From Roseibium limicola (GTDB lineage Bacteria > Pseudomonadota > Alphaproteobacteria > Rhizobiales > Stappiaceae): DNA of 64,000 nt. Positions 1 to 64,000 of this stretch are shown in pieces; within the stretch, counting starts at the first letter, position 1, and the number at the start of each line of letters is the position of its first letter. Under the pieces are notes generated by a model. That model saw only the letters and a program-made list of their open reading frames with translations, had not been told where the DNA came from and did no database searches. Where the stretch lies: assembly GCF_017313085.1 (NCBI RefSeq), contig NZ_JAFLNF010000001.1, positions 496,001-560,000 of the forward strand. The letters run 5' to 3'. Both the position numbers and the translations under genes were made by a program.

Positions 1-743
1 TCCGCCCCCATGTTGAGCGCCGCGCCGCCTGAAAAACTGGCGAGGAAATAGCCCGTCAACGACGCCAGCACCGCCGACGAAATATAGGTGACCGCTCTGA
101 CGACCTCGACCGGCACACCGCTAAGGCGGGCTGCCCGGGTATTCTGGCCAAAGGCGGATACCCAGCGCCCGAAAATCGAACGCTCCAGAACGATCCAGCT
201 GAGAACCGCAATCAGAAGGCCGATAAGGGTCATGTTCGGAATTCCGAAGAACGAGCCGGTCGTAAAGTCTGCCAGGACTTCTGGCGGCTTAATCCTCAAA
301 CCTCGGTTCGACCAGATTGCCAGCGACTGATAAAGAAAGGAAGCGGAGAGGGTCGCAATGATCGGCGGAATGCGCAGCAGACGGATGAGCGCATAATTGA
401 AGCCGCCCGCTCCGAGGCCGACCAGCAGCGCAACCCCCAGACCGGGCAGCACCAAAGCGGTTTCACCATGCATGAACTTCAAGGCCAGTGTAGCAGCCAG
501 TGTCATCGTCGCGGGGATCGACAGATCAACGTTCCCCGGACCCAGAGTGATGACGAACATCTGCCCCAATCCGACGATCGCAGAAAAAGCCGCGAAGGTC
601 AGTGCAGCGGACAACAGCCCGGCCCCGCCCCGCCCATCAGTGAGATAAGTTGTGGCGCCGAAAGCCAACACGCTGGCGGCAAAGGCCCAGAACCACGGAC
701 GACGCGGCAGGTCAGTCAGTTTCAAGACGAAGGACTTATCCAT
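1..743 (-). CDS. Sugar ABC transporter permease, RbsC family (partial, C-terminus outside window)
   Basis: This is an inner-membrane permease of a ribose/xylose-type importer. The frame is open from an ATG at 743 to the window edge, about 247 codons, so roughly the last quarter of a normal 320-340 residue permease is missing. It is hydrophobic throughout. It carries the RbsC-family signature region GNVDLSIP after the second or third membrane segment, where family members usually read G-I-D-L-S-V-G. It overlaps the end of the upstream permease gene by 8 bp, so the two are translationally coupled and probably form a heterodimeric channel. It is the last visible gene of the binding protein-ATPase-permease-permease operon. 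The substrate cannot be read from the sequence. Confidence 0.85.
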   Translation of the reverse strand, partial: MDKSFVLKLTDLPRRPWFWAFAASVLAFGATTYLTDGRGGAGLLSAALTFAAFSAIVGLGQMFVITLGPGNVDLSIPATMTLAATLALKFMHGETALVLPGLGVALLVGLGAGGFNYALIRLLRIPPIIATLSASFLYQSLAIWSNRGLRIKPPEVLADFTTGSFFGIPNMTLIGLLIAVLSWIVLERSIFGRWVSAFGQNTRAARLSGVPVEVVRAVTYISSAVLASLTGYFLASFSGGAALNMGA

Positions 744-1680
744 TTTGGGCCGCCTCTTTCCATTTCCGATTGCGACGCGAAAACAGCAGACGCACAGCCA
801 GAACAAGGATCAGGATTGCTCCCTGCGCCCCGATCTGCCAATCCGGTGAAAGCCGCATGAACGAGAGAAAGCTGCCGGCAAGCGCCAGGGTCAGCGCCCC
901 GATCACCGCACCCACCGGGGATATCTTCCCCCCGGTAAACTCACCACCTCCAAGGATCACACCGGCAATCGATAGCAGCGTGTAGCGCAAGGCAATATTG
1001 GCATCAGCCGATGTGGTCAGGCCGACCAGACACACCCCGGACAGCACGCCGAAGAACCCGGCCAGTGCATAAGCGCCTGCCTTGAGCTTTGCGACCGACC
1101 AGCCAGAGCGGGCAACGGCTTGAGCATTTCCTCCCACCGCCCTGAGCAACGTTCCGGTTGACGACCGCATGATCAGGAAATGACTGATACCGGCAATCAA
1201 CACGCAGGCGACAACCGCCATCGGCACCAGTGGTGGTTTGACGGTCATCAAACTGCGGATCCAGACCGGGGCAGTCCCACCAGGAGACGGCAGAAGCAAA
1301 ACTGCAAGACCGCCCCAGACGAACGACATGCCCAGCGTCACCACAATCGCCGGCAGTTGCCGTATGTGTATGAGCGCTCCAAGCCCAGCATAGGCAAGGA
1401 TGGCCGCCAGGAGGATTGCCACGCCAAGAACCGGTGTGTCATGCAGAAACGTCGCGGTGACACAAGCGACAAAACTGACGAATGTACCAATCGACAGGTC
1501 AATATCATTGACCATCATGATCATCATCTGGGCGATGGTCGCCAGCGCAATCGGCACCGCCAGATTGAAGAGCAAATTCAATCCGAAGTAGCTCATCGCA
1601 CGCGGCTGCAGATAAAAGACTGCAGCCAGCAGAAATGCTAATGAGAGCACCGGCAGCAGGATCCTGTATTTTCCGTTCAT
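736..1680 (-). CDS. Sugar ABC transporter permease, RbsC family
   Basis: A 314-residue inner-membrane permease of the BPD_transp_2 (RbsC) family, with about eight to ten hydrophobic segments. The family signature NDIDLSIG lies at residues 58-65, as in ribose, xylose and galactose permeases. The ATG at 1680 overlaps the stop of the ATPase gene in an ATGA arrangement, so it is coupled to it. The next permease overlaps its 3' end by 8 bp. With two permease genes, the importer probably has a heterodimeric membrane domain. The length is normal for the family and no damage is seen. The assignment to a sugar importer is firm, but the particular sugar is unknown. Confidence 0.88.
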   Translation of the reverse strand: MNGKYRILLPVLSLAFLLAAVFYLQPRAMSYFGLNLLFNLAVPIALATIAQMMIMMVNDIDLSIGTFVSFVACVTATFLHDTPVLGVAILLAAILAYAGLGALIHIRQLPAIVVTLGMSFVWGGLAVLLLPSPGGTAPVWIRSLMTVKPPLVPMAVVACVLIAGISHFLIMRSSTGTLLRAVGGNAQAVARSGWSVAKLKAGAYALAGFFGVLSGVCLVGLTTSADANIALRYTLLSIAGVILGGGEFTGGKISPVGAVIGALTLALAGSFLSFMRLSPDWQIGAQGAILILVLAVRLLFSRRNRKWKEAAQNG

Positions 1681-3158
1681 GTGCCCACCCCCTGCATTTC
1701 GAAGGAGGCCGCCAGGATATTTTCCTCATTGATGTTGTCGCCGGTAAGTTCGGCAGAGATCCGGCCGTTGCGGAAGACAAAGACGCGATCGCACTGGCAA
1801 ACTTCTTCCGTCTCGGTGGAGTACCAGAGGAAGGAACGCCCACCCGCCGCTTCATTGCGGATCAGCTGATAGGCCTCTTGCTTTGTGCCGACGTCCACAC
1901 CCCGCATGGGATCATCCATCACGACGATCGGTGCAGAAGACGCAAGCGCTCGGGCAAACAGAACCTTTTGCTGGTTTCCGCCCGAAAGGGACAGGATGAG
2001 ATTGTCCATATTGTCTGTTCTAATTCCAATTCGAGAACGCCAGTCCGCGGCCAGCCGACGCTCGCCGTCCCGGTCGACCAGCCCGCGATTTGTGAGGCTG
2101 GGAAGATGGGTCAATGTCAGATTGCGAAGGATAGACCAGATCGGCATGACGCCGTCCCGACCTCGGTCACCGGCCACAAAAGCCACTTCAGGCTGTTTCA
2201 CCTGACCCAGCTTGCCGGATCGTGACATGTAGAACCGCGCAAGCGCTTCCGCCTGGCCATGTCCGGCAAGACCGGCAAGACCGACGATCTCGCCCTTGCG
2301 GGCAGACAGGCCTTCCGGGGTTTTCAAGATTTCTTCGCCGAGCTCTGTTTTGGCACTGCCGGGAGCACGTGCTGCGGATTTCTCTGCTGCGACATGCCCC
2401 ATGGCGTCAATCAGGCCCTGCTGGGTAAATTCTGACGTCGGCTTGCTGGCAATGATCCTGCCGTCCTTCATCACGTCGATGCGCGTCGCAACGTCAAAGA
2501 CTTCGCCAAGCATGTGCGAAATGAAGATGACCGCACCGCCCTTTGCGCAGAATGTGTTGATGTGGCTCAGCAACTGACGCGCGATCGCCGCATCCAGAGA
2601 CGAGGTCGGCTCATCGAGAATGACGAGCCGGGCCGGCATCCTACCATCTGAGAAACCCGCCGCAATCTCAACCATCTGGCGTTCGGCAAGGGTGAGTTCA
2701 CCAACGGTCATGCCCGGTTCGATCTGATGTCCGGGAAAAATCTCTGCAAGCGCCTTCGCAATCCGGCCCTGGGCGACCTTGCGCCAGCCAATACCCGTCA
2801 GGTCGCGATGTATAACCCTGAGGCTCTCCAGAACCGTCAGATTGGGGCACAAGGAAAGTTCCTGGAACACGCTGCGGATCCCGCAGGCCTGCGCATCCGC
2901 CAATCCTGAGCCGTCTCGCCCGTCAGCCAGCAAATAGCGTACCTGCCCGCCGGTCGGCGTAAGCCCTCCGTTGATGACATTGACCGCTGTGGATTTACCT
3001 GCACCGTTATGGCCAATCAGTCCGAGGCACTCTCCCGGACTGATGGTCAAGCTCACCCCGTCGAGCGCACGCACTGCACCGAAGTGCACGCGTGCGTCCG
3101 TCAGGGCAACCAACGGGGCATCCGGGGCTGAAACCCCGGCGCCGGTTGCCTGTTGCAA
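1677..3158 (-). CDS. Sugar ABC transporter ATP-binding protein, RbsA/MglA family (TTG start)
   Basis: This is a double-cassette ATPase that powers the ribose-type importer. The first cassette has an intact Walker A (GHNGAGKST) near residue 49, a family-typical LTLAERQMVEIA signature region and Walker B with VILDEPTSSLD. The second has the usual degenerate Walker A (GLAGHGQAEAL) but an intact LSGGNQQKV signature. The frame is open upstream to an ATG at 3203, but that would overlap the binding-protein gene by 32 bp. A TTG at 3158 sits 8 nt after a strong AAAGGAGA ribosome site and 13 bp after the upstream stop, so I take TTG as the start (493 aa). The gene ends in an ATGA overlap with the first permease. 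Confidence 0.85.
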   Translation of the reverse strand: MQQATGAGVSAPDAPLVALTDARVHFGAVRALDGVSLTISPGECLGLIGHNGAGKSTAVNVINGGLTPTGGQVRYLLADGRDGSGLADAQACGIRSVFQELSLCPNLTVLESLRVIHRDLTGIGWRKVAQGRIAKALAEIFPGHQIEPGMTVGELTLAERQMVEIAAGFSDGRMPARLVILDEPTSSLDAAIARQLLSHINTFCAKGGAVIFISHMLGEVFDVATRIDVMKDGRIIASKPTSEFTQQGLIDAMGHVAAEKSAARAPGSAKTELGEEILKTPEGLSARKGEIVGLAGLAGHGQAEALARFYMSRSGKLGQVKQPEVAFVAGDRGRDGVMPIWSILRNLTLTHLPSLTNRGLVDRDGERRLAADWRSRIGIRTDNMDNLILSLSGGNQQKVLFARALASSAPIVVMDDPMRGVDVGTKQEAYQLIRNEAAGGRSFLWYSTETEEVCQCDRVFVFRNGRISAELTGDNINEENILAASFEMQGVGT

Positions 3159-3171
3159 TTCCGCGTCTCCT

Positions 3172-4188
3172 TTAATTCGCGTCCGAGATGACAGCCTTGG
3201 CATCAGCCTGACTGTATTCCACGTTCGCGACGGAGCCTTCCGGGGTTGCTTCCAGAGTTTCGTCCAGCGTGTCCTGTGTAACTTTCAGGAACGGCACAGT
3301 CAGATCTTTCGGAACTTCGGCCCCATCAAAGATCTGCTGTGCAACCCAGAACGCCAATGTGCCAACGCCCGGCGCGATAGATAGCGACAGGGTTTCATAG
3401 CCATCAGCATCACGGGCTTCGGCCCACCACTTCATTTCATCCTGACGGTTGCCCATCACAATAACCGGCACGTCGCGGCCAGCTGCCTTGATCGCCTGGG
3501 CAGCGCCATAGCCATCACCGCCCTGGGTGACCACACCAACGATTTCCGGCAAACTTGGCAGAATGCCGGCAACCGCTTTTTGCGAAACATCCTGGGCCCA
3601 GTCTCCATGCACCGAGCCAACGATCTTAAAGCTGGCGTTTTCCGACACGCCCTGCTCGATACCGGCATGGATTTCATCGTCGACGAAAACGCCGGCAAGA
3701 CCACGGATTTCGAGAAGATTGCCGCCGTCAGGCAACCGCGAAGCCAGATACTCGACTTGCTGACGCCCCATTTCCTTGAAGTCGACAGCAATTCGCCAGG
3801 CGCAAGGCTCAGTGACGATACCATCGAAAGAAACGACGATAATTCCGGCATCACAAGCTTCTTTGACAGCGCCGTTCAACGCTGTCGGAGAAGCTGCATT
3901 GATGACGATAGCGTCATACCCCTGCAGGATCATGTTCTGGATCTGCGCCGCCTGTTCGGTCGCCTGGTTTTCCGAGGTCGTGAAGGCATCAGCTGCAGCC
4001 ACGATCCCATCGGATACAGCTTTGCTGCCAACCTTCTCCCAGCTTTCCAGCATGGCTTGGCGCCAGGAGTTGCCGGCATAATTGTTGGACAGCGCAATTC
4101 GTTTGTCTGTCGTGTCAGCAATCGCATGACCCGGCAAGGCAACGGCAACAAGGGCAGCAGCCCCCAAGAGCTTGGCTTTGATATTCAT
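3172..4188 (-). CDS. Periplasmic sugar-binding protein, RbsB-like (Peripla_BP_4)
   Basis: A 338-residue solute-binding protein and the first gene of the ribose-type importer operon. A signal peptide is clear: basic start MNIKAKL, a hydrophobic core, and a probable cut after HAIA near residue 24. The mature part follows the two-lobe RbsB pattern, with an early IALSNNYAGNSWRQAM strand and loop, a QIQNMILQGYDAIVINAASPTAL segment typical of Peripla_BP_4, and later VVTQGGDGYGAAQAI. A GGGAGG ribosome site lies just before the ATG. Its divergent neighbour is a histidine kinase/response regulator pair that may control this operon. The ligand is not deducible. Confidence 0.87.
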   Translation of the reverse strand: MNIKAKLLGAAALVAVALPGHAIADTTDKRIALSNNYAGNSWRQAMLESWEKVGSKAVSDGIVAAADAFTTSENQATEQAAQIQNMILQGYDAIVINAASPTALNGAVKEACDAGIIVVSFDGIVTEPCAWRIAVDFKEMGRQQVEYLASRLPDGGNLLEIRGLAGVFVDDEIHAGIEQGVSENASFKIVGSVHGDWAQDVSQKAVAGILPSLPEIVGVVTQGGDGYGAAQAIKAAGRDVPVIVMGNRQDEMKWWAEARDADGYETLSLSIAPGVGTLAFWVAQQIFDGAEVPKDLTVPFLKVTQDTLDETLEATPEGSVANVEYSQADAKAVISDAN

Positions 4189-4414
4189 TTTTCCTCCCTG
4201 GCGCGGACATGCGCCTTACACTCGGAACGCAGTTCTCCCAAAACGCATCCCAACGTCAGCTTGCGCAGTCCCTGTCGCTTGGTAAAGCCTTAGTTACGCA
4301 CATCAGTTGCGGGTTCCCGCATGTGCATTGCGCGACAGCCCTCATCAGAGCGCTTGCCGGGGAGACATCCCTCGCCCAAACTGCAGCTCAACTTGGGAGG
4401 AGCTTGTTGTTGCC
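4189..4414. promoter_or_regulatory. Divergent promoter region between sugar importer and two-component system
   Basis: This 226-bp non-coding stretch separates the minus-strand importer operon from the plus-strand kinase gene. It holds a perfect inverted repeat, TGCGGG-TT-CCCGCA at 4308-4321, flanked by a second complementary pair (GCACAT at 4298-4303 and ATGTGC at 4321-4326). Together these could be an operator for the neighbouring response regulator or an RNA hairpin in the leader. No convincing -35/-10 pair was identified by eye. The GGAGGAG at 4397-4403 is the ribosome site used for the kinase start. Confidence 0.5.
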
Positions 4415-5683
4415 ATGCGACAGGGGGCCAATAAGACTGGAGAGGCGCCGGATCAGAATCCGCTCGTCTCCCTACTGCGCATTTCACGTCACCTTGCGGG
4501 TCAGGTCGAAATCCGGGCAGCGCTGCGTTCTGTGAAGACGGAAATCGAAAATCTGCTGCCGATCGATCACCTTGATGTCTGTCTGGTGGACGACAAGGTC
4601 GCCTGGAACACCAGCTACGAAGTCGGGTTCAAGACCCGGTGGAGCTTGTCGCGCACGCCGGTAGCCATATCGCCCGTGCGCAGCATTCTGCTGGGCGAAG
4701 CGGACTTCATGTTGACCGGCAACGCCATGGAAGACCCGCGCTATACATTTGAAGGCGCGTTGGCCCAGCCGATCATCAAGCACAAGATGCGCAGCCGGGT
4801 GAACGTCGCAATGAAGGTTCTGGGGCGGACCGTCGGCGCGCTGAATTGCTCCTCCTGTACTCCCAATCTTTACGACGAGGAAACCGTCACCCGCGTACGT
4901 CAGATCGCCGATGTGCTCGCCCCCTACTTCTATTCGCTGAGGGCCAACGACAAGGCCAAACGCGCAGCCATCGTCCGGGCTGAAGCCCAGGCGCGCGAAG
5001 AAGGCTTGCGGCAAGGCGCACTCGAACTGACCCGTGTTCTGGAGCAGGAACGCCAACGCATCGGCATGGACCTGCACGACCAGACCCTGGCCGATCTGAC
5101 CCGCATCATGCGCGACCTGGAAAAGGCCGAGGGGTCGCAAGACAGAGTGCGCGTCATTGGCAGCATTCAGGATTGCATTCAGGACCTGCGCGGGATTATC
5201 GACACCGCCGTTCCGACCCTGCTCGACATGTTCGGCTTTGCCCACGCCTTGCGCATTCACCTGGAGCGCGCCGTCGAGAATGTCGAGACCACGACGCTTC
5301 AGGTCGTCGATGAAACCAACGGTCTTATCGATCGTCAGGATTCCACAACCCGCATTTCACTCTTCCGCATTGCCCAAGAGGCGATCAACAACGCCGCTCG
5401 TCACGCACAGGCGGACAGGATCAGCGTCTCAATCAGCAGTCAGGAAAACCAGATGACACTCAAGATTGCCGACAACGGGCTCGGTGTGTCAAAGACGCGC
5501 CCCGGTCGAAAGGGGCCCAAAATAACCGGAGGTATCGCCCATATGCGGACCCGGGCACGCTTGATCGCAGCCGACTTCTCCATGTCAGGCAAGGGCGGCA
5601 CCCAGATCATCGTCACCTTGCCAATCGTCAAGGAAACCTTTGATCAGGATGCGGCGACGTCCCCTTCTGGAGGCGTCGCATGA
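4415..5683 (+). CDS. Cytoplasmic GAF-domain sensor histidine kinase (HisKA_3/NarX-DegS type)
   Basis: A sensor kinase without any membrane segment, so its signal is probably cytoplasmic. A GAF-like domain covers about residues 20-190, followed by a coiled linker. The dimerisation/phosphoacceptor box is ERQRIGMDLHDQTLADL, whose His is the probable phosphorylation site. A HATPase_c domain follows, with N-box NNAARHAQA and G-box ADNGLGV. The ATG at 4415 is chosen (422 aa) because GGAGGAG lies 11 nt upstream. An in-frame ATG at 4307 would add 36 low-complexity residues and run through an inverted repeat. The gene overlaps the response regulator by ATGA. It is divergent from a sugar importer operon, which suggests it senses the imported sugar or a product and controls uptake. 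Confidence 0.85.
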   Translation: MRQGANKTGEAPDQNPLVSLLRISRHLAGQVEIRAALRSVKTEIENLLPIDHLDVCLVDDKVAWNTSYEVGFKTRWSLSRTPVAISPVRSILLGEADFMLTGNAMEDPRYTFEGALAQPIIKHKMRSRVNVAMKVLGRTVGALNCSSCTPNLYDEETVTRVRQIADVLAPYFYSLRANDKAKRAAIVRAEAQAREEGLRQGALELTRVLEQERQRIGMDLHDQTLADLTRIMRDLEKAEGSQDRVRVIGSIQDCIQDLRGIIDTAVPTLLDMFGFAHALRIHLERAVENVETTTLQVVDETNGLIDRQDSTTRISLFRIAQEAINNAARHAQADRISVSISSQENQMTLKIADNGLGVSKTRPGRKGPKITGGIAHMRTRARLIAADFSMSGKGGTQIIVTLPIVKETFDQDAATSPSGGVA

Positions 5684-6399
5684 AGGTTCTGCTTGTCGAG
5701 GACGACCAGTTCCACGCGGATTTCATGAGTGATGCCCTGCATCGGGCATTGCCGGAAGTCGATGAGATTTTGCACGCAGTGAATGGCAGCGAGGGCGAAA
5801 CGCTTGCCCGGCAGCATGCCATACCGGCAGTGGTAATGGACCTCCAGATGAAGGAGCGCAATGGCATAGATGCCGCACGCACCATTTGGCGCGAACGTCC
5901 GACCACGCGGATTCTCTTTTGGTCGAACTACTCTGACGAAGCCTATATGCGCGGCATTGCCAGGATTGTTCCCACCGAGTCATCTTATGGCTACGTATTG
6001 AAAACGGCCACACAAGACCGCTTGCAACTGGCTCTACGGGCCGTATTTCTGGAATCGCAGATCATCGTCGATCAGGAAATCCATCGCGTACAGCAGCGCA
6101 ATGTCCATACCCACGACGCCCTCACCGACAGCGAGTATGCCGTCTTGTTGGATATGGCGCTCGGCCTGTCCGACAAGTTGATTGCCAAACGTCAGGGTCT
6201 GTCGCTGCGCACTGTTCAAAACCGTCTGTTGTCGCTCTATGACAAGCTCGGCGTCGACAGTTTGAATGTCGGGCAGAGCGAGTTCGCCATCAACAAACGC
6301 ACGCGCGCCATTACGCGTGCCCTGAACCTGCGGGCCATCAATGCGGAAAGTCTAGAGAGCGCCGAACGGGACCTGCAAAAATGGCTGAGCAAACAGTAA
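5680..6399 (+). CDS. LuxR/NarL-type response regulator
   Basis: A 239-residue response regulator paired with the histidine kinase by a 4-bp ATGA overlap. The receiver domain begins MKVLLVEDDQ, giving the acidic pocket at residues 7-9. The phosphoacceptor Asp is about residue 54, in VVMDLQMKE. A C-terminal helix-turn-helix of LuxR type spans about residues 147-200 (LTDSEYAVLLDMALGLSDKL, then LSLRTVQNRLLSLYDKLGV). About 40 further residues follow the helix-turn-helix, which is longer than in most NarL proteins. The likely target is the divergent sugar importer promoter. Function as a DNA-binding regulator is firm; the regulon is inferred. Confidence 0.87.
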   Translation: MKVLLVEDDQFHADFMSDALHRALPEVDEILHAVNGSEGETLARQHAIPAVVMDLQMKERNGIDAARTIWRERPTTRILFWSNYSDEAYMRGIARIVPTESSYGYVLKTATQDRLQLALRAVFLESQIIVDQEIHRVQQRNVHTHDALTDSEYAVLLDMALGLSDKLIAKRQGLSLRTVQNRLLSLYDKLGVDSLNVGQSEFAINKRTRAITRALNLRAINAESLESAERDLQKWLSKQ

Positions 6400-6414
6400 G
6401 GTATAGCCCGGGCC

Positions 6415-7215
6415 TCAGACCACGTTGCGCTCGCGATAGGTCTGCAGGAAAGCCCGCACCCGTGGATCTTCCGGCACTTGGCCAAAGATCTCCGCCGGCG
6501 GCACGCAGGTCACCAGACGACCACTGTCGAGGAAGGCAACCCGATCCGCCACATGGGCGGCAAAGCCCATTTCATGGGTAACCACGACCATGGTCATGCC
6601 TTCGTTGGCCATTTCCTTCATGACGGAAAGCACTTCGCCGACCAACTCCGGATCGAGCGCCGACGTCGGTTCATCGAACAACATGACGCTCGGTTCCATG
6701 GCAATTGCACGGGCGATTGCCACCCGCTGCTGCTGACCGCCAGAGAGATTGGCCGGATAGTTCTTTTCCTTGTCGGATAGATTGACCTTGGCCAGCGCAG
6801 CCCGCGCCTTCTCGTGCGCTTGCTTCTTGCCCAGCCCTTTGACGTGAATCAGCGCTTCGGCAACATTTTCCAGAGCGGTCAAATGCGGCCAGAGATTGAA
6901 CTGCTGAAACACCATGCCGATGTGTTGCCGCTGACGACGCAACGCTTCGCCTGACAAAGCTTTGCGCGGCGACGCCCCGGCCGACTTCCAGCCGATCAGC
7001 TCACCTTCCAGCAGAACCTCGCCGCCGTCATAGGCTTCAAGGAAATTCAGGCAGCGCAGAAGCGTGCTCTTGCCTGAACCCGACGGACCGATCAGGCAGA
7101 GCACTTCGGAGCGATGAACATCCAGCGTCACATCTCGCAAGGCTTCGAACTCATCGAAGTATTTGCTCATGTTCCGAACCTGGATGATCGGCTGGTCTGT
7201 CAGGTTGTCACCCAT
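6415..7215 (-). CDS. Polar amino acid ABC transporter ATP-binding protein (HisP/GlnQ family)
   Basis: A 266-residue ATPase for an amino acid importer. Walker [10 protein letters not shown] is at residues 43-51, the signature [14 protein letters not shown] is intact, and Walker B is [12 protein letters not shown]. These features and the size match HisP/GlnQ. It is the last gene of the set binding protein, permease, permease, ATPase, with a 49-bp gap after the preceding permease. It lies directly downstream of hutIHGU on the same strand, so histidine or urocanate is the likely substrate, though related amino acids cannot be excluded. Its 3' end faces the response regulator gene with only 15 bp between them. 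Confidence 0.88.
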
Positions 7216-7264
7216 ATGTCAGGTCTCACTCATCACGAATATCAGGTCAGGTTCCAAGTCAGAA

Positions 7265-7924
7265 TTACACACGGCGCAGATGGCGGGTTACTCGCGCCTC
7301 CACCCTTTCGCCGACCCAGCTCGTGCCGATCACCAGCACCCAGTAGAACAAGGAAAGAACTAGGAAGGGCTCGACAAAGGTGAATGTCTCTGCCGCCATC
7401 GTCTGCGTTTCATAAAGCAGCTCAGGCACGGTCACCACCGAGAGGATCGCCGTTTCCTTGGTCAGGATAATGAAAAAGTTGGTCAGCGGCGCCGTCGTCG
7501 GCACCAGCATTTGCGGCAGGATGATCCGCATCAAAATCCTGCGCTCGCTTAACCCGACACACCGTGCCGCCTCAATCTGCCCCTTTGGGATGGCATTGAA
7601 ACCAGACCGAAAGATCTCGGAGAAATACGGGCTTCCGTAAATGATGAAGCTCAGTATCCCCGCCTGCATTGGAGACAGAACCAACCCAACGTACGGTCCG
7701 CCATAATAGAGAATGAACAGCTGGATCATGAACGGCGTGCCGCGGATGATTTCCACGTAGATGTAGATCAGCCACCCGAGAGCCTTCGGGCCAAAGCGAT
7801 AGAGGCAGGCAAGCAGGAACCCGAGAACCAACCCACCTATCGAGCCGACAAGCCAGCACAAAATAGTGACGCCGAAACCGGAGAGAAGCGCAGGGCCGTA
7901 GCGAATGAAGAGATCAAGTTCCAT
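7265..7924 (-). CDS. Polar amino acid ABC transporter permease (HisM/GlnP family)
   Basis: A 219-residue membrane protein with four to five hydrophobic segments and the conserved cytoplasmic EAA-type loop (IEAARCVGLSERRILMRIILPQ), typical of HisM/HisQ/GlnP permeases. It pairs with the permease encoded 3 bp upstream to form a heterodimeric channel. The ATG at 7924 follows the preceding stop closely and gives a normal family length. Its position in the hut-linked operon suggests import of histidine or a degradation intermediate such as urocanate. No anomalies were seen. Confidence 0.87.
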   Translation of the reverse strand: MELDLFIRYGPALLSGFGVTILCWLVGSIGGLVLGFLLACLYRFGPKALGWLIYIYVEIIRGTPFMIQLFILYYGGPYVGLVLSPMQAGILSFIIYGSPYFSEIFRSGFNAIPKGQIEAARCVGLSERRILMRIILPQMLVPTTAPLTNFFIILTKETAILSVVTVPELLYETQTMAAETFTFVEPFLVLSLFYWVLVIGTSWVGERVEARVTRHLRRV

Positions 7925-7927
7925 GGC

Positions 7928-8581
7928 TCAGCCCACCTCCAGCCGCTTTTCGGCCAACCGACCGAGGCCAGATATGACCAGATTGATCAGGAAGTAGATG
8001 ACCGCCGCCGCAATGAAGATCTCCAGAGGCCGGTAGGTCTCGCCGGTGATGTTCTGGGAAATGCGGGTCAACTCGCCGATGCCTACGACTGACGCCAGCG
8101 AGGACACCTTCACCAGAAGGATCAACTCGTTCACCAGTGAGGGCAGGCCAATGCGGATAGCCTGCGGCACCAGAATACGCCGCCACAACGACAAGGTCGG
8201 AATGCCAAGGGCTTGCGCGGCCTCGGTTTGCCCTGCTGGGATCGTCTGCAAGGCGCCGCGCAGGATCTCGGCCGTATAGGCGGCTGAACACATGCCTACC
8301 GCGAGAATGGCAGCAGCAATCGCCGGCAGATCAAGCCCCACGTAAGGCAGCATGTAATAGAACATCAACAGCTGAACGAGCAGCGGAACGCCGCGAAAAA
8401 AGGAGATGTACAGTCGCGCCAATGACCGGATGACAGACCCGCGCGAAATCCGGCCTGCACACAGAAAGATGCCCCAAACCAGGCTGATCGCCATGCCACC
8501 AAGCGAAATCAGCAGCGTCCACCGCGCCGCAGCCAGCAGATAGGGCAGATTGTGCCAGATTACTTCAAAGGAAAAATTCAC
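7928..8581 (-). CDS. Polar amino acid ABC transporter permease (HisQ/GlnP family)
   Basis: A 217-residue inner-membrane permease of the same family as its downstream neighbour. It has the LISLGGMAISLVWGIFL first-segment pattern and an EAA loop, TEAAQALGIPTLSLWRRILVP. It follows the binding-protein gene after 82 bp, a gap that contains a perfect 9-bp hairpin, so it may be expressed at a lower level than the binding protein. It probably forms the membrane domain with the next permease. Substrate is inferred from the adjacent hut genes only. Confidence 0.87.
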   Translation of the reverse strand: MNFSFEVIWHNLPYLLAAARWTLLISLGGMAISLVWGIFLCAGRISRGSVIRSLARLYISFFRGVPLLVQLLMFYYMLPYVGLDLPAIAAAILAVGMCSAAYTAEILRGALQTIPAGQTEAAQALGIPTLSLWRRILVPQAIRIGLPSLVNELILLVKVSSLASVVGIGELTRISQNITGETYRPLEIFIAAAVIYFLINLVISGLGRLAEKRLEVG

Positions 8582-8621
8582 CCGTCACGTCCCCATCTCG
8601 ACGGCCTCTGATAAGGCATCC

Positions 8622-8649
8622 TGCGCCCGGCAGAAAGTCACCGGGCGCA
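8622..8649 (-). terminator. Intra-operon hairpin after the amino acid binding-protein gene
   Basis: A perfect 9-bp inverted repeat, TGCGCCCGG at 8622-8630 and CCGGGCGCA at 8641-8649, with a 10-nt loop. It lies between the binding-protein stop and the first permease. There is no long T tract, so it probably acts as a partial terminator or a 3' stabiliser of the binding-protein mRNA. Confidence 0.6.
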
Positions 8650-8663
8650 AGTTTAGCAGGAGG

Positions 8664-9482
8664 TTACTTGACGTCCGGCATGGTGGTCGGCAGTTCCGGG
8701 TTGGAACCGAGCCACTTTTCGTTGATCGCCTGCAAGCGGCCATCTTCATGCATCTTCAAGATGGCGTCGTTGATGGCTGCGACCAGCGTCTTGCTGTCTT
8801 CGCCGCCCGGAGCAACCCAGCCGAAGAACTTAGGATCGCCAAACGGAGGCATGACCATTTCGAAGAGACCGGCACGCTGGACGGCAGCGTAGCCCATCAG
8901 CGGCGCGGAGTTAGCAACCGCCTGAATGCGGCCAGCAGCCAGATCGGACAGAGCTTCATCAATGTTGACGTACTCACGCACGTCAGCCGGTGTGTCGAGG
9001 CTTTCGGAGAAGGCCTTCAGCTGCTCCAGCTGGGCAGAGCCCTTCTGCGAACCAACGGCCTTGCCAGCGATATCGGACGGAGCAGAAATGCTGTCATCAC
9101 CGGCCTTCTTGGCCAGCGCTACAGTGGCGTTACCGATCGGCAGGGTAAAGTTGTAGCGGCTCATGCGTTCCGCCGTGATTGTCACAGGTGCGTTGACGAA
9201 ATCAAACTTGCCGGCTTCGAGGCCCGGCAGGATCGACTGCCAAGGCAGATCGAGAAATTCGACTTCAACGCCGAGTTCCTTGGCAACCTCGGTGAAGAGG
9301 TCATGACAGATACCCTGATACTCACCGTCCTTGAGGATGTCGAACGGCGCATAGTGCATTTCCGTGGCGGCGACGATCTTGCCCTTGGCCTTGATGTCGG
9401 AAAGCATATCTGCCTGTGCCGCAGTGGCCAGACCGAAGCTGACGCCAACGGCGGCAACGAGTCCGAGAAGCTTCTTGTTCAT
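8664..9482 (-). CDS. Periplasmic amino acid-binding protein (SBP_bac_3)
   Basis: A 272-residue solute-binding protein of the lysine/arginine/histidine/glutamine family. It has a signal peptide (MNKKLLG, a hydrophobic core, a probable cut after AAQA at residue 24). The mature sequence opens DMLSDIKAKGKIVAATEM with YAPFDILKDGEYQG close behind, the standard start of this fold. The ATG has an AGGAG site 9 nt upstream. The 60-bp gap to hutU is AT-rich and contains a TATAAT-like segment, so this transporter may have its own promoter as well as read-through from hutIHGU. The likely ligand is histidine or urocanate, by context. Confidence 0.87.
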   Translation of the reverse strand: MNKKLLGLVAAVGVSFGLATAAQADMLSDIKAKGKIVAATEMHYAPFDILKDGEYQGICHDLFTEVAKELGVEVEFLDLPWQSILPGLEAGKFDFVNAPVTITAERMSRYNFTLPIGNATVALAKKAGDDSISAPSDIAGKAVGSQKGSAQLEQLKAFSESLDTPADVREYVNIDEALSDLAAGRIQAVANSAPLMGYAAVQRAGLFEMVMPPFGDPKFFGWVAPGGEDSKTLVAAINDAILKMHEDGRLQAINEKWLGSNPELPTTMPDVK

Positions 9483-9542
9483 GATTGCAAGTCTCCTGTT
9501 GTTACAACTGTTCCGGGAAGGTTAGTTATTGTTATAATTATA
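9483..9542 (-). promoter_or_regulatory. AT-rich gap between hutU and binding-protein gene, possible internal promoter
   Basis: On the minus strand this 60-bp gap reads through a run of ATAATATAATTATAAC, which contains good -10 matches, followed by an AGGAGA ribosome site for the binding-protein gene. A paired -35 box would fall in the 3' end of hutU and I could not pick one with certainty. A separate transporter promoter is plausible but not shown. Confidence 0.35.
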
Positions 9543-11225
9543 TTATTTCAGGATCCCAGGGAGATTGAGATCCTGTTCTCTAGCGCAATCAAGCGCTATT
9601 TCGTAGCCCGCATCTGCATGACGCATGACGCCCGTTGCCGGGTCATTCCACAAGACCCGGCCGACACGTTCTTTCGCGTCGTCTGTACCATCGCAACAGA
9701 TCACCATGCCTGAATGTTGCGAGAAGCCCATACCGACGCCTCCACCGTGGTGCAGCGACACCCAGGTCGCCCCCGAAGCAGTGTTGAGCAGGGCATTCAG
9801 AAGCGGCCAATCCGACACGGCATCGGAGCCGTCTTTCATCGCTTCGGTCTCACGATTGGGCGAAGCAACGGAGCCAGAGTCCAGGTGGTCGCGACCAATC
9901 ACAATCGGTGCCTTCAGTTCACCGGTGCGAACCATTTCATTGAACGCCAAACCCAGACGGTGGCGCTGACCCAATCCAACCCAGCAGATGCGTGCCGGCA
10001 GTCCCTGGAACGAAATCCGCTCGCGCGCCATATCGAGCCAATTGTGCAGGTGCGGATCGTCCGGGATCAGTTCCTTGACCTTCTGATCGGTCTTGTAGAT
10101 GTCTTCCGGATCGCCGGAGAGTGCGCACCAGCGGAACGGGCCGATGCCACGGCAGAACAGCGGTCGAATATAAGCTGGCACGAAACCCGGGAAAGCAAAG
10201 GCATTTTCAAGGCCTTCATCCTTGGCAACCTGACGAATGTTGTTGCCATAGTCGAGCGTCGGAACGCCGGCATCCCAGAAGGCAACCATGGCCTCAACAT
10301 GCTCGCGCATGGATGCACAGGCTGCCTTTTCGACGGCCTTTGGATCGCTTTCACGCTTCTCACGCCATTGCGCGACGGTCCAGCCCTTCGGCAGGTAACC
10401 GTTGATCGGATCATGAGCAGACGTCTGATCGGTGACGATGTCCGGGCGCGCGCCGCCCGCCTTCATCCGCTCAACCAGCTCCGGGAAGATATCGGCGGCA
10501 TTGCCGAGAAGTCCGACGGACTTGGCTTCGCCGGCTTTCGTCCACCTGTCGATCATCGCCAGCGCTTCATCCAGCGAAGTCGCCTTTTCGTCGACGTAGC
10601 CCGTGCGAAGACGAAAATCGATCCGGGTCTCATCGCACTCGACCGCCAGACAGCAGGCACCCGCCATGACAGCCGCCAGAGGCTGTGCGCCCCCCATACC
10701 ACCAAGACCACCTGTCAGGATCCATTTTCCGGTCAGGTCGCCATCAAAGTGCTGGCGTCCTGCTTCGACGAAGGTCTCGTAAGTGCCCTGCACGATCCCT
10801 TGCGTACCAATGTAGATCCACGACCCGGCAGTCATCTGGCCGTACATGGCCAGTCCCTTCTTGTCGAGTTCGTTGAAATGGTCCCAGTTGGCCCAGTGTG
10901 GCACCAGATTGGAGTTGGCAATCAGGACGCGCGGAGCATCCTTGTGGGTGCGGAAAACACCGACTGGCTTGCCGGATTGCACCAGCAGCGTCTCGTTTTC
11001 TTCCAGATCCTTCAGCGCCGCAACAATACGGTCGAAGTCTTCCCAGGTGCGGGCTGCCCGGCCAATCCCGCCGTAGACCACCAGCTCATGCGGATTTTCG
11101 GCCACATCCGGATGAAGATTGTTCATCAACATGCGCAGTGGCGCTTCCGTCAACCAGGACTTGGCGTTCAGCTCGGTACCGGTGGGCGCAAAAACATCGC
11201 GGGCATTGTGACGGCGATCAACCAT
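9543..11225 (-). CDS. hutU: Urocanate hydratase (urocanase)
   Basis: Converts urocanate to 4-imidazolone-5-propionate in the second step of histidine degradation, using tightly bound NAD as an electrophile. The 560-residue length is standard. The start has the conserved [14 protein letters not shown] region. The NAD-binding glycine-rich loop [14 protein letters not shown] and the C-terminal [20 protein letters not shown] block are present. The ATG at 11225 follows GAGGAG and overlaps the end of hutG by 8 bp, so the two are coupled. It is the last enzyme gene of the minus-strand hutIHGU operon. The enzyme is cytoplasmic. Identification is close to certain. Confidence 0.97.
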
Positions 11226-12054
11226 GGTGGTCTCCTCGGGTAGTCTTCTTGTCAGTTGAATTGAGTGCGCCAGCCAGGTCAGCGAGGTCCGACAGGATCA
11301 AGCCAAGGTGCGGCCGCAGCCGGGCGGATCGCTCTTCGCTATAGTCAAACGGCAAGGCTTCGGTCGCCAGATGGGTGCACTGGGCCAGTTCCATCTGGAT
11401 CGCGTGTACATTCGCCTCTGGCTTGCCATAGTGACGGGTTGTCCAGCCGCCTTTGAAGCGTCCGTTCAGGATGCTGTCGTATCCTTCAGCAGCCTTCGTG
11501 CGGGCCAAAACGGCAGCTTCGATCTGCGGCGCGCAAGTGGTGCCGCCGTTGGTCCCAATGTTGAAATCGGGCAGCTTGCCTTCAAACAGAAAAGGAATAT
11601 GCGAACGGATCGAATGGCAGTCATAAAGGATCGCCACACCGTGGATCGCCTTGACCCTCTCGATTTCGGCCGCAAGTGCTGCGTGATAAACCGCATGCCA
11701 CGCAATCCGACGCTCTTCGATTTCCGCCGGATCCGGTGCCTGACCCTCCAGATAAATCGGCAAGCCATCAAAATCTGTCGTTGGGCACAGACCCGTGGTG
11801 TTCTGCCCCGGATAAAGGCTTGCGCCCGCCGGATCCCGATTGGCATCGATGACATAGCGGTGAAAGTTCGCGCAGACCATCGTCGCGCCCGGCAAAAGAT
11901 CACGGTAAAGACGGTCGACATGCCAATCGGTGTCGGCCAGCGCCTTGCCGGTGTCATTCAAGCGCATAAAGATCTCGTCCGGCACATAGGTTCCCGCATG
12001 AGGAACGCCGAGAATGACCGGACTGTTTCCGGCAAAGACATCAACCGGCTGCAT
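11218..12054 (-). CDS. hutG: N-formylglutamate deformylase
   Basis: Hydrolyses N-formyl-L-glutamate to glutamate and formate, the last step of the five-step histidine pathway that uses HutF. The 278-residue protein has the N-formylglutamate amidohydrolase features: [11 protein letters not shown] near the start, a DTDWHVD segment, [13 protein letters not shown], and [13 protein letters not shown]. The metal ligands are expected among these His/Asp residues. It overlaps hutH by 14 bp and hutU by 8 bp. Presence of hutG and hutF together, and absence of a HutE-type formiminoglutamase, fixes the pathway variant. Confidence 0.95.
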
Positions 12055-13609
12055 GGCTGGCCTCCAGGCGGATCAGCGGCGCTGCCGAAATCGAGGCGAC
12101 AAGCGTGCGGTTCAAGACCAACTGGGCTGCAGCGCGTAAGTCAGGCGCCATATAGCGATCGGCCTCAAGAGTTGGCACCACGGCACGCAGACCGTCCAGA
12201 GCCAACTGCAAGGCTGGACTGGTCTTCAGCGGCGCCCGGCACTCGATACCCAGAGCGCCACAAAGCAGTTCGACACCGAGAATATTTGCCAGATTTGCCG
12301 TCATCCGACCAAGGCGACGGGCGCCATGGGCGGCCATGGAAACATGGTCTTCCTGATTGGCGCTGGTCGGAGTGGAATCTGTCGAGCACGGATTGGCGAG
12401 GTGCTTGTTCTCGCTCATGAGTGCTGCCGTCGTCACTTCCGCGATCATCAGCCCGGAATTGAGGCCCGGATCCTTGGCAAGGAACGGCGGCAGATCAAAA
12501 GAGAGCGTCGGATCGACCATAAGCGCGACGCGACGCTGGGCGATGGAGCCGATTTCAGCCACGGCCAGCGCGATCTGATCGGCCGCAAAGGCCACAGGCT
12601 CCGCGTGGAAGTTGCCGCCCGACACGATCAATCCGGCTTCGGTCAGGACAAGTGGATTGTCGGTCGCCGCATTGGCTTCGATTTCCAGCGTGTTCGCTGC
12701 CATCCGCAGAAGGTCGACACACGCACCGGCGACCTGCGGCTGGCAACGAATGCAATAGGGATCCTGTACACGGCTGTCGCCTTCGCGGTGACTTTCCCGG
12801 ATTTCGGAGCCGTCCATCAGCTTGCGCATGGCGGCAGCCACTTCAATCTGACCACGATGGCCGCGCAGCGCATGGATTTCCGGCAACAACGGAGCCGTCG
12901 ATCCCATGATGGCATCGGTGGACAGGCTCGCCGTCAGCAGGCAGGCCTCCGCCATACGCCAGGCCTGAAACAAGCCGATCAGCGCATAGGCGGTCGAAAA
13001 CTGCGTGCCGTTGATCAGTCCAAGACCTTCCTTCGGCCCAAGCACGACAGGTGTCAGCCCGGCCTTTGCCAGAGCATCAGCACCGCTCAGACGCTCGCCG
13101 TCAAACTCGGCTTCGCCTTCGCCGATCATCGCAGCGGTCATATGCGCCAGAGGCGCCAGATCACCGGAGGCCCCAACCGAGCCTTGCGCCGGAACAACGG
13201 GCGTGACGCCCTTCGCCAGCATATTCTCGATCAGTTCCAGCACCTCGAAGCGCACACCGGAGGCGCCGCGCGCCAGCGACATCAGCTTGAGTGCCATCAT
13301 CAGACGCACAGTGGCCGGCTCCATGTCGTCGCCGACACCGCAGCAATGAGACAGAATCAGATTCCGCTGAAGCGTCTCTGTGTCTTCGGCTGCGATCTTG
13401 ACGCTGGCCAGCTTGCCGAAGCCTGTATTGACGCCATAGACGGCCTCATTCCCCATCGCGGCCTGACGGACGCGCTCAGCGGCGGCATCAATGGCAGGAC
13501 GGGCGGCACGGTCAATGGTGACGGCCAGCCCTTCACGGTAGATGCGCTCGAGCGCGTCAAGAGTGACTTTGCCCGGTGTCAGCACCAAGGCGTTTGCCGG
13601 TGCGGTCAT
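12041..13609 (-). CDS. hutH: Histidine ammonia-lyase (histidase)
   Basis: Removes ammonia from L-histidine to give trans-urocanate, the first step of the pathway. The 522-residue protein contains the Ala-Ser-Gly triad at about residues 147-149 ([14 protein letters not shown]) that cyclises to the MIO electrophile. Other lyase motifs are YGVNTGFG near residue 58 and NGTQFSTA. The family block [10 protein letters not shown] lies near the C-terminus. It overlaps hutI by ATGA and hutG by 14 bp. Length and motifs are normal. Confidence 0.97.
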
Positions 13610-14820
13610 TCGGAACCTCCGAAAATACGTTCTTGAAGGGGATTAAAGCCGATGCGATAGGCAAGTTCGGCAGGCGTCTGGAGATCCCAGATGGCGATGT
13701 CGGCCCTTAGGCCCTCACGCAAGGTTCCGCAATCCGCCAGGCCCAGCGCCTTTGCGGCTTCGCGGGTGACGCCTGCAAGTGCCTCTTCGGGCGTCATGCG
13801 GAACAGTGTGCAGGCCATGTTGAGGGTGAGAAGCAGGCTGGTCAGGGGCGACGAGCCCGGATTGCAGTCGGTCGCCAATGCTATGGAGACATCATGCTTG
13901 CGCAGAAGCCCGACCGGCGGGAGCTGCTTTTCGCGCAGGGTGTAGAAGGCACCCGGAAGAAGAACCGCCACAGTGCCGGCGGCCGCCATCTCCTTCACAC
14001 CGGCCTCATCCAGATATTCCAGATGGTCGGCGGACATGGCTCCACGTCGGGCAGCTAATGCGGCGCCGCCAAGGTTCGACAACTGTTCGGCGTGGAGCTT
14101 GATCGGCAGGCCCAGCTCCGCCGCCTTGTCGAACACCCGCGCCATCTGGTTCGGAGAAAAAGCAATCCCTTCGCAAAAGCCGTCAACCGCGTCGACCAGC
14201 CCCTGCGCATGGGCTTCCTCAAGGGTCGGCAGGCAGATCTCGTTGAGATAGCGGTCTTCTTCACCCTTGAACTCGACCGGCACGGCATGAGCGCCGAGGA
14301 AACTGGTCAGCACCCGAACCGGACGCTGCTCACCGACCTTGCGGGCAACACGCAGCATGCGCAACTCGGTCTCCCGGTCAAGACCGTAGCCGGACTTGAT
14401 CTCAAGGGTGGCGACGCCCTCCGCCAACAGCGCATCGACACGTTTCAGCGCATCGATCAGTAGCGCATCTTCGCCGGCTTTACGGGTTGCCTCAACCGTT
14501 GAAACGATGCCACCGCCAGCCTTGGCAACTTCCTCATAAGAGGCCCCATTCAGGCGCATCTCGAATTCCATCGCCCGGTTGCCACCGAACACCACGTGGG
14601 TGTGGCAGTCGATCAGCGCTGGCGTGACCAAAGCTCCTTCAAGATCTTGAGAAGAAAGCGAGGCAAGCTCAGCCGGCAGGCTAGCCTCCGGCCCGCAATA
14701 GCGGATGACGCCATCTTCAATCGCAATCGCACCCTGCTCGACCAGACCATAGGGGCTGGTGCCGGGTTGCATGGTGGCAAGGGTGGCATTTCGTAAAATC
14801 TGGCTCGACACGATGACCAT
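13606..14820 (-). CDS. hutI: Imidazolonepropionase
   Basis: Opens 4-imidazolone-5-propionate to N-formimino-L-glutamate. The 404-residue amidohydrolase has the metal motif [10 protein letters not shown] (His 73 and His 75), then [21 protein letters not shown] and [13 protein letters not shown] in the expected order. It is the first gene of hutIHGU. The ribosome site before the ATG at 14820 is weak, and a GTG a few codons in is an alternative start. The divergent neighbour is hutF, and the 70-bp gap carries the hut promoter and a candidate HutC operator. Confidence 0.96.
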
Positions 14821-14848
14821 TCCGCGCTTGAATAAATTGCGTTAGATG

Positions 14849-14878
14849 AGAATATGCATGCACATAATAACGTGTCAA
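14849..14878 (-). promoter_or_regulatory. hutIHGU promoter with candidate HutC operator
   Basis: On the minus strand a TTGACA box (14878-14873) and a TATTCT box (14854-14849) are separated by 18 bp. Inside the spacer, touching the -10 box, lies the palindrome TGCATGCA at 14855-14862. The symmetry extends to 12 of 14 bases over ATATGCATGCACAT. A repressor bound there would block RNA polymerase. HutC, encoded two genes away, is of the GntR/HutC family, which binds short palindromes of this kind with urocanate as inducer. Confidence 0.6.
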
Positions 14879-14892
14879 CGAGGATTCTGTCA

Positions 14893-16278
14893 GTGACCCA
14901 AGACCGGACAACCCAGCTTCTGGCAAACCAGGCCCTGACACCCGACGGGTGGAAGTCGAACGTTCTGGTGAGCGTCGAGAATGGCCGGATTTCTTCGGTT
15001 ACACCAAATGCCACCGCGCTTCCCGCGTCGGTGGAAAGGCTGGAAACCTTGCTCCCGGCCCCAGCAAACCTGCATTCCCATGCCTTCCAGCGCGCCATGG
15101 CGGGCATGAGCGAGCGCCGCGGTCCGGAAGCCCGCGACACGTTCTGGACATGGCGTCAGATCATGTATCGGTTCCTCGATGTGCTGACCCCCGACGACAT
15201 CGAATCCATTGCCGCCTTCGTGCAGATGGAAATGCTCGAGGCTGGCTATGCCTGTAATGTCGAGTTCCACTATGTTCACCATCAACCCGGCGGTGCGCCT
15301 TACGCCAATTTGGCCGAGCTTTCAGAGCGGATCGCGGCCGCGACTGACCAGAGCGGCATCGGCCTGACGCTTTTGCCGGTGCTTTACAGTCAGGGCGGTT
15401 GTGACGGCGGCCCGCTCGGGCCTGGACAGATCCGGTTTGGCAATGACATTGAGCGCTATCTCCGTCTGCATGAGGGTGCCACCCGCGCAGTTTCCTCCCT
15501 GACCGACGATTGCCGGATGGGCGTTGCCCCGCACTCCCTGCGCGCTGTGCGCCGCGAAGACATTGCCCCCTGCATTGAGCTTGCGGGCACATCGCCTCTG
15601 CACATGCATCTGGCCGAACAGGTGAAGGAAGTCGAAGAAGTCGAAGCCGCCTATGGCCGCCGCCCTGTCAACTGGCTCCTGGAAAATCATGACGTCAGTG
15701 AAAACTGGTGCCTGATCCACTGCACCCAGATGACAGCCTCAGAGACAACAGCCCTGGCACGCACAGGCGCCGTCGCCGGTCTCTGTCCCATCACCGAATC
15801 AAGTCTGGGTGACGGTATCTTCAACGGCGTCGACTACCTGGCTGCCGGTGGGCGGCTAGGCATTGGATCGGATTCCAACGTCCGCATTTCCCTGTCTGAA
15901 GAACTCCGTACCCTGGAATATTCCCAGCGCCTGCGGGACAGATGTCGTGCCAGCGTTGCAACGCCCGAGCGCTCGACCGGTCGCGTGCTGTTTGACGCAG
16001 CCCTCCAAGGCGGCGCCCGCGCTGCGAATCGCGACAGCGGCGCTCTCGCGCCAGGCTCACTCGCGGATTTTCTCGCCCTTGATGGCAATGCAGTGGACCT
16101 TGCCGGCTGCAAAAGCGATGACACACTGGATACCTGGATCTTTGCCGGAAACGACCGGATGGTCACAGACGTCTGGTCCGCTGGGCGGCATCTGGTTAAA
16201 GAGGGCGTCCATATTCGCGGCGACGACATACGCACCCGCTATCGCGCAACGATGAAGGCACTGAGGCAGAGACTTTGA
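14893..16278 (+). CDS. hutF: Formimidoylglutamate deiminase
   Basis: Deiminates N-formimino-L-glutamate to N-formyl-L-glutamate plus ammonia, feeding HutG. It is an amidohydrolase with metal motif NLHSHAFQRAMAG, then HMHLAEQ, LIHCTQM and GIGSDSNVRIS. An upstream in-frame ATG at 14854 would lie inside the hut operator, so I prefer the GTG at 14893 (461 aa), which has ACGAGGA 8 nt upstream and gives a family-like N-terminus (TQDRTTQLLANQAL). Its end overlaps hutC by 4 bp (TTGA). Confidence 0.93.
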   Translation: MTQDRTTQLLANQALTPDGWKSNVLVSVENGRISSVTPNATALPASVERLETLLPAPANLHSHAFQRAMAGMSERRGPEARDTFWTWRQIMYRFLDVLTPDDIESIAAFVQMEMLEAGYACNVEFHYVHHQPGGAPYANLAELSERIAAATDQSGIGLTLLPVLYSQGGCDGGPLGPGQIRFGNDIERYLRLHEGATRAVSSLTDDCRMGVAPHSLRAVRREDIAPCIELAGTSPLHMHLAEQVKEVEEVEAAYGRRPVNWLLENHDVSENWCLIHCTQMTASETTALARTGAVAGLCPITESSLGDGIFNGVDYLAAGGRLGIGSDSNVRISLSEELRTLEYSQRLRDRCRASVATPERSTGRVLFDAALQGGARAANRDSGALAPGSLADFLALDGNAVDLAGCKSDDTLDTWIFAGNDRMVTDVWSAGRHLVKEGVHIRGDDIRTRYRATMKALRQRL

Positions 16279-16976
16279 CAGTCAAGGAAAGCAATAGCTG
16301 GATCCGCATTCGCGAAGAGCTTCTGCGCCGCATCAACGAACGCGTCTGGCAGCCGGGAGAAACCATTCCCGGTGAGGCCGAATTGGCGGAAGAGTTCGGC
16401 TGCGCCCGGACCACCGTCAACCGGGCCCTGCGGGATCTGGCGGAAGCAGGTCTTGTCACCCGAAGGCGCAAGGCGGGAACCCGTGTAGCCGTCAATCCGC
16501 CGCACAAGGCCACCTTTACCATTCCGATCATTCGGGAGGAGGTTGAAGCTCGTGGCTCCAGCTACAGCCATTCTCTGCTGAAACGTGAGAAGCGTCCTCT
16601 TCCGACCTCCCTGCACGCTGCATTTCCAGTCGGGGACGAAGCCTTTCTGCTTTACACGGAAACCGTCTATTTTGCCGACGACCGCCCGTTCATGTTCGAG
16701 GAACGCTACACCAACATTGATGCCACGCCGGCGTTCGCCGAAGCCGCTTTCGATCTGATCAGCCCGAACGAATGGCTGGTTCAAAACGCGCCCTTCACCA
16801 CCGGAGATCTGACCTGCTACGCGGCAAACGCTGGTCCCGCCCTGTCCGGCCTGTACGAATGCCAGGACAACACACCGCTTTTCGTGATGGAACGCGTGAC
16901 GTTTAATCAGACCCAGCCTATCACCCACGTACGCATGACCTACTCACCCGGCTATCGCTTGCGCACCGGCTTCTGA
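16275..16976 (+). CDS. hutC: Histidine utilisation repressor (GntR family, HutC)
   Basis: A 233-residue GntR-type repressor. The N-terminal winged helix covers about residues 8-75 (ETIPGEAELAEEFGCARTTV) and is followed by a UTRA ligand-binding domain of the HutC type, which in known members binds urocanate. The start is a TTG overlapping the hutF stop (TTGA), giving translational coupling. It is expected to repress the divergent hutI and hutF promoters until urocanate accumulates. The ORF ends in the family-typical LRTGF. Confidence 0.92.
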   Translation: MTVKESNSWIRIREELLRRINERVWQPGETIPGEAELAEEFGCARTTVNRALRDLAEAGLVTRRRKAGTRVAVNPPHKATFTIPIIREEVEARGSSYSHSLLKREKRPLPTSLHAAFPVGDEAFLLYTETVYFADDRPFMFEERYTNIDATPAFAEAAFDLISPNEWLVQNAPFTTGDLTCYAANAGPALSGLYECQDNTPLFVMERVTFNQTQPITHVRMTYSPGYRLRTGF

Positions 16977-17002
16977 GGAGCCTATCGGGCATCGTTGCTG
17001 CT

Positions 17003-18202
17003 TTAGGCCCAGCCTTTGAGCGCCCGCCCCGAATAATAGCTGGGTGTCGTGGCCCGGTAGAGCGGAATGGTGGCAGCGCCCAGATGCGGCTTGTCACTCA
17101 TCGCGGAAAGGCGGATTTCCGGCGGTTCAACATGAAAATCCTCCCCCAGGATTTCCAGTGAACCCAGATGCTCAACGAAATGCCGGATAATCCAGTCGGG
17201 CAAGGAACCGCCAAACACGATGGCTGTCGGATCAAGCGTACGCGCCACTGTCAGTGATAGGACCCGCAACTGATCCGTTGCCCGGTCAAGCCAGCCGCGA
17301 ATAGCCGGATGATCGCTGTAGCTCTCGTCGATCTCACGCAGGCGCCGAACGTTGATACCCTGCGTTGACAGAAGATTGCACAGGTCCTGACCAGATGGAC
17401 GCGGGTGCGACTTGGGAAACAGCCCGCCAAACTCCCCGGCGTTGCGGTTGGTCCCGCGGTAAAGCTGGCGCTGCACGACGACGGCGCCACCGATGCCATA
17501 GGTCAGCCAGATCAGCGCAAAATTCCGGAGGTTACGCCCAGCGCCATAATAGAGTTCGGACAGAACCACGGCCTTACCGTCGTTCTCGTGAAACACCGGC
17601 ATGTCGAAATAGTCGTCAAAGTCCTTGTTGACGTCGATGTCATGCCAGCTGGAAAACTGCTGGATCTGAAAAACATGACCGGGATTGCGCGAGAAATGCC
17701 CGGGAAACGACAGGCCACATCCAAGCACTCGGCTCCTGTCGATGCCGGCTTGCTTGATCACGGCTTCAACGGCCGGAGACGCCACACCCATGATGTGATC
17801 GAAGCTGTGATCATCCAGCTCCTGAACATGCTCAGCCCTGATTTTTCCCTCAAGATCCGCCACACAGATCCGGATATCGTCGGGGTTGAAATACACCCCA
17901 ACAGTAAACAGGCCCTCCGGATTAAGCTTCACAGCCGTCGAGGGCTTGCCACGACCTGTCGGGGGCCGGCTTTCACTGTCTTCCACTATAAGGGCGCCCT
18001 CAAGAAGGCTAGACGTCAAACGGGTAAGCGTAGGCGCAGAAACCGCCATCTCTCTGGCAAGCTCGATCCGGGACATGCCGCCGCGCCCGCGAAGCAGTTC
18101 AATAACCCGCCGCTCATTATACCCCAGATTGATCAACCCGTTCCCCGCACGCTCTTGACTGACCTTAGACCCTCTACCCGAGAACCGCCAGATAAGCACC
18201 AA
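17003..18202 (-). CDS. ROK-family transcriptional regulator (NagC/XylR type), atypical zinc site
   Basis: A protein of up to 399 residues with an N-terminal winged helix (ERRVIELLRGRGGMSRIELA, then VSAPTLTRLTSSL) and a C-terminal ROK sugar-binding fold (NDGKAVVLSELYYGAGR, then LTYGIGGAVVVQR). After GEFGGLF, where ROK proteins usually carry a CxCGxxGC zinc motif, it reads PKSHPRPSGQDLC, so the zinc cysteines are missing. The reading frame starts at TTG 18202. GTG at 18199 or an internal TTG are alternatives, and no strong ribosome site settles it. It is divergent from an FbpABC-type importer and is its likely repressor. The effector is probably a sugar or sugar derivative. Confidence 0.85.
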   Translation of the reverse strand: MVLIWRFSGRGSKVSQERAGNGLINLGYNERRVIELLRGRGGMSRIELAREMAVSAPTLTRLTSSLLEGALIVEDSESRPPTGRGKPSTAVKLNPEGLFTVGVYFNPDDIRICVADLEGKIRAEHVQELDDHSFDHIMGVASPAVEAVIKQAGIDRSRVLGCGLSFPGHFSRNPGHVFQIQQFSSWHDIDVNKDFDDYFDMPVFHENDGKAVVLSELYYGAGRNLRNFALIWLTYGIGGAVVVQRQLYRGTNRNAGEFGGLFPKSHPRPSGQDLCNLLSTQGINVRRLREIDESYSDHPAIRGWLDRATDQLRVLSLTVARTLDPTAIVFGGSLPDWIIRHFVEHLGSLEILGEDFHVEPPEIRLSAMSDKPHLGAATIPLYRATTPSYYSGRALKGWA

Positions 18203-18433
18203 AAAACGCGATTCTCTCTTCGTCTCTCGATTTCACGGCAGTCTCTATAGATAAATTTTATTGATAAAAATCATAGCCTTATTCTGTTTGTGACAGAATT
18301 GTGAAATTCGTCTTGACTTATTTATTTACGTAATAAAACTTAATAGCTGTCCTCATCCGTCCGAACAATAACCAAACAAGAAAAGTTCAAACGGGCGATG
18401 AGACGCTGGGAACTAACAGTGATGGAGGCTCTA
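18203..18433. promoter_or_regulatory. AT-rich divergent control region with three palindromes
   Basis: This 231-bp AT-rich gap between the ROK gene and the importer holds three inverted repeats: TTTTAT-TG-ATAAAA (18256-18269), ATTCTGT-5 nt-ACAGAAT (18281-18299), and the imperfect TTATTTACGTAATAAA (18322-18337). A TTGACT box at 18313-18318 just upstream of the last could be the -35 of the importer promoter, with TAAAAC about 15 bp further on. ROK repressors of the NagC/Mlc group bind AT-rich palindromes, so these are candidate operators. Confidence 0.5.
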
Positions 18434-19426
18434 TTGAGAATTTCAAATAAACTACGGACGGCGCTCACCGCCGGTGCCGCAATTCTGGGTGCAATATCCG
18501 TCGCACATGCTGATGGCACGGTTGTCGTCTACTCCGCAGCACCACAGCAGCTCGTTGACGAGTTGGTGCCGATGTTCGAAAAACAGACCGGCACAACGGT
18601 CGAAGTTATCAAAGCCGGCTCCGGCGAACTGATGAACCGTCTGAAAGCCGAAGCTGAAAAGCCGGCAGGCGACGTGATCTGGAGTGTTGACGGCACGGTC
18701 ATCGATTTCTCCGCAGAACTTTTCGAGCCCTACAAGCCGGTGGAAGCCGATGCGATCAACCCGAAGTTCACCCCGAGTGAAAACTGGGTTCCGTTTACGG
18801 CAGTCGTCACGGCCTTCATCGTCAACGAAGAAGCCCTGAAAGGCGCACCGGTTCCGACATCCTGGAAAGACCTGACCAAGCCGGAATACAAGGGCCTGAT
18901 CTCGTCCGCACGCGCTGACAAGTCTGGCTCCGCCTATATCCAGCTGGCAACCGTTCTGCAGGATTTCGACACCGAGGAAGCTGGCTGGGATGTCTACAAG
19001 GGCATTCTCTCCAACGCCGTGCTTTCCGCTTCGTCCGGCGCTGTTCCGCGTTTCGTCAATGATGGCGAACAGGGTATCGGCATCACCTTGGAAGATGCAG
19101 CACTACGCTACAAGGTCGGTGGCGCTGACGTTCAGATCGTCTACCCGAGCGAAGGTACGGCCATCGCTCCAGACGGAATGGCACTCGTGAAGGGCGCTCC
19201 GAACGCAGAAAACGGCAAAGCCTTCATCGACTTCATCGTCTCGAAGGAAGCTCAGGAAGCTGTTGCCGGCATCGGCCGTCGCCCGATCCGCACAGATGTT
19301 GCGTCCAACCCGGAACTGATCTCCATCAACGATGTTCCGGATGCAAACTACGACTTTGCGTGGGCTGCGGAAAACCGCGCCCGTCTGGTCGAAACCTGGA
19401 CCGATCTGCTGCTCGACCTCGAGTAG
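18434..19426 (+). CDS. Periplasmic binding protein of FbpA/AfuA-type ABC importer (TTG start)
   Basis: An extracellular solute-binding protein, family 1 (type II fold). TTG at 18434 is chosen over ATG at 18422 because GGAGG ends 5 nt before it and the resulting 330-residue protein begins with a clean signal peptide (LRISNKLRTALT, cut after AHA). The mature protein starts DGTVVVYSAAPQQLVDELV and has GSGELMNRLKAEA and VYPSEGTAIAPDGMALVKGA. No adjacent Tyr-Tyr pair, the usual iron ligand of FbpA, is visible, so iron is unlikely. Sugar phosphates (as for AfuA) or phosphonates fit better. A strong hairpin follows the gene. Confidence 0.85.
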   Translation: MRISNKLRTALTAGAAILGAISVAHADGTVVVYSAAPQQLVDELVPMFEKQTGTTVEVIKAGSGELMNRLKAEAEKPAGDVIWSVDGTVIDFSAELFEPYKPVEADAINPKFTPSENWVPFTAVVTAFIVNEEALKGAPVPTSWKDLTKPEYKGLISSARADKSGSAYIQLATVLQDFDTEEAGWDVYKGILSNAVLSASSGAVPRFVNDGEQGIGITLEDAALRYKVGGADVQIVYPSEGTAIAPDGMALVKGAPNAENGKAFIDFIVSKEAQEAVAGIGRRPIRTDVASNPELISINDVPDANYDFAWAAENRARLVETWTDLLLDLE

Positions 19427-19436
19427 GATCTGCTTT

Positions 19437-19470
19437 CCGGAGGGCGACACCACTCGCCCTCCGGCTTTTC
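19437..19470 (+). terminator. Hairpin after the FbpA-type binding-protein gene
   Basis: A perfect 11-bp stem, CCGGAGGGCGA at 19437-19447 and TCGCCCTCCGG at 19454-19464, with a 6-nt loop, followed by CTTTTCCCT. It looks like an intrinsic terminator placed 10 bp after the stop codon, inside the operon. It probably allows partial read-through to the ATPase and permease genes. Confidence 0.75.
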
Positions 19471-19531
19471 CCTAATTCCCTGAAGTCTGAATTTATTGCT
19501 GCCCCTGCCGCGGGCGCACGGAGTCCCTTTC

Positions 19532-20614
19532 ATGGCCGATGTCGAGATCTCGAACATTCGTAAAAGCTATGGCGATGTCGTCGCCCTGTCCGGCATCAAC
19601 ATTTCCATTCCCTCGGGATCTTTCTTCACGCTCTTGGGCCCGAGCGGCTGTGGCAAGACCACCCTGCTGCGCACCATTGCCGGTTTTCACCAGCAAGACA
19701 GCGGTGGCATCGGCATCCAGGGGCAGGCGATTGAACACACGCCAGCGCACAAGCGCGACGTCGGCATGGTGTTTCAGGATTACGCCGTTTTCCCGCACAT
19801 CAGCGTCTACGACAATATTGCCTTTGGCCTGAAGCAGCGAAAAATCTCCAAGTCGGAGATTTCCGAGCGCGTTGCAAAGATCCTCGACATCGTGCAGCTC
19901 ACTGACTACGCCGACCGCATGCCACATGAGCTTTCCGGCGGCCAGCAGCAGCGTGTCGGCCTCGCCCGCGCCCTGGTCATCAATCCGAAAGTTCTGCTCA
20001 TGGATGAGCCGCTTTCCAATCTCGACGCAAAACTGCGTGTTGATCTGCGCCGCGAACTGCGCGCGATCCAGCAGTCGATGAACATCACCACTGTCTACGT
20101 TACCCACGATCAGGAAGAAGCTCTGGCGATGTCCGACATTGTCTGTGTGATGTATGGCGGTGTCATCCAGCAGGCCGCGCCGCCCTGGGAAGTCTACAAC
20201 AGCCCGTCGAACAAGTTCGTGGCGTCGTTTGTCGGTGCCAACAACTTCCTGACGCTAGAATGGGATGGCGGGCAGCCCTCCCTTGCGGGCACGCCTGTCG
20301 CCCTGCCCCAGGCCAAGCCCCTGCCGAATGCAGACAAGGTTGTTGCAGCCATCCGGCCAGAATTCATCTCGGTCAACCCGACAATATCCTCCCCCGACAC
20401 GATCACTCTCTCTGCCAAGATCCGCCTCGTGAGTTTTACCGGGCGTGAAATGAATGTCGCCGCTGTCCTTGCATCTGGCGAAGAGATAGAGGCGATCACA
20501 GCTCCTTCTCCCGCAATCCTCGCGCTCAAGACAGACGACGACATCACGCTCGCCTTCCCAGCCAGCGACGTGCAGATCTTTGCAGACGCGGTGACAGGAG
20601 AGCGTTTGTCATGA
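19532..20614 (+). CDS. ABC transporter ATP-binding protein, FbpC/PotA-like
   Basis: A 360-residue ATPase of the iron/polyamine/2-AEP importer class. Walker [10 protein letters not shown] is at about residues 36-44, the signature is [15 protein letters not shown], Walker B is VLLMDEPLSNLDAKL, the switch His is in [14 protein letters not shown], and there is a C-terminal TOBE region. The ATG at 19532 (GGAG 8 nt upstream) starts directly at the cassette. The frame extends 12 codons further upstream without support. It overlaps the permease gene by ATGA. Confidence 0.88.
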   Translation: MADVEISNIRKSYGDVVALSGINISIPSGSFFTLLGPSGCGKTTLLRTIAGFHQQDSGGIGIQGQAIEHTPAHKRDVGMVFQDYAVFPHISVYDNIAFGLKQRKISKSEISERVAKILDIVQLTDYADRMPHELSGGQQQRVGLARALVINPKVLLMDEPLSNLDAKLRVDLRRELRAIQQSMNITTVYVTHDQEEALAMSDIVCVMYGGVIQQAAPPWEVYNSPSNKFVASFVGANNFLTLEWDGGQPSLAGTPVALPQAKPLPNADKVVAAIRPEFISVNPTISSPDTITLSAKIRLVSFTGREMNVAAVLASGEEIEAITAPSPAILALKTDDDITLAFPASDVQIFADAVTGERLS

Positions 20615-22290
20615 GCTCACTTGCCACCCTCTTGCCAGGTTCCCGGCTGAGAATGCCGGGATTTTGGACCGTCATCACAGCGCTCGCCGTGCTGCTTCTG
20701 GCCGTGTTTCTTCTACTACCGATCCTCAACGTCTTCGCCATCAGCTTTTTCGATGCCAAGACCGGCGACTTCGGCGTGTCGAACTACATCCAGGTTCTGA
20801 CCCGACGCTATTACACAACGGCACTTTGGAACACGATCATCATCGGCGCGCTGGGAATGCTCGGCGCCTGCCTCATCGGTATTCCGCTCGCCTTCTGCAC
20901 CTCCCGCTACCGGATCCGTGGACGCGCAGTCATCGCGACCTTTGCGGTTCTCGTGCTTTGCGCCCCGCCTTTCATTGGCGCCTATGCCTGGATCATGCTG
21001 TTCGGCTCCAACGGCGCCGTCACCAACATCCTGAAGAGCATCGGCATCGACATGCCGACGATCTACGGTATTCCCGGAATCGTTCTGGTCTTCAGCCTCA
21101 AGTTCTTTCCTTACATCTACCTGATGACGGAAAACGCGCTGAACACGATCAACAAGTCCTATGAAGATGCGGCGGAAAACCTCGGTTGCACGGCTTTTCA
21201 GCGGTTCATGAAAGTCACTCTTCCGTTGGTTTTCCCGGCTGTCAGCACCGGGGCAATCATCTGCTTCGTGCTGTCGATTGCCGACTTCGGAACACCCGCC
21301 ATTCTGGGCCGTGGTGTCCGGACGCTCTCGACGATCGCCTATTCGCAATACACCTCAGAAATGGCTGGAACGCCGACCATGGCCGTGACAATCTCCATGT
21401 TGATGATCGCAATCTCCATGGCGGCCCTTCTTCTGCAGCGCCGTATTCTGGCAAAGCGTCGCTATGCCAGCGCCCTGACCAACCGTCCGGTAAAACAGTC
21501 GCTGACAGGCTCGAAGTCGCTCCTCGTGCATGGGTTCTGCTACGCGGTTGTCTTCCTCGCCATGCTGCCGTCGCTGACCGTCGTCTACACATCCTTTCTC
21601 GCCACCAGCGGCCCGGTCTTCACCGGCGGCTTTGGCTTGGGAAGCTATGAACGTGTCCTACACAACTCGCCGACCGCTATTGCCAACAGCTTCATGTTTG
21701 CCTTTGGAGCGGTCGTGTTGATCGCCATTGTCTCCGGGTTGTTGTCCTTCATCGTCGTCCGCAAAGACAATGTCGTCGCAGGCTCTCTCGACCTGCTGCT
21801 GATGGTGCCGTATCTGATCCCCGGCGTGGTGATGGCCATCGGCTATGTGGCGACCTTCCGCAATCCTCCCTTCGACATCACCGGCACGGCGCTGATCATC
21901 ATCTTGATCGTCTTCATCCGGCGACTGCCCTACGGCGTGCGATCGACGACGTCGATCCTCCGTCAGATCAAGCCTTCCATTGAGGAAGCTGCGGTCAATC
22001 TCGGCGCCTCACCGGCCAAGACCTTCACATCGATCACCGTGCCTCTGATGACGCCCGGTTTGATAATCGGATCGCTCATGAGTTTCATCACGGCGATCAA
22101 CGAGCTGTCTTCAACGCTGATCCTCTACACGTCCCGAACCATCACCATGCCCGTGCTGATCTACATTCAGGTCATTGACGGCGAGTTCGGGACGGCGGCG
22201 GCTCTCTCCACATTGCTCCTCCTCAGCACCGGCATCTGCGTCTTCGCGGTGTTCCGAATGTCGGAGAGCAAGGAATCCGCCTTCGTCTGA
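20611..22290 (+). CDS. Two-domain ABC permease, FbpB-like
   Basis: A 559-residue membrane protein made of two fused permease domains, about 12 hydrophobic segments. Each half carries an EAA loop: YEDAAENLGCTAFQRFMKVT at about residues 190-210, and IEEAAVNLGASPAKTFTSIT near residues 455-475. This double architecture is typical of FbpB/AfuB-type importers and means one gene supplies the whole channel. It is coupled to the ATPase by a 4-bp overlap. The following 78-bp gap leads to a PP2C-like gene on the same strand. Confidence 0.88.
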   Translation: MSSLATLLPGSRLRMPGFWTVITALAVLLLAVFLLLPILNVFAISFFDAKTGDFGVSNYIQVLTRRYYTTALWNTIIIGALGMLGACLIGIPLAFCTSRYRIRGRAVIATFAVLVLCAPPFIGAYAWIMLFGSNGAVTNILKSIGIDMPTIYGIPGIVLVFSLKFFPYIYLMTENALNTINKSYEDAAENLGCTAFQRFMKVTLPLVFPAVSTGAIICFVLSIADFGTPAILGRGVRTLSTIAYSQYTSEMAGTPTMAVTISMLMIAISMAALLLQRRILAKRRYASALTNRPVKQSLTGSKSLLVHGFCYAVVFLAMLPSLTVVYTSFLATSGPVFTGGFGLGSYERVLHNSPTAIANSFMFAFGAVVLIAIVSGLLSFIVVRKDNVVAGSLDLLLMVPYLIPGVVMAIGYVATFRNPPFDITGTALIIILIVFIRRLPYGVRSTTSILRQIKPSIEEAAVNLGASPAKTFTSITVPLMTPGLIIGSLMSFITAINELSSTLILYTSRTITMPVLIYIQVIDGEFGTAAALSTLLLLSTGICVFAVFRMSESKESAFV

Positions 22291-22368
22291 CCGGCCACGG
22301 GCCACTCGATCTCAAAATACGCGCACCGGCCCCGGCCGGAGCGACCCCGTATGTCCAAAGGAACGTCC

Positions 22369-23316
22369 ATGAACATCGAGGCCTTCTCGCGTTCGAAGTA
22401 TAAAAACAGCACCAAGCCTGGTGACGATGTCATCCTGATCGAACCCGACCAGGTTCTGGCGGTCTTCGACGGTGCGACTGATCCGACTGGCGCATTTTAC
22501 AACGGAGAGAGTTCGGGGCGGATTGCAGCCCGAAGCGCCGCACGGTGTGTCGCCGACATGCTGGTGCGTGGAACGCTGGATGAAGCGCCGGCGGAAATGA
22601 TCTTTCAGGAAATCAGCACCTCTGTGAAAACCGCAGCGCAGGAACGCAACGTCGCGCACCCCGCCTCAACGACGGCGGCCCTTGCAGTCAAATGCGGTGA
22701 CATGTACCGAATTCTTGCCTTGGGCGACACCGGGGTGCGCCTCAACGGCACGAAAATCCTGCAGCACCACAAGATCATCGACACCGTCAGCACTGCCGCG
22801 CGCATTCAGGTTCACAAGACGCTCAGCCAAAGAATGGACGAGAGCGATGACGTCGAATTTGCGACCCGGCAGACGATCTTTCTGGGACTAGAGGCCGCCA
22901 TCGAAACCGGCAAGCTGACCCGGCAAGAGACCGAGCTCGCAATTCAGGCCGCGACCCAGGCCTCAGGCTTGCCGCAAAGTGTGGTGGCAGAGTTTCTCTC
23001 TGGCGGCATTCGCACCCAGTTTCACTATGCCAATGCTGATCACCTGCTTGGCTTTGCATCCCTCAATGGCGGCCAGGTGATTGCGAACGGCCTGACAGAT
23101 CTCACCATTCCAGCCTCTGAGCTTGAAAGCATCGAGATCTTCTCAGACGGCTATATTTCCATTCCAACCTCCGGCATTCGCTGTGCCGATTGGGAAGCGG
23201 AATTTACCCGCGTAGAAACCGAAGACTTTCACAAGACCGGCGCCTTCCCTGCGGTCAAGGGTTCGACCTCCAGCGAAACTTGCGACGACCGCACTGTCAT
23301 CTCCGCCGGAATTTAA
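22369..23316 (+). CDS. PP2C-like serine/threonine protein phosphatase
   Basis: A 315-residue protein of the PP2C/PPM fold. Motifs read in order: VLAVFDGATDPTG (metal Asp, motif 2) near residue 30, then STTAALAVKCGDMYRILALGD (core strands and the GDTGVRL motif), ESIEIFSDGYIS (SDG motif) and CDDRTVISAGI (the terminal D-D/N motif). No signal peptide or membrane segment is seen, so it is cytoplasmic. ATG at 22369 is preferred over 22351 because AAGGA lies 7 nt upstream. It is the last gene of an importer operon, an unusual place for a protein phosphatase. Its substrate could be a protein or, less usually, a small imported phosphate ester. Confidence 0.75.
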   Translation: MNIEAFSRSKYKNSTKPGDDVILIEPDQVLAVFDGATDPTGAFYNGESSGRIAARSAARCVADMLVRGTLDEAPAEMIFQEISTSVKTAAQERNVAHPASTTAALAVKCGDMYRILALGDTGVRLNGTKILQHHKIIDTVSTAARIQVHKTLSQRMDESDDVEFATRQTIFLGLEAAIETGKLTRQETELAIQAATQASGLPQSVVAEFLSGGIRTQFHYANADHLLGFASLNGGQVIANGLTDLTIPASELESIEIFSDGYISIPTSGIRCADWEAEFTRVETEDFHKTGAFPAVKGSTSSETCDDRTVISAGI

Positions 23317-23346
23317 GACCTAAAAGCCAATGGAACCCGAGTAATA

Positions 23347-23374
23347 ACACCGGCGCATGGGCATGTGCCGGTGT
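23347..23374. terminator. Hairpin between convergent PP2C and GNAT genes
   Basis: An inverted repeat, ACACCGGC at 23347-23354 and GCCGGTGT at 23367-23374, extended inwards by GCATG/CATGT, lies in the 81-bp gap between convergent genes. There is no strong T tract on either side, so terminator function is likely from position but not certain. Confidence 0.5.
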
Positions 23375-23397
23375 CTTGGTGTGCAAGGCCGTGGACA

Positions 23398-24072
23398 CTA
23401 TCGCCCCAGTGCCGCGGCCGTTAACTGAGAAAGCGCCGTGCGCTGCATCCCCTCAGCATCGAAGTTTTCCGGTGCCAGCCAGCTCTCGTAAGCGGGCTTC
23501 AACACCGCCCATTCACTGTCGATAATGGCGAACCAGGCCGTATCCCGATTCAGGCCTTTCTGAATCATGTGCTGACGGAAAATGCCTTCAAAATTGAAGC
23601 CAAAGCGTCCTGCGGCAACTTTTGACGGTTGGTTTTCATTGTTGCACTTCCATTCAAAGCGGCGATATTTCAACTCTTCGAACACGTATGTCAGACAGAG
23701 ATACATCACCTCTGTTGCTGCCCGACTGCGTGCCATCGCTGGGCCCCAGTAGATGTGCCCCACCTCGATGACCCCATTAGCGGCATCAATGCGCAGGAAC
23801 GCCTGACGCCCGACCGCCTTGCCCGTCCGCTTGTCAACAATGGCATAAAACAGCGGATCCGCGCTGCGAGAGGCCGCTTCGGCCCATTCGGTCACATCCT
23901 GGAGTTCCTCCGGGGCGGCCTCAGCGAGGTAGCGATACTTCTCCGCCCGGTCTTCAACGCTTGCAGCAACAAACAGATCTTCGCTATGCGCCGCAACGTT
24001 CAAAGGCTCCAGCCGCACGAATGTGCCCTCAAGGACAGTCTTCTTTGGGGTAACAGGGTGATAGCTGATCAT
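23398..24072 (-). CDS. GNAT-family N-acetyltransferase (RimJ/RimL type)
   Basis: A 224-residue acetyltransferase. It has the N-terminal GTFVRLEPLNVAAHSEDLF strand-helix of the RimJ/RimL group, a central IGVIEVGHIYWGPAM-like strand (here NGVIEVGHIYWGPAM), the acetyl-CoA loop region ARSRAATEVMYL, and NENQPSKVAAGRFGFNFEG near the C-terminus. Members acetylate ribosomal proteins, amino acids or small amines. Next to a polyamine-type transport cluster, an amine substrate is possible, but the gene has its own direction and the link is only positional. Confidence 0.8.
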   Translation of the reverse strand: MISYHPVTPKKTVLEGTFVRLEPLNVAAHSEDLFVAASVEDRAEKYRYLAEAAPEELQDVTEWAEAASRSADPLFYAIVDKRTGKAVGRQAFLRIDAANGVIEVGHIYWGPAMARSRAATEVMYLCLTYVFEELKYRRFEWKCNNENQPSKVAAGRFGFNFEGIFRQHMIQKGLNRDTAWFAIIDSEWAVLKPAYESWLAPENFDAEGMQRTALSQLTAAALGR

Positions 24073-24218
24073 GATCTTTCTTCATCATTCAATTGGCTTA
24101 GACATAGGCCACCCTATAACTGTGGCAGCGACCGCCGACAGGCTAAAACCCACTGGTATAATGAGATTTTCAAATACCCCATACCACTCACCCGCAACAG
24201 AACAGTCCCCGCACCAGC
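24073..24218 (-). promoter_or_regulatory. Gap between LuxR regulator and GNAT gene
   Basis: A 146-bp non-coding stretch on the upstream side of the acetyltransferase gene. It is AT-rich near 24150-24185, with GGTAT and ATACC half-sites (24155-24159, and again in ATACCCCATACC at 24174-24185). These resemble the arms of the 16-bp palindrome at 25031-25046. It could contain the acetyltransferase promoter and a weak site for the same regulator; nothing else is seen. Confidence 0.3.
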
Positions 24219-25022
24219 TTAACGATCCGGCACTGCAAGCAACGGCATGAACAGTGAAAAAAGCTCTGCCTGAGAGGAGATGCTGCATTTCCGGTAAAGC
24301 TGCTTGCGGATCACCTTCACCGTCTGGAAGCTGATCCCCAGCCGCAACCCGATCGATACCGACGAGTGCCCGCGCAAGATCAACAGCGCGACTTCCGCTT
24401 GGCGCGGGCTAAGCTTGACGCCCAGCAATCGCTCCCCGGACGCAATCAGCAGATTGGTGACTTTCTCTTCGGAATAATCACCACTCGACGTGAGTCCCGA
24501 CCAGCGCTGCTGGATCAGCCCACAGACAATCGGTGCCAACCGCTCAGCCATCAGAAGGTCACGACCCGAAAAGCGCCGTCCAGACGACAAGTCACGCCCC
24601 AGGCAGACATGCACCGACACACCATCTGACGGATAAGCGATGAAGGCGATCTCATCGATCAGTGTGGTGCGCTGATAGTAGGACGCAAAATACTCGTTCC
24701 GCTGGAAGTGATCCGGCGCGATGTCCTTCAATCGGTACAGACCCGCCGGCGCCTTCTCCACATGTAGAGCATGGTAGGGATCGAGTAGATAGATCCCGGA
24801 GACATAGTCGCTCTCCAGCTTCTCATGGACGTATTTTTCCACCGCCTGAGCGAAAAGCACCTCCGGCCGACCACTTTGGAAATAGGCCAGCATCGTCGTA
24901 TTATCGATCTGAAAGCAGCGGCTCAGCCACTGAAACAGAGCATTTTCGAACTGCTCGGAGGCCAGAGAAGCAATGGTCTCGCCAAGTTTCTTTTCCGCAG
25001 AATTGGGCAGATTCAACCCCAT
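24219..25022 (-). CDS. LuxR-family transcriptional regulator of the amine cluster
   Basis: A 267-residue regulator with a C-terminal LuxR helix-turn-helix (LSPRQAEVALLILRGHSSVS, then ISFQTVKVIRKQLYRK) and a roughly 190-residue N-terminal domain not recognised as a receiver or an autoinducer-binding domain. No phosphoacceptor pocket is visible. Two starts compete: ATG at 25022 has AAGGAGG almost touching it, while TTG at 25016 lies 7 nt from the same site, which is better spacing. It is divergent from the polyamine-type importer, with a 16-bp perfect palindrome 8 bp upstream. The likely role is control of the amine uptake and degradation genes. Confidence 0.8.
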   Translation of the reverse strand: MGLNLPNSAEKKLGETIASLASEQFENALFQWLSRCFQIDNTTMLAYFQSGRPEVLFAQAVEKYVHEKLESDYVSGIYLLDPYHALHVEKAPAGLYRLKDIAPDHFQRNEYFASYYQRTTLIDEIAFIAYPSDGVSVHVCLGRDLSSGRRFSGRDLLMAERLAPIVCGLIQQRWSGLTSSGDYSEEKVTNLLIASGERLLGVKLSPRQAEVALLILRGHSSVSIGLRLGISFQTVKVIRKQLYRKCSISSQAELFSLFMPLLAVPDR

Positions 25023-25030
25023 ACCTCCTT

Positions 25031-25046
25031 GGGGGTATATACCCCC
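25031..25046. promoter_or_regulatory. 16-bp perfect palindrome in the LuxR/importer divergent promoter
   Basis: GGGGGTATATACCCCC is a perfect 16-bp palindrome in the 83-bp gap between the LuxR gene and the importer ATPase gene. It is the natural candidate for the operator of the LuxR-type regulator, probably autoregulatory since it lies just upstream of its ribosome site. Confidence 0.65.
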
Positions 25047-25105
25047 TCAAAACATCATTTTACCATTCGGACACCTAAGCAAGGGGTATCAGTAAAGGGG
25101 TGTCC

Positions 25106-26179
25106 ATGACCAGTTTCGATATTGCAGTCGCCGTCGAAAAGGTGATCAAGCGATATGGGTCCGTCACCGCATTGCACGGTGTCTCGCTCGACATCCGCGA
25201 GAATGAATTCTTCACGCTTCTCGGCCCGTCCGGCTGCGGCAAGACAACCTTGTTGCGTGCCATTGCCGGATTCGAAGACGTCAGCGAAGGACGGATCCTG
25301 CTCAAGGGTCAGGACCTCACAGGCCTTCCCCCCCACAAGCGCCCGGTCAACACCGTCTTTCAGCAGTACGCCCTGTTCCCGCACATGACAGTGACCGAGA
25401 ATGTCCTCTTTGGTCTGCTGCGCAAGGGATGGTCCAGGCAGGACGCCGTGCGCCGCGCCCAGGACGTTCTGGCCCTCGTGCAACTGTCAGACTTCGCCAA
25501 CCGCAAGCCAACGCAGATGTCAGGCGGTCAGCAGCAGCGTGTCGCCCTGGCCCGTGCCCTTGCCCCGCGTCCTGAAGTGCTGTTGCTCGATGAACCGCTC
25601 TCCGCACTCGACCTCAAGCTTCGCCAAGCCGTCCGACTGGAACTGAAAGCGCTTCAGCGCGAGACCGGCATCGCCTTCATCTTCGTCACCCATGACCAGG
25701 AAGAAGCGCTGACCATGTCGGACCGCATCGCAGTCATGTCCAATGGGCATGTGCAGCAGGTCGGCAGCCCCAAGGAAATCTACGAAGCGCCGACAAATCG
25801 CTTCGTCGCGGACTTCATTGGCGAAACCAATCTGCTCGACGTCACGGTGCAATCAATTTCAGACGGCGTCGCGACCGTTCTTCTGCCCGGCGATAAACCA
25901 TTTACCTGCCCGGCTGCTGCGGTCCTTGATGCAGGTTCCGGCCATTTGTCCGTCCGTCCCGAGCGCATTTCGCTCTGTGCAGAGCCTCTTGCCCATTTGA
26001 GCGCAACAGTCACCGGCCATACCTATCTCGGCACCGACATCCAGCTGCATGTGCGACTGGTCGATGGCGAGGCCATGACGGTTCGCTTGCAGAACGCGGA
26101 AAGCACCGTGGTTCCGGCGACGGGCGCTCATATCGGACTGAACCTGGAGGCAGGCGCTGCACGCCTGTTAGCTGACTGA
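25106..26179 (+). CDS. Polyamine-type ABC transporter ATP-binding protein (PotA family)
   Basis: A 357-residue ATPase. It has Walker [10 protein letters not shown] near residue 40, signature [15 protein letters not shown], Walker [32 protein letters not shown], and a C-terminal TOBE domain of about 110 residues containing [12 protein letters not shown] at 25106 is chosen over GTG at 25100 because AAAGGGG lies about 6 nt upstream. Its stop overlaps the first permease start (TGATG). Gene order ATPase-permease-permease-binding protein is that of spermidine/putrescine importers (potABCD). Confidence 0.9.
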
Positions 26180-27099
26180 TGGCCGCCGGACCAAGCATGG
26201 GCGGAGGCTCCTCGCGGATCTACCGCGGCAATGGCGTCAAACTGATGCTGCCGTCCTGGCTGATCATCGGCAGCTTCCTGCTGCTCCCGGTGATGATGAT
26301 GGCCGTCTATTCCTTCCTGACGAAGGAATTCCGCGGCGGTGTTATCTGGGAGTTTTCCCTGGCCGCCTATGATCAGTTCTTCTTTGATCGTGGCCTTTTC
26401 GGCGATGAGCCCCCCAAACTCGAATGGACCTACATCGGCATTTTCTGGCGCTCCATCTGGCAGGCCGGTCTGGCCACCATCGCCTGTCTGCTGATCGGAT
26501 TCCCCACCGCCTGGTTCATTGCAACACGAGATCCGAAAAGCCGTTCGATCTGGCTGTTTCTGGTGACTATTCCCTATTGGGTCAACCTGCTCATCCGCAC
26601 GGTCTCGATGAAGTTCCTGATCCGCGACACGGGCCCGTTGAACGAGTTTCTGATGGCCAGCGGCATCATCAGCGAGCCGTTGGGTCTGATCAACACCAAC
26701 TTCGCCGTCCAGCTTGGGCTTTTTTATTCCTATCTGCCGTTCATGGTCCTGCCGATCTATGCCGCCGTCGAGCGCTATGATTTTGCGCTCTCGGAGGCGG
26801 CAGCCGACCTCTATGCCGGAACATGGACAATACTACGTCTGGTGATCCTTCCTGTCGTCAAGCCCGGCATTATCGCTGGCTGCATCCTGGTGTTCGTGCC
26901 GTCTCTCGGCGCCTTCCTCGCACCGGATCTGCTTGGCGGCGCCAAGACCTTCATGATTGGCTCGCTGATCGAGGAACAGTTCAAGGGAAGTGCCGGAAAC
27001 TGGCCATTTGGCGCCGCCGCTTCCATGATCCTGCTGACCATCGTCATGTGCGTGTTGCTTGTTTATGCCCGCAGCCAGAACAAGGGAGAGGCACGCTGA
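26179..27099 (+). CDS. Polyamine-type ABC transporter permease (PotB family)
   Basis: A 306-residue inner-membrane permease with about six hydrophobic segments. The EAA loop is [20 protein letters not shown], and the PotB-like stretch [20 protein letters not shown] precedes it. The start overlaps the ATPase stop by one base, and its own stop overlaps the next permease in the same TGATG way, so the three genes are translationally linked. It forms a heterodimer with the PotC-type partner. The substrate is probably a polyamine or related amine. Confidence 0.9.
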
Positions 27100-27917
27100 T
27101 GGCCGCCAAACTCGACCTACGTCGTTTCCCCGGTTTCCTGGCAATCACGATCCTCTGCCTGGTGGTGCTTTATGCCCCCCTGGCCGTGGTTGCCGTCTAT
27201 TCCTTCAATGCCTCCACCTCGATCACCAACTGGGGCGGCACGTCCCTCACCTGGTATGTTGATGTCTTCACAGGTCCGGAAGCGCCGAAGTTTCAGAAAG
27301 CCGCGTTGAACTCATTCGTCATCGCAGTGTGTGCGGCATCAATCGCCACGATCATCGCCACAGCCGCCGCCGTTGCCATGACCCGCGCCGGTCGATTCCG
27401 CGGCAAGACCCTGGGCTTTGCCCTCATCAATCTGCCCCTGATGGTTCCCGAGGTCGTCACCGCTGTCGCCAGCCTGGTGTTTTTCTCCGCCATCGGTTTC
27501 ACCACTGGGCTAATGACAATTCTGGTGGCCCATACGGTCTTCTGCATCCCGTTTGCCTACCTGCCGATTGCTGCGCGAATGCAGAGCATTCCCGATCAGT
27601 ATGAACAGGCAGCAATGGATCTCTATGCCACGCCTAGCGAAGCCTTCAGGCTGGTTCTTCTGCCGCTGATGACGCCTGGAGTGCTCTCCGGCTTCCTGCT
27701 CGCCTTCATCATCTCACTGGACGATTTTCTGATCACCAATTTCGTCAAGGGGGCTGGCATTGAAACCCTGCCGACCGCCATTTTCGGGTCGGTCAAGCAG
27801 GGCATCAAACCCAACATCATGGCCATTTCCACCCTCATGCTCGGCGTGTCGGTGGTCTTCGTTTCCCTGTCCTGGCTGATCGGCCGGATGGGGCAAGACA
27901 AAAAACAAGCAAGCTGA
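27099..27917 (+). CDS. Polyamine-type ABC transporter permease (PotC family)
   Basis: A 272-residue permease starting at the ATG that overlaps the preceding stop by one base (TGATG). The frame is open much further upstream, but only as a shadow of the preceding gene. It begins [19 protein letters not shown], followed by the PotC-like [15 protein letters not shown]. The EAA loop is [20 protein letters not shown], and a late [10 protein letters not shown] matches PotC. The binding-protein gene follows after 28 bp. Confidence 0.9.
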
Positions 27918-27945
27918 AAAAGCACCAACCAGAGTGGAGACTTTC

Positions 27946-28974
27946 ATGAAGAAACTACTTGCATCAACCGCCGTCGCACTTCTCAGCCTTACGGCAGCAG
28001 CTCAGGCCGAGGGCAAGCTCTCGATCTACCATTGGTTCGAATACATTCCGCAGACGCTTCTCGACAAGTTTGCTGCCGAATATGACGTCGAAGTCACCAT
28101 GGATACCTTCGACAGCAACGAAGCCCTGCTCGCCTCCCTCAAGGCCGGCAAGCTCGGCAGCTACGACGTGGCTGTTCCCGGCGACTACATGGTCAAGATC
28201 ATGAACGGCGAAGGCATGCTCGACACATTCGAGCCGTCCGAGCTGTCCAACTTCGGCAACATCGAAAAGCAGTGGGTCGACGTCGCGTTCGATTCGGGCC
28301 GCAAGAGCTCCATCCCCTACCAGTGGGGCTCCACGTCCTACTCCGTTAATCGTGACGTCTATACAGGCCCAATTGACAGCCTCTCCGTGATCTTCGATCC
28401 ACCGGCTGAGCTGAAGGGCAAGATTAACGTTCTCGATACCGCTGGCGAAACCCTCACCCTCGCCTCTCTCTACCTCGGCATTCCGCAGTGCTCCGCGGAC
28501 CGTGAGCAGCTGAAGGAACTCAATGCACTGGTTCAGAAGGCTAAGGCCGACTGGGCATCCTTCGGCTCTGATGTTGCCAAGGACGTTCTCGTCTCCGGTG
28601 ATGCGGCAGCCGGCATGATCTGGTCCGGTTTCTCAGCCAAGGCACGGGCTGAAGGCGCCAACATCGAATACGCCTTCCCGAAAGAGGGCTACATCGTCTG
28701 GATGGACAATGTCGTTCTGCTGAAGGATGCGCCGAACCGCGACAATGCTCTGAAGTTCATGAACTTCCTGCTTGAGCCGGAAAACGCCGCAGCTGTCACC
28801 AACTACGCCCAGTACACAGCTGGCGTCACCGGCACAGCCGAGTTCTTGGACCCGGAAGTTGCCAACTCTCCGGAATCCAACCCGCCGGCAGGCCCGAAGG
28901 GCGCATTCGTCGAGGCTTGTTCTGAAGACGTTCAGGTCCTCTACGACGCGATCTGGACCAACCTGAAAAAGTAA
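27946..28974 (+). CDS. Polyamine-type periplasmic binding protein (PotD/PotF family)
   Basis: A 342-residue binding protein. It has a signal peptide (MKKLLASTAVALLSL, cut after AQA) and the PotD/F hallmark start of the mature protein, LSIYHWFEYIPQTLLDKFA. Other family segments are YDVAVPGDYMVKIMN, QWGSTSYSVNRD and IWSGFSAKARAEGANIEYAF. ATG at 27946 has GTGGAGA upstream; a GTG 4 codons earlier is less likely. The ligand-binding aromatic and acidic residues are not fully assignable by eye, so putrescine, spermidine or another cationic amine remain possible. Confidence 0.88.
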   Translation: MKKLLASTAVALLSLTAAAQAEGKLSIYHWFEYIPQTLLDKFAAEYDVEVTMDTFDSNEALLASLKAGKLGSYDVAVPGDYMVKIMNGEGMLDTFEPSELSNFGNIEKQWVDVAFDSGRKSSIPYQWGSTSYSVNRDVYTGPIDSLSVIFDPPAELKGKINVLDTAGETLTLASLYLGIPQCSADREQLKELNALVQKAKADWASFGSDVAKDVLVSGDAAAGMIWSGFSAKARAEGANIEYAFPKEGYIVWMDNVVLLKDAPNRDNALKFMNFLLEPENAAAVTNYAQYTAGVTGTAEFLDPEVANSPESNPPAGPKGAFVEACSEDVQVLYDAIWTNLKK

Positions 28975-28993
28975 GCTCAAGGAACAGACGGCC

Positions 28994-29770
28994 ATGAAAC
29001 TCGCTCTCTATCAGGGTCCTGCAATCGGCGGGGACATCGAGGCAGGATTTGAACGCCTCGAAACCCAGCTTGTCGCAGCGGCCACAGCTGGAGCAGACAT
29101 GGCCGTCTTTCCGGAGCTTTTCCTGCCTGGCTACAACAGGCCGGATTTGCATCAAAACCTCGCCCAACCCATGGGCGGGAACTGGACCACACGACTTGCA
29201 GACATGGCCCGGCAGACGGGCTGCGGCTTGACCCTGGGATGGGCTGAGCGCGACGGCGAACGTGTTTTCAACGCGACCACGGCATTTGGCACAAATGGCG
29301 AGATCCTCGGGCACTACCGCAAGATCCAACTGTTTGGCCCAATGGAAAAAGCCAGCTTTTCAGCGGGAGAGAGCTACGCCTTCTTCGAACTCGGCGGGCA
29401 CAAGGTGGCGCTGCTCATTTGCTACGACATCGAATTCCCCCAGCATTGCCGCGCCCTTGCTGATCACGGGGTGACATTGCTGCTTGTGCCGACCGCCAAT
29501 CCGGAACGGTTCGAGCACGTGCCCAGAACATTCGTTCCCGCACGCGCTGCCGAGATGGGTATGACGATCGCCTACGCCAATTTCTGCGGATCGGAAGGCA
29601 ACCTGACATTTGGGGGCAATTCCCTGATCGTTGGGCCCGACGCCCAGATCATCGCCAGCGCAGGGCGGGGAGAGACCCTGCTTGTGGCCGATCTCGCTCC
29701 AGTTTCAGACATCGCGCCGGACATCATGTCCATGCAGCTTCAGGATTATCGGGAGGGAAAATTCCTATGA
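28994..29770 (+). CDS. Carbon-nitrogen hydrolase (nitrilase superfamily amidase)
   Basis: A 258-residue cytoplasmic amidase with the full Glu-Lys-Cys triad: Glu 41 in VFPELFLPGY, Lys 110 in HYRKIQLFG and Cys 143 in LICYDIEFPQ. The later ANFCGSEGNLTFGGNS block is typical of small amidases of this superfamily. It starts 20 bp after the binding-protein gene and overlaps the aminotransferase by ATGA. In a polyamine-type operon it could hydrolyse an N-carbamoyl or N-acyl amine or an omega-amide made later in the pathway; the true substrate is unknown. Confidence 0.87.
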   Translation: MKLALYQGPAIGGDIEAGFERLETQLVAAATAGADMAVFPELFLPGYNRPDLHQNLAQPMGGNWTTRLADMARQTGCGLTLGWAERDGERVFNATTAFGTNGEILGHYRKIQLFGPMEKASFSAGESYAFFELGGHKVALLICYDIEFPQHCRALADHGVTLLLVPTANPERFEHVPRTFVPARAAEMGMTIAYANFCGSEGNLTFGGNSLIVGPDAQIIASAGRGETLLVADLAPVSDIAPDIMSMQLQDYREGKFL

Positions 29771-31131
29771 CGATCAAACCAGACATGACCACTGATGGCG
29801 TTCTCACCGCAGATACCCATCTCATTCAATCGTTTGCCGACTTAAACTTGCTGAAGCAGGATGGAGCCCGCACGGTCATCGTTGGCGCCGAAGGCTCCAT
29901 GGTACGCGACAGCGAAGGCAACGAGCTCATCGACGGGATCGGCGGCCTGTGGTGTGTAAATGTCGGCCATGGTCGCAAGGAAATCATTGATGCGATCGCC
30001 CAACAGCTGAACCAGCTGGACTTCTACTCGACCTTCTACAACTTCACGCACCCGACTGCTGCAGCTTTGGCGGAGAAGATCGCCAGCCTGGCGCCCGGCC
30101 CGTTGAACAAGGTCTATTTCGCCAATTCCGGATCTGTCGCCAACGACAGCGCAATTCGTATTCTGCACCACTACAACAACCGGCTTGGGCGGCCGAAAAA
30201 GAAGAAGATCCTCAGCCGCATCGGCGCCTACCACGGCTCGACACATCTCTCCATCGCGATGACAACGCCAGCCTATTCTGATGGCTGGGATCACGCAGAA
30301 GGTCTGGTGCATCACCTCAAGAGCCCGCACTTCTGGCGCGAAGGTGACGGGATGACCGAAGCCGAGTTCTGCGACAGTCTGGTGCAGGACCTGAAGGACA
30401 CCATCGAAAACATCGGCGCGGAAAACATTGCCACATTCATCGCCGAGCCCGTCCAGGGTGCCGGCGGCGTGGTCATGGCGCCGGACGGATATCATCGCCG
30501 GATGGCTGCCGTCTGCGAAGACTATGACATCAAGTACATTGCTGATGAAGTCGTCACTGCCTTCGGTCGCCTTGGCCACTTCTTCGCCTCGCAGGACATC
30601 TTCGGCTACACGCCGGATATCATAACCACCGCCAAGGGGCTCACCTCCGGTTATCAGCCGCTGTCGGCAACCATCGTCTCGGACGAGATCCATGAGGTCA
30701 TTTCCCGCCCTGGCGGCATGTTCCTGCATGGTATGACCTACTCCGGTCACCCGGCAGCTGCCGCCGCAGGCCTTGCCAACATCGCACTGATGGAAAAAGA
30801 GCAGATCCCGGAGCGCGTTCGCACCACTGGCAAGCTTTTCGAAAACACTCTCAAAGGCCTGTCCGACCTCCACATCGTTGGGGAAGTTCGCGGCAGCCAC
30901 TTCATGATGGGGATCGAGTTCGTCAAAGACAAAGCCACCAAGCAAGGCTTTGCCCCGGAAGATGCCATTGGGCTGAAGCTGGCCCGCGCCGCTCAGAAGC
31001 GTGGCTTGATTGCTCGTCCGCTTGGCAACATCCTCATTCTGTCGCCCACTCTGATCCTCACTGAACAACAGATCGGCCAGATCGGTAACATTCTGCGCGA
31101 CAGCATCGAAGAGGTCACACGCAGCCTGTGA
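29767..31131 (+). CDS. Class III (omega) aminotransferase
   Basis: A 454-residue PLP-dependent transaminase of the SpuC/omega-amino acid group, which moves a terminal amino group to pyruvate or a keto acid and leaves an aldehyde. Lys 290 in DIITTAKGLTSGYQP is the Schiff-base lysine. Asp 260 in YIADEVVTAFGR contacts the pyridine nitrogen. SGSVANDSAIRI and YHGSTHLS bind the phosphate and ring. It is coupled to the amidase and followed by a terminator. In context it would deaminate an imported diamine; the product could go to the aldehyde dehydrogenase encoded downstream. Confidence 0.9.
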   Translation: MTIKPDMTTDGVLTADTHLIQSFADLNLLKQDGARTVIVGAEGSMVRDSEGNELIDGIGGLWCVNVGHGRKEIIDAIAQQLNQLDFYSTFYNFTHPTAAALAEKIASLAPGPLNKVYFANSGSVANDSAIRILHHYNNRLGRPKKKKILSRIGAYHGSTHLSIAMTTPAYSDGWDHAEGLVHHLKSPHFWREGDGMTEAEFCDSLVQDLKDTIENIGAENIATFIAEPVQGAGGVVMAPDGYHRRMAAVCEDYDIKYIADEVVTAFGRLGHFFASQDIFGYTPDIITTAKGLTSGYQPLSATIVSDEIHEVISRPGGMFLHGMTYSGHPAAAAAGLANIALMEKEQIPERVRTTGKLFENTLKGLSDLHIVGEVRGSHFMMGIEFVKDKATKQGFAPEDAIGLKLARAAQKRGLIARPLGNILILSPTLILTEQQIGQIGNILRDSIEEVTRSL

Positions 31132-31152
31132 TCCTCTCAGGAACGCTTGTTG

Positions 31153-31187
31153 AAGGGCGCGGCATTGCTGCGCCCTTTCTCGTTTGC
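31153..31187 (+). terminator. Terminator after the aminotransferase gene
   Basis: An 11-bp stem with one G-T pair (AAGGGCGCGGC at 31153-31163, GCTGCGCCCTT at 31167-31177) and a 3-nt loop, followed by a T-rich tail. It ends the importer-amidase-aminotransferase operon. Confidence 0.75.
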
Positions 31188-31192
31188 TTTTG

Positions 31193-31215
31193 TTGATTTT
31201 GTTTTTCAGAATCAA
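31193..31215. promoter_or_regulatory. Inverted repeat upstream of the monooxygenase gene
   Basis: TTGATTTTG (31193-31201) and CAGAATCAA (31207-31215) form an 8-of-9 inverted repeat in an AT-rich 110-bp leader before the monooxygenase gene. It may be a regulator site, for example for the LysR protein at the end of this gene run. No clear promoter boxes could be fixed. Confidence 0.35.
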
Positions 31216-31298
31216 AAGCTCAAAAAGTAAGATTTTACCTAATCAACTTCCGCTGCCACCATCACTTGGAATGAAATCCTCAAAAGGGTGCGAGAGAC

Positions 31299-32549
31299 AT
31301 GCCGGTTGAAAAAGTGGAAGCATTGGTCGTTGGCGCTGGCCAGGCGGGTGTCGCAATGAGCGAACACCTCGGAAAGGCCGGCCTTTCCCATCTGGTGCTT
31401 GAGCGCAGCCGAATTGCCGAACGCTGGCGCTCAGAGCGTTGGGACTCACTCGTCGCCAATGGTCCCGCTTGGCACGATCGCTTTCCCGGCATGGAATTTC
31501 CCGGAAAGGATCCCGAAGCCTTCGTTCCGAAGGAACAAGTCGCCGACTATTTCGCCGCCTACGCCGCGTTGATCAAGGCACCAATCCGCTGTGGGATCTC
31601 AGTCAACTCCGTCACGCGCATCGCCGGTCAACGCGGCTTTCAGGTGGAAACATCTGACGGCGTCGTCGAAGCCAACTACGTGATCGCCGCGACCGGAGCG
31701 TTTCAGACCCCCGTGATACCCAAGCTCGTGCCGTCCGAGGCGGCCGTGATGCAGATGCACTCCACCGCCTACCGCAATCCGGAGCAACTGCCCGAGGGTG
31801 CTGTCCTCGTGGTCGGCGCCGGATCCTCCGGCACGCAAATCGCCGAAGAGCTGATGCTGTCCGGCCGCAAGGTATACCTCTCCGTCGGCCCTCATGGACG
31901 CCCGCCCCGCCGCTACCGCGGCCGTGATTTTGTCTGGTGGCTCGGTGTCTTGAACATGTGGGATGCAGAAGCCAAGCCCGGAGATGAGCACGTTACCATC
32001 GCGGTCAGCGGCGCCCAGGGTGGCCACACGGTCGACTTCCGGCGCCTCGCCGCGCAAGGGATGACCCTGTTGGGACGCACGCAGGCCTATCGCGATGGCA
32101 CCTTGCAGATCGCGGAAGACCTGAAAAGCAATATTGAGGCCGGAGACGCCAATTACCTCGCCCTGCTTCAGGAAGCGGATGCCTATGTCACCCGCAACGG
32201 CCTCGACCTTCCCGAAGAACCGGAAGCACATGTGATTGGCGCGGACCCGGATTGCGTCGCCGATCCGCTCCGCAACCTCAATCTGGAGGAAGCCGGCATT
32301 TCCAGCATCATCTGGGCAACCGGCTTCACCAATGATTACAGCTGGCTGAAGGTCGACACCTTCGATGATGCGGGCGCACCGATCCACCAACGCGGCGTCA
32401 GTGAAGAACCCGGCATCTACTTCCTCGGGCTTCCCTGGCAGACCAGACGCGGCTCCTCCTTCATCTGGGGCGTCTGGTACGATGCCAAATACCTGAGCGA
32501 CCACATCGTCAAGCAAAGTGAATACATGACGTACGTGCCGAAGGGCTGA
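31299..32549 (+). CDS. Flavin-dependent monooxygenase-like oxidoreductase (FMO/YhiW family)
   Basis: A 416-residue two-dinucleotide-binding flavoprotein. An FAD Rossmann motif VGAGQAGVAMSEHL is at about residues 11-24, and an NAD(P)H motif VGAGSSGTQIAEEL is near residue 170. An ATG-like motif IWATGFTNDYSWLKV near residue 340 is typical of FMO relatives. The Baeyer-Villiger fingerprint is not seen. Family members oxygenate nitrogen or sulphur atoms. Lying first in the run with RidA, DUF1028 and aldehyde dehydrogenase, it may N-oxygenate the imported amine; this is inference. Confidence 0.85.
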   Translation: MPVEKVEALVVGAGQAGVAMSEHLGKAGLSHLVLERSRIAERWRSERWDSLVANGPAWHDRFPGMEFPGKDPEAFVPKEQVADYFAAYAALIKAPIRCGISVNSVTRIAGQRGFQVETSDGVVEANYVIAATGAFQTPVIPKLVPSEAAVMQMHSTAYRNPEQLPEGAVLVVGAGSSGTQIAEELMLSGRKVYLSVGPHGRPPRRYRGRDFVWWLGVLNMWDAEAKPGDEHVTIAVSGAQGGHTVDFRRLAAQGMTLLGRTQAYRDGTLQIAEDLKSNIEAGDANYLALLQEADAYVTRNGLDLPEEPEAHVIGADPDCVADPLRNLNLEEAGISSIIWATGFTNDYSWLKVDTFDDAGAPIHQRGVSEEPGIYFLGLPWQTRRGSSFIWGVWYDAKYLSDHIVKQSEYMTYVPKG

Positions 32550-32587
32550 CCGTACCGAAATTTCTGACCAGGAAACCGGAGCGCCAT

Positions 32588-33007
32588 ATGGCTCACACAC
32601 GCATTCGCAAGTTCAACACCAAGGACACTTATCCCGAGCAGAAGCTCGACAATGATCTCTGTCAGGTCGTCGTCGCGCGCGGGTCCATGATCTTTGTCCG
32701 GGGACAGATCGGCCAGAACCTCGACACCGCTGAGAACGTCGCCATCGGCGATGCTTCGGGTCAGGCGGAACAAGCGATGGCCAACATCAAGATGCTGGTG
32801 GAAGAAGCCGGCGGCCAGCTCGACCACATCACCAAGATCACGATCTATCTTGTTGATCCGCGCTACCGGGAAGACGTCTACCGCGTCGTAGGCAAATGGT
32901 TGAAGGGCGTGTTTCCGGTCTCGACCGGCATCGTGGTCTCTGCGCTCGCTCGGCCTGAGTGGCTTGTCGAGATCGACGCGATCGCCGTCATACCCGACGA
33001 AGCCTGA
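32588..33007 (+). CDS. RidA-family enamine/imine deaminase
   Basis: A 139-residue protein of the RidA (YjgF) family. It has the conserved VRGQIGQNLDTAENVAIGD strand-loop, a central QAMANIKMLVEEAGG helix and a late VSALARPEWLVEIDAIAVIP block. In archetypal RidA an Arg close to the C-terminal third (Arg105) is catalytic; ARPEWLVEID is the matching place and carries the Arg. RidA proteins hydrolyse reactive enamines and imines. Here it may hydrolyse an imine made by the flavoprotein. It lies 38 bp after the monooxygenase gene. Confidence 0.88.
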   Translation: MAHTRIRKFNTKDTYPEQKLDNDLCQVVVARGSMIFVRGQIGQNLDTAENVAIGDASGQAEQAMANIKMLVEEAGGQLDHITKITIYLVDPRYREDVYRVVGKWLKGVFPVSTGIVVSALARPEWLVEIDAIAVIPDEA

Positions 33008-33042
33008 GCCGCCCCTCCCTTCCAGAACCCCGTGAGACCGAT

Positions 33043-33717
33043 ATGACCTTTTCCATCTCCGCGCGATGCCCGAAGACAGGCGCCATGGGTATTGCCATTT
33101 CCTCGTCGTCGCCAGCCGTTGCGGCCCGCTGTGCTCATGCTCGCGCCGGAGCCGGGGTTGTGGCCTCCCAGAACATCACCGATCCCTCGCTCGGGTCAAA
33201 AGGTCTTGACTTGCTGCAGCAGGGGCTAAACGCAGACGCCGCACTTGCCGCCTTGCTCAAAGACTATCCAACCGCAGACTGGCGTCAGATTGTCGTTCTG
33301 GATCAATCAGGAAACGCCGCCCTGCATTCGGGTTCGGAAACCCTTGGCATCAACGCCGTGGCTCGCGGGACTGATTGCGCCGCCGCAGGCAATTTGCTGG
33401 CCAATGACCGCGTGCCCACAGCCATGGTCGAGGCCTTCGTGGCGTCCACCGGTGATCTGGGCGACCGGCTGATTGCTGCAATGGAAGCAGGACAGGCAGC
33501 CGGGGGTGAAGCAGGCCCCGTGCATTCCGCCGGCCTTTATATGGTCCGCGATGTCAGTTGGCCCATTTCCGACCTTCGCGTTGACTGGACCGATGGCGAC
33601 ACCATCCAGGAGCTCAAGGCGCTCTGGCTTCTCTACAAGCCGCAACTTGAAGACTATGTCACCCGCGCAACCAACCCGACCGCCGCACCCAGCTACGGCG
33701 TGCCCGGCGACGAATGA
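33043..33717 (+). CDS. DUF1028-family protein (Ntn-hydrolase-like)
   Basis: A 224-residue protein of the DUF1028 family, thought to have an Ntn-hydrolase fold. It has the family-typical TFSISARCPKTGAMGIAISS start, CAHARAGAGVVASQNITDP and the GNLLANDRVPTAMVEAF segment. The ATG at 33043 matches the family start; the frame is open 28 codons upstream only within the RidA gene. DUF1028 genes often neighbour RidA genes and amine or amino acid degradation genes. A hydrolytic role on an amide or carbamoyl intermediate is likely but unproven. Confidence 0.8.
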   Translation: MTFSISARCPKTGAMGIAISSSSPAVAARCAHARAGAGVVASQNITDPSLGSKGLDLLQQGLNADAALAALLKDYPTADWRQIVVLDQSGNAALHSGSETLGINAVARGTDCAAAGNLLANDRVPTAMVEAFVASTGDLGDRLIAAMEAGQAAGGEAGPVHSAGLYMVRDVSWPISDLRVDWTDGDTIQELKALWLLYKPQLEDYVTRATNPTAAPSYGVPGDE

Positions 33718-33736
33718 CGAACAAGGACTGACCACC

Positions 33737-35221
33737 GTGGACCTCTCTTATTCCGACTGGGTCGCGCACTCAAAGGCGCTCCGTTTCCCCACCAAGGCAT
33801 TCATCGGCGGACAGCACGTCGATGCGGTCTCCGGCAAGACCTTCGACACGATCAATCCGGCCACTGGCAACATTCTGACAACGCTCCCGTCTTGCGATGC
33901 TGCCGATGTCGATGTTGCCGTGAAAGCAGCAAGAGAAGCCTTCGAGGACGGCCGCTGGTCCGGTCAATCACCCGCCGAACGCAAAGCCATTCTGCTGAAG
34001 CTCGCCGGGTTGATCCGCGAAAACAGCGTCGAACTGGCCCTGCTTGATAGTCTCGACATGGGCAAGCTGGTGAACGACGCTGCCACCATTGACGTGCCCG
34101 GCGCGGCTGCCATCTTCCAGTGGTATGCGGAAGCCATCGACAAGGTCTACGACGAAGTTGCGCCGACCGGTGCCGGCGATCTGGCGCTTGTCCGAAGAGA
34201 AGCCCTGGGGGTTGTTGCTGCCGTTGTGCCCTGGAACTTCCCGCTCGACATGGCGACCTGGAAGTGTGCGCCTGCGCTCGCGATGGGCAACAGCGTGATC
34301 TTGAAACCCGCCGAACAGTCCCCCCTGTCTGCCCTGCGGCTGGCGGAGTTGGCGATTGAAGCCGGGCTGCCGGAAGGCGTGCTGAACGTTGTCACCGGCT
34401 ACGGTGAAACTGCTGGCAAGGCCATCGGCCTGCACCCCGACATCGACTGCGTCACCTTCACCGGTTCAACAGAAGTGGGCAAATACTTCCTGGAATATTC
34501 CGGGCAGTCCAACATGAAACAGGTCTGGCTGGAGTGCGGCGGCAAGAGCCCCAATCTGATCTTTGCCGACTGCGATGATCTGGACAAGGCCGCAGAATTT
34601 GCAGCACTCGGCATCTTCTTCAACCAAGGCGAAGTCTGCACGGCAAACTCCCGCCTCCTGGTTGAAGCTTCCATTGCCGAGGAGTTCACCGCTAAGCTGC
34701 TTGCCAAGGCACAGGCCTATGTGCCCGGTGATCCGCTGAACCCTGCCTCGACCATGGGCGCCATGGTCGACCAGACCCAAACACAACGCGTGATGGCGTT
34801 CGTCGAGCACGGCAAACAGACCGCAAAGCTGCTGCACGGCGGCGAACAGGTCTCTGTTGAAGGCAAGGGATGCTTCATTCAGCCGACAATCTTCGCGGTG
34901 GAGGCTGACAACCGATTGGCGCACGAAGAAATCTTCGGGCCGGTGCTTGCCATCGTCACCTTTGAAACCGAGGAAGATGCTATCCGGATTGCCAATGACA
35001 GCATCTATGGTCTGGCGGCCTCAGTCTGGACATCCAACCTTTCGCGGGCTCATCGCGTGTCCGCGAAGCTCAGAGCCGGCACCGTTTCGGTTAATACCGT
35101 TGATGCGATCTCGCCGATGACGCCTTTCGGCGGTTTCAAGCAATCCGGCATCGGGCGAGATCTGTCCCTGCACGCATTCGACAAGTTCAGTGGTTTGAAA
35201 ACCACCTGGATCAAGTACTAA
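33737..35221 (+). CDS. NAD-dependent aldehyde dehydrogenase (PuuC/4-aminobutyraldehyde type)
   Basis: A 494-residue aldehyde dehydrogenase that oxidises an aldehyde to a carboxylate, probably an amino-aldehyde from amine degradation. Catalytic Cys 301 is in FNQGEVCTANS, general base Glu 266 in WLECGGKSP, oxyanion Asn in VPWNFPLDM, and the NAD loop is FTGSTEVGKYF. GTG at 33737 (AGGA 9 nt upstream) gives the standard family length; the frame is open 88 codons further up only across the DUF1028 gene. The C-terminus with TPFGGFKQSGIGRD resembles PuuC. LysR follows after 23 bp. Confidence 0.9.
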   Translation: MDLSYSDWVAHSKALRFPTKAFIGGQHVDAVSGKTFDTINPATGNILTTLPSCDAADVDVAVKAAREAFEDGRWSGQSPAERKAILLKLAGLIRENSVELALLDSLDMGKLVNDAATIDVPGAAAIFQWYAEAIDKVYDEVAPTGAGDLALVRREALGVVAAVVPWNFPLDMATWKCAPALAMGNSVILKPAEQSPLSALRLAELAIEAGLPEGVLNVVTGYGETAGKAIGLHPDIDCVTFTGSTEVGKYFLEYSGQSNMKQVWLECGGKSPNLIFADCDDLDKAAEFAALGIFFNQGEVCTANSRLLVEASIAEEFTAKLLAKAQAYVPGDPLNPASTMGAMVDQTQTQRVMAFVEHGKQTAKLLHGGEQVSVEGKGCFIQPTIFAVEADNRLAHEEIFGPVLAIVTFETEEDAIRIANDSIYGLAASVWTSNLSRAHRVSAKLRAGTVSVNTVDAISPMTPFGGFKQSGIGRDLSLHAFDKFSGLKTTWIKY

Positions 35222-35244
35222 AGCCAAAACGGAACGAGACCTGA

Positions 35245-36183
35245 ATGCGCTTCACGCTGAAACAGCTTGAGTACTTCGTGGCCGCGGGTGAAGCCGGAAG
35301 CATTGCCCGCGCCTCGGAACGCATTCATGTCTCCCAACCGGCCATTTCAACGGCAATTGCACAGCTGGAAAAAGAGCTGAACGTGCAGCTTTTTCTGCGT
35401 CACCATGCCCAGGGGCTGTCGCTTACGCCCTCCGGCACCAGCCTGTTTGCAGAAGCCAGACGGGTTTTGGAACAAGCAGGCGACCTCTATGCGGTCGCCT
35501 CAGCCTCCGTCGAGGAAGTTCGTGGTCAGTTGCGACTCGGGTGCCTGTCCACCCTCGCGCCAATGATCGTGCCGGAGCTGACACTCTCCTTCACGACCGC
35601 TTTTCCTGCTGGCAGAATAGCACCAGTGACCGCTCATCAGGAGCATCTCCTGGCCGGGTTGCGCCGCGCCGAGATCGACGTTGCGATCACTTACGATCTC
35701 CAACTTTCTGAAGACATCGCCTTCCGGCCCTTGGTTGCCTTGCCGGTGCATGCGCTGGTGGGCGAAGGACATCCGTTGGCGCGCCGCCCCTCAACCACCT
35801 TGCAGGAACTGGCCAGTCTGCCCTGCGTGCTTCTGGATCTGCCATTTTCGCGGGAGTATTTTCTCTCCCTATTCAATCAGGAAAAGCTTTCGCCCAACGT
35901 CGCCTACCGCTTCTCGCAAATCGATGTGATCCGGACCATGGTCGCCAACGGCTATGGCTACACTCTGATGAATGCCGTTCCCCGCTCAGACAGGGCGCTC
36001 GATGGGCGCAAGCTTGTGCCGATCAGGATCGAGGGCGAGCATCGCCCGATGATCCTGGGCCTTGCAACCGCAACGGCGCTCAACCAGACCAAGCTGCTTC
36101 AGGCCTTCATCCAACACGCAGCAACCTGCATCTCGACCGGGTACATTCCCGGCATGGCCAGAGACATCGTGAAAAACCTCTAG
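35245..36183 (+). CDS. LysR-family transcriptional regulator
   Basis: A 312-residue LysR regulator with an N-terminal winged helix-turn-helix (LKQLEYFVAAGEAGSIARAS, then HVSQPAISTAIAQLEKEL) and a C-terminal substrate-binding effector domain. It lies 23 bp after the aldehyde dehydrogenase on the same strand, an arrangement less common than divergent LysR genes. It may be co-transcribed and act on the monooxygenase-RidA-DUF1028-dehydrogenase promoter. The effector is probably a pathway intermediate. The gene ends 25 bp from the convergent rhamnulokinase gene, with no clear terminator between. Confidence 0.88.
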   Translation: MRFTLKQLEYFVAAGEAGSIARASERIHVSQPAISTAIAQLEKELNVQLFLRHHAQGLSLTPSGTSLFAEARRVLEQAGDLYAVASASVEEVRGQLRLGCLSTLAPMIVPELTLSFTTAFPAGRIAPVTAHQEHLLAGLRRAEIDVAITYDLQLSEDIAFRPLVALPVHALVGEGHPLARRPSTTLQELASLPCVLLDLPFSREYFLSLFNQEKLSPNVAYRFSQIDVIRTMVANGYGYTLMNAVPRSDRALDGRKLVPIRIEGEHRPMILGLATATALNQTKLLQAFIQHAATCISTGYIPGMARDIVKNL

Positions 36184-36208
36184 CGCTCCTTGGACTTGCC
36201 TTGCCTCC

Positions 36209-37615
36209 TCACAAAAGAGCAAAGTCCGCAACCCTGGCCTGCCATGCAGCCGCATAGGGCTGAAAGCTAGGGGCAACCTCAGGATCTCTTGGAGCCTGCC
36301 CCGCGCCGGCGCCAAGATCCGGCAAGGCCGGTGCGAGTAGCATTGCAGCTCCCGCACTAGTGCCGGTACTGGACCCGTCGCTTGAGACCACAGGACGCCC
36401 GGTCGCACTCGCAAGCATGTCCAGATAAAGCTGATTTTGTGAGAATGGGCCTTCAACGATCGTTTTCCCACGTCCGCCAGCCATCTTCAGACACTCGGCA
36501 GTCATCAGCGCCAAATAGAACGAGACGGCGGCAAAACGCTGTCCGTCACTCAGCGTCGCCTCTTCTACCGTCCAGCAAGACTGACGGCCCCTGAAGGGAC
36601 CAGAGCGTGTTTCAACGGCGGGAAACAGCATGACATGGCGGTGAAGGACCTCGTCGATTTCCTTCCGTGTGGCTCCTGACACCCGACCGGACATCACCAT
36701 ATCGAACTCCCGCCCGCCCATGAAACGAGCCGATGGCACCTGATCTCCCAAGGCGTTCACATTCATCAGCGTGTCGCGGGCAGGATCAAGATCGACAGAA
36801 GCCCCTCCCAATGCCAGAACGATCACCCAAGTGCCGGAAGACACCACGGAGAATGGCGGCTTGCGCCTCAACAAATGCGGATAGAGCGATGCATTGGAAT
36901 CATGGATCCCGCAGACAACGGGAAGGTCATCGGGCACGCCGAGAGTTGCCCCGAGCTCGGGCGTGACTGTGCCCAGAACTTGGGTCGCGGGCTGGACTGG
37001 CGCCATCTTTGTTTTCAAGCCCAGCCGATCGACCAGAGCGGAGAATGTTCCGCTCTCCGGACACCAAAGGTCGGTGTGGCAGCCGAGGGAGGTGACCTCA
37101 TTTGCCTGCACGCCCGTCAGACGATAGGCCCAGTATTGCGGATACGTGAGAACACAGGCGGTTCGCGCGAGAAGTCCCGGATCGGTCTGAAACTGCCAAT
37201 GAAGTTGCGCGCCGACATTCAAGCCCATGCCCAGCCGCGGCGACCCGGTCTCCGCAAACGCGGGGCGGATGCTGTCATAGGCCGGGCCCAGCGCGTCAGG
37301 GCCGGTGAACTCATAATCTAGCACAGGCGCGGCCAGATTGCCGTCGTCATCCAGCAAGACGATGGAGGCGCCATGGGTGGTGACCGAAATTGCATCGATG
37401 TGATGAGCAGCGTGCATGTCGCGCAGGCCATCCAGAATAAAGGCCCAGAGCCCGTCTATGTCATAGTGCGGGTAAGGCCCCGAGGCCAAGACGGCGTTGT
37501 CCTGCTTGCGGACACCGATCTCCCGACCGGTTTCCAGCTCGACCGCCGCCACCTTTGCATTGGTCTTGCCAATGTCGATCACCCCCACATGCCGAATATC
37601 AGGCAAGCGCTTCAC
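36209..37615 (-). CDS. rhaK: Rhamnulokinase-type sugar kinase (FGGY family)
   Basis: Phosphorylates L-rhamnulose (or supports rhamnose uptake, as shown for RhaK in Rhizobium). The 468-residue FGGY kinase opens [16 protein letters not shown], with the phosphate-binding loop, and has [29 protein letters not shown] and [14 protein letters not shown]. The ATP-site segment [16 protein letters not shown] is near the C-terminus. It is the last gene of rhaRSTPQUK and overlaps rhaU by 4 bp. The symbol is assigned from the gene order, which matches the Rhizobium locus exactly. Confidence 0.88.
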
Positions 37616-37926
37616 TCCAGATGAAAGACGGTGGAGAGCGGTTTGACCACCGGCGCATTGTCAGGACCGGTCGCCATTAGATCAGCCATATGGTTCCACC
37701 ACTTGCGCATGACCGGGTGAGACGGCAGATCCTCCATGCCATGGTCATCCTCGCGCCATAGAACCGCAAAGAGACTGTGTGTCTCCTCGTCCAGATGGAT
37801 GGAATAATCCCGAACTCCCGCCTGCTTTAACAGGTCGACGAGCTCCGGCCAGATGTCATCATGCCGCTTCTGGTACTCGGCTTTCATCCCCGGGTTGAGC
37901 TGCATCTTGAAGGCGATCTTTTCCAT
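37612..37926 (-). CDS. rhaU: L-rhamnose mutarotase
   Basis: Interconverts alpha and beta anomers of L-rhamnose. The 104-residue protein has the whole family pattern: [20 protein letters not shown] with the catalytic His, [29 protein letters not shown], and [15 protein letters not shown] with the conserved Trp pair. It overlaps rhaK by 4 bp and lies 3 bp after rhaQ. In Rhizobium this gene is called rhaU (rhaM in enteric bacteria). Confidence 0.95.
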
Positions 37927-37929
37927 GAC

Positions 37930-38946
37930 TCAAGCCTTTCTGCGGGCCAGATAGCGCCCCACGAGGCGCGGCAAGGCAATGACTAGGATCAGCAGCAACC
38001 CGATGAAGATCGACATGACAATACCGGGCACATTGAGCAGGCCGAAGCCGAAGGTCACCATACCCATGACGAAGGCTGCAATGACCACACCGGGAATGCT
38101 GCCCGATCCGCCAAGGATATTGACCCCGCCAAGAACCACCATCGTGACCACTTCAAGCTCCCAGCCAAAGGCAATCGAAGGGCGTGTCGCTCCGAGCCGT
38201 GAAGTCAGACAGATGGCGGCGACGCCAGACATCAGGCCCGTCAGCAAGAAGAGTGTGAATTTGACCCGCGGCACGCGAATACCGGAGAACAACGATCCGA
38301 CCGGATTATTGCCGATTGCATAGACCATCCGACCAAAGTTCGTGGCATGCAGGAGAATTGCGAAAATCACTGCCAGCGCTGCAAACAGCACCATCTCGAA
38401 GGAAATAACCCATCCCACGTATCCCTGTCCGAAAAAGGCAAAGTCGGATGGGTAGCCGGTATAGGCCTTGTCCCCCAGAACGATATACGAGATCCCGCGA
38501 AACAGGCTCATGGTGCCGATGGTGACGACAATTGAGGGCAACCCCATGCCTGTGACCAGAAAACCGTTGAAGGCGCCGCAGAGCAGCCCGACGGTCAGGC
38601 CGACGAGCACCAATGTTGGCGTATCTGCCCCCATCTGCACGGCGGCCCCCATGGCCGTGGAAGCCAGGGCAATGATCGAGGCAACTGACAGATCGATCTC
38701 ACCGGAAATGATCAACAATCCCATAGCGAAGGCAATCATCGCCTTTTCGGTGAAGTTGAAGGTGGCGTCCGACAAGTTCCACGGATCGAGGAAATACGGG
38801 GAGGCAAAGGAATTGGTGATAAACACCATCACCGCAACCACCAACAGCAGAAGCTCCCAGCTGGTCAAAAACCGCCTCACCGGGGACTTCAACCGGTTGG
38901 GAAGCACGCGTCCCAAGGTCTGTGGGTCAAGAGAGGTCACGGTCAT
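37930..38946 (-). CDS. rhaQ: Rhamnose ABC transporter permease
   Basis: A 338-residue RbsC-family permease of the rhamnose importer. The family signature is SGEIDLSVASIIALAS, with an FNFTEKAMIAFAMGLLI segment just before it. There is a long hydrophobic profile with about nine segments and a basic tail (LVGRYLARRKA). It overlaps the preceding permease by 4 bp. Together with rhaP it forms the channel energised by RhaT. Confidence 0.92.
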   Translation of the reverse strand: MTVTSLDPQTLGRVLPNRLKSPVRRFLTSWELLLLVVAVMVFITNSFASPYFLDPWNLSDATFNFTEKAMIAFAMGLLIISGEIDLSVASIIALASTAMGAAVQMGADTPTLVLVGLTVGLLCGAFNGFLVTGMGLPSIVVTIGTMSLFRGISYIVLGDKAYTGYPSDFAFFGQGYVGWVISFEMVLFAALAVIFAILLHATNFGRMVYAIGNNPVGSLFSGIRVPRVKFTLFLLTGLMSGVAAICLTSRLGATRPSIAFGWELEVVTMVVLGGVNILGGSGSIPGVVIAAFVMGMVTFGFGLLNVPGIVMSIFIGLLLILVIALPRLVGRYLARRKA

Positions 38947-39923
38947 ATGGCATGCTCCGCTTTCTTCAGGATGACCCGGCCCTTGGTCCGGCTCGATGCC
39001 GCGTTGAATGCCACCGCAATGATGATGGCACTGCCCGAAATCGCCAGCTGCCAGAAGGGCGAGATATTGATGACAGGCAAGGCGTTCTTGACGATGCCCA
39101 GGAACAGCGCGCCCATCAGCGCACCACCGACCGATCCGACGCCGCCGGCGATCGAGATCCCGCCGATGACGCAGGCCGCCACGACTTCCAGTTCAAAGCC
39201 TCCGGCGATGTCAACATAGGCAACGGCATAGCGAGCTACCCATAGATAACCGGTCAAACCGGCCAGCATCCCCGACAAAACGAAGGCCGCACACTGAGTG
39301 CTGCCGACATCGATGCCCGTGTAGACAGCAGCATGCGGGTTGCCTCCAACGGCGAAAAAGGCACGGCCAAGCGGCGTCCGGCTAATGAGAAGCAGAAAGG
39401 CCACAACACAGACGATGGCGATCCACGACAGCACCGGGAGCCCCAGAAAGCTGGCGCGTGGGAAGGCCTTGAAGCTGTCGCTCATTTCATGAGCGTTGAT
39501 CCACTCACCGCCAGAAATCACGAAGATGATGCCGCGATAGATAGTCATCGTCCCGAGTGTCACGACAATCGGCGGGATATCCAGTTTCCAGACCAGAAGC
39601 CCATTGACCAGCCCCATCATCGCGCCAAGGCTCAGGGCAATCGCCAGAATGAGAGGAATGGGCAGACCGGGAACGGCTGTGTTGATCATGGCCACGATCA
39701 TGCCCGTCAACGCTAGATTGGCCGCAACAGACAGATCAATGCAGCGCGTGACGATCACCACCATCTGCCCCAAAGCCAGAATGATCAGTGGGGCCGTGTC
39801 ATTAAAAACATTGGCGAGATTGGCCGGCGCGACAAACGCCGGAAACCGGCTGGCAACGCCGATCAGCAGGGCCAGAATGGCGCCTGCCAGAATGGCCTCG
39901 CGAGATTTCAAGAACCCGGTCAT
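38943..39923 (-). CDS. rhaP: Rhamnose ABC transporter permease
   Basis: A 326-residue RbsC-family permease. The family signature is TRCIDLSVAANLALTG, preceded by IILALGQMVVIV. It has about nine membrane segments and ends in a basic C-terminus. It overlaps both the ATPase gene (ATGA) and the following permease, giving a fully coupled rhaTPQ set. Order and size match rhaP of rhizobia. It acts in the inner membrane. Confidence 0.92.
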   Translation of the reverse strand: MTGFLKSREAILAGAILALLIGVASRFPAFVAPANLANVFNDTAPLIILALGQMVVIVTRCIDLSVAANLALTGMIVAMINTAVPGLPIPLILAIALSLGAMMGLVNGLLVWKLDIPPIVVTLGTMTIYRGIIFVISGGEWINAHEMSDSFKAFPRASFLGLPVLSWIAIVCVVAFLLLISRTPLGRAFFAVGGNPHAAVYTGIDVGSTQCAAFVLSGMLAGLTGYLWVARYAVAYVDIAGGFELEVVAACVIGGISIAGGVGSVGGALMGALFLGIVKNALPVINISPFWQLAISGSAIIIAVAFNAASSRTKGRVILKKAEHAI

Positions 39924-41479
39924 GCCCGTGCCTCCTCAATGCCGGCTGCTGCACGCACCAGACTTTCCGGCGTCAGGGCTTCCCCCTCATATTCGGCGAC
40001 GATACGACCTTCGCGCATGACGATCACCCGGTCCGACATGCCAAGCACCTCGGGAATTTCGGAGGAAACCATGATCACTGCGAGCCCTTGGGCGGCCAGT
40101 TCCGCCATGAACTCGTGCACCGCTGCTTTCGAGCCGATATCGATGCCTTTGGTCGGCTCATCAAGAATGATCACGCGCGGCTTCGTCGCCAACCATTTGG
40201 CAATCACGACCTTCTGCTGGTTACCACCAGACAGCTCACCAATGTCCTGATCGAGTGCTGCCGCCCGCAAATCCAGCCGCTGCGTGTACTCCCGCGCCAT
40301 CTCGAACTCTTGCGCGAGTTTCAAGAACCCTTTGCGGGATGTTTGCGAAAGGGAAGCCAGCGTCACATTTTGAAAGATCGGCAGCCCCTTGATGGCCCCC
40401 TGCTTGCCCCGATCTTCCGGCACATACACAATGCCGCGATGGATCGCCTCATTGGGCGAGCGCACGACAGCCACTTTTCCGTCAATCCGGATCGCGCCCT
40501 TGGAGGGTTTGGTAATACCGAAAAGCGCCTGCATGAATTCACTGCGCCCGGCTCCCACCAGACCATAAAAGCCCAGGATCTCGCCGGCGCGCAGAGAAAA
40601 GCCGATATCCTCGAATTCGGTAGGGTGGCTGTAGCCCACCACCTTCAGCACTTCCTCACCCAAATCCGGCGCCCGGTTCGGGAAAACCTGATCGACAGCG
40701 CGGCCGACCATCATCTTGACCAGAGATTGCTCATTCACGTCGGCGATCTTGCCCGCCCCGACCTTCTCGCCATCGCGAAAAACCGTGTAGCGGTCGGCTA
40801 TCCGGAAGATTTCGTCGAACTTGTGGCTGATGAACAGGATCGCCTTGCCTTCGGCTTTCAACCGCTCAACCAGCTCGTAGGTTTCTTCAATTTCCTTGTA
40901 GGAGAGCGACGCGGTCGGCTCATCCATTATGACGATCTTGGCATCGATCGAAAGCGCCCGTGCAATGGCGACGAGATGCTTGTTGGCAATGCCGAGGTCT
41001 TTCAGTGTGACATCGGGGTCGATCTGCGCGCCAATACGGTCCAGCAACTCCTTGGCGCGACGACGCAGCGTCTTCTTGTCGATCAGCCCAAATCGCCCAC
41101 GTGGCGCATGGCCGATAAAGATGTTTTCCGCGACAGTCAGCTCATCAAACAGCACGGTTTCCTGATGGATCGCCGTGACCCCGGCCTTGCCCGCATCCTG
41201 GGCCGTTGGAAAGTTCAAGGGCTCTCCGCTGACCGTTATGGTGCCCTCTTCCGGCTGATAGATGCCGGTCAAGATCTTGACGATTGTGGATTTCCCCGCG
41301 CCGTTCTCACCGACAAGTGCGGTGACTTCGCCAGGGTAGAGATCAAGATCGACGCCCGACAGCGCCTTGACGCCCGGAAAGGATTTGGAGATCCCCTTGA
41401 GCGACAGGATTGGGGCCCCATCGATATGCGATTGAAGATGCACGTCTTCTCTGTCCTGCAGCTGCGCAAGCACGACCAT
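39920..41479 (-). CDS. rhaT: Rhamnose ABC transporter ATP-binding protein
   Basis: A 519-residue double-cassette ATPase. The first Walker A is GENGAGKSTIVKIL near residue 58, and Walker B is VIMDEPTASLS. The second half has the degenerate Walker A GLVGAGRSEF, an intact signature LSGGNQQKVVIAKWL and VIILDEPTKGID. This is the standard RbsA/MglA layout. An AGAGG site precedes the ATG at 41479. It is separated from the binding-protein gene by an 84-bp gap that contains a perfect 10-bp hairpin, so its expression is probably lower than that of rhaS. Confidence 0.92.
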   Translation of the reverse strand: MVVLAQLQDREDVHLQSHIDGAPILSLKGISKSFPGVKALSGVDLDLYPGEVTALVGENGAGKSTIVKILTGIYQPEEGTITVSGEPLNFPTAQDAGKAGVTAIHQETVLFDELTVAENIFIGHAPRGRFGLIDKKTLRRRAKELLDRIGAQIDPDVTLKDLGIANKHLVAIARALSIDAKIVIMDEPTASLSYKEIEETYELVERLKAEGKAILFISHKFDEIFRIADRYTVFRDGEKVGAGKIADVNEQSLVKMMVGRAVDQVFPNRAPDLGEEVLKVVGYSHPTEFEDIGFSLRAGEILGFYGLVGAGRSEFMQALFGITKPSKGAIRIDGKVAVVRSPNEAIHRGIVYVPEDRGKQGAIKGLPIFQNVTLASLSQTSRKGFLKLAQEFEMAREYTQRLDLRAAALDQDIGELSGGNQQKVVIAKWLATKPRVIILDEPTKGIDIGSKAAVHEFMAELAAQGLAVIMVSSEIPEVLGMSDRVIVMREGRIVAEYEGEALTPESLVRAAAGIEEARA

Positions 41480-41513
41480 TTTCCGGGCCTCTGGCGGTAG
41501 ATTTCAGTTCAAT

Positions 41514-41537
41514 CCGGTCCGGCTGGTGCCGGACCGG
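41514..41537 (-). terminator. Intra-operon hairpin between rhaS and rhaT
   Basis: A perfect 10-bp stem, CCGGTCCGGC at 41514-41523 and GCCGGACCGG at 41528-41537, with a 4-nt loop. It lies just after the rhaS stop and is followed on the minus strand by an ATTGAACTG stretch without a real T run. It is likely to reduce read-through or to protect the rhaS mRNA end. Confidence 0.65.
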
Positions 41538-41563
41538 AGGCGTCAGCTCAGACTGATCGGGAC

Positions 41564-42556
41564 TTAGAAGATGTCCTTGAAGTCATCAACGTTGGACGCG
41601 TCGTAGACGAACGGATCGGCCATGGCGCCTTCGCTGTTGTCGTCGAGCGTCAATGTACCCATGCGACCCATCGGGATTTCCGCACCGGCTTTTGCTTCGG
41701 CCACACCGGTTGCCAGATTATAGGCCAGAACGGTCGCCGAGTAGCCAAGGTCGATCGGGTTCCAGATGGCGAAGGACTTGGATGCTCCGGAGTGCACGTG
41801 ACCAGCCATTTCAGATGGCAGGCCAAGACCGGTGACATTCACCTGGCCAACCTTTTCTGCATCCGACACAGCCTGGGCAGCCGCCACGATCCCGACAGAG
41901 GTCGGCGCGATGATCGCCTTCAGGTCTGGATAGGTCTGCATGAGGCCCTGAGCTTCGCGGTAAGACTTGTCGGCCAAGTCGTCCCCATAGACCGTCGCAA
42001 CCACGTTGATGCCAGGATAGTTGTCCTGGACCTTAGTCATCTCTTCGATCCAGATGTTCTGGTTTGTCGCGGTGGCTGACGCGGAGAGCACGGCCACATC
42101 GCCACCATCCGGCAGGTGATCAGCGGCAAGCTTGATGATCATATTGCCGATCAGCGGGTTGGACGACGGGTTGAGATGAAGCTGACGCCCTTCAGCCGCA
42201 ACGCCGGAATCCCAGGAGATCACGGTGATGCCACGCTGCATGGCCTTCTTCAACGCAGGAACCAGTGCATCCGTGTCATTGGCGGAGATCGCGATGGCAT
42301 CAACCTTCTGAGCAATCAGCGCATTGATCACTTCAATCTGGCCTTCTGCCGTCGTGTCGGTCGGGCCGGTGTAGATGACTTCCACATCCCCCAACTCGGC
42401 AGCGGCTTCCTTGGCACCTTCAGCGGCAGCCTCAAAGAAGCCGATGCCCAGCGCCTTGACCACCAGTGCGATGCGCTTGGTTTCCGCCTGAGCCGGACCG
42501 GCCATGCAGACGGCTGCAACAGCCGTTGCAGCGAGAAGCTTGTTCAAGAATTTCAT
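41564..42556 (-). CDS. rhaS: Rhamnose-binding periplasmic protein
   Basis: A 330-residue binding protein of the RbsB class. The start is the ATG at 42556 with GGGAGGAAG just upstream; a frame open 13 codons further is not needed. The signal peptide is MKFLNKLLAATAVAAVCM and ends at PAQA. The mature protein begins ETKRIALVVKALGIGFFEAA and has the Peripla_BP_4 segments KVDAIAISANDTDALVPALK and VISWDSGVAAEGRQLHLNP. It lies 54 bp after rhaR on the same strand, so regulator and importer are co-transcribed as in Rhizobium. Confidence 0.93.
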   Translation of the reverse strand: MKFLNKLLAATAVAAVCMAGPAQAETKRIALVVKALGIGFFEAAAEGAKEAAAELGDVEVIYTGPTDTTAEGQIEVINALIAQKVDAIAISANDTDALVPALKKAMQRGITVISWDSGVAAEGRQLHLNPSSNPLIGNMIIKLAADHLPDGGDVAVLSASATATNQNIWIEEMTKVQDNYPGINVVATVYGDDLADKSYREAQGLMQTYPDLKAIIAPTSVGIVAAAQAVSDAEKVGQVNVTGLGLPSEMAGHVHSGASKSFAIWNPIDLGYSATVLAYNLATGVAEAKAGAEIPMGRMGTLTLDDNSEGAMADPFVYDASNVDDFKDIF

Positions 42557-42610
42557 GTCTTCCTCCCAATTTGATCCCCCGACGCGCCTCCACACCCCGG
42601 GTCAACCTCG

Positions 42611-43417
42611 CTAACCGCTTCGAGCGGCCTGCGTTTGTGCCGCGCTTGACGGCGCCACAATCAATTTGACGTCTGCCTGCTCCATCATCTGGGCGGCTGC
42701 GTCTGAAATGCCTTCATCTGTAATCACGGTGCTGATCCGGCCCAATGGACACAGAATCAGACTGGAGCGGTTCTCGAACTTTGAGCTGTCTGCCAGCACA
42801 ACCAATTCATCCGCCTGACCGATGAGTTTCTGCTCTGCCTGGATCAACAACGGATCTGCTTCCATCAACCCTAGCGGCCCCAAGCCCTGCGCCCCCATGA
42901 ACATGCGCTTGGCATAGAAATTTCGGGTCACGTCGTTTTCGAACGGACTGAGAATAATGTTCTGCTCGCGGTAGATCGTCCCGCCAGACAACATGATCGT
43001 GTTTTTGGAATGCTTCAGGAGATGCTCAGCGATGGGGAATGAGTTGGTAAAGACTTGCAGGCGTTTGCTCGCCAGCGGGTGCACCATCTGAAAGGTGGTT
43101 GTCCCGCCATTGATGATGATGCTGTCGCCATCCTCACACAACTCCACGGCAGCGCGCGCTATAGCGCGCTTCTGAACGCCGTGCATGGTCTCGTTGACAC
43201 TGAAGGGGCGCCCCGCCAACCCGACGAATTGCGGCGGATGAATGCTCTCGGCGCCACCACGAACCCGACGCAGCTTCTTTTGAACATGCAGTTGCGCGAT
43301 ATCGCGCCGGATCGTTGCTTCCGAGGAATCGGTCAGGGCAACCAGTTCCGCAACGGTCACCACGGGCCGCTCCTGTACCGCTGATAATATGATCCTGTGC
43401 CGTTCTTTCTCGTGCAT
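42611..43417 (-). CDS. rhaR: DeoR-family regulator of rhamnose use
   Basis: A 268-residue DeoR-type repressor. The N-terminal helix-turn-helix is HEKERHRIILSAVQERPVVT plus ALTDSSEATIRRDIAQLHVQ, with the family RRVRGG motif at about residue 50. The C-terminal DeoRC sensor domain contains SIIINGGTTTFQMVHPLASK and VLADSSKFENRSSLILCPL, which bind a phosphorylated sugar in the family. It heads the rhaRSTPQUK operon and is divergent from rhaDI. Its likely operators are the two TGATTGACAA elements in the intergenic region. Confidence 0.92.
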   Translation of the reverse strand: MHEKERHRIILSAVQERPVVTVAELVALTDSSEATIRRDIAQLHVQKKLRRVRGGAESIHPPQFVGLAGRPFSVNETMHGVQKRAIARAAVELCEDGDSIIINGGTTTFQMVHPLASKRLQVFTNSFPIAEHLLKHSKNTIMLSGGTIYREQNIILSPFENDVTRNFYAKRMFMGAQGLGPLGLMEADPLLIQAEQKLIGQADELVVLADSSKFENRSSLILCPLGRISTVITDEGISDAAAQMMEQADVKLIVAPSSAAQTQAARSG

Positions 43418-43601
43418 TCCAATCCTCCAAGCCCCTCTACGCTTCCACCATCACCACTCATTGTCAATCAAAATTCGTCATAAATGATTTATATGCGCTG
43501 CAATATGATTGAACTTGATCGATTGTGATTGACAAACCGAGTGGTTCCGGCATGCTTTAGCAAAGATCGGCGTCAGTCGGTCAATACCTTGGGAGGAAGA
43601 C
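43418..43601. promoter_or_regulatory. rhaR/rhaD divergent promoter with inverted TGATTGACAA pair
   Basis: The 184-bp gap contains TTGTCAATCA (43461-43470) and TGATTGACAA (43526-43535), exact reverse complements 55 bp apart. A third, partial copy TGATTGAAC starts at 43506. Each full copy contains TTGACA, a consensus -35 box, one pointing to each divergent operon, so a repressor bound to the pair would cover both promoters. The -10 boxes are less clear. GGGAGGAAG before 43602 is the rhaD ribosome site. Confidence 0.6.
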
Positions 43602-45704
43602 ATGTTGAACGCTGCCGCCGCACCCCGGCTTGAGAGCCTGTGGGACGATGCAAGAGTTGAGGGGATGAGCCAACCCGACCTATTGCTATATCGCTCAAAC
43701 CTGCTCGGATCGGACAAGCGCATCACCAATTACGGTGGCGGCAACACCTCGGCGAAAGTCATGCAGCTTGATCCCTTGTCTGCCAAAGAAGTCGAGGTTC
43801 TCTGGGTCAAGGGCTCCGGCGGCGATGTCGGGACCATCAAGATGGACGGCTTCGCAACTCTTTACATGGACAAGCTTCGCGCACTCAAGGACATCTACCG
43901 TGGCGTTGAGTTCGAAGATGACATGGTTGGTTTCCTGCCCCATTGCACCTTCAACCTGAACCCGCGCGCTGCCTCCATCGACACCCCCCTGCATGCCTAT
44001 GTACCGAAGTCCCATGTCGATCACATGCATCCGGACGCGATCATCGCCATTGCCGCGGCAAAAGACAGCAAGGCCCTGACTTCGGAGATCTTCGGTAATG
44101 ACATCGGCTGGCTGCCCTGGAAACGGCCGGGATATGAGCTGGGCCTGTGGTTGGAAAAATTCTGCCTGGAAAACCCGAACGCACGCGGTGTGGTTCTGGA
44201 AAGCCATGGGCTCTTTACCTGGGCCGACGATGCCAGAACCTGCTACGAAACCACTCTGGAAATCATCAACAAGGCGATGAGTTGGTTCGAGACAAAGCTG
44301 GACGGCAAGGACGCTTTCGGCGGACCGAAACACACAGCCCTATCGCCATCTGAGCGCCAAACAGTCGCCGCGGCGCTGATGCCGGAAATTCGCGGAATGG
44401 TTTCCGCCATGCAGCCGATGGTCGGGCATTTTGAAGACAGCGATGCAGTTCTGGAATTTGTGTGCGCGCGCGATATGGAAGCACTGGCCCGCCTCGGCAC
44501 CAGCTGCCCCGACCATTTCCTGCGCACGAAAATCCGCCCCCTGGTGGTCGACTTCAATCCCCAGTCCCCCGATCTCCCTGCGACGCTTGCAAGCCTGAAG
44601 CCTGCTGTTGAGGCCTACCGCGATGACTATGCCGCCTACTATGAGCGATGCAAGCATGCTGACAGCCCGGCGCTTCGAGATCCCAATGCGGTTGCCTACC
44701 TGATCCCCGGCGTTGGTATGATTACCTTCGCCAAGGACAAGGCAACGGCCCGCATCTCCGGCGAGTTCTACACCAATGCCATCAATGTAATGCGCGGGGC
44801 AGATGGCGTTTCGACCTATCAGGGTCTGCCTGAACAGGAAGCCTTCGATATCGAGTACTGGCTGCTCGAAGAAGCCAAACTTCAGCGCATGCCCAAGCCA
44901 AAGGCTCTTGCCGGCAAGGTCGCCCTCGTCACCGGCGGCGCCGGTGGCATCGGCTCCGCCACAGCAGAACGCTTTTTGCGCGAAGGCGCCTGCGTCGTTC
45001 TCGCGGACATTGATGCAACGGCGCTCGACGCCACAGCCGAACGCTTGATATCGACCTACTCAAAGGATGTCGTGCGGACCGTCACCATGGATGTCACCAG
45101 CGAAGAGGCAGTCGCAAGCTCCTTTGCCAAAGCCTCCGCCGAGTTCGGAGGCCTGGACATTCTGGTTTCAAACGCCGGCATTGCCTCTTCTGCACCAGTG
45201 GAAGAAACCTCGCTGGAGCTGTGGAACCGCAACATGTCGATCCTCTCGACCGGCTATTTTCTGGTCTCCCGTGAAGCTTTCAAACTTATGAAAAAACAAG
45301 GGATGGGCGGCTCCATAGTCTTTATTGGCTCAAAGAACGGGCTGGCTGCCTCCCCCGGCGCCAGCGCCTATTGCACGGCCAAGGCGTCCGAGCTGCATCT
45401 GGCCCGCTGTCTCGCGCTGGAAGGTGCACCAGAAGGCATCCGCGTCAATGTGGTCAACCCGGACGCCGTGCTGCGCGGCTCGAAGATCTGGTCAGGTGAC
45501 TGGTTGAAGGAGCGCGCCAGCGCCTACGGCAAGGACACCACCGAACTGGAAGAGCATTATCGTCAGCGTTCCCTGCTGAAACGCTCCGTTCTGCCGGAAG
45601 ACATTGCCGAAGCCAGCTATTTCTTTGCCTCGGAATTATCAGCCAAATCCACTGGTAACATCATCAATGTGGATGCCGGAAACGTCCAGGCCTTCACCCG
45701 CTAA
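43602..45704 (+). CDS. rhaD: Bifunctional rhamnulose-1-phosphate aldolase / alcohol dehydrogenase
   Basis: A 700-residue fusion. The N-terminal part (about residues 1-430) is a class II aldolase/adducin domain: NYGGGNTSAKV, VDHMHPDAIIAIA with metal His residues, and ESHGLFTWA. The C-terminal part (about 440-700) is a short-chain dehydrogenase with TGGAGGIGSATAERF for NAD and YCTAKASELHLA holding the catalytic Tyr/Lys. It cleaves rhamnulose-1-phosphate to DHAP and L-lactaldehyde and probably oxidises or reduces the lactaldehyde. This fusion is characteristic of alphaproteobacterial and some Bacillus rhamnose loci. It is followed 13 bp later by rhaI. Confidence 0.95.
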   Translation: MLNAAAAPRLESLWDDARVEGMSQPDLLLYRSNLLGSDKRITNYGGGNTSAKVMQLDPLSAKEVEVLWVKGSGGDVGTIKMDGFATLYMDKLRALKDIYRGVEFEDDMVGFLPHCTFNLNPRAASIDTPLHAYVPKSHVDHMHPDAIIAIAAAKDSKALTSEIFGNDIGWLPWKRPGYELGLWLEKFCLENPNARGVVLESHGLFTWADDARTCYETTLEIINKAMSWFETKLDGKDAFGGPKHTALSPSERQTVAAALMPEIRGMVSAMQPMVGHFEDSDAVLEFVCARDMEALARLGTSCPDHFLRTKIRPLVVDFNPQSPDLPATLASLKPAVEAYRDDYAAYYERCKHADSPALRDPNAVAYLIPGVGMITFAKDKATARISGEFYTNAINVMRGADGVSTYQGLPEQEAFDIEYWLLEEAKLQRMPKPKALAGKVALVTGGAGGIGSATAERFLREGACVVLADIDATALDATAERLISTYSKDVVRTVTMDVTSEEAVASSFAKASAEFGGLDILVSNAGIASSAPVEETSLELWNRNMSILSTGYFLVSREAFKLMKKQGMGGSIVFIGSKNGLAASPGASAYCTAKASELHLARCLALEGAPEGIRVNVVNPDAVLRGSKIWSGDWLKERASAYGKDTTELEEHYRQRSLLKRSVLPEDIAEASYFFASELSAKSTGNIINVDAGNVQAFTR

Positions 45705-45717
45705 CGGGAGCTGCGAT

Positions 45718-47004
45718 ATGACCATGATCGATAGCGCTGTGGTGGCGCAGACAAATGACCTGCGAGCAAAAAACCTTAAGGCCGATTATGACGCTCTTGG
45801 GGAGCAGCTCAACCGGTGCGGCATTCCGATTGATGCCATCAAGGCGAAAGTCGCAGCTTACGGGGTTGCCGTGCCGTCCTGGGGTGTTGGAACCGGGGGA
45901 ACCCGATTTGCCCGCTTTCCAGGTGAAGGCGAACCGCGGCATATCTTCGACAAGCTGGAAGATTGCGGCGTCATCCAGCAACTGACCCGTGCGACGCCTG
46001 ACGTCTCCTTACATATTCCATGGGACAAGGCTGATCCTTCCGAGTTGAAAGCCAAGGCCCAGGCGCTTGGCCTCGGCTTTGATGCCATGAACTCCAACAC
46101 CTTTCAGGATCAGGAAGGTCAGCCCCACTCCTACAAGTTCGGCTCACTCTCCCACACTGATGCCGCCACTCGCCAACAGGCGGTCGAACATAACCTGGAA
46201 TGCATCGAGATCGGCAGGGCCATCGGCTCCAAGGCCCTCACGGTCTGGATCGGCGACGGGTCGAACTTTCCCGGTCAGAGCAACTTCACCCGACAGTTCG
46301 AGCGCTATCTCGATGCGGCCAAGCAGATCTACGCTCAGTTGCCGGGCGACTGGCGGCTCTTCACCGAGCACAAGATGTATGAGCCTGCCTTCTATTCCAC
46401 GGTCGTGCAGGACTGGGGCACCAACTACATGATCGCCCAGGAGCTGGGGGAGCAAGCCTATTGCCTCGTCGATCTCGGCCACCATGCGCCCAACGTCAAC
46501 ATCGAGATGATCGTTGCCCGACTGGTGCAATTCGGAAAGCTCGGTGGTTTCCACTTCAACGACAGCAAATACGGCGACGACGACCTCGACACCGGATCCA
46601 TCGATCCCTATCGCCTGTTCCTGGTGTTCAATGAGCTGGTCGATGCGGAAAAGCGCCAGGCACCGGGCTTCGACCCGGCCCACATGCTCGATCAATCCCA
46701 CAACGTCACCGATCCGATTGAAAGCCTGATGGTCTCGGCCATGGAAGTGCAAAGAGCCTATGCTCAGGCGCTGATTGTTGACCGGCCTGCATTGGAAGGC
46801 TTCCAGCAGGAAAATGATGCCTTGATGGCGACCACCACCCTCAAGAAAGCATTCCGCACCGACGTTGAGCCGATATTGGCAATGGCTCGGGTGGAAAACG
46901 GCGGTGCGATTGATCCGGTCGCGACCTATCGTTCTTCGGGATATCGCAAGAAGGTCGCGGGGATTCGCCCGGCAGTCAGCGGGGCTGGCGGCGGGATCGT
47001 CTGA
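45718..47004 (+). CDS. rhaI: L-rhamnose isomerase (Rhizobium/Pseudomonas type)
   Basis: Isomerises L-rhamnose to L-rhamnulose. The 428-residue protein is of the TIM-barrel xylose isomerase-like group, unlike enteric RhaA. Visible blocks are VGTGGTRFARFPGEGEPRHI, LTVWIGDGSNFPGQSNF, LFTEHKMYEPAFYSTVVQDW (metal Glu/His), LVDLGHHAPNVNIEMIVARL and FHFNDSKYGDDDLD. ATG at 45718 has GGGAG 7 nt upstream; the frame is open 38 codons earlier only over the end of rhaD. It completes the catabolic operon rhaDI. Confidence 0.94.
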   Translation: MTMIDSAVVAQTNDLRAKNLKADYDALGEQLNRCGIPIDAIKAKVAAYGVAVPSWGVGTGGTRFARFPGEGEPRHIFDKLEDCGVIQQLTRATPDVSLHIPWDKADPSELKAKAQALGLGFDAMNSNTFQDQEGQPHSYKFGSLSHTDAATRQQAVEHNLECIEIGRAIGSKALTVWIGDGSNFPGQSNFTRQFERYLDAAKQIYAQLPGDWRLFTEHKMYEPAFYSTVVQDWGTNYMIAQELGEQAYCLVDLGHHAPNVNIEMIVARLVQFGKLGGFHFNDSKYGDDDLDTGSIDPYRLFLVFNELVDAEKRQAPGFDPAHMLDQSHNVTDPIESLMVSAMEVQRAYAQALIVDRPALEGFQQENDALMATTTLKKAFRTDVEPILAMARVENGGAIDPVATYRSSGYRKKVAGIRPAVSGAGGGIV

Positions 47005-47027
47005 ACAACAAGCAATGACATGAATCG

Positions 47028-47063
47028 CAAAAGCAGAAGCTTGACCTCAAGCTTCCGCTTTTG
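47028..47063. terminator. Bidirectional terminator between rhaI and ROK kinase genes
   Basis: A long stem with one A-C mismatch, CAAAAGC-A-GAAGCTTG (47028-47043) and CAAGCTTC-C-GCTTTTG (47048-47063), with a 4-nt loop. It has A/T-rich outer ends on both sides, so it can stop transcription in both directions. Its right arm overlaps the last codons of the minus-strand kinase gene. Confidence 0.8.
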
Positions 47064-47985
47064 GCATTTCCAAAGCCTGCTCAAGCCGTTGAAAACCCAA
47101 AATGGCGGCGCCGATCAGTCCGGGCTCAACGCGGGCCTGCGCCGGAACCACCAAAGGCCAGCGGAATTTACGCAATGTACGCGCTCGGGTCTGTTCATCC
47201 AGCCGTTTGATCAGACCGCTCGCGTTGGATAAGCCACCGCCCACAGGAATGAGCGACGCTCCGGTCAAATTCACCAGGACAGCCAATGGGCCGGTCAGCA
47301 GGTCCACATAAACTGAAATTGTTTTTTCCGCCTGTTCATTCCCCTGCTCCCAGCAGTCGATGATCTCCAGGCTGGTCAGATTCCGGCTATGCAGATGATG
47401 GTGAATGCGCTCCAGTCCGCGAGCGCTGCAAATGGCATCAAGACACCCGGTCTGCCCGCACCCGCAGGCAAACTGCGGTACGCTTCGAGCAGGTACACCG
47501 GCCTGAATGGCGGATATGGGCCCATGACCCCATTCACCGGCATACCCACCATTTTGATTGATGAGCTCTCCCCGAACCACCAGTCCTCCGCCCACACCGG
47601 ACCCCAGAATAGCGCCGAAGACGATGTCGTGCCCTTTGCCAGCGCCATACGTCGCCTCTGTCAGCGCAAAGCAGTCCGCGTCATTCGCGACCACGACTGG
47701 GAGCTTGAGGAGGCGTTCCAGATCGGCGACCAGATTCCGCCCGTGAATGCATGGGATATTCGCAACGATCATTGTGTTGATGTCCGGATCGACGATCCCG
47801 GCAATGGAAAGTGCGACGCAACTCGGCTTTTGCGGAGCCGCCTTAATCACCGCAGCCAACTGACGGACAAATTCATCGAAGTCGTCTATCGGAGTTGGTA
47901 CCCGTGGGACGGGTACAACCTCTTGAGGACCATGCGCATAGGCCCCCTTGATGGTCGTGCCGCCGATATCGAAGCAGACGATCAC
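47047..47985 (-). CDS. nagK: ROK-family sugar kinase, probable N-acetylglucosamine kinase
   Basis: A 312-residue ROK kinase. The ATP loop CFDIGGTTIKGAYA is at the N-terminus, the catalytic Asp is in VANDADCFAL, and the zinc motif CGCGQTGCLDAICS is intact. It probably phosphorylates N-acetylglucosamine to the 6-phosphate for NagA. GTG at 47985 overlaps the nagA stop as GTGA, with GGGAG 8 nt upstream, and is preferred over the ATG at 48012. It is the last gene of the minus-strand amino-sugar operon (GntR, nagB-II, nagA, kinase). Confidence 0.85.
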   Translation of the reverse strand: MIVCFDIGGTTIKGAYAHGPQEVVPVPRVPTPIDDFDEFVRQLAAVIKAAPQKPSCVALSIAGIVDPDINTMIVANIPCIHGRNLVADLERLLKLPVVVANDADCFALTEATYGAGKGHDIVFGAILGSGVGGGLVVRGELINQNGGYAGEWGHGPISAIQAGVPARSVPQFACGCGQTGCLDAICSARGLERIHHHLHSRNLTSLEIIDCWEQGNEQAEKTISVYVDLLTGPLAVLVNLTGASLIPVGGGLSNASGLIKRLDEQTRARTLRKFRWPLVVPAQARVEPGLIGAAILGFQRLEQALEMPKAEA

Positions 47986-49172
47986 GCCACCAGCTCCCGA
48001 TGATCCAGCCATTCGCCACCGATCACGCTCGCCTGTATGTCCATGTCCTTGTTCAGAACCAGAAAGTCTGCCCGATTACCGGAGGCAAGCAGGCCGAAAC
48101 CATCCAGTCCGCATGCTTCTGCGGGATAGCGCGTCGCCATGCGAACCGCTTCGTCAAGACCCATCCCGATGGTTTTGATCATGAACCTGACGCAGGACAG
48201 CATGTCGATATCAGCTCCGGCAAGTGTGCCGTCGGCCAGGGTCAGGCGACCACCTCGGCGGAAAACTTCGCGGCCATTCAGCTGGAAGCTCTGTTCAGTC
48301 GAGCCGATGGAAGACATGGCATCGGTCACCAGAAACACGTGCCCCGGGCCTCGCTTTGCATCCAGCGCAATCTGGATGGCCAACGGGTCAACGTGGTGAC
48401 CATCCGCAATCAGACCACAGCTTAATTCTCCCAACCCGATAGCAGCCCCGACCAGACCCGGATCCCGGTGATGAAGCGGGCTCATGGCATTGAACAGATG
48501 CGTGACCATCGTCGCCCCGGCGGCAACGAACTTTCGGATGTCATCCAGCCCTGCATTCGAATGCCCAAGACTGACGACGACCTCGGCTTCGACCAGCGCC
48601 CGCACCTGATCCGGCGTGGTGCTTTCAGGTGCCAAAGTAACCAGCAGTTTCGGCAAGAGCAAAGCTGCTTCCACGAGGCGTTGCACGTCGTCTTCGGTCA
48701 TCGGTCGAATAAGATCGGGGGAATGAGTGCCCTTGCGTGCCACTGACAAGTGTGGCCCTTCCAGATGCAACCCCGCAAAACCGGAAACTTTCGCCTGGGT
48801 TGCAGCCACACCGGCAGCAATAGCGCGCTCCGTGATCTCGGCCGTGTCCGTGATCAATGTTGGCAACAAGGCTGTCGTGCCAAATGCCCTATGCGCAGAA
48901 CAGATCTTCTGAATACCAGCCAGGGATGGGTCGTTGTTCAGGAGCACTCCGCCACCGCCGTTCACCTGTAAATCGACAAAGCCCGGAACAATGAGACAGC
49001 CTTCGCAGTCGTGACGTTGCGATGCGCGTTGAAACGCCGCTTCGTCGCCAATACCCGCAACCACACTGCCACTCACAGCAAGAGCACGATCTTCATGCCA
49101 CGCATGGCCGTCGAAAATGCGCGCTCCGGTAACAAGCACCGGAGAGATTTCGGTTTGAGCCGTCGGCATCAT
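47982..49172 (-). CDS. nagA: N-acetylglucosamine-6-phosphate deacetylase
   Basis: Removes acetate from GlcNAc-6-phosphate to give glucosamine-6-phosphate. The 396-residue amidohydrolase has PGFVDLQVNGGGGV (in place of the HxH motif, as usual for NagA), LHLEGPHLSVARKG with the metal Glu, VVSLGHSNAG, HLFNAMSPLHHRDPG, and LVTDAMSSIGS with the catalytic Asp. The start codon overlaps the nagB-II stop (ATGATG). Cytoplasmic. Length and motifs are normal. Confidence 0.94.
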   Translation of the reverse strand: MMPTAQTEISPVLVTGARIFDGHAWHEDRALAVSGSVVAGIGDEAAFQRASQRHDCEGCLIVPGFVDLQVNGGGGVLLNNDPSLAGIQKICSAHRAFGTTALLPTLITDTAEITERAIAAGVAATQAKVSGFAGLHLEGPHLSVARKGTHSPDLIRPMTEDDVQRLVEAALLLPKLLVTLAPESTTPDQVRALVEAEVVVSLGHSNAGLDDIRKFVAAGATMVTHLFNAMSPLHHRDPGLVGAAIGLGELSCGLIADGHHVDPLAIQIALDAKRGPGHVFLVTDAMSSIGSTEQSFQLNGREVFRRGGRLTLADGTLAGADIDMLSCVRFMIKTIGMGLDEAVRMATRYPAEACGLDGFGLLASGNRADFLVLNKDMDIQASVIGGEWLDHRELVA

Positions 49173-50191
49173 AGGGTCTCAGTCACCTTCTGCAGGACAG
49201 CCGGGGAATCCGGATTGAAATTGCGGTCTCGGGAAAGCTGTTCCACCATCTTGTAGTAGGGAATGATCTGCAAGAGAGCATCAGTCAAAGGATGCGCGCC
49301 CTCAACACACGGCAACACATGCGCAGCTTTGGCCTTGGACGACGTGACAAAGACCTCATTGCTCCTGCCAGCCAGCTGATCGGCAACGTCAACGGCAGTC
49401 ATCTCGGCTTCGTCGCCAGCTGCAAAGACCAGAACCGGAAACCCATTGCCTACAAGTGAAACCGGACCATGCAGAACTTCGGCGGAAGAATAGGCCTCAG
49501 CGTGCAGTTCGCAGGTTTCCTTGCATTTCAAAGCCGCTTCGCCGGCAATCGCCAGCGAGGGACCCCGCCCGAGGAAATACAGCGACTGCGCATCCGTCAA
49601 CCGATTACCAAGCGCCGACCAGTCGAGCTTCAAGGCCTGCTCTGCCTGCTCCGGCAACAGCGCCAATGCCTTTTTCAACTCCTCGTCTTCCGTCCACTCG
49701 GCCAGAATGAACAGACCAGCCACAATCGAATTGAAGTAGGTCTTTGTTGCCGCGACGGCCAACTCAGGTCCCGCAGCAAGGGAGATCGCGGCTGCGCTGG
49801 CATCTGCCAGCGGTGATGGGATCGTGTTGATCAGACCAACCGAGTAGGCACCCGACTTTGTCACCATCTCGGCGAGCGCGACGATGTCAGGGCTCTTTCC
49901 GGATTGGGAAATTGCCAGAGCCGCACTTCCCTTCAGTTTCAGGGTGCGGTTGTAAATCGAGGCGAGAGACGGCCCCAGGGAGGCGACCGGAACCCCGGCC
50001 TGCAACTCCACCGCATACTTCAGAAAGCTCGCGGCATGATCCGATGTCCCTCTGGCGACGGTTACCAGAACAGAAGGATCAAGCGATTTCAACTTGCTGC
50101 CAGCAGCCCGCATGTCTCCATCGGACTGCGACAGAAGACGAGAAATCGCTTCGGGTATCTCGCAGATCTCTTTGTACATATTGGACGGCAT
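49169..50191 (-). CDS. nagB-II: Glucosamine-6-phosphate deaminase, NagB-II type (double SIS domain)
   Basis: A 340-residue protein with two SIS domains and no glutamine amidotransferase domain, thus related to the isomerase half of GlmS. Motifs are VARGTSDHAASFLKYAVEL and ISQSGKSPDIVALAEMV in SIS1, and FLGRGPSLAIAGEAALKCKE and EVLHGPVSLVGNG in SIS2. With nagA directly downstream it is expected to convert glucosamine-6-phosphate to fructose-6-phosphate and ammonia. Alphaproteobacteria often use this form instead of classical NagB. It is coupled to nagA by a 4-bp overlap. Confidence 0.9.
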   Translation of the reverse strand: MPSNMYKEICEIPEAISRLLSQSDGDMRAAGSKLKSLDPSVLVTVARGTSDHAASFLKYAVELQAGVPVASLGPSLASIYNRTLKLKGSAALAISQSGKSPDIVALAEMVTKSGAYSVGLINTIPSPLADASAAAISLAAGPELAVAATKTYFNSIVAGLFILAEWTEDEELKKALALLPEQAEQALKLDWSALGNRLTDAQSLYFLGRGPSLAIAGEAALKCKETCELHAEAYSSAEVLHGPVSLVGNGFPVLVFAAGDEAEMTAVDVADQLAGRSNEVFVTSSKAKAAHVLPCVEGAHPLTDALLQIIPYYKMVEQLSRDRNFNPDSPAVLQKVTETL

Positions 50192-50206
50192 GTTTTCGCT
50201 TTCACT

Positions 50207-50959
50207 TCAGGCTGGACCGATTGCCTGCTCGGCAACCAGGTCATACAAATCACTACGGTAGAGTGTCTTGGTCACTTCGGCGACGCGGCCAGACGCCAGA
50301 TAGGCGACACGCTGAACAAGCAGAGCCGCCGCGCCAGTCGGCACACATAAAAGTTGGGTTTCTTCGTCTGTCAAAAGCTGCGCTGAGATCCGGTGAATCG
50401 CGCGGACAGGTCGCGCCCCACGTACTTCCAGATGCGCGTAAAGAGAGTTGCTGACTGATTCCGGGTCCGGCAAAATAGTCTCGGGCAGAGACGCATATTC
50501 CAGCGCCATGGGAATGCCATCGGCCAGCCGCACCCGGTGAAGGCGGGCCACCCGATTGTTGCCGCTGATGCCCAATGCCATCATCTCGTCCGAATTCGGC
50601 ATAAACACCCCCCGCAACAGCCATTGCGAAGACGCCACCAGGCCGCGACGTGCCATGTCCTCGGTAAAGGTTGTCGCCCGCGACAAGGGTTGATCCATAC
50701 GCTGCACAGGCGCGGCCACGAATGTTCCTGACCCATGGCGCCGCACCAGAACCCCGTCTTCGACCAGAGTATCGATGGCCTTGCGAACCGTCACGCGGGA
50801 CACACCGCAAATTTCCGAAATATCACGCTCCGCTGGGAGCGCATCGCCTTGAGCAAGCTGCTCAGACAGAATGGCGGCTTCGAATGCAAGTTTCAGCTTC
50901 ACATAGAGAGGGCCCTCATAGCGCTCCTGAAATCCGCTCAAGCTCGGTATTCCACCCAT
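50207..50959 (-). CDS. GntR-family regulator of amino-sugar use (HutC/NagQ-like)
   Basis: A 250-residue GntR regulator with a winged helix (GDALPAERDISEICGVSRVT) and a UTRA ligand domain (PLSRATTFTEDMARRG). The frame is open to 51073, but ATG at 50959 is preferred. The upstream extension is unlike the family and would place a TTGGTAT operator copy (51015-51034) inside the coding region. The gene heads the minus-strand operon with nagB-II, nagA and the kinase, and is divergent from a sugar importer operon. UTRA regulators of this group sense GlcN-6-P or GlcNAc-6-P, so NagQ-like control of both operons is likely. Confidence 0.85.
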   Translation of the reverse strand: MGGIPSLSGFQERYEGPLYVKLKLAFEAAILSEQLAQGDALPAERDISEICGVSRVTVRKAIDTLVEDGVLVRRHGSGTFVAAPVQRMDQPLSRATTFTEDMARRGLVASSQWLLRGVFMPNSDEMMALGISGNNRVARLHRVRLADGIPMALEYASLPETILPDPESVSNSLYAHLEVRGARPVRAIHRISAQLLTDEETQLLCVPTGAAALLVQRVAYLASGRVAEVTKTLYRSDLYDLVAEQAIGPA

Positions 50960-51395
50960 GGCAGCCAGTCGCCCCTTGATACCTTGCCGAATGCCCCAGA
51001 GGCGAACGGCGTATTGATACCAAATAAATACCAATTTTGAGTTTGTCGAACTTTTTTTCACTCTCTCTGGCAAATCTCATCTGAGCGTTGCGCTAGGCAG
51101 CCGATTTTTCTCGCGATCCATGTTCCAAATCCAAATTATGCGTAAATTTTCTCTAATTTGGTATTGCATTGGTATCATAATTGGTTTTGAATTTTCAAAA
51201 TGATATCAGATCTCAAAGACGGAAACAGGAGAACCTGCCAATTCTGACGAGACACGAGCTGTGCAGCCCATAATCATGAAATTTATTTTCATGTGACAGC
51301 CAAATTTTGGTTTTGTGTTGACCAGAACGCGCATTCGTCGCAGTTTGAAGAAAATAAATTACGTAACTGGTTTACAGATCAGAGGGTCGACAGGA
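50960..51395. promoter_or_regulatory. Divergent amino-sugar control region with two near-identical operators
   Basis: This is the longest gene-free stretch (436 bp), AT-rich at 51040-51200. It contains TTGGTATTTATTTGGTATCA on the minus strand (51015-51034) and TTGGTATTGCATTGGTATCA on the plus strand (51158-51177), matching at 17 of 20 bases. Each is a direct repeat of the half-site TTGGTAT at 11-12 bp steps and each points to one of the divergent operons. An additional inverted repeat, CCAAATTA (51131-51138) and TAATTTGG (51154-51161), overlaps the second copy. Promoter boxes could not be fixed with confidence. Confidence 0.65.
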
Positions 51396-52580
51396 ATGAA
51401 AGTTGGGATCATTGGACTCGGATTCCGGCTCGGATATCTCGGGTATATCTTCAATCAGATCGATCCGGATTTCGAGATTGTCGGTTACACGGACCCCGCG
51501 CCGGCTGGCATGCCTGTTCTTGAAGAACATGGGCTCACAGCCGGGCAATCCTACGCGACACCCGAAGAGCTGATTGCAGGTCAGGAGATGGATCTCCTGA
51601 TGATCGGCTCTCCCAACCATATGCACCTTGACCACATTCGCCTTGGGCTTGAAGCGGGTCTGAAAGTCTTCAGCGAAAAGCCGATTGTCATGAGCATCGA
51701 GCAGAGCTACGCGCTTGCCGAGCTGTTGAACACCCATGGTCACGACCGCCTGCTGGTCGGCCTCGTACTGCGCTACTCCCCGCTCTACAAGGATCTTCGC
51801 AAGGCTCAGGAAGACGGTCGCCTTGGCGAGGTCGTCTCCATCGAGGCTTCAGAGCACATCCAGCCCTATCACGGCGCATTCTTCATGCGCGACTGGCGGC
51901 GTTACTCGGAATACGCCGGCAGCTTCATACTGGAAAAATGTTGCCACGATCTGGATCTCTACAACGGCGTCGTTGGCGCCCGCCCACGCTTCGTCGCCAG
52001 CTTCGGCGGACGCAAGAGCTTCACCCCGGCCAATGCACCTCAAAACGCCGGGGTCAACGACCTGGAAGTCTACCATCGCAAGCCGAGCGGCTGGCAAGGC
52101 GCAGACAAGGTTTTCGACAGCGACGGTGATATCATCGACTACCAGACAGCCATCGTGGAATACGAAAACGGCGTCTCCATGACCTTCCACACCAACCTCA
52201 ACGTCCCCGATGAATTCCGTCGGTTCTGCGTTGTCGGCGCGAAAGGCATGGCGGAAGGCGATTTCGTCCGTGGTTTCCTCGACGTGCATCGCGCTCATGA
52301 CAATGAGAAGGTCATCGCCAACAAGTATCAGGCCCCATCAGCAACCTCGCATCACTATGGTGCGGATGAACAGATGGCCGAGGACGTATTCAAGCACATC
52401 AAGGACGGCGCGCCACTTCCGGTTTCCGCGTTGGACGCACTGGAGGCCGGTATTCTGGCTCTTGCAATGGACGAAGCCCGACTGTCGCGCAAGGTGGTCG
52501 ATCTCGCCCCTGTCTGGCAACAATATGACGCTGCCCTGCACGGCGGCCAAGCCGCCGCTCTTCCCTTGAAGTCGGCATAA
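51396..52580 (+). CDS. Gfo/Idh/MocA-family oxidoreductase
   Basis: A 394-residue NAD(P)-dependent sugar oxidoreductase. The dinucleotide fold KVGIIGLGFRLGYLGYIF starts at residue 2 and is followed by the family EKP motif in GLKVFSEKPIVMS near residue 95. The C-terminal Gfo/Idh domain has a FILEKCCHDLDLYNGVVG segment, where HDLD holds the catalytic His. ATG at 51396 has AGAGGG 9 nt upstream; the frame is open 27 codons more without support. It is the first gene of the importer operon, so it probably acts on the imported sugar or amino-sugar derivative. Confidence 0.87.
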   Translation: MKVGIIGLGFRLGYLGYIFNQIDPDFEIVGYTDPAPAGMPVLEEHGLTAGQSYATPEELIAGQEMDLLMIGSPNHMHLDHIRLGLEAGLKVFSEKPIVMSIEQSYALAELLNTHGHDRLLVGLVLRYSPLYKDLRKAQEDGRLGEVVSIEASEHIQPYHGAFFMRDWRRYSEYAGSFILEKCCHDLDLYNGVVGARPRFVASFGGRKSFTPANAPQNAGVNDLEVYHRKPSGWQGADKVFDSDGDIIDYQTAIVEYENGVSMTFHTNLNVPDEFRRFCVVGAKGMAEGDFVRGFLDVHRAHDNEKVIANKYQAPSATSHHYGADEQMAEDVFKHIKDGAPLPVSALDALEAGILALAMDEARLSRKVVDLAPVWQQYDAALHGGQAAALPLKSA

Positions 52581-52591
52581 GGGGCTCCCAG

Positions 52592-53476
52592 ATGAACGCC
52601 AAGAAAAGCGCTGTCATATTCGCCTGGATGTTGCTGCTGCCCTCGCTGCTCTACATCTCGGTAATCGTCATTTACCCACTTATCGACACCGTCCATCTGT
52701 CGTTCACCAACGCTTCCCTGAAAAAAACCTACAGCTACGTAGGCTGGATCAACTACGACAAGATTTTCAACGAGACCTTTGCGGCGGTGGTGATCCGGAC
52801 ATTTGTCTGGACCTTCTTCTCGGTGCTGATCAAAATGGTCATCGGCACCTTCGGCGCCATCATGCTGAACACCGCCGTGCCGGGACGCACCCTCTTCCGC
52901 ATCCTCACAATGCCGCCCTGGATAGTCCCGATGGCAATCGGCATCTTCATGTGGGGCTGGATGTACAACGGTCAGTTCGGAATGATTTCCGGCGTCCTGC
53001 AGAATTGGGGCGTTGTCGACGGCCCGGTTGCTTTCCTCGCCTACGGATCATCCGCCTTCTGGGCCACCATCGTGACCGACGTCTGGATTGGCGTTCCGAT
53101 GGTCACACTCTACATGCTGGCAGCCATCCAGTCGGTGCCTCAGGATCTTTATGAAGCCGCATGGACCGATGGCGCGGGGCGCATGTACCGCTTTCGCCGT
53201 ATCACCCTGCCACTGATCATCCCGGCGCTCATCACCATGTCGATGATCTCGCTGATCTCGACCTTCAACTCCTTCGACATCATCTGGATCCTCACCCAGG
53301 GGGGACCGAGCGGCTCCACCACCACGATGATCATCGACACCTACAAGACGGCAATCGGATCCTACAAATATGGAGAAGGCGCTGCACGTGCCGTCCTGAT
53401 CTGTATCTTCCTGTCGATCTTCTGCTTCTTCTACTTCCGCGTCACAAGTCGGATTTCACCGGAGACGGCACGATGA
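52592..53476 (+). CDS. Sugar ABC transporter permease (MalF/UgpA type)
   Basis: A 294-residue inner-membrane permease of the CUT1 class with six hydrophobic segments. The EAA loop is LYEAAWTDGAGRMYRFRRIT, and the early WMLLLPSLLYISVIVIYPL segment is typical. It starts 11 bp after the oxidoreductase gene and overlaps the second permease by ATGA. CUT1 importers carry di- and oligosaccharides, glycerol phosphate and also GlcNAc or chitobiose. The position next to nagA/nagB-II points to an amino sugar. Confidence 0.9.
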   Translation: MNAKKSAVIFAWMLLLPSLLYISVIVIYPLIDTVHLSFTNASLKKTYSYVGWINYDKIFNETFAAVVIRTFVWTFFSVLIKMVIGTFGAIMLNTAVPGRTLFRILTMPPWIVPMAIGIFMWGWMYNGQFGMISGVLQNWGVVDGPVAFLAYGSSAFWATIVTDVWIGVPMVTLYMLAAIQSVPQDLYEAAWTDGAGRMYRFRRITLPLIIPALITMSMISLISTFNSFDIIWILTQGGPSGSTTTMIIDTYKTAIGSYKYGEGAARAVLICIFLSIFCFFYFRVTSRISPETAR

Positions 53477-54330
53477 GCAACAAGAATGCCATGATCAATC
53501 GCTACGCTTGGTACGAGACGATCGCGATTTACGCCGGAATTGCCGTCTTCATGATCTTCGTCCTGGCACCCTTCGTCGAAGGCTTCCTGGTCTCCTTGAA
53601 GCCTCTCAGCCGGCTGTTCTCTTCGCCCTACAAGTTCTGGCCTGAGAACGGCTCCTTCGATGCCTATTTCACCATGTGGGATAGCGTGCCGGGGTTTGGA
53701 CGATACGTCTTCAACTCGATCTTCATCTCCACCGTCGCGACTGTCATCGTCTTGCTGTTGGTGGTGCCAGCCGCCTACGCTTTCGCCCGGTTCCGCTTTA
53801 CCGGTCGTGGCCCGCTTCTGGGCGCGTTCCTCGCCGTCAACATGTTCTCCGGTGCGGTGCTAATCATTCCACTGTTCCGTCTGATGCGCTCCATGGGCAT
53901 TCTGAATACCTATGCGGCCATGATTGTCCCTGGCGTTGCCTTTCTCATTCCGACAGCCATCTGGCTTCTGCGCACCTACATGCTGCGGATCCCGAAAGAG
54001 CTTGAGGAAGCCGCTTATGCGGATGGCGCATCACGCATTTACACATTCCGCCGCGTGATCCTGCCTCTCGCCATGCCCGGCATCACCGTCGTGGCGATTA
54101 CCACCTTCATCGGGGCCTATGCGCAGCAGTTCATCTATGCGCTGACCTTCAATTCCAAAACGGAATACATGCCTTTGCCGATTGGGCTTTTCGCCTACTT
54201 CGGCCGCCAGGAAGTGATCTGGAACGAACTCATGGCAGCCAGCTTTGTCGGCATTGCGCCTGCCATGATCGTGATTTTCTTTCTGCAACGCTATCTCGTC
54301 AACGGGCTCACCGCTGGCGCGGTCAAATAA
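53473..54330 (+). CDS. Sugar ABC transporter permease (MalG/UgpE type)
   Basis: A 285-residue CUT1 permease. The EAA loop is LEEAAYADGASRIYTFRRVI, followed by LPLAMPGITVVAITTFIGAY. The ATG at 53473 overlaps the MalF-type stop (ATGA); an apparent longer frame upstream is only a shadow of that gene. It forms the membrane domain with the preceding permease. The binding-protein gene follows after 37 bp. Confidence 0.9.
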   Translation: MSNKNAMINRYAWYETIAIYAGIAVFMIFVLAPFVEGFLVSLKPLSRLFSSPYKFWPENGSFDAYFTMWDSVPGFGRYVFNSIFISTVATVIVLLLVVPAAYAFARFRFTGRGPLLGAFLAVNMFSGAVLIIPLFRLMRSMGILNTYAAMIVPGVAFLIPTAIWLLRTYMLRIPKELEEAAYADGASRIYTFRRVILPLAMPGITVVAITTFIGAYAQQFIYALTFNSKTEYMPLPIGLFAYFGRQEVIWNELMAASFVGIAPAMIVIFFLQRYLVNGLTAGAVK

Positions 54331-54367
54331 TAAAAAACCGTCCTTCCACAAGAGTTAGGGAAATCAG

Positions 54368-55600
54368 ATGACTATGAAAGCATTGAAGTTTGGGGTTTGC
54401 GCCCTTGCCCTTGCAGGTTCCTCTGCATTCGGTGTTACGACAGCGGTTCAGGCAGAAGAAATCAGCTGGATCTACTGCGGCGACAAGATCGACCCGATCC
54501 ACGAGAAGTACATTGCGGAATGGGAAGCCGCCAACGAAGGCTGGACCATCGCACCTGAAGTTGTTGGCTGGGCCCAGTGCCAGGACAAGGCAACCACACT
54601 TGCCGCAGCCGGGTCCCCGGTCGGCATGGCCTATGTCGGCTCGCGTACTCTGAAGCAGTTCGCAGAAAACGACCTCATCGTCCCGGTCCCGATGACCGAT
54701 GACGAAAAAGCCAGCTACTATCCGAACATCGTCGACACAGTGACTTTCGACGGCACCCAGTGGGGCGTGCCGATCGCTTTCTCCACCAAGGCTCTCTACT
54801 GGAACAAGGACCTCTTCAAGGAAGCCGGTCTGGATCCGGAAACACCGCCGAAGACCTGGGCTGAAGAGATCGAGTTCTCCAAGATCATCTTGGAAAAGAC
54901 CGGCATTCCGGGCTACGGCCTTCCAGCGAAGACATTCGACAACACCATGCACCAGTTCATGCATTGGGTTTATACAAACCAGGGCAAGATCATCGACGCC
55001 GATGGCAACATCGTGATGGACAGCCCTGAAGTTCTCGCAGCCCTTCAGGCCTACAAGGACATCACGCCTTACTCCGTCGAAGGCCCGACCGCCTACGAGC
55101 AGAACGAAATCCGTGCCGTTTGGCTGGATGGCAAGGTTGCCATGATCCAGTCCGCGTCCGGCGCCGCCGTTCGTGCAGCAGGCACCGACATGAACTGGGG
55201 TGTCACCACCTTGCCACTCGGCCCGTCGGCAAAAGGCCCAGGCACTCTGCTGATCACCGACAGCCTCGCAGTCTTCTCAGGCACAGGCGTTGAAGAAAAG
55301 GCAATCGAGTTTGCCAAGTACATCACGTCCCCAGAGCCTCAGGGCGAGTACGAGCTGCAGGGCGGCGCTGGCCTGACTCCATTGCGTCCGTCTGCCAAGG
55401 TTGATGCCTTCGTTGAAAAGGACCCATATTGGAAGCCGTTCATCGACGGCATTGCGAACGCTGGTCCCGAGCCGCTCTTCACCGACTACAAGGGCTTCCA
55501 GAACGTCATGATCGAACTGGTTCAGTCCGTTGTCACCGGTCAGGCAGAGCCGCAGGCAGCTCTTACCAAAGCCGCTGCCGATCTCGAGCAGTACAAATAA
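54368..55600 (+). CDS. Periplasmic sugar-binding protein (SBP_bac_1, CUT1 type)
   Basis: A 410-residue solute-binding protein. The signal peptide is MTMKALKFGVCALALAGSSA, cut after VQA near residue 32. The mature protein opens EEISWIYCGDKIDPIHEKYI and has the SBP_bac_1 blocks PIAFSTKALYWNKDLFKEAG and MIQSASGAAVRAAGTDMNWG. It is the third transporter gene. A strong hairpin directly follows, then the ATPase gene. The ligand is likely GlcNAc, chitobiose or a related amino sugar by context. Confidence 0.9.
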   Translation: MTMKALKFGVCALALAGSSAFGVTTAVQAEEISWIYCGDKIDPIHEKYIAEWEAANEGWTIAPEVVGWAQCQDKATTLAAAGSPVGMAYVGSRTLKQFAENDLIVPVPMTDDEKASYYPNIVDTVTFDGTQWGVPIAFSTKALYWNKDLFKEAGLDPETPPKTWAEEIEFSKIILEKTGIPGYGLPAKTFDNTMHQFMHWVYTNQGKIIDADGNIVMDSPEVLAALQAYKDITPYSVEGPTAYEQNEIRAVWLDGKVAMIQSASGAAVRAAGTDMNWGVTTLPLGPSAKGPGTLLITDSLAVFSGTGVEEKAIEFAKYITSPEPQGEYELQGGAGLTPLRPSAKVDAFVEKDPYWKPFIDGIANAGPEPLFTDYKGFQNVMIELVQSVVTGQAEPQAALTKAAADLEQYK

Positions 55601-55612
55601 GTCACGTTGATT

Positions 55613-55645
55613 TCCGCCGCAGCCACTCGGTTGCGGCGGATCTTT
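55613..55645 (+). terminator. Intra-operon hairpin after the CUT1 binding-protein gene
   Basis: A perfect 9-bp stem, TCCGCCGCA at 55613-55621 and TGCGGCGGA at 55632-55640, with a 10-nt loop, followed by TCTTTCATT. It sits 12 bp after the binding-protein stop and 60 bp before the ATPase start, so it probably lowers read-through to the ATPase. Confidence 0.65.
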
Positions 55646-55700
55646 CATTGTCTACGTTTGAAGTGCTTTGCCGCCGGGCAATGGCAATATGAGGTCAGTC

Positions 55701-56825
55701 TTGGGTCAGCTCTATCTCAACAAGGTGACGAAGTCCTTCGGGGATGTCGAAGTCATCAAGGGCGTTACGCTCGACATCAAGAATGGTGAATTCGTTGTAT
55801 TCGTCGGCCCGTCGGGCTGTGGCAAGTCCACACTGCTGCGCATGATCGCCGGCCTCGACGACGTTTCGAAGGGCGATATCGTCATCGATGGCGAAAAGGT
55901 CAACGAACTTCCCCCCGTCAAGCGCGGCATCGCCATGGTCTTTCAGTCCTACGCGCTCTATCCGCACATGTCGGTTTTCGAGAACATCGCCTTCCCCTTG
56001 CGGGTAGAAAAAATGCCGGAAGACGAACTGAAGGCAAAGGTGGACGGCGTCGCCAAGGTTCTGCAGCTGGATCAACGCCTGCAACAGAAACCCGGCGCCC
56101 TGTCCGGTGGTCAGCGCCAGCGTGTTGCCATCGGCCGTGCCATTGTGCGCGAACCGAAGATCTTCCTGTTCGACGAGCCTCTTTCCAATCTGGACGCCGC
56201 CCTGCGGGCCGATATGCGCCTGGAATTGACCAAGCTGCATCACGATCTGGCCGCGACCATGATCTACGTCACCCACGATCAGGTGGAAGCCATGACAATG
56301 GCAGACCGCATCGTGGTGCTGAATGGTGGTTTCATCGCACAGACCGGGCGCCCGCTGGAGCTTTACCACAAGCCTCAGAACAAATTCGTTGCCAGCTTCA
56401 TCGGCAATCCGAAGATGAATTTCCTCCCCGCCACCTGCACCTCCGTCGGGGATGACGGGGCCACGGTCACATGTGAGGGCCAGACCCTGACTGTGCCGGT
56501 CGAGACGCGCGCCAATCTGGTTGGCAAGCAGCTGACTTTAGGAATCCGCCCGGAGCACTGCCATCTGGCCAAGGGCGAAGTGAAGCTGAAGATCACCCCG
56601 TCCGTCGTCGAGCGCTTGGGCATCAACACGATTGTCTACTACAACGAGGGCACGGACGATGCCTTTAGCGCTCTGCTGCCAGGCGCGGCACCTGTTGCTG
56701 TCGATCAACCCGCCACCATCGGTTTCAACGCCGAGGATTGTCACCTCTTCATGGGCAATGGCGAAGCTCTCGAACGCCGCACAGAGCTGCATGAGATCGA
56801 CCTGTCCCAACTCACTGGCGAATAA
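55701..56825 (+). CDS. Sugar ABC transporter ATP-binding protein (MalK/UgpC type, TTG start)
   Basis: A CUT1 ATPase of 374 residues. Walker A is GPSGCGKSTLLRMIAGLD near residue 35, signature LSGGQRQRVAIGRAI, Walker B IFLFDEPLSNLDAALRA, switch region YVTHDQVEAMTMADRI, and a C-terminal TOBE/regulatory domain with LGIRPEHCHL. The frame begins earlier (in-frame ATG at 55689). TTG at 55701, with GAGGT 5 nt upstream, gives the family start GQLYLNKVTKSFGDVEVIKG and is preferred. The ATPase closes the oxidoreductase-permease-permease-binding protein operon and is followed by a terminator. Confidence 0.87.
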   Translation: MGQLYLNKVTKSFGDVEVIKGVTLDIKNGEFVVFVGPSGCGKSTLLRMIAGLDDVSKGDIVIDGEKVNELPPVKRGIAMVFQSYALYPHMSVFENIAFPLRVEKMPEDELKAKVDGVAKVLQLDQRLQQKPGALSGGQRQRVAIGRAIVREPKIFLFDEPLSNLDAALRADMRLELTKLHHDLAATMIYVTHDQVEAMTMADRIVVLNGGFIAQTGRPLELYHKPQNKFVASFIGNPKMNFLPATCTSVGDDGATVTCEGQTLTVPVETRANLVGKQLTLGIRPEHCHLAKGEVKLKITPSVVERLGINTIVYYNEGTDDAFSALLPGAAPVAVDQPATIGFNAEDCHLFMGNGEALERRTELHEIDLSQLTGE

Positions 56826-56841
56826 GCGCCTGAAACAAAAA

Positions 56842-56876
56842 AGCCCGCCCCGGATCCCGGAGCGGGCTGTTCTTTT
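56842..56876. terminator. Bidirectional terminator after MalK-type ATPase gene
   Basis: A 12-bp stem with one mismatch, AGCCCGCCCCGG (56842-56853) and CCGGAGCGGGCT (56857-56868), with a 3-nt loop. An A run precedes it and GTTCTTTT follows it, so it can work for both the plus-strand ATPase gene and the convergent minus-strand gene. Confidence 0.85.
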
Positions 56877-56893
56877 ACAATTGAAGACCGCTC

Positions 56894-58009
56894 TTACCAG
56901 ACGCGGCCGCGGGCAGCGACCGGTTCCACGCGCGTCACGATGCCATTGCGCTGAAACACCATCTGATCGAACAGGTTCGACACTACACAGGTGTGGTTCG
57001 GGATGATGCGGATCCTGTCTCCAATCTGCGGCCGCGCATCTGGTGCACTTCCGGAAAGATCCACCACCCCGTGTTCCTCGGACAGGATCGTGATCACCGC
57101 TTCCGGATAATCCACCACATGCCCATAGTCCTGGAACCCCAGCAGGTCAGAAGTCAGCGCCTTTGAGCCAGCGTCGATCACCGCCCGCGTCTCGGTCGGT
57201 CGCGAAACCACCGTCGCAAGAATGGTCATCGCGCAGTCATCCAGCGTGCAATGCCCGGAACGCGCCATGGCGCGGTCGTTGTAGACATATGTACCGGCAC
57301 GGTGTTCTGTTGCAGAGGGTACTTTTTCAGCATCGAACAAGCTGGGCGTGCCACCATTGCTGACAATCGGGCATGCAATGCCTTTTGCCTGCAGACCGCT
57401 CAAAGCTTCCGTGAAAAAGGCTTCTGTTTCAACCTCTCCAAATGCCTTGGGATAGGTCAGCAGCCCGGCAAAGGCCAAACCTTCACTATTGGCAATCACC
57501 TCAGCCAGCGAGATCGCATCTGCAGCAGATTGAACACCGCAGCGCCCTGCCCCTGTATCACATTCAACCAGCACCTTCAGCGACTTCTCACGTTGGCCAA
57601 AAGCTGCTGCGAGACCGTTCACGGTCGTGGCACTGTCTGCCACAACTTTCAGATCGGCAATCTGCTCATTTAGAGCCGCCAGCTCTTCCAACTTGTCCAG
57701 ACCGAGAATGTTGAACGTAATCAGAATGTCCTCAAAGCCCGCGTCGGCAAAGACCTGCGCTTCAGTCACCTTCTGGCAGTTGATCCCCTTCGCCCCGGCC
57801 TTCACCTGCGCTTGCGCCACCGCCGGGATCTTGTGGGTCTTGATATGGGGACGGAAGGCCTTGCCGATCTTGTCCATATAGGACTGAACCCGATCGATAT
57901 TGGCCTCAAGTCGCGTCTCGTCGATCACCGGGAGGGGCGTCGAGAGCTGCGAAACAGGCTTGCCGACCAGCGAGGCTTGCGGCGCCAACTCAGACAGCTT
58001 CTGTTCCAT
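56894..58009 (-). CDS. D-threonine aldolase / D-serine dehydratase-like PLP enzyme (fold type III)
   Basis: A 371-residue enzyme of the DSD1/D-threonine aldolase family. The N-terminal alanine-racemase-like barrel has the PLP Lys in FRPHIKTHKIPAVA near residue 59. It also has VLVECDTGAGRCGVQ, a GTYVYNDRAMARSGHC segment and the C-terminal metal motif PNHTCVVSNLFD (His and Cys). Known members cleave D-threonine, D-3-hydroxyaspartate or D-serine with a divalent metal. It overlaps the MlrC gene by 20 bp, with its own GGAGA site 6 nt before the ATG. RidA, encoded on the divergent strand, fits a 2-aminoacrylate-producing dehydratase. Confidence 0.87.
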   Translation of the reverse strand: MEQKLSELAPQASLVGKPVSQLSTPLPVIDETRLEANIDRVQSYMDKIGKAFRPHIKTHKIPAVAQAQVKAGAKGINCQKVTEAQVFADAGFEDILITFNILGLDKLEELAALNEQIADLKVVADSATTVNGLAAAFGQREKSLKVLVECDTGAGRCGVQSAADAISLAEVIANSEGLAFAGLLTYPKAFGEVETEAFFTEALSGLQAKGIACPIVSNGGTPSLFDAEKVPSATEHRAGTYVYNDRAMARSGHCTLDDCAMTILATVVSRPTETRAVIDAGSKALTSDLLGFQDYGHVVDYPEAVITILSEEHGVVDLSGSAPDARPQIGDRIRIIPNHTCVVSNLFDQMVFQRNGIVTRVEPVAARGRVW

Positions 58010-59459
58010 GGGGTGTCTCCATCATTGGCCAGATGTCCCGCCGCACATGTCTGTAGGGCGTCTGGGCGGGGGAATTCGGATAAGGCGTACCAGCCGAGCA
58101 GTACAGGATTTCTGCAGCAATCTTGCTGAAAGACGCATGGAAATGATTTGTCGACTTGATAACCAGAATCTTCTGCTGGACCGGATCGATGCCCATGACA
58201 GAAAACAATGACGGATCGAAACTCTGAGCCCGCACGGAGTTCAAAATGACATCGATCCCGTTGAGGCGAATATGAGCAGCATCCCCGAATGGCGCATAGC
58301 TTTCCCCGAAACGCATCTCGGCGTTACGCTGCAATTTGACGATTGTCACGCGACCGTCGATTGGATCTCCAGTACCCGGCGCTGACTTGGCACCGAAACG
58401 CAGTGGGATTTCCGCACCCTCGCCGGCAGCAAAACAGATCTGCACGGCGATAGGGTCCCAAATTGTGCCGACGGCAACGCCATCAGCCCCGCGCTTGAGC
58501 AGTTCAGCCAGGATGAGCGTCGCATCGCCCGCCGTCCCACCACCCGGATTGTCCCACATATCGGCAATCACGACAGGCCCGGCAGCAGACACCATCGCTT
58601 GAGACACAGCGGCATCAACAGTCAGTTGCTCCATCATGTGACACCCGCGATTGGCGAAAAGCTGCAACCCCAGCATGCGCGCCAGCTGAGCCCCCTTTTC
58701 CGGCACCCCATTGGTCACCGCGATCATCTTGGTGCCCATCTCCGGCACGTCCCCGGCCATGAAGCCGTGAATGACAGACAGGGAGAGAATGTCGTCATCC
58801 TCTTCTTCCAGTTTGTGCAACCCGTCGACGAAGGAGCGCATCGGCTCGCGGGACGTGGGAAACACATCAATCATCTTGCAGTCGAACACCGACATGACCG
58901 GCTTGATCTTCCCTTCCAGCGTATCCACTGCGATGCGCCAGAGATCTTCTGCCCTGTCGACAAAATCCGTATGGGGGAACTCCTTGAAGACCACAAAGAA
59001 GTCCGTGGCCTCGACACGCTTCGCTGTCAGATGCGAATGCGGGTCCAGCTCGGCGCAAACCAGTATGTCCGGTCCGACAATCTCGCGAACCCGTCCGAGG
59101 AAGTCGCCCTCCGGATCCAGGTAGCCATCGGCTACCATGGCGCCATGCAGACCGAGCACGACGCCGTCCACCGGCATGGCAGCCCGCAACTGATCGAGGA
59201 TCTCGTCCCTCAGCCCTTCGTACGTTGCCTTATTGATCAGCCCCGCCGGATCCGCCCATGTCGCGGTGCCCTCGATCAGTGTCCAGCCCTTCTCCGCACA
59301 GACCCTTCTGCCAACCGTCAGCGGTGCCGAGCACAGCGTAGGCGTGGCCGGGTGCTCGCCGGGGGCAGCATAAAGCGAGACCTCAAAGGCCCGGCGATCG
59401 ATGCAGATCGGGGAGAAGGTATTGGTTTCCGTGGCAAGAACGGCGGTGAAGAGCTGCAA
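57990..59459 (-). CDS. M81-family metallopeptidase (MlrC-like)
   Basis: A 489-residue protein of the MlrC/M81 family, named after the microcystin-degrading MlrC peptidase. Family blocks are TAVLATETNTFSP at the N-terminus, VLGLHGAMVADGYLDPEGDF, CAELDPHSHLTAKRVEATDF with likely zinc Asp/His, ADMWDNPGGGTAGDATL and VVIKSTNHFHASF. No signal peptide, so cytoplasmic. Its natural substrate outside microcystin degraders is not known; small peptides or amides with D or beta amino acids are candidates, which fits the D-amino-acid enzyme next to it. It lies between the SnoaL-like and PLP enzyme genes in one operon. Confidence 0.85.
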   Translation of the reverse strand: MQLFTAVLATETNTFSPICIDRRAFEVSLYAAPGEHPATPTLCSAPLTVGRRVCAEKGWTLIEGTATWADPAGLINKATYEGLRDEILDQLRAAMPVDGVVLGLHGAMVADGYLDPEGDFLGRVREIVGPDILVCAELDPHSHLTAKRVEATDFFVVFKEFPHTDFVDRAEDLWRIAVDTLEGKIKPVMSVFDCKMIDVFPTSREPMRSFVDGLHKLEEEDDDILSLSVIHGFMAGDVPEMGTKMIAVTNGVPEKGAQLARMLGLQLFANRGCHMMEQLTVDAAVSQAMVSAAGPVVIADMWDNPGGGTAGDATLILAELLKRGADGVAVGTIWDPIAVQICFAAGEGAEIPLRFGAKSAPGTGDPIDGRVTIVKLQRNAEMRFGESYAPFGDAAHIRLNGIDVILNSVRAQSFDPSLFSVMGIDPVQQKILVIKSTNHFHASFSKIAAEILYCSAGTPYPNSPAQTPYRHVRRDIWPMMETPHGTEAV

Positions 59460-59499
59460 GGGATATTCCTGACGTGGAAGCGGCGACGGATCTCAAGTT

Positions 59500-59982
59500 T
59501 CAGACTGGGTAAGGAAGATAGCCGGTGAAACCAGAAATTTTCCAGCGCCCCCCGTGAAACCGGCAGTAGTAAAGCGTCTGCCAGTTCATCGCGTCGAACC
59601 CGCCGTCGGCCTTGCGGATGCCGCCGTTGAATTTCTTGCGTACAAGCGCTGTATTTCCCTGGATATCGATTTCCTCCAACCGTGTCGCCGTGTGGATGGC
59701 GGTGCTGGCGTCTTCCGCAAGCTCCATTTTGGCGAACTCGCGCGCCTGGTTCAGCCACTCGTCGCGGTAATGAACAAGCGTCGGAAAGGCCAAAGTCCAG
59801 TCATCCGGATCCTTTGTCTTGTTCCCGCTGATGCCGAGGAATCCCTCTTCGATGAAGTCGTGTTCCACCATCGACCAATCAGCCGCCAGAAAGGCAGCAA
59901 TGTCGCGTGTCACCAGCATCTCCCAGATGGCGCGGCGGCCTTCATCAACAGATGGGAAAGGATTGAGGAAAGGGTCCCGCAT
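59500..59982 (-). CDS. SnoaL/NTF2-like protein of unknown function
   Basis: A 160-residue protein with no signal peptide. The pattern of a long N-terminal helix pair (AIWEMLVTRDIAAFLAADWS), an EEGFLGISG turn, then alternating strands ending in TLYYCRFHGGRWKISGFTGY suggests the cone-shaped NTF2/SnoaL fold, found in small enzymes and ligand carriers. I do not recognise a specific family member. It is the first gene of the minus-strand operon with the MlrC and D-threonine aldolase-like genes, 40 bp upstream of MlrC, and divergent from RidA. Confidence 0.65.
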   Translation of the reverse strand: MRDPFLNPFPSVDEGRRAIWEMLVTRDIAAFLAADWSMVEHDFIEEGFLGISGNKTKDPDDWTLAFPTLVHYRDEWLNQAREFAKMELAEDASTAIHTATRLEEIDIQGNTALVRKKFNGGIRKADGGFDAMNWQTLYYCRFHGGRWKISGFTGYLPYPV

Positions 59983-60102
59983 ATCCGTACTTTCTAAATT
60001 ATTTTCACAAATGGCTATTTTTCCTAGTCAAATTCGGCACATTATGGTTTCTTGTCAATCTATAAAGAAAATTTTTTGCACCAACTGCAAAGGTTAATCA
60101 AC
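59983..60102. promoter_or_regulatory. Divergent promoter between SnoaL-like and RidA genes
   Basis: A 120-bp AT-rich gap. It holds AAATTATTTTCA (59997-60008) and AGAAAATTTTTTGCA (60066-60080); read towards each other they give TGAAAAT and GAAAATT half-sites of the A/T-rich kind bound by RpiR-family regulators, one of which is encoded two genes downstream. Promoter boxes are not certain. Confidence 0.35.
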
Positions 60103-60489
60103 GTGAGCATCAAGAGATATGGCGCTGAAAAGGCTGGCGCCGGCGGTCAGAACCTGCCATTCGCCCGCGCCGTCGAAGCTGACGGATGGCTGCATGTCTC
60201 CGGCCAGGTGGCAATGGAAGACGGCGAAGTCATCGAAGGCGGCATCATCCCGCAGACCCACAAGGCGATCCAGAACCTGATCGCCATCCTGGAAGAAGCA
60301 AACTACTCCACTGCGGATGTGGTGCGCTGCGGCGTCTGGATCGACGATCCGCGCGATTTCTGGACATTCAACAAGATCTACCAGAGCTACTTTGGTGAAA
60401 ACCCGCCGGCCCGTGCCTGCGTGCAGTCCTCCATGATGGTCGATTGCAAGGTTGAGGTCGATTGCATAGCCTACAAATCAAAGGCTTAA
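60103..60489 (+). CDS. RidA-family enamine/imine deaminase
   Basis: A 128-residue RidA protein from a GTG start (AGG site upstream). Features are the LHVSGQVAMEDGEVIEGGII strand-loop, the helix HKAIQNLIAILEEANYSTAD and the terminal NPPARACVQSSMMVDCKVEV block. The catalytic Arg position corresponds to PARACV, where the Arg is present. RidA hydrolyses 2-aminoacrylate released by PLP enzymes, which would fit the D-serine dehydratase-like gene across the divergent promoter. RpiR follows after 22 bp. Confidence 0.87.
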   Translation: MSIKRYGAEKAGAGGQNLPFARAVEADGWLHVSGQVAMEDGEVIEGGIIPQTHKAIQNLIAILEEANYSTADVVRCGVWIDDPRDFWTFNKIYQSYFGENPPARACVQSSMMVDCKVEVDCIAYKSKA

Positions 60490-60511
60490 CTGCAAACAAG
60501 ATCGGCTCACG

Positions 60512-61375
60512 ATGGACATTCTGGCAAGACTTCAAGCGGAACACGAACAGCTGTCGCAGGCGGAAAAACGTATTGCCGACATTCTGCTAAATGATTTCGA
60601 CTTCGCCGTGAATGCGTCCATCGTCGAGCTGGCGGAACGTGCGGAAGTCTCGCCGCCCACAGTGACCCGCTTCTGCCGCCGGATGGGTTGCCAGAACTTC
60701 GCCGATTTCAAGGTGCAGCTGGCCAAGACCACCTTCGTCGGAGCCCGCTACCTCAACCCGGAAGCCAAGAGCACCGCACCTGCAGATGTCGCAGAAGACA
60801 TTATCACCAAGGCCCAGAATGCCCTGTTCCTGTTTCACCGGTCCTTCGATGCGGATCTGGCACAGACGGTAGCCCATATTCTGTCCAACGCCGAGATGGT
60901 CTATGCCTTCGGCTCCGGCGGCAACTCTTCGCTGATTGCAGAAGAACTGCAAAACCGGCTCTTCCGCCTGGGTCTGCGCATTTCCGCCTGTTCCGACCAC
61001 GGCATGCAGATGATGCTGGCAGCCGCTGCCCGCCAGCAGGATGTGGTGATCGGCTCTTCCTTTTCGGGAAGAAACGAGGAGCTCGTGAAAGTCTTCACGT
61101 TGGCGCGCGAGGCCGGCGCTACCACCGTTGCCCTGACACAAGGCGGCAGTCCGGTTGCCCGGTCCGCCGATCATGTCATTCCGGTCGACATGCCAGAGGG
61201 AAACAACATTTTCCGTCCCACCTCGACCCGCTTCGCCTATCTGGCCCTCGTCGACATTCTGGCCAATCTGACCGCCTACCAAGACAAGACGCGGGCGACA
61301 GTCACCCTGCGCCAGATCAAACAACAACTGGTTGCCTATCGGGATGAAGACGACAGGCAACTTCTCGGAGACTAA
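60512..61375 (+). CDS. RpiR-family transcriptional regulator (SIS domain)
   Basis: A 287-residue regulator. The N-terminal HTH_6 domain covers about residues 1-77 (VELAERAEVSPPTVTRFCRR), and the C-terminal SIS domain (MVYAFGSGGNSSLIAEELQN, then VIGSSFSGRNEELVKVFTLA) binds sugar phosphates, often amino-sugar phosphates such as in MurR. It sits between RidA and SDR genes and upstream of a hexosaminidase, so it probably controls this set and the divergent MlrC operon in response to an amino-sugar phosphate. Confidence 0.9.
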   Translation: MDILARLQAEHEQLSQAEKRIADILLNDFDFAVNASIVELAERAEVSPPTVTRFCRRMGCQNFADFKVQLAKTTFVGARYLNPEAKSTAPADVAEDIITKAQNALFLFHRSFDADLAQTVAHILSNAEMVYAFGSGGNSSLIAEELQNRLFRLGLRISACSDHGMQMMLAAAARQQDVVIGSSFSGRNEELVKVFTLAREAGATTVALTQGGSPVARSADHVIPVDMPEGNNIFRPTSTRFAYLALVDILANLTAYQDKTRATVTLRQIKQQLVAYRDEDDRQLLGD

Positions 61376-61419
61376 CTCCCCACCCTGCGGGTTGGTCTCA
61401 TTGCCAAATAGGACACGAT

Positions 61420-62190
61420 ATGTCTGGAACCGTTGCCGTCGTCACCGGCGCTGCTGGTGATATTGGCCTGGCCATCGCCCAGCGCCTTTCTCAAACGCAC
61501 GACAAGATCCTTCTCGTTGACCTGAATGAAGAGGCGCTCGCCTCGATATCCAGAGACCTGGGGAATGCCTTCACGCCGCATGTGTGTGATGTCACCGATC
61601 CAACGGCTTGCAAAGCCATGGCGGCAAGTGCCATGGCCCTGGGCGGAGTGACCACGCTCGTCAACAACGCCGGCGCCGCACGGGCCGTCAGTCTCGGCGA
61701 CACCACGCCAGAGATCTTCAAGCAGGACATGGTCCTCAACCTGGAGGCTTGTTATCTGACGTTTCAGGCGTTGGAATCCGCATTACGGGAAACCTCCGGC
61801 AGCGTTGTGAATATTGCATCGGTCAACGGTCTCGGTGTTTTTGGGCATCCAGCCTACAGCGCTGCGAAAGCCGGCATGGTGCATCTGACGAAGCTGATTG
61901 CCGTCGAGTATGGCAAATACGGCATTCGCAGCAATGCCGTCGCACCAGGAACTGTGCGCACCCAGGCCTGGGAAGAGCGTGCCGCCGCAAATCCCAACGT
62001 GTTCGAAGAAGCCAAGCGCTGGTATCCGCTGCAGCGTGTCGCCAGACCGCTCGACGTTGCAAACGCTGTGGCGTTTCTCTCCGGCCCCGAAGCGAGCGCC
62101 ATTAGCGGCGTTTGCCTGCCCGTCGACTGCGGTCTTCTCGCCGGTCAGGCAGAACTCGCCCGAACCTTCAGCCAATCCGATCATTACTAA
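61420..62190 (+). CDS. Short-chain dehydrogenase/reductase (SDR)
   Basis: A 256-residue classical SDR. The cofactor loop is VVTGAAGDIGLAIA at residues 7-20, NNAG at 82-85, and the catalytic Ser 134, Tyr 146 and Lys 150 lie in SVVNIASVNGL and YSAAKAGMVHL. Asp 34 after the second strand (LLVDLNE) favours NAD. It lies 44 bp after the RpiR gene and 26 bp before the GH20 gene, in a likely operon. Substrate unknown; a sugar, amino sugar alcohol or hydroxy acid is possible. Confidence 0.88.
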   Translation: MSGTVAVVTGAAGDIGLAIAQRLSQTHDKILLVDLNEEALASISRDLGNAFTPHVCDVTDPTACKAMAASAMALGGVTTLVNNAGAARAVSLGDTTPEIFKQDMVLNLEACYLTFQALESALRETSGSVVNIASVNGLGVFGHPAYSAAKAGMVHLTKLIAVEYGKYGIRSNAVAPGTVRTQAWEERAAANPNVFEEAKRWYPLQRVARPLDVANAVAFLSGPEASAISGVCLPVDCGLLAGQAELARTFSQSDHY

Positions 62191-62216
62191 GACCAAGATT
62201 TCCAGAGGACGCCTTG

Positions 62217-64000
62217 ATGAACTCCCCCGTATTCGTGCTCGAAAACAGCTGGCACCCTCTTGAGGGCAAATTGACCGGCGGTTTCTGTATGGTCCTTCAC
62301 AATATGTCTGATGAAGCGATCAGCGGCTTCCGTCTGGTTTTCACCAGCCTGACCCGGGTGACCGAAGACGCTGTTTGCAACAACGCGATTTTCTCGCGCC
62401 GCAACGCCAACTTTCATGAAGTTACCCCGCCGGAGGGTTTTTCGCTCGCCCCGGGCGCCTCCTGGTCATTCCGCATCGACGGTCTGCATCGACCCGCCAA
62501 ACACCGGACGGATGGGGCAAAGTCCGCCTATGTCACGCTGGCCGATGGAAGCCACCACACCTGCGCTGTGGGCGATCTGATGCTGGAAGGTCGACACAGC
62601 GAGCCCGCCCCCAAACTGCTGCCAGAAGGCAAGGTGAGCGAACCCTACTTCCTACAGCCTTGGCCGAAATCATCGAAGCTGTCGGCGGGCGAAACCTACC
62701 CGGTTGCTCTTTGCCTGGCCAATGAAGCCAGCCCGGAAGCCGCCAAGGCTGTGTATGGGGTTCAGACTCTGTTCCAGCGCCTCTTTCCCTCCGCACACGT
62801 TCCCTTCGCCCTGAAGCCTGTGAACGAGGGCCGTACACTTTCACTTGTTACTGATAGCACGCTCGAAGATGTCGCCTACAAGCTGACTTTCAGCCCGGAA
62901 GAAGTGGTTCTGACGTACTCCGCCAGCGCGGGCTTGCAATACGGACTGACGACGCTTGCCCAATTGCTGCACGGTGCGCGCATCGATCCCGATACTTTCA
63001 GCTTTCCGGTGGAAGGCACCATTGAGGATAGCCCACGCTACGGCTGGCGAGGGTGCCATCTCGACGTGTCACGGCAGTTCTTCCCGACAACGGATGTCAC
63101 CCGACTTATCGACATCCTCGCCTGGTTCAAGTTGAACATCTTCCATTGGCACCTCAGCGACGACGAAGCCTGGCGCCTGGAGATCAAGGCCTATCCACAG
63201 CTCACGACACTCGGTGCAACCCGCGGCCCGGACGAAATTCTATTGCCGCAGCTCGGCAATGCGGCTGAACCAGTCGCAGGCTTCTACTCCCAGGAAGAGG
63301 TCAAGGCAATCGTCGCGCATGCCGCCTCGCTCAGCATTGAGGTCATTCCGGAAATAGACATTCCAGGCCATAATGCGGCTACGCTAGCCGTACTGCAGCA
63401 TCTTACCGATGGTCAGGAAGCGCCCGACAGCTATCATTCGGTCCAGGGTTTTCCCAACAATGCACTTAATCCGGCGATCGAAGAAACCTATGAATTCCTC
63501 GCCAAGGTCTTCGATGAAATCGTCCCTCTCTTCCCGAGCAAGTATCTCCACATAGGGGGCGACGAAGTGGCGGACGGATCCTGGATGACCTCGCCTCTCG
63601 CCAAAAAGCTGATGCAGGAAGAGGGGCTGGATGGCACCTTCGGACTTCAGTCCTATTTCATGAAACGCATTCAACAAATGTTGGCCGAGCGCGGGCGCCA
63701 GCTGGCCGGTTGGGATGAGGTTGCTCACGGTGGCGGGGTAGATCCTACTGGCACCCTGCTCATGGCCTGGCAAAAGCCGGAGGTCGGAATTGCCTTGGCG
63801 AAACAGGGCTATGATGTGGTCATGACCCCTGGTCAGGCCTATTACCTTGACATGGTCCAGGACGACGCCTGGCAAGAACCGGGCGCCAGTTGGGCGGGCA
63901 CCGTTCCCCCTGCCCACAGCTATGCCTATGAGGCGGAGGGCGACTTCCCCGAGGAGCTGCGCCCTCACATGAAAGGTGTCCAGGCCTGCATCTGGTGCGA
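62217..64000 (+). CDS. Beta-N-acetylhexosaminidase, GH20 (partial, C-terminus outside window)
   Basis: The frame is open from ATG 62217 to the window end, 594 codons without a stop. An N-terminal region of about 270 residues (carbohydrate-binding and GH20b-like) precedes the catalytic barrel. Barrel motifs are YGWRGCHLDVSRQFFP, FHWHLSDDEAWRLEIKAYP, EVIPEIDIPGHNAA and LHIGGDEVADGSW, with the catalytic Asp-Glu pair at about residues 449-450. It removes terminal GlcNAc from chitobiose or glycans by substrate-assisted catalysis. There is no signal peptide (MNSPVFVLENSWHPL), so it probably acts inside the cell on imported disaccharides. It ends the RidA-RpiR-SDR gene run. Confidence 0.9.
   Translation, partial: MNSPVFVLENSWHPLEGKLTGGFCMVLHNMSDEAISGFRLVFTSLTRVTEDAVCNNAIFSRRNANFHEVTPPEGFSLAPGASWSFRIDGLHRPAKHRTDGAKSAYVTLADGSHHTCAVGDLMLEGRHSEPAPKLLPEGKVSEPYFLQPWPKSSKLSAGETYPVALCLANEASPEAAKAVYGVQTLFQRLFPSAHVPFALKPVNEGRTLSLVTDSTLEDVAYKLTFSPEEVVLTYSASAGLQYGLTTLAQLLHGARIDPDTFSFPVEGTIEDSPRYGWRGCHLDVSRQFFPTTDVTRLIDILAWFKLNIFHWHLSDDEAWRLEIKAYPQLTTLGATRGPDEILLPQLGNAAEPVAGFYSQEEVKAIVAHAASLSIEVIPEIDIPGHNAATLAVLQHLTDGQEAPDSYHSVQGFPNNALNPAIEETYEFLAKVFDEIVPLFPSKYLHIGGDEVADGSWMTSPLAKKLMQEEGLDGTFGLQSYFMKRIQQMLAERGRQLAGWDEVAHGGGVDPTGTLLMAWQKPEVGIALAKQGYDVVMTPGQAYYLDMVQDDAWQEPGASWAGTVPPAHSYAYEAEGDFPEELRPHMKGVQACIWC

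Follow-up and report, generated by a model that had tools for sequence, protein, structure and literature searches.

A PP2C-fold phosphatase gene linked to an AfuA/P5PA-like ABC importer suggests an undescribed uptake system in Roseibium and relatives

Results

The operon in the window

The window, that is, the whole stretch of 64,000 nucleotides analysed here (G000:C1:496001-560000), comes from a Roseibium limicola genome of 4.5 Mb. The following features were located in it.

17003..18202, - strand: ROK-family regulator gene, divergent from the operon (Pfam ROK, 70.8 bits; cut-off 22.9)
18312..18344, + strand: conserved block with TTGACT and TACGTAA, kept in six aligned intergenic regions
18398..19426, + strand: periplasmic solute-binding protein (SBP), AfuA/P5PA-like (Pfam SBP_bac_6, 112.2 bits)
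19437..19464, + strand: 11-bp hairpin between the SBP and ATPase genes
19532..20614, + strand: ABC transporter ATPase with TOBE domain (Pfam ABC_tran and TOBE_2)
20611..22290, + strand: fused permease with two BPD_transp_1 stretches (Pfam), overlapping the ATPase gene by 4 bases
22369..23316, + strand: PP2C-fold phosphatase, last gene of the operon (Pfam PP2C_2); the open reading frame reaches back to 22351
23347..23374, + strand: 12-bp hairpin 3' of the PP2C gene; the 104-nt stretch folds with a z of -3.94
47047..50191, - strand: cluster of NagK-like, NagA, and NagB-II-like genes (NCBIfam), 24-27 kb from the PP2C gene

Pfam matches and open reading frames confirmed the layout proposed by a sequence-only reading, namely a full PP2C protein with the metal Asp motifs as the last gene after a binding protein, an ATPase, and a fused permease, with a divergent ROK gene. 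The regulator has a ROK domain, and its best NCBIfam name is NagC, at 86.7 bits against an equivalog cut-off of 650. A ROK homologue stands in the same place in L002, L003, L035-L039, L041-L043, L047, L095, and L096.

The conserved block before the SBP gene is likely a promoter/operator. A consensus promoter scan did not pick it up. This promoter/terminator scan gave 3 promoter-like sites where 2.3 were expected, none of them 5' of the SBP gene, and we therefore gave it little weight. The permease stop lies 60 bases before the start of the PP2C open reading frame, or 78 bases before its Met7. The scan, which misses any SBP promoter, found no promoter-like or terminator-like site in this gap; this is weak evidence against a separate promoter for the phosphatase gene. 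The hairpin at 23347..23374 possibly marks the operon end, and the scan scored no T-run there as a terminator.

By eye, a hut histidine-utilisation set with HutF and a HutC-type regulator (9543-16976) lies directly upstream of the ROK gene, and a rhamnose-type uptake/catabolic cluster with a DeoR-type regulator lies at 36209-43417.

The PP2C-type protein

The PP2C open reading frame (22351-23316, + strand) has 321 codons. We prefer the start at 22369, because Met7 is near-invariant in 18 aligned homologues. The protein matched Pfam PP2C_2 at 28.9 bits (gathering cut-off, 24), with one other, sub-threshold chance family, and all 18 homologues matched PP2C_2 with E values of 0.01 or better. D26, D40-G41, G125-D126, D266-G267, and D312-D313 are kept in all 18 sequences; we take D26, D40, D126, D266, and D313 to be the PP2C metal sites. 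The PP2C_2 domain and the invariant metal aspartates are common to this protein and the PstP-type bacterial PP2C/PPM enzymes. Unlike these, the clade of the window has its own invariant residues (R130, R151, K303, and R314 in the 18 homologues) and is linked to an importer. The basic phosphate-binding residue of motif 1 is not conserved: position 22, the place of the usual PP2C motif-1 arginine (RxxNED-type), is K, R, Q, A, V, E, P, or D among the 18 homologues. Residue K16, which is K or R in 18/18, could take the place of that arginine.

An NCBIfam search with the protein and a phmmer search of the PDB with the single sequence gave no match, and a profile of the 18 homologues reached PstP structures only at E values of 0.006-0.0075. 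The AF2 model was weak (pLDDT 53.5, 3 input sequences). A Foldseek search with this weak model placed PP2C structures on top; two matches had E values of 0.001 or less, both of them plant PP2C with TM-scores of about 0.33, which is weak support.

Only 18 residues lie between Met7 and the first motif aspartates. These are too few to include a signal peptide, and the enzyme therefore probably resides and acts in the cytoplasm. A simple hydropathy measure did not separate the N-termini of the PP2C protein and the SBP.

The binding protein and the class of the importer

The SBP profile matched best AfuA (4r72, 188.8 bits), 8x1a (185.9 bits, annotated as iron-compound binding), and P5PA (6wce, 161.9 bits). 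Lower matches were 6lki/6lkg (about 139 bits), which we take to be the hexose-phosphate sensor HptA, iron binders from 123.5 bits, and the AEP-annotated 4r6y (109 bits). A structure model of the SBP was unusable (pLDDT 33.4, 3 input sequences).

We mapped the AfuA contacts (PMC4546632, PMC8427247) onto 26 SBPs, except T60 and Y103, which were unmappable. AfuA S37, G38, S148, G149, T150, and G185 correspond to S75, G76, S176, G177, S178, and G214 of the window protein. At this phosphate end of the pocket, S176, S178, and S213 are kept in 26 of the 26 sequences, G76 and G177 in 25, G214 in 21, and S75 in 19 (V in 5, A in 1, and T in 1). At the sugar end, H205 of AfuA is replaced by E (24 sequences) or D (2), D206 is retained in 21, E229 varies, and Q269 is R in 26/26. 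In PMC4546632, H205, D206, and E229 form the sugar-holding motif by which its authors define AfuA; the window SBP has E232, D233, and A257 there and thus lacks the motif. With neither H205 nor E229 present, it cannot be taken for granted that the protein binds the ligands of AfuA. The sequence-only reading is partly supported: the phosphate end is retained and nag/aga genes occur nearby (see below), but two of the residues that hold the sugar are lost. A phosphate ester is nevertheless supported as the putative ligand by the AfuA/P5PA-like end of the pocket together with these neighbours.

An iron importer (FbpABC) was ruled out because the SBP has no adjacent iron-binding tyrosines, as the earlier reading had noticed. 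In the alignment, D233-A234 stands where iron-binding SfuA has YY, a pair that we assume to be its iron ligands. S176-G177 is common to both proteins; S75-G76, S178, and S213 are not found in SfuA.

The nearest NCBIfam families were phnS2 (179.2 bits; equivalog cut-off 392.75), PhnT2 (367.1; 457.7), and PhnU2 (180.8; 593.25). As all three scores fall below the curated cut-offs, we rejected an assignment as a PhnS2/T2/U2 aminophosphonate importer by name. An importer of 2-aminoethylphosphonate or phosphoethanolamine was kept among the candidates because these are the best NCBIfam names, and E232, D233, and D259 could hold an amine. We consider it very improbable: the AEP-annotated structure matched far below AfuA, the regulators are ROK, DeoR, and LacI-like, nag genes recur near the unit, and no phosphonate catabolic genes were recognised by eye in the gene lists.

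Distribution and linkage of the PP2C gene and the importer

Searches with the single PP2C protein found the gene in 13 of 87 genomes of the family (12 strong matches, and a weak one in G402 with an E value of 4e-6) and in 8 of 385 genomes of the class. Profile searches found it in 22/347 genomes of the order (13 strong; 9 only weak, of a different relative), 3/398 of the phylum, 6/7 of f59, and 38/136 of f179. These samples overlap, and the genome of the window is counted in the family, class, order, phylum, and f59 samples. The PP2C family is patchily distributed; the phylum sample added one genome from beyond the class (G1041), and the relative found there is weak. Roseibium suaedae and R. 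litorale are among the genomes with the gene.

Strong PP2C matches and the SBP orthologue occur in exactly the same 12 of the 87 family genomes, and the SBP orthologues other than that of the window are 63-85% identical to it. The next SBP relatives (33-36% identical; G389, G390, and G412) come from genomes without the PP2C gene. We mapped 79 loci, 75 of which have PP2C above the threshold (L087-L090, with a weak relative, are below it). The SBP, ATPase, and permease genes lie within 5.5 kb of the PP2C gene in 60 of these 75 loci, which are non-independent, 39 of them being from one family, f179. The linkage in relatives that the sequence-only reading called for is thus conserved, and the co-occurrence of PP2C and SBP, with the repeated linkage, led us to reject a chance neighbourhood.

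The importer set is partial in seven loci (L034, L040, L046, L121, L125, L028, and L128), the first five of which are near contig ends. L028 and L128 have the order SBP-PP2C-permease with no ATPase gene between the PP2C and permease genes; the ATPase may be elsewhere. Another ABC importer adjoins the PP2C gene in three loci (L027, L097, and L075). That of L027 is of a carbohydrate type, and the order ATPase-Gfo/Idh-PP2C is common to L027 and L097. L075 (8664-10450) has a differently composed ABC importer followed by a glycerophosphodiesterase gene that shares 4 bases with the PP2C gene. No importer was found within the same measure in five loci (L044, L045, L048, L084, and L086). Both L045 and L084 begin where a contig ends; a carbohydrate-type importer occurs in L045, 3-8 kb further along.

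Several more distant relatives were seen. The weak relative in L044 (9373-10326) begins with a stretch that resembles a signal peptide, and no importer lies close to it. L086 (9021-17927) has a distant relative (E value 9e-19) in a hexuronate-type uptake cluster with UxaC, a mannitol-dehydrogenase-type gene, TRAP DctM, and UxuA. The weaker PP2C-like relative of L087 (6761-8373) has no Pfam match and adjoins a trehalose-phosphatase-like HAD gene; by eye, the same pairing occurs in L088-L090.

Gene orders and genomic places

The loci fall into the following gene orders.

Type A, ROK<>SBP-ABC-PERM-PP2C: family f1, the Neorhizobium plasmid L047, L095, and L096; the same order minus ROK in L076 and L085
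Type B, PP2C<>SBP-ABC-PERM: L030-L032 and L130
Type C, SBP-PP2C-ABC-PERM: for example, L029, L033, L083, and L116
Type E, PERM-ABC<>SBP-PP2C, mostly with a DeoR gene next: L077-L079, L081, L082, and most f179 loci; without DeoR after PP2C in L080

In many loci, the PP2C gene overlaps or closely adjoins its same-strand neighbour. The regulators typed at the PP2C loci are ROK, DeoR, and LacI-like.

A blastn comparison of the 4-kb flanks of 12 type-A loci gave matches only within L037-L039 and within L042-L043. The cassette thus sits at nine different genomic places in these 12 loci. One full relative (L047) and one fragment (L048) are plasmid-borne. The fragment, on pDG3-1a of Agrobacterium salinitolerans (L048, 10001-10309), covers query residues 214-304, has no importer, and contains an in-frame run of Gly-Lys repeats; by appearance, it is a remnant. 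In L047, an unannotated record, the ROK (4638-5769) and NagA (13058-14157) genes are split by frame, which is either real or a sequencing fault.

Amino-sugar genes near the unit

We searched for neighbours within 10.5 kb with NagA, NagB, NagB-II, AgaS, SIS, and kinase queries. An amino-sugar gene was found in 19 of the 75 loci, from five families, but 15 of the 19 belong to f179; the other 56 loci have none within this distance. The matches were NagA in 15 loci (that of L107 being doubtful, at 29% and 98 bits), NagB in 13, AgaS, kinase, and SIS in 2 each, and NagB-II in 1. From position alone, 0.4-1.2 NagA loci would be expected, given 1-3 copies per 4.2 Mb and with kinship ignored. NCBIfam backs the NagA and NagB names at the neighbour loci, with scores below the equivalog cut-offs.

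In L105 and L111, SBP-PP2C-DeoR-NagB-NagA are contiguous on one strand, and no kinase was recognised in the gene lists of these two loci. NagB is divergent and adjoins the SBP gene in L103 and L116 (type C). In L047 (type A), an AgaS-family SIS gene, a GlcNAc-kinase-like ROK gene, and NagA pieces follow PP2C. L041 has KbaZ/GatZ-like, NagA-like, and phosphoglucomutase-type genes. The nag genes of the window were left out of the 19/75 count, being 24-27 kb from the PP2C gene. The NagA among them exceeds the TIGR00221 cut-off; the NagK-like and NagB-II-like genes are below the equivalog cut-offs. A Gfo/Idh gene (51396-52580) and an ABC ATPase gene (55689-56825) adjoin this cluster and are 50% and 55% identical, respectively, to the L027 genes that precede PP2C.

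A sulfatase-like gene (L105, 2277-3875) lies on the same strand 3' of the SBP-PP2C-DeoR-NagB-NagA run, with another ABC importer between. Because of it, we retained the reading that the importer takes an anionic, unphosphorylated amino sugar, such as a sulfated or carboxylated N-acetylhexosamine, and that the substrate of PP2C is a phosphorylated intermediate further along the route, or a protein. The loss of the sugar end of AfuA, with R at Q269 in every SBP, and the kinase-like genes after PP2C in L047 and L084 would fit such a route. We regard it as improbable, since the sulfatase-like gene occurs in one locus only, with scores below equivalog cut-offs, and the SBPs retain most of the residues at the phosphate end.

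Search for a partner kinase

Known PP2C enzymes act on phosphoproteins and are signalling enzymes paired with kinases. The main alternative is a protein phosphatase that gates uptake, its target being the ATPase, the regulator, or a protein of general carbon control, for example Ser-phosphorylated HPr. Over 27 loci, the PP2C distances correlate with the SBP distances (r 0.83) and with the permease distances (r 0.78), and none of 2000 permutations was as high. Such correlations are expected of partners and equally of a pathway enzyme, and relatedness alone also yields them. The faster divergence of PP2C (within type A, its mean identity is 44%, and that of importer proteins 62% and 67%) also counts in favour of a protein phosphatase. 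However, no Ser/Thr kinase was recognised by eye in the gene lists of the loci, where one histidine kinase stands beside L076. A PF00069 search for a free Hanks kinase in the genome of the window gave one match, which is in the same open reading frame as another PP2C. Moreover, the PP2C gene also stands beside unrelated importers (L027, L075, and L097), as would suit an enzyme more than a partner matched to a single ATPase. We consider control of uptake by a protein phosphatase unlikely, if still worth serious thought.

The kinase-PP2C_2 reading frame mentioned above (G000:C11:341988-343403; L092, 6692-8455, - strand) has, by eye, neighbours for nitrite transport and nitrate/nitrite reduction, of an assimilation-like kind.

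Discussion

Comparison with known systems

The nearest characterised binding protein is that of AfuABC, an ABC importer of hexose and heptose phosphates (PMC4546632), with which the window SBP shares the phosphate-end residues. The window SBP differs from it by H205 to E, E229 to A, and Q269 to R. Units of the window type also have PP2C and a ROK, DeoR, or LacI-like regulator, whereas the available part of PMC4546632 names no phosphatase partner for AfuABC. The second characterised relative, P5PA, binds pyridoxal phosphate and holds the phosphate in a GTG/STG-type manner, as does AfuA; its ligand end differs from that of the window SBP, and neither PP2C nor nag genes appear in the part of PMC8427247 available to us. 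The transporter class is also common to the PhnS2/T2/U2 and AepXVW importers of 2-aminoethylphosphonate. According to the main text of PMC8316502, AepS and AepX both belong to Pfam13343, which the window SBP matches too; the word phosphatase is absent from that main text on AepXVW. NagA, NagB, and AgaS/kinase genes of the Nag/Aga catabolic clusters (NagC, NagQ, and NagR regulons, PMC5343134) adjoin the unit in some loci. In the main text of that article, transport in the core Nag regulons is by PTS or other transporters, and neither phosphatase nor PP2C occurs.

Searches of open-licence PMC papers turned up no account of a PP2C next to an importer of this kind, nor of a tie of the two to amino-sugar genes. 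The importer and the phosphatase are of known kinds; what appears new is their stable union and the tie to amino sugars. The latter link was absent from the sequence-only reading.

Proposed function

Together, these observations suggest an undescribed uptake system, with PP2C either working on a sugar phosphate that has been taken up or regulating the importer. With a confidence just short of even, we propose that the five-gene unit imports a phosphorylated N-acetylhexosamine and that PP2C acts on the phospho-sugar in the cytoplasm. Gene order, linkage, the metal site, the lack of iron tyrosines, the phosphate end of the pocket, and the nag/aga neighbours support this proposal; from them we infer which ligand is carried, that PP2C acts in the cytoplasm, and what reaction it performs. 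The AfuA/P5PA-like SBP would grip the sugar ester by its phosphate in the periplasm, the ATPase and the fused permease would carry the phospho-sugar inward, and the ROK regulator would sense a sugar and control the divergent promoter. The cytoplasmic PP2C would then hydrolyse the phosphate of the imported phospho-sugar. This step could be required, releasing the sugar for renewed phosphorylation and entry into NagA/NagB (or AgaS) catabolism, or it could serve as a valve that keeps phospho-sugars from accumulating.

As NagA uses GlcNAc-6-P directly, a phosphatase looks wasteful for imported GlcNAc-6-P. The puzzle would disappear if the phosphate sat on a different carbon or if the enzyme dealt with overflow. 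Rather tentatively, we extend the proposal to the whole branch: this branch of the PP2C fold may have become a metabolite phosphatase and a regular part of phospho-amino-sugar uptake operons, mainly in Alphaproteobacteria, that dephosphorylates imported N-acetylhexosamine phosphate.

No enzyme of the PP2C fold is known to us for which a metabolite substrate has been proven. A PP2C clade that travels with nutrient importers, and frequently with amino-sugar genes, would be either the first natural metabolite phosphatase of this fold known to us or a sign of phosphorylation control of a common importer class. The unit would also offer a way into importers whose present names refer to iron or phosphonates, and would point to phosphorylated amino sugars as nutrients.
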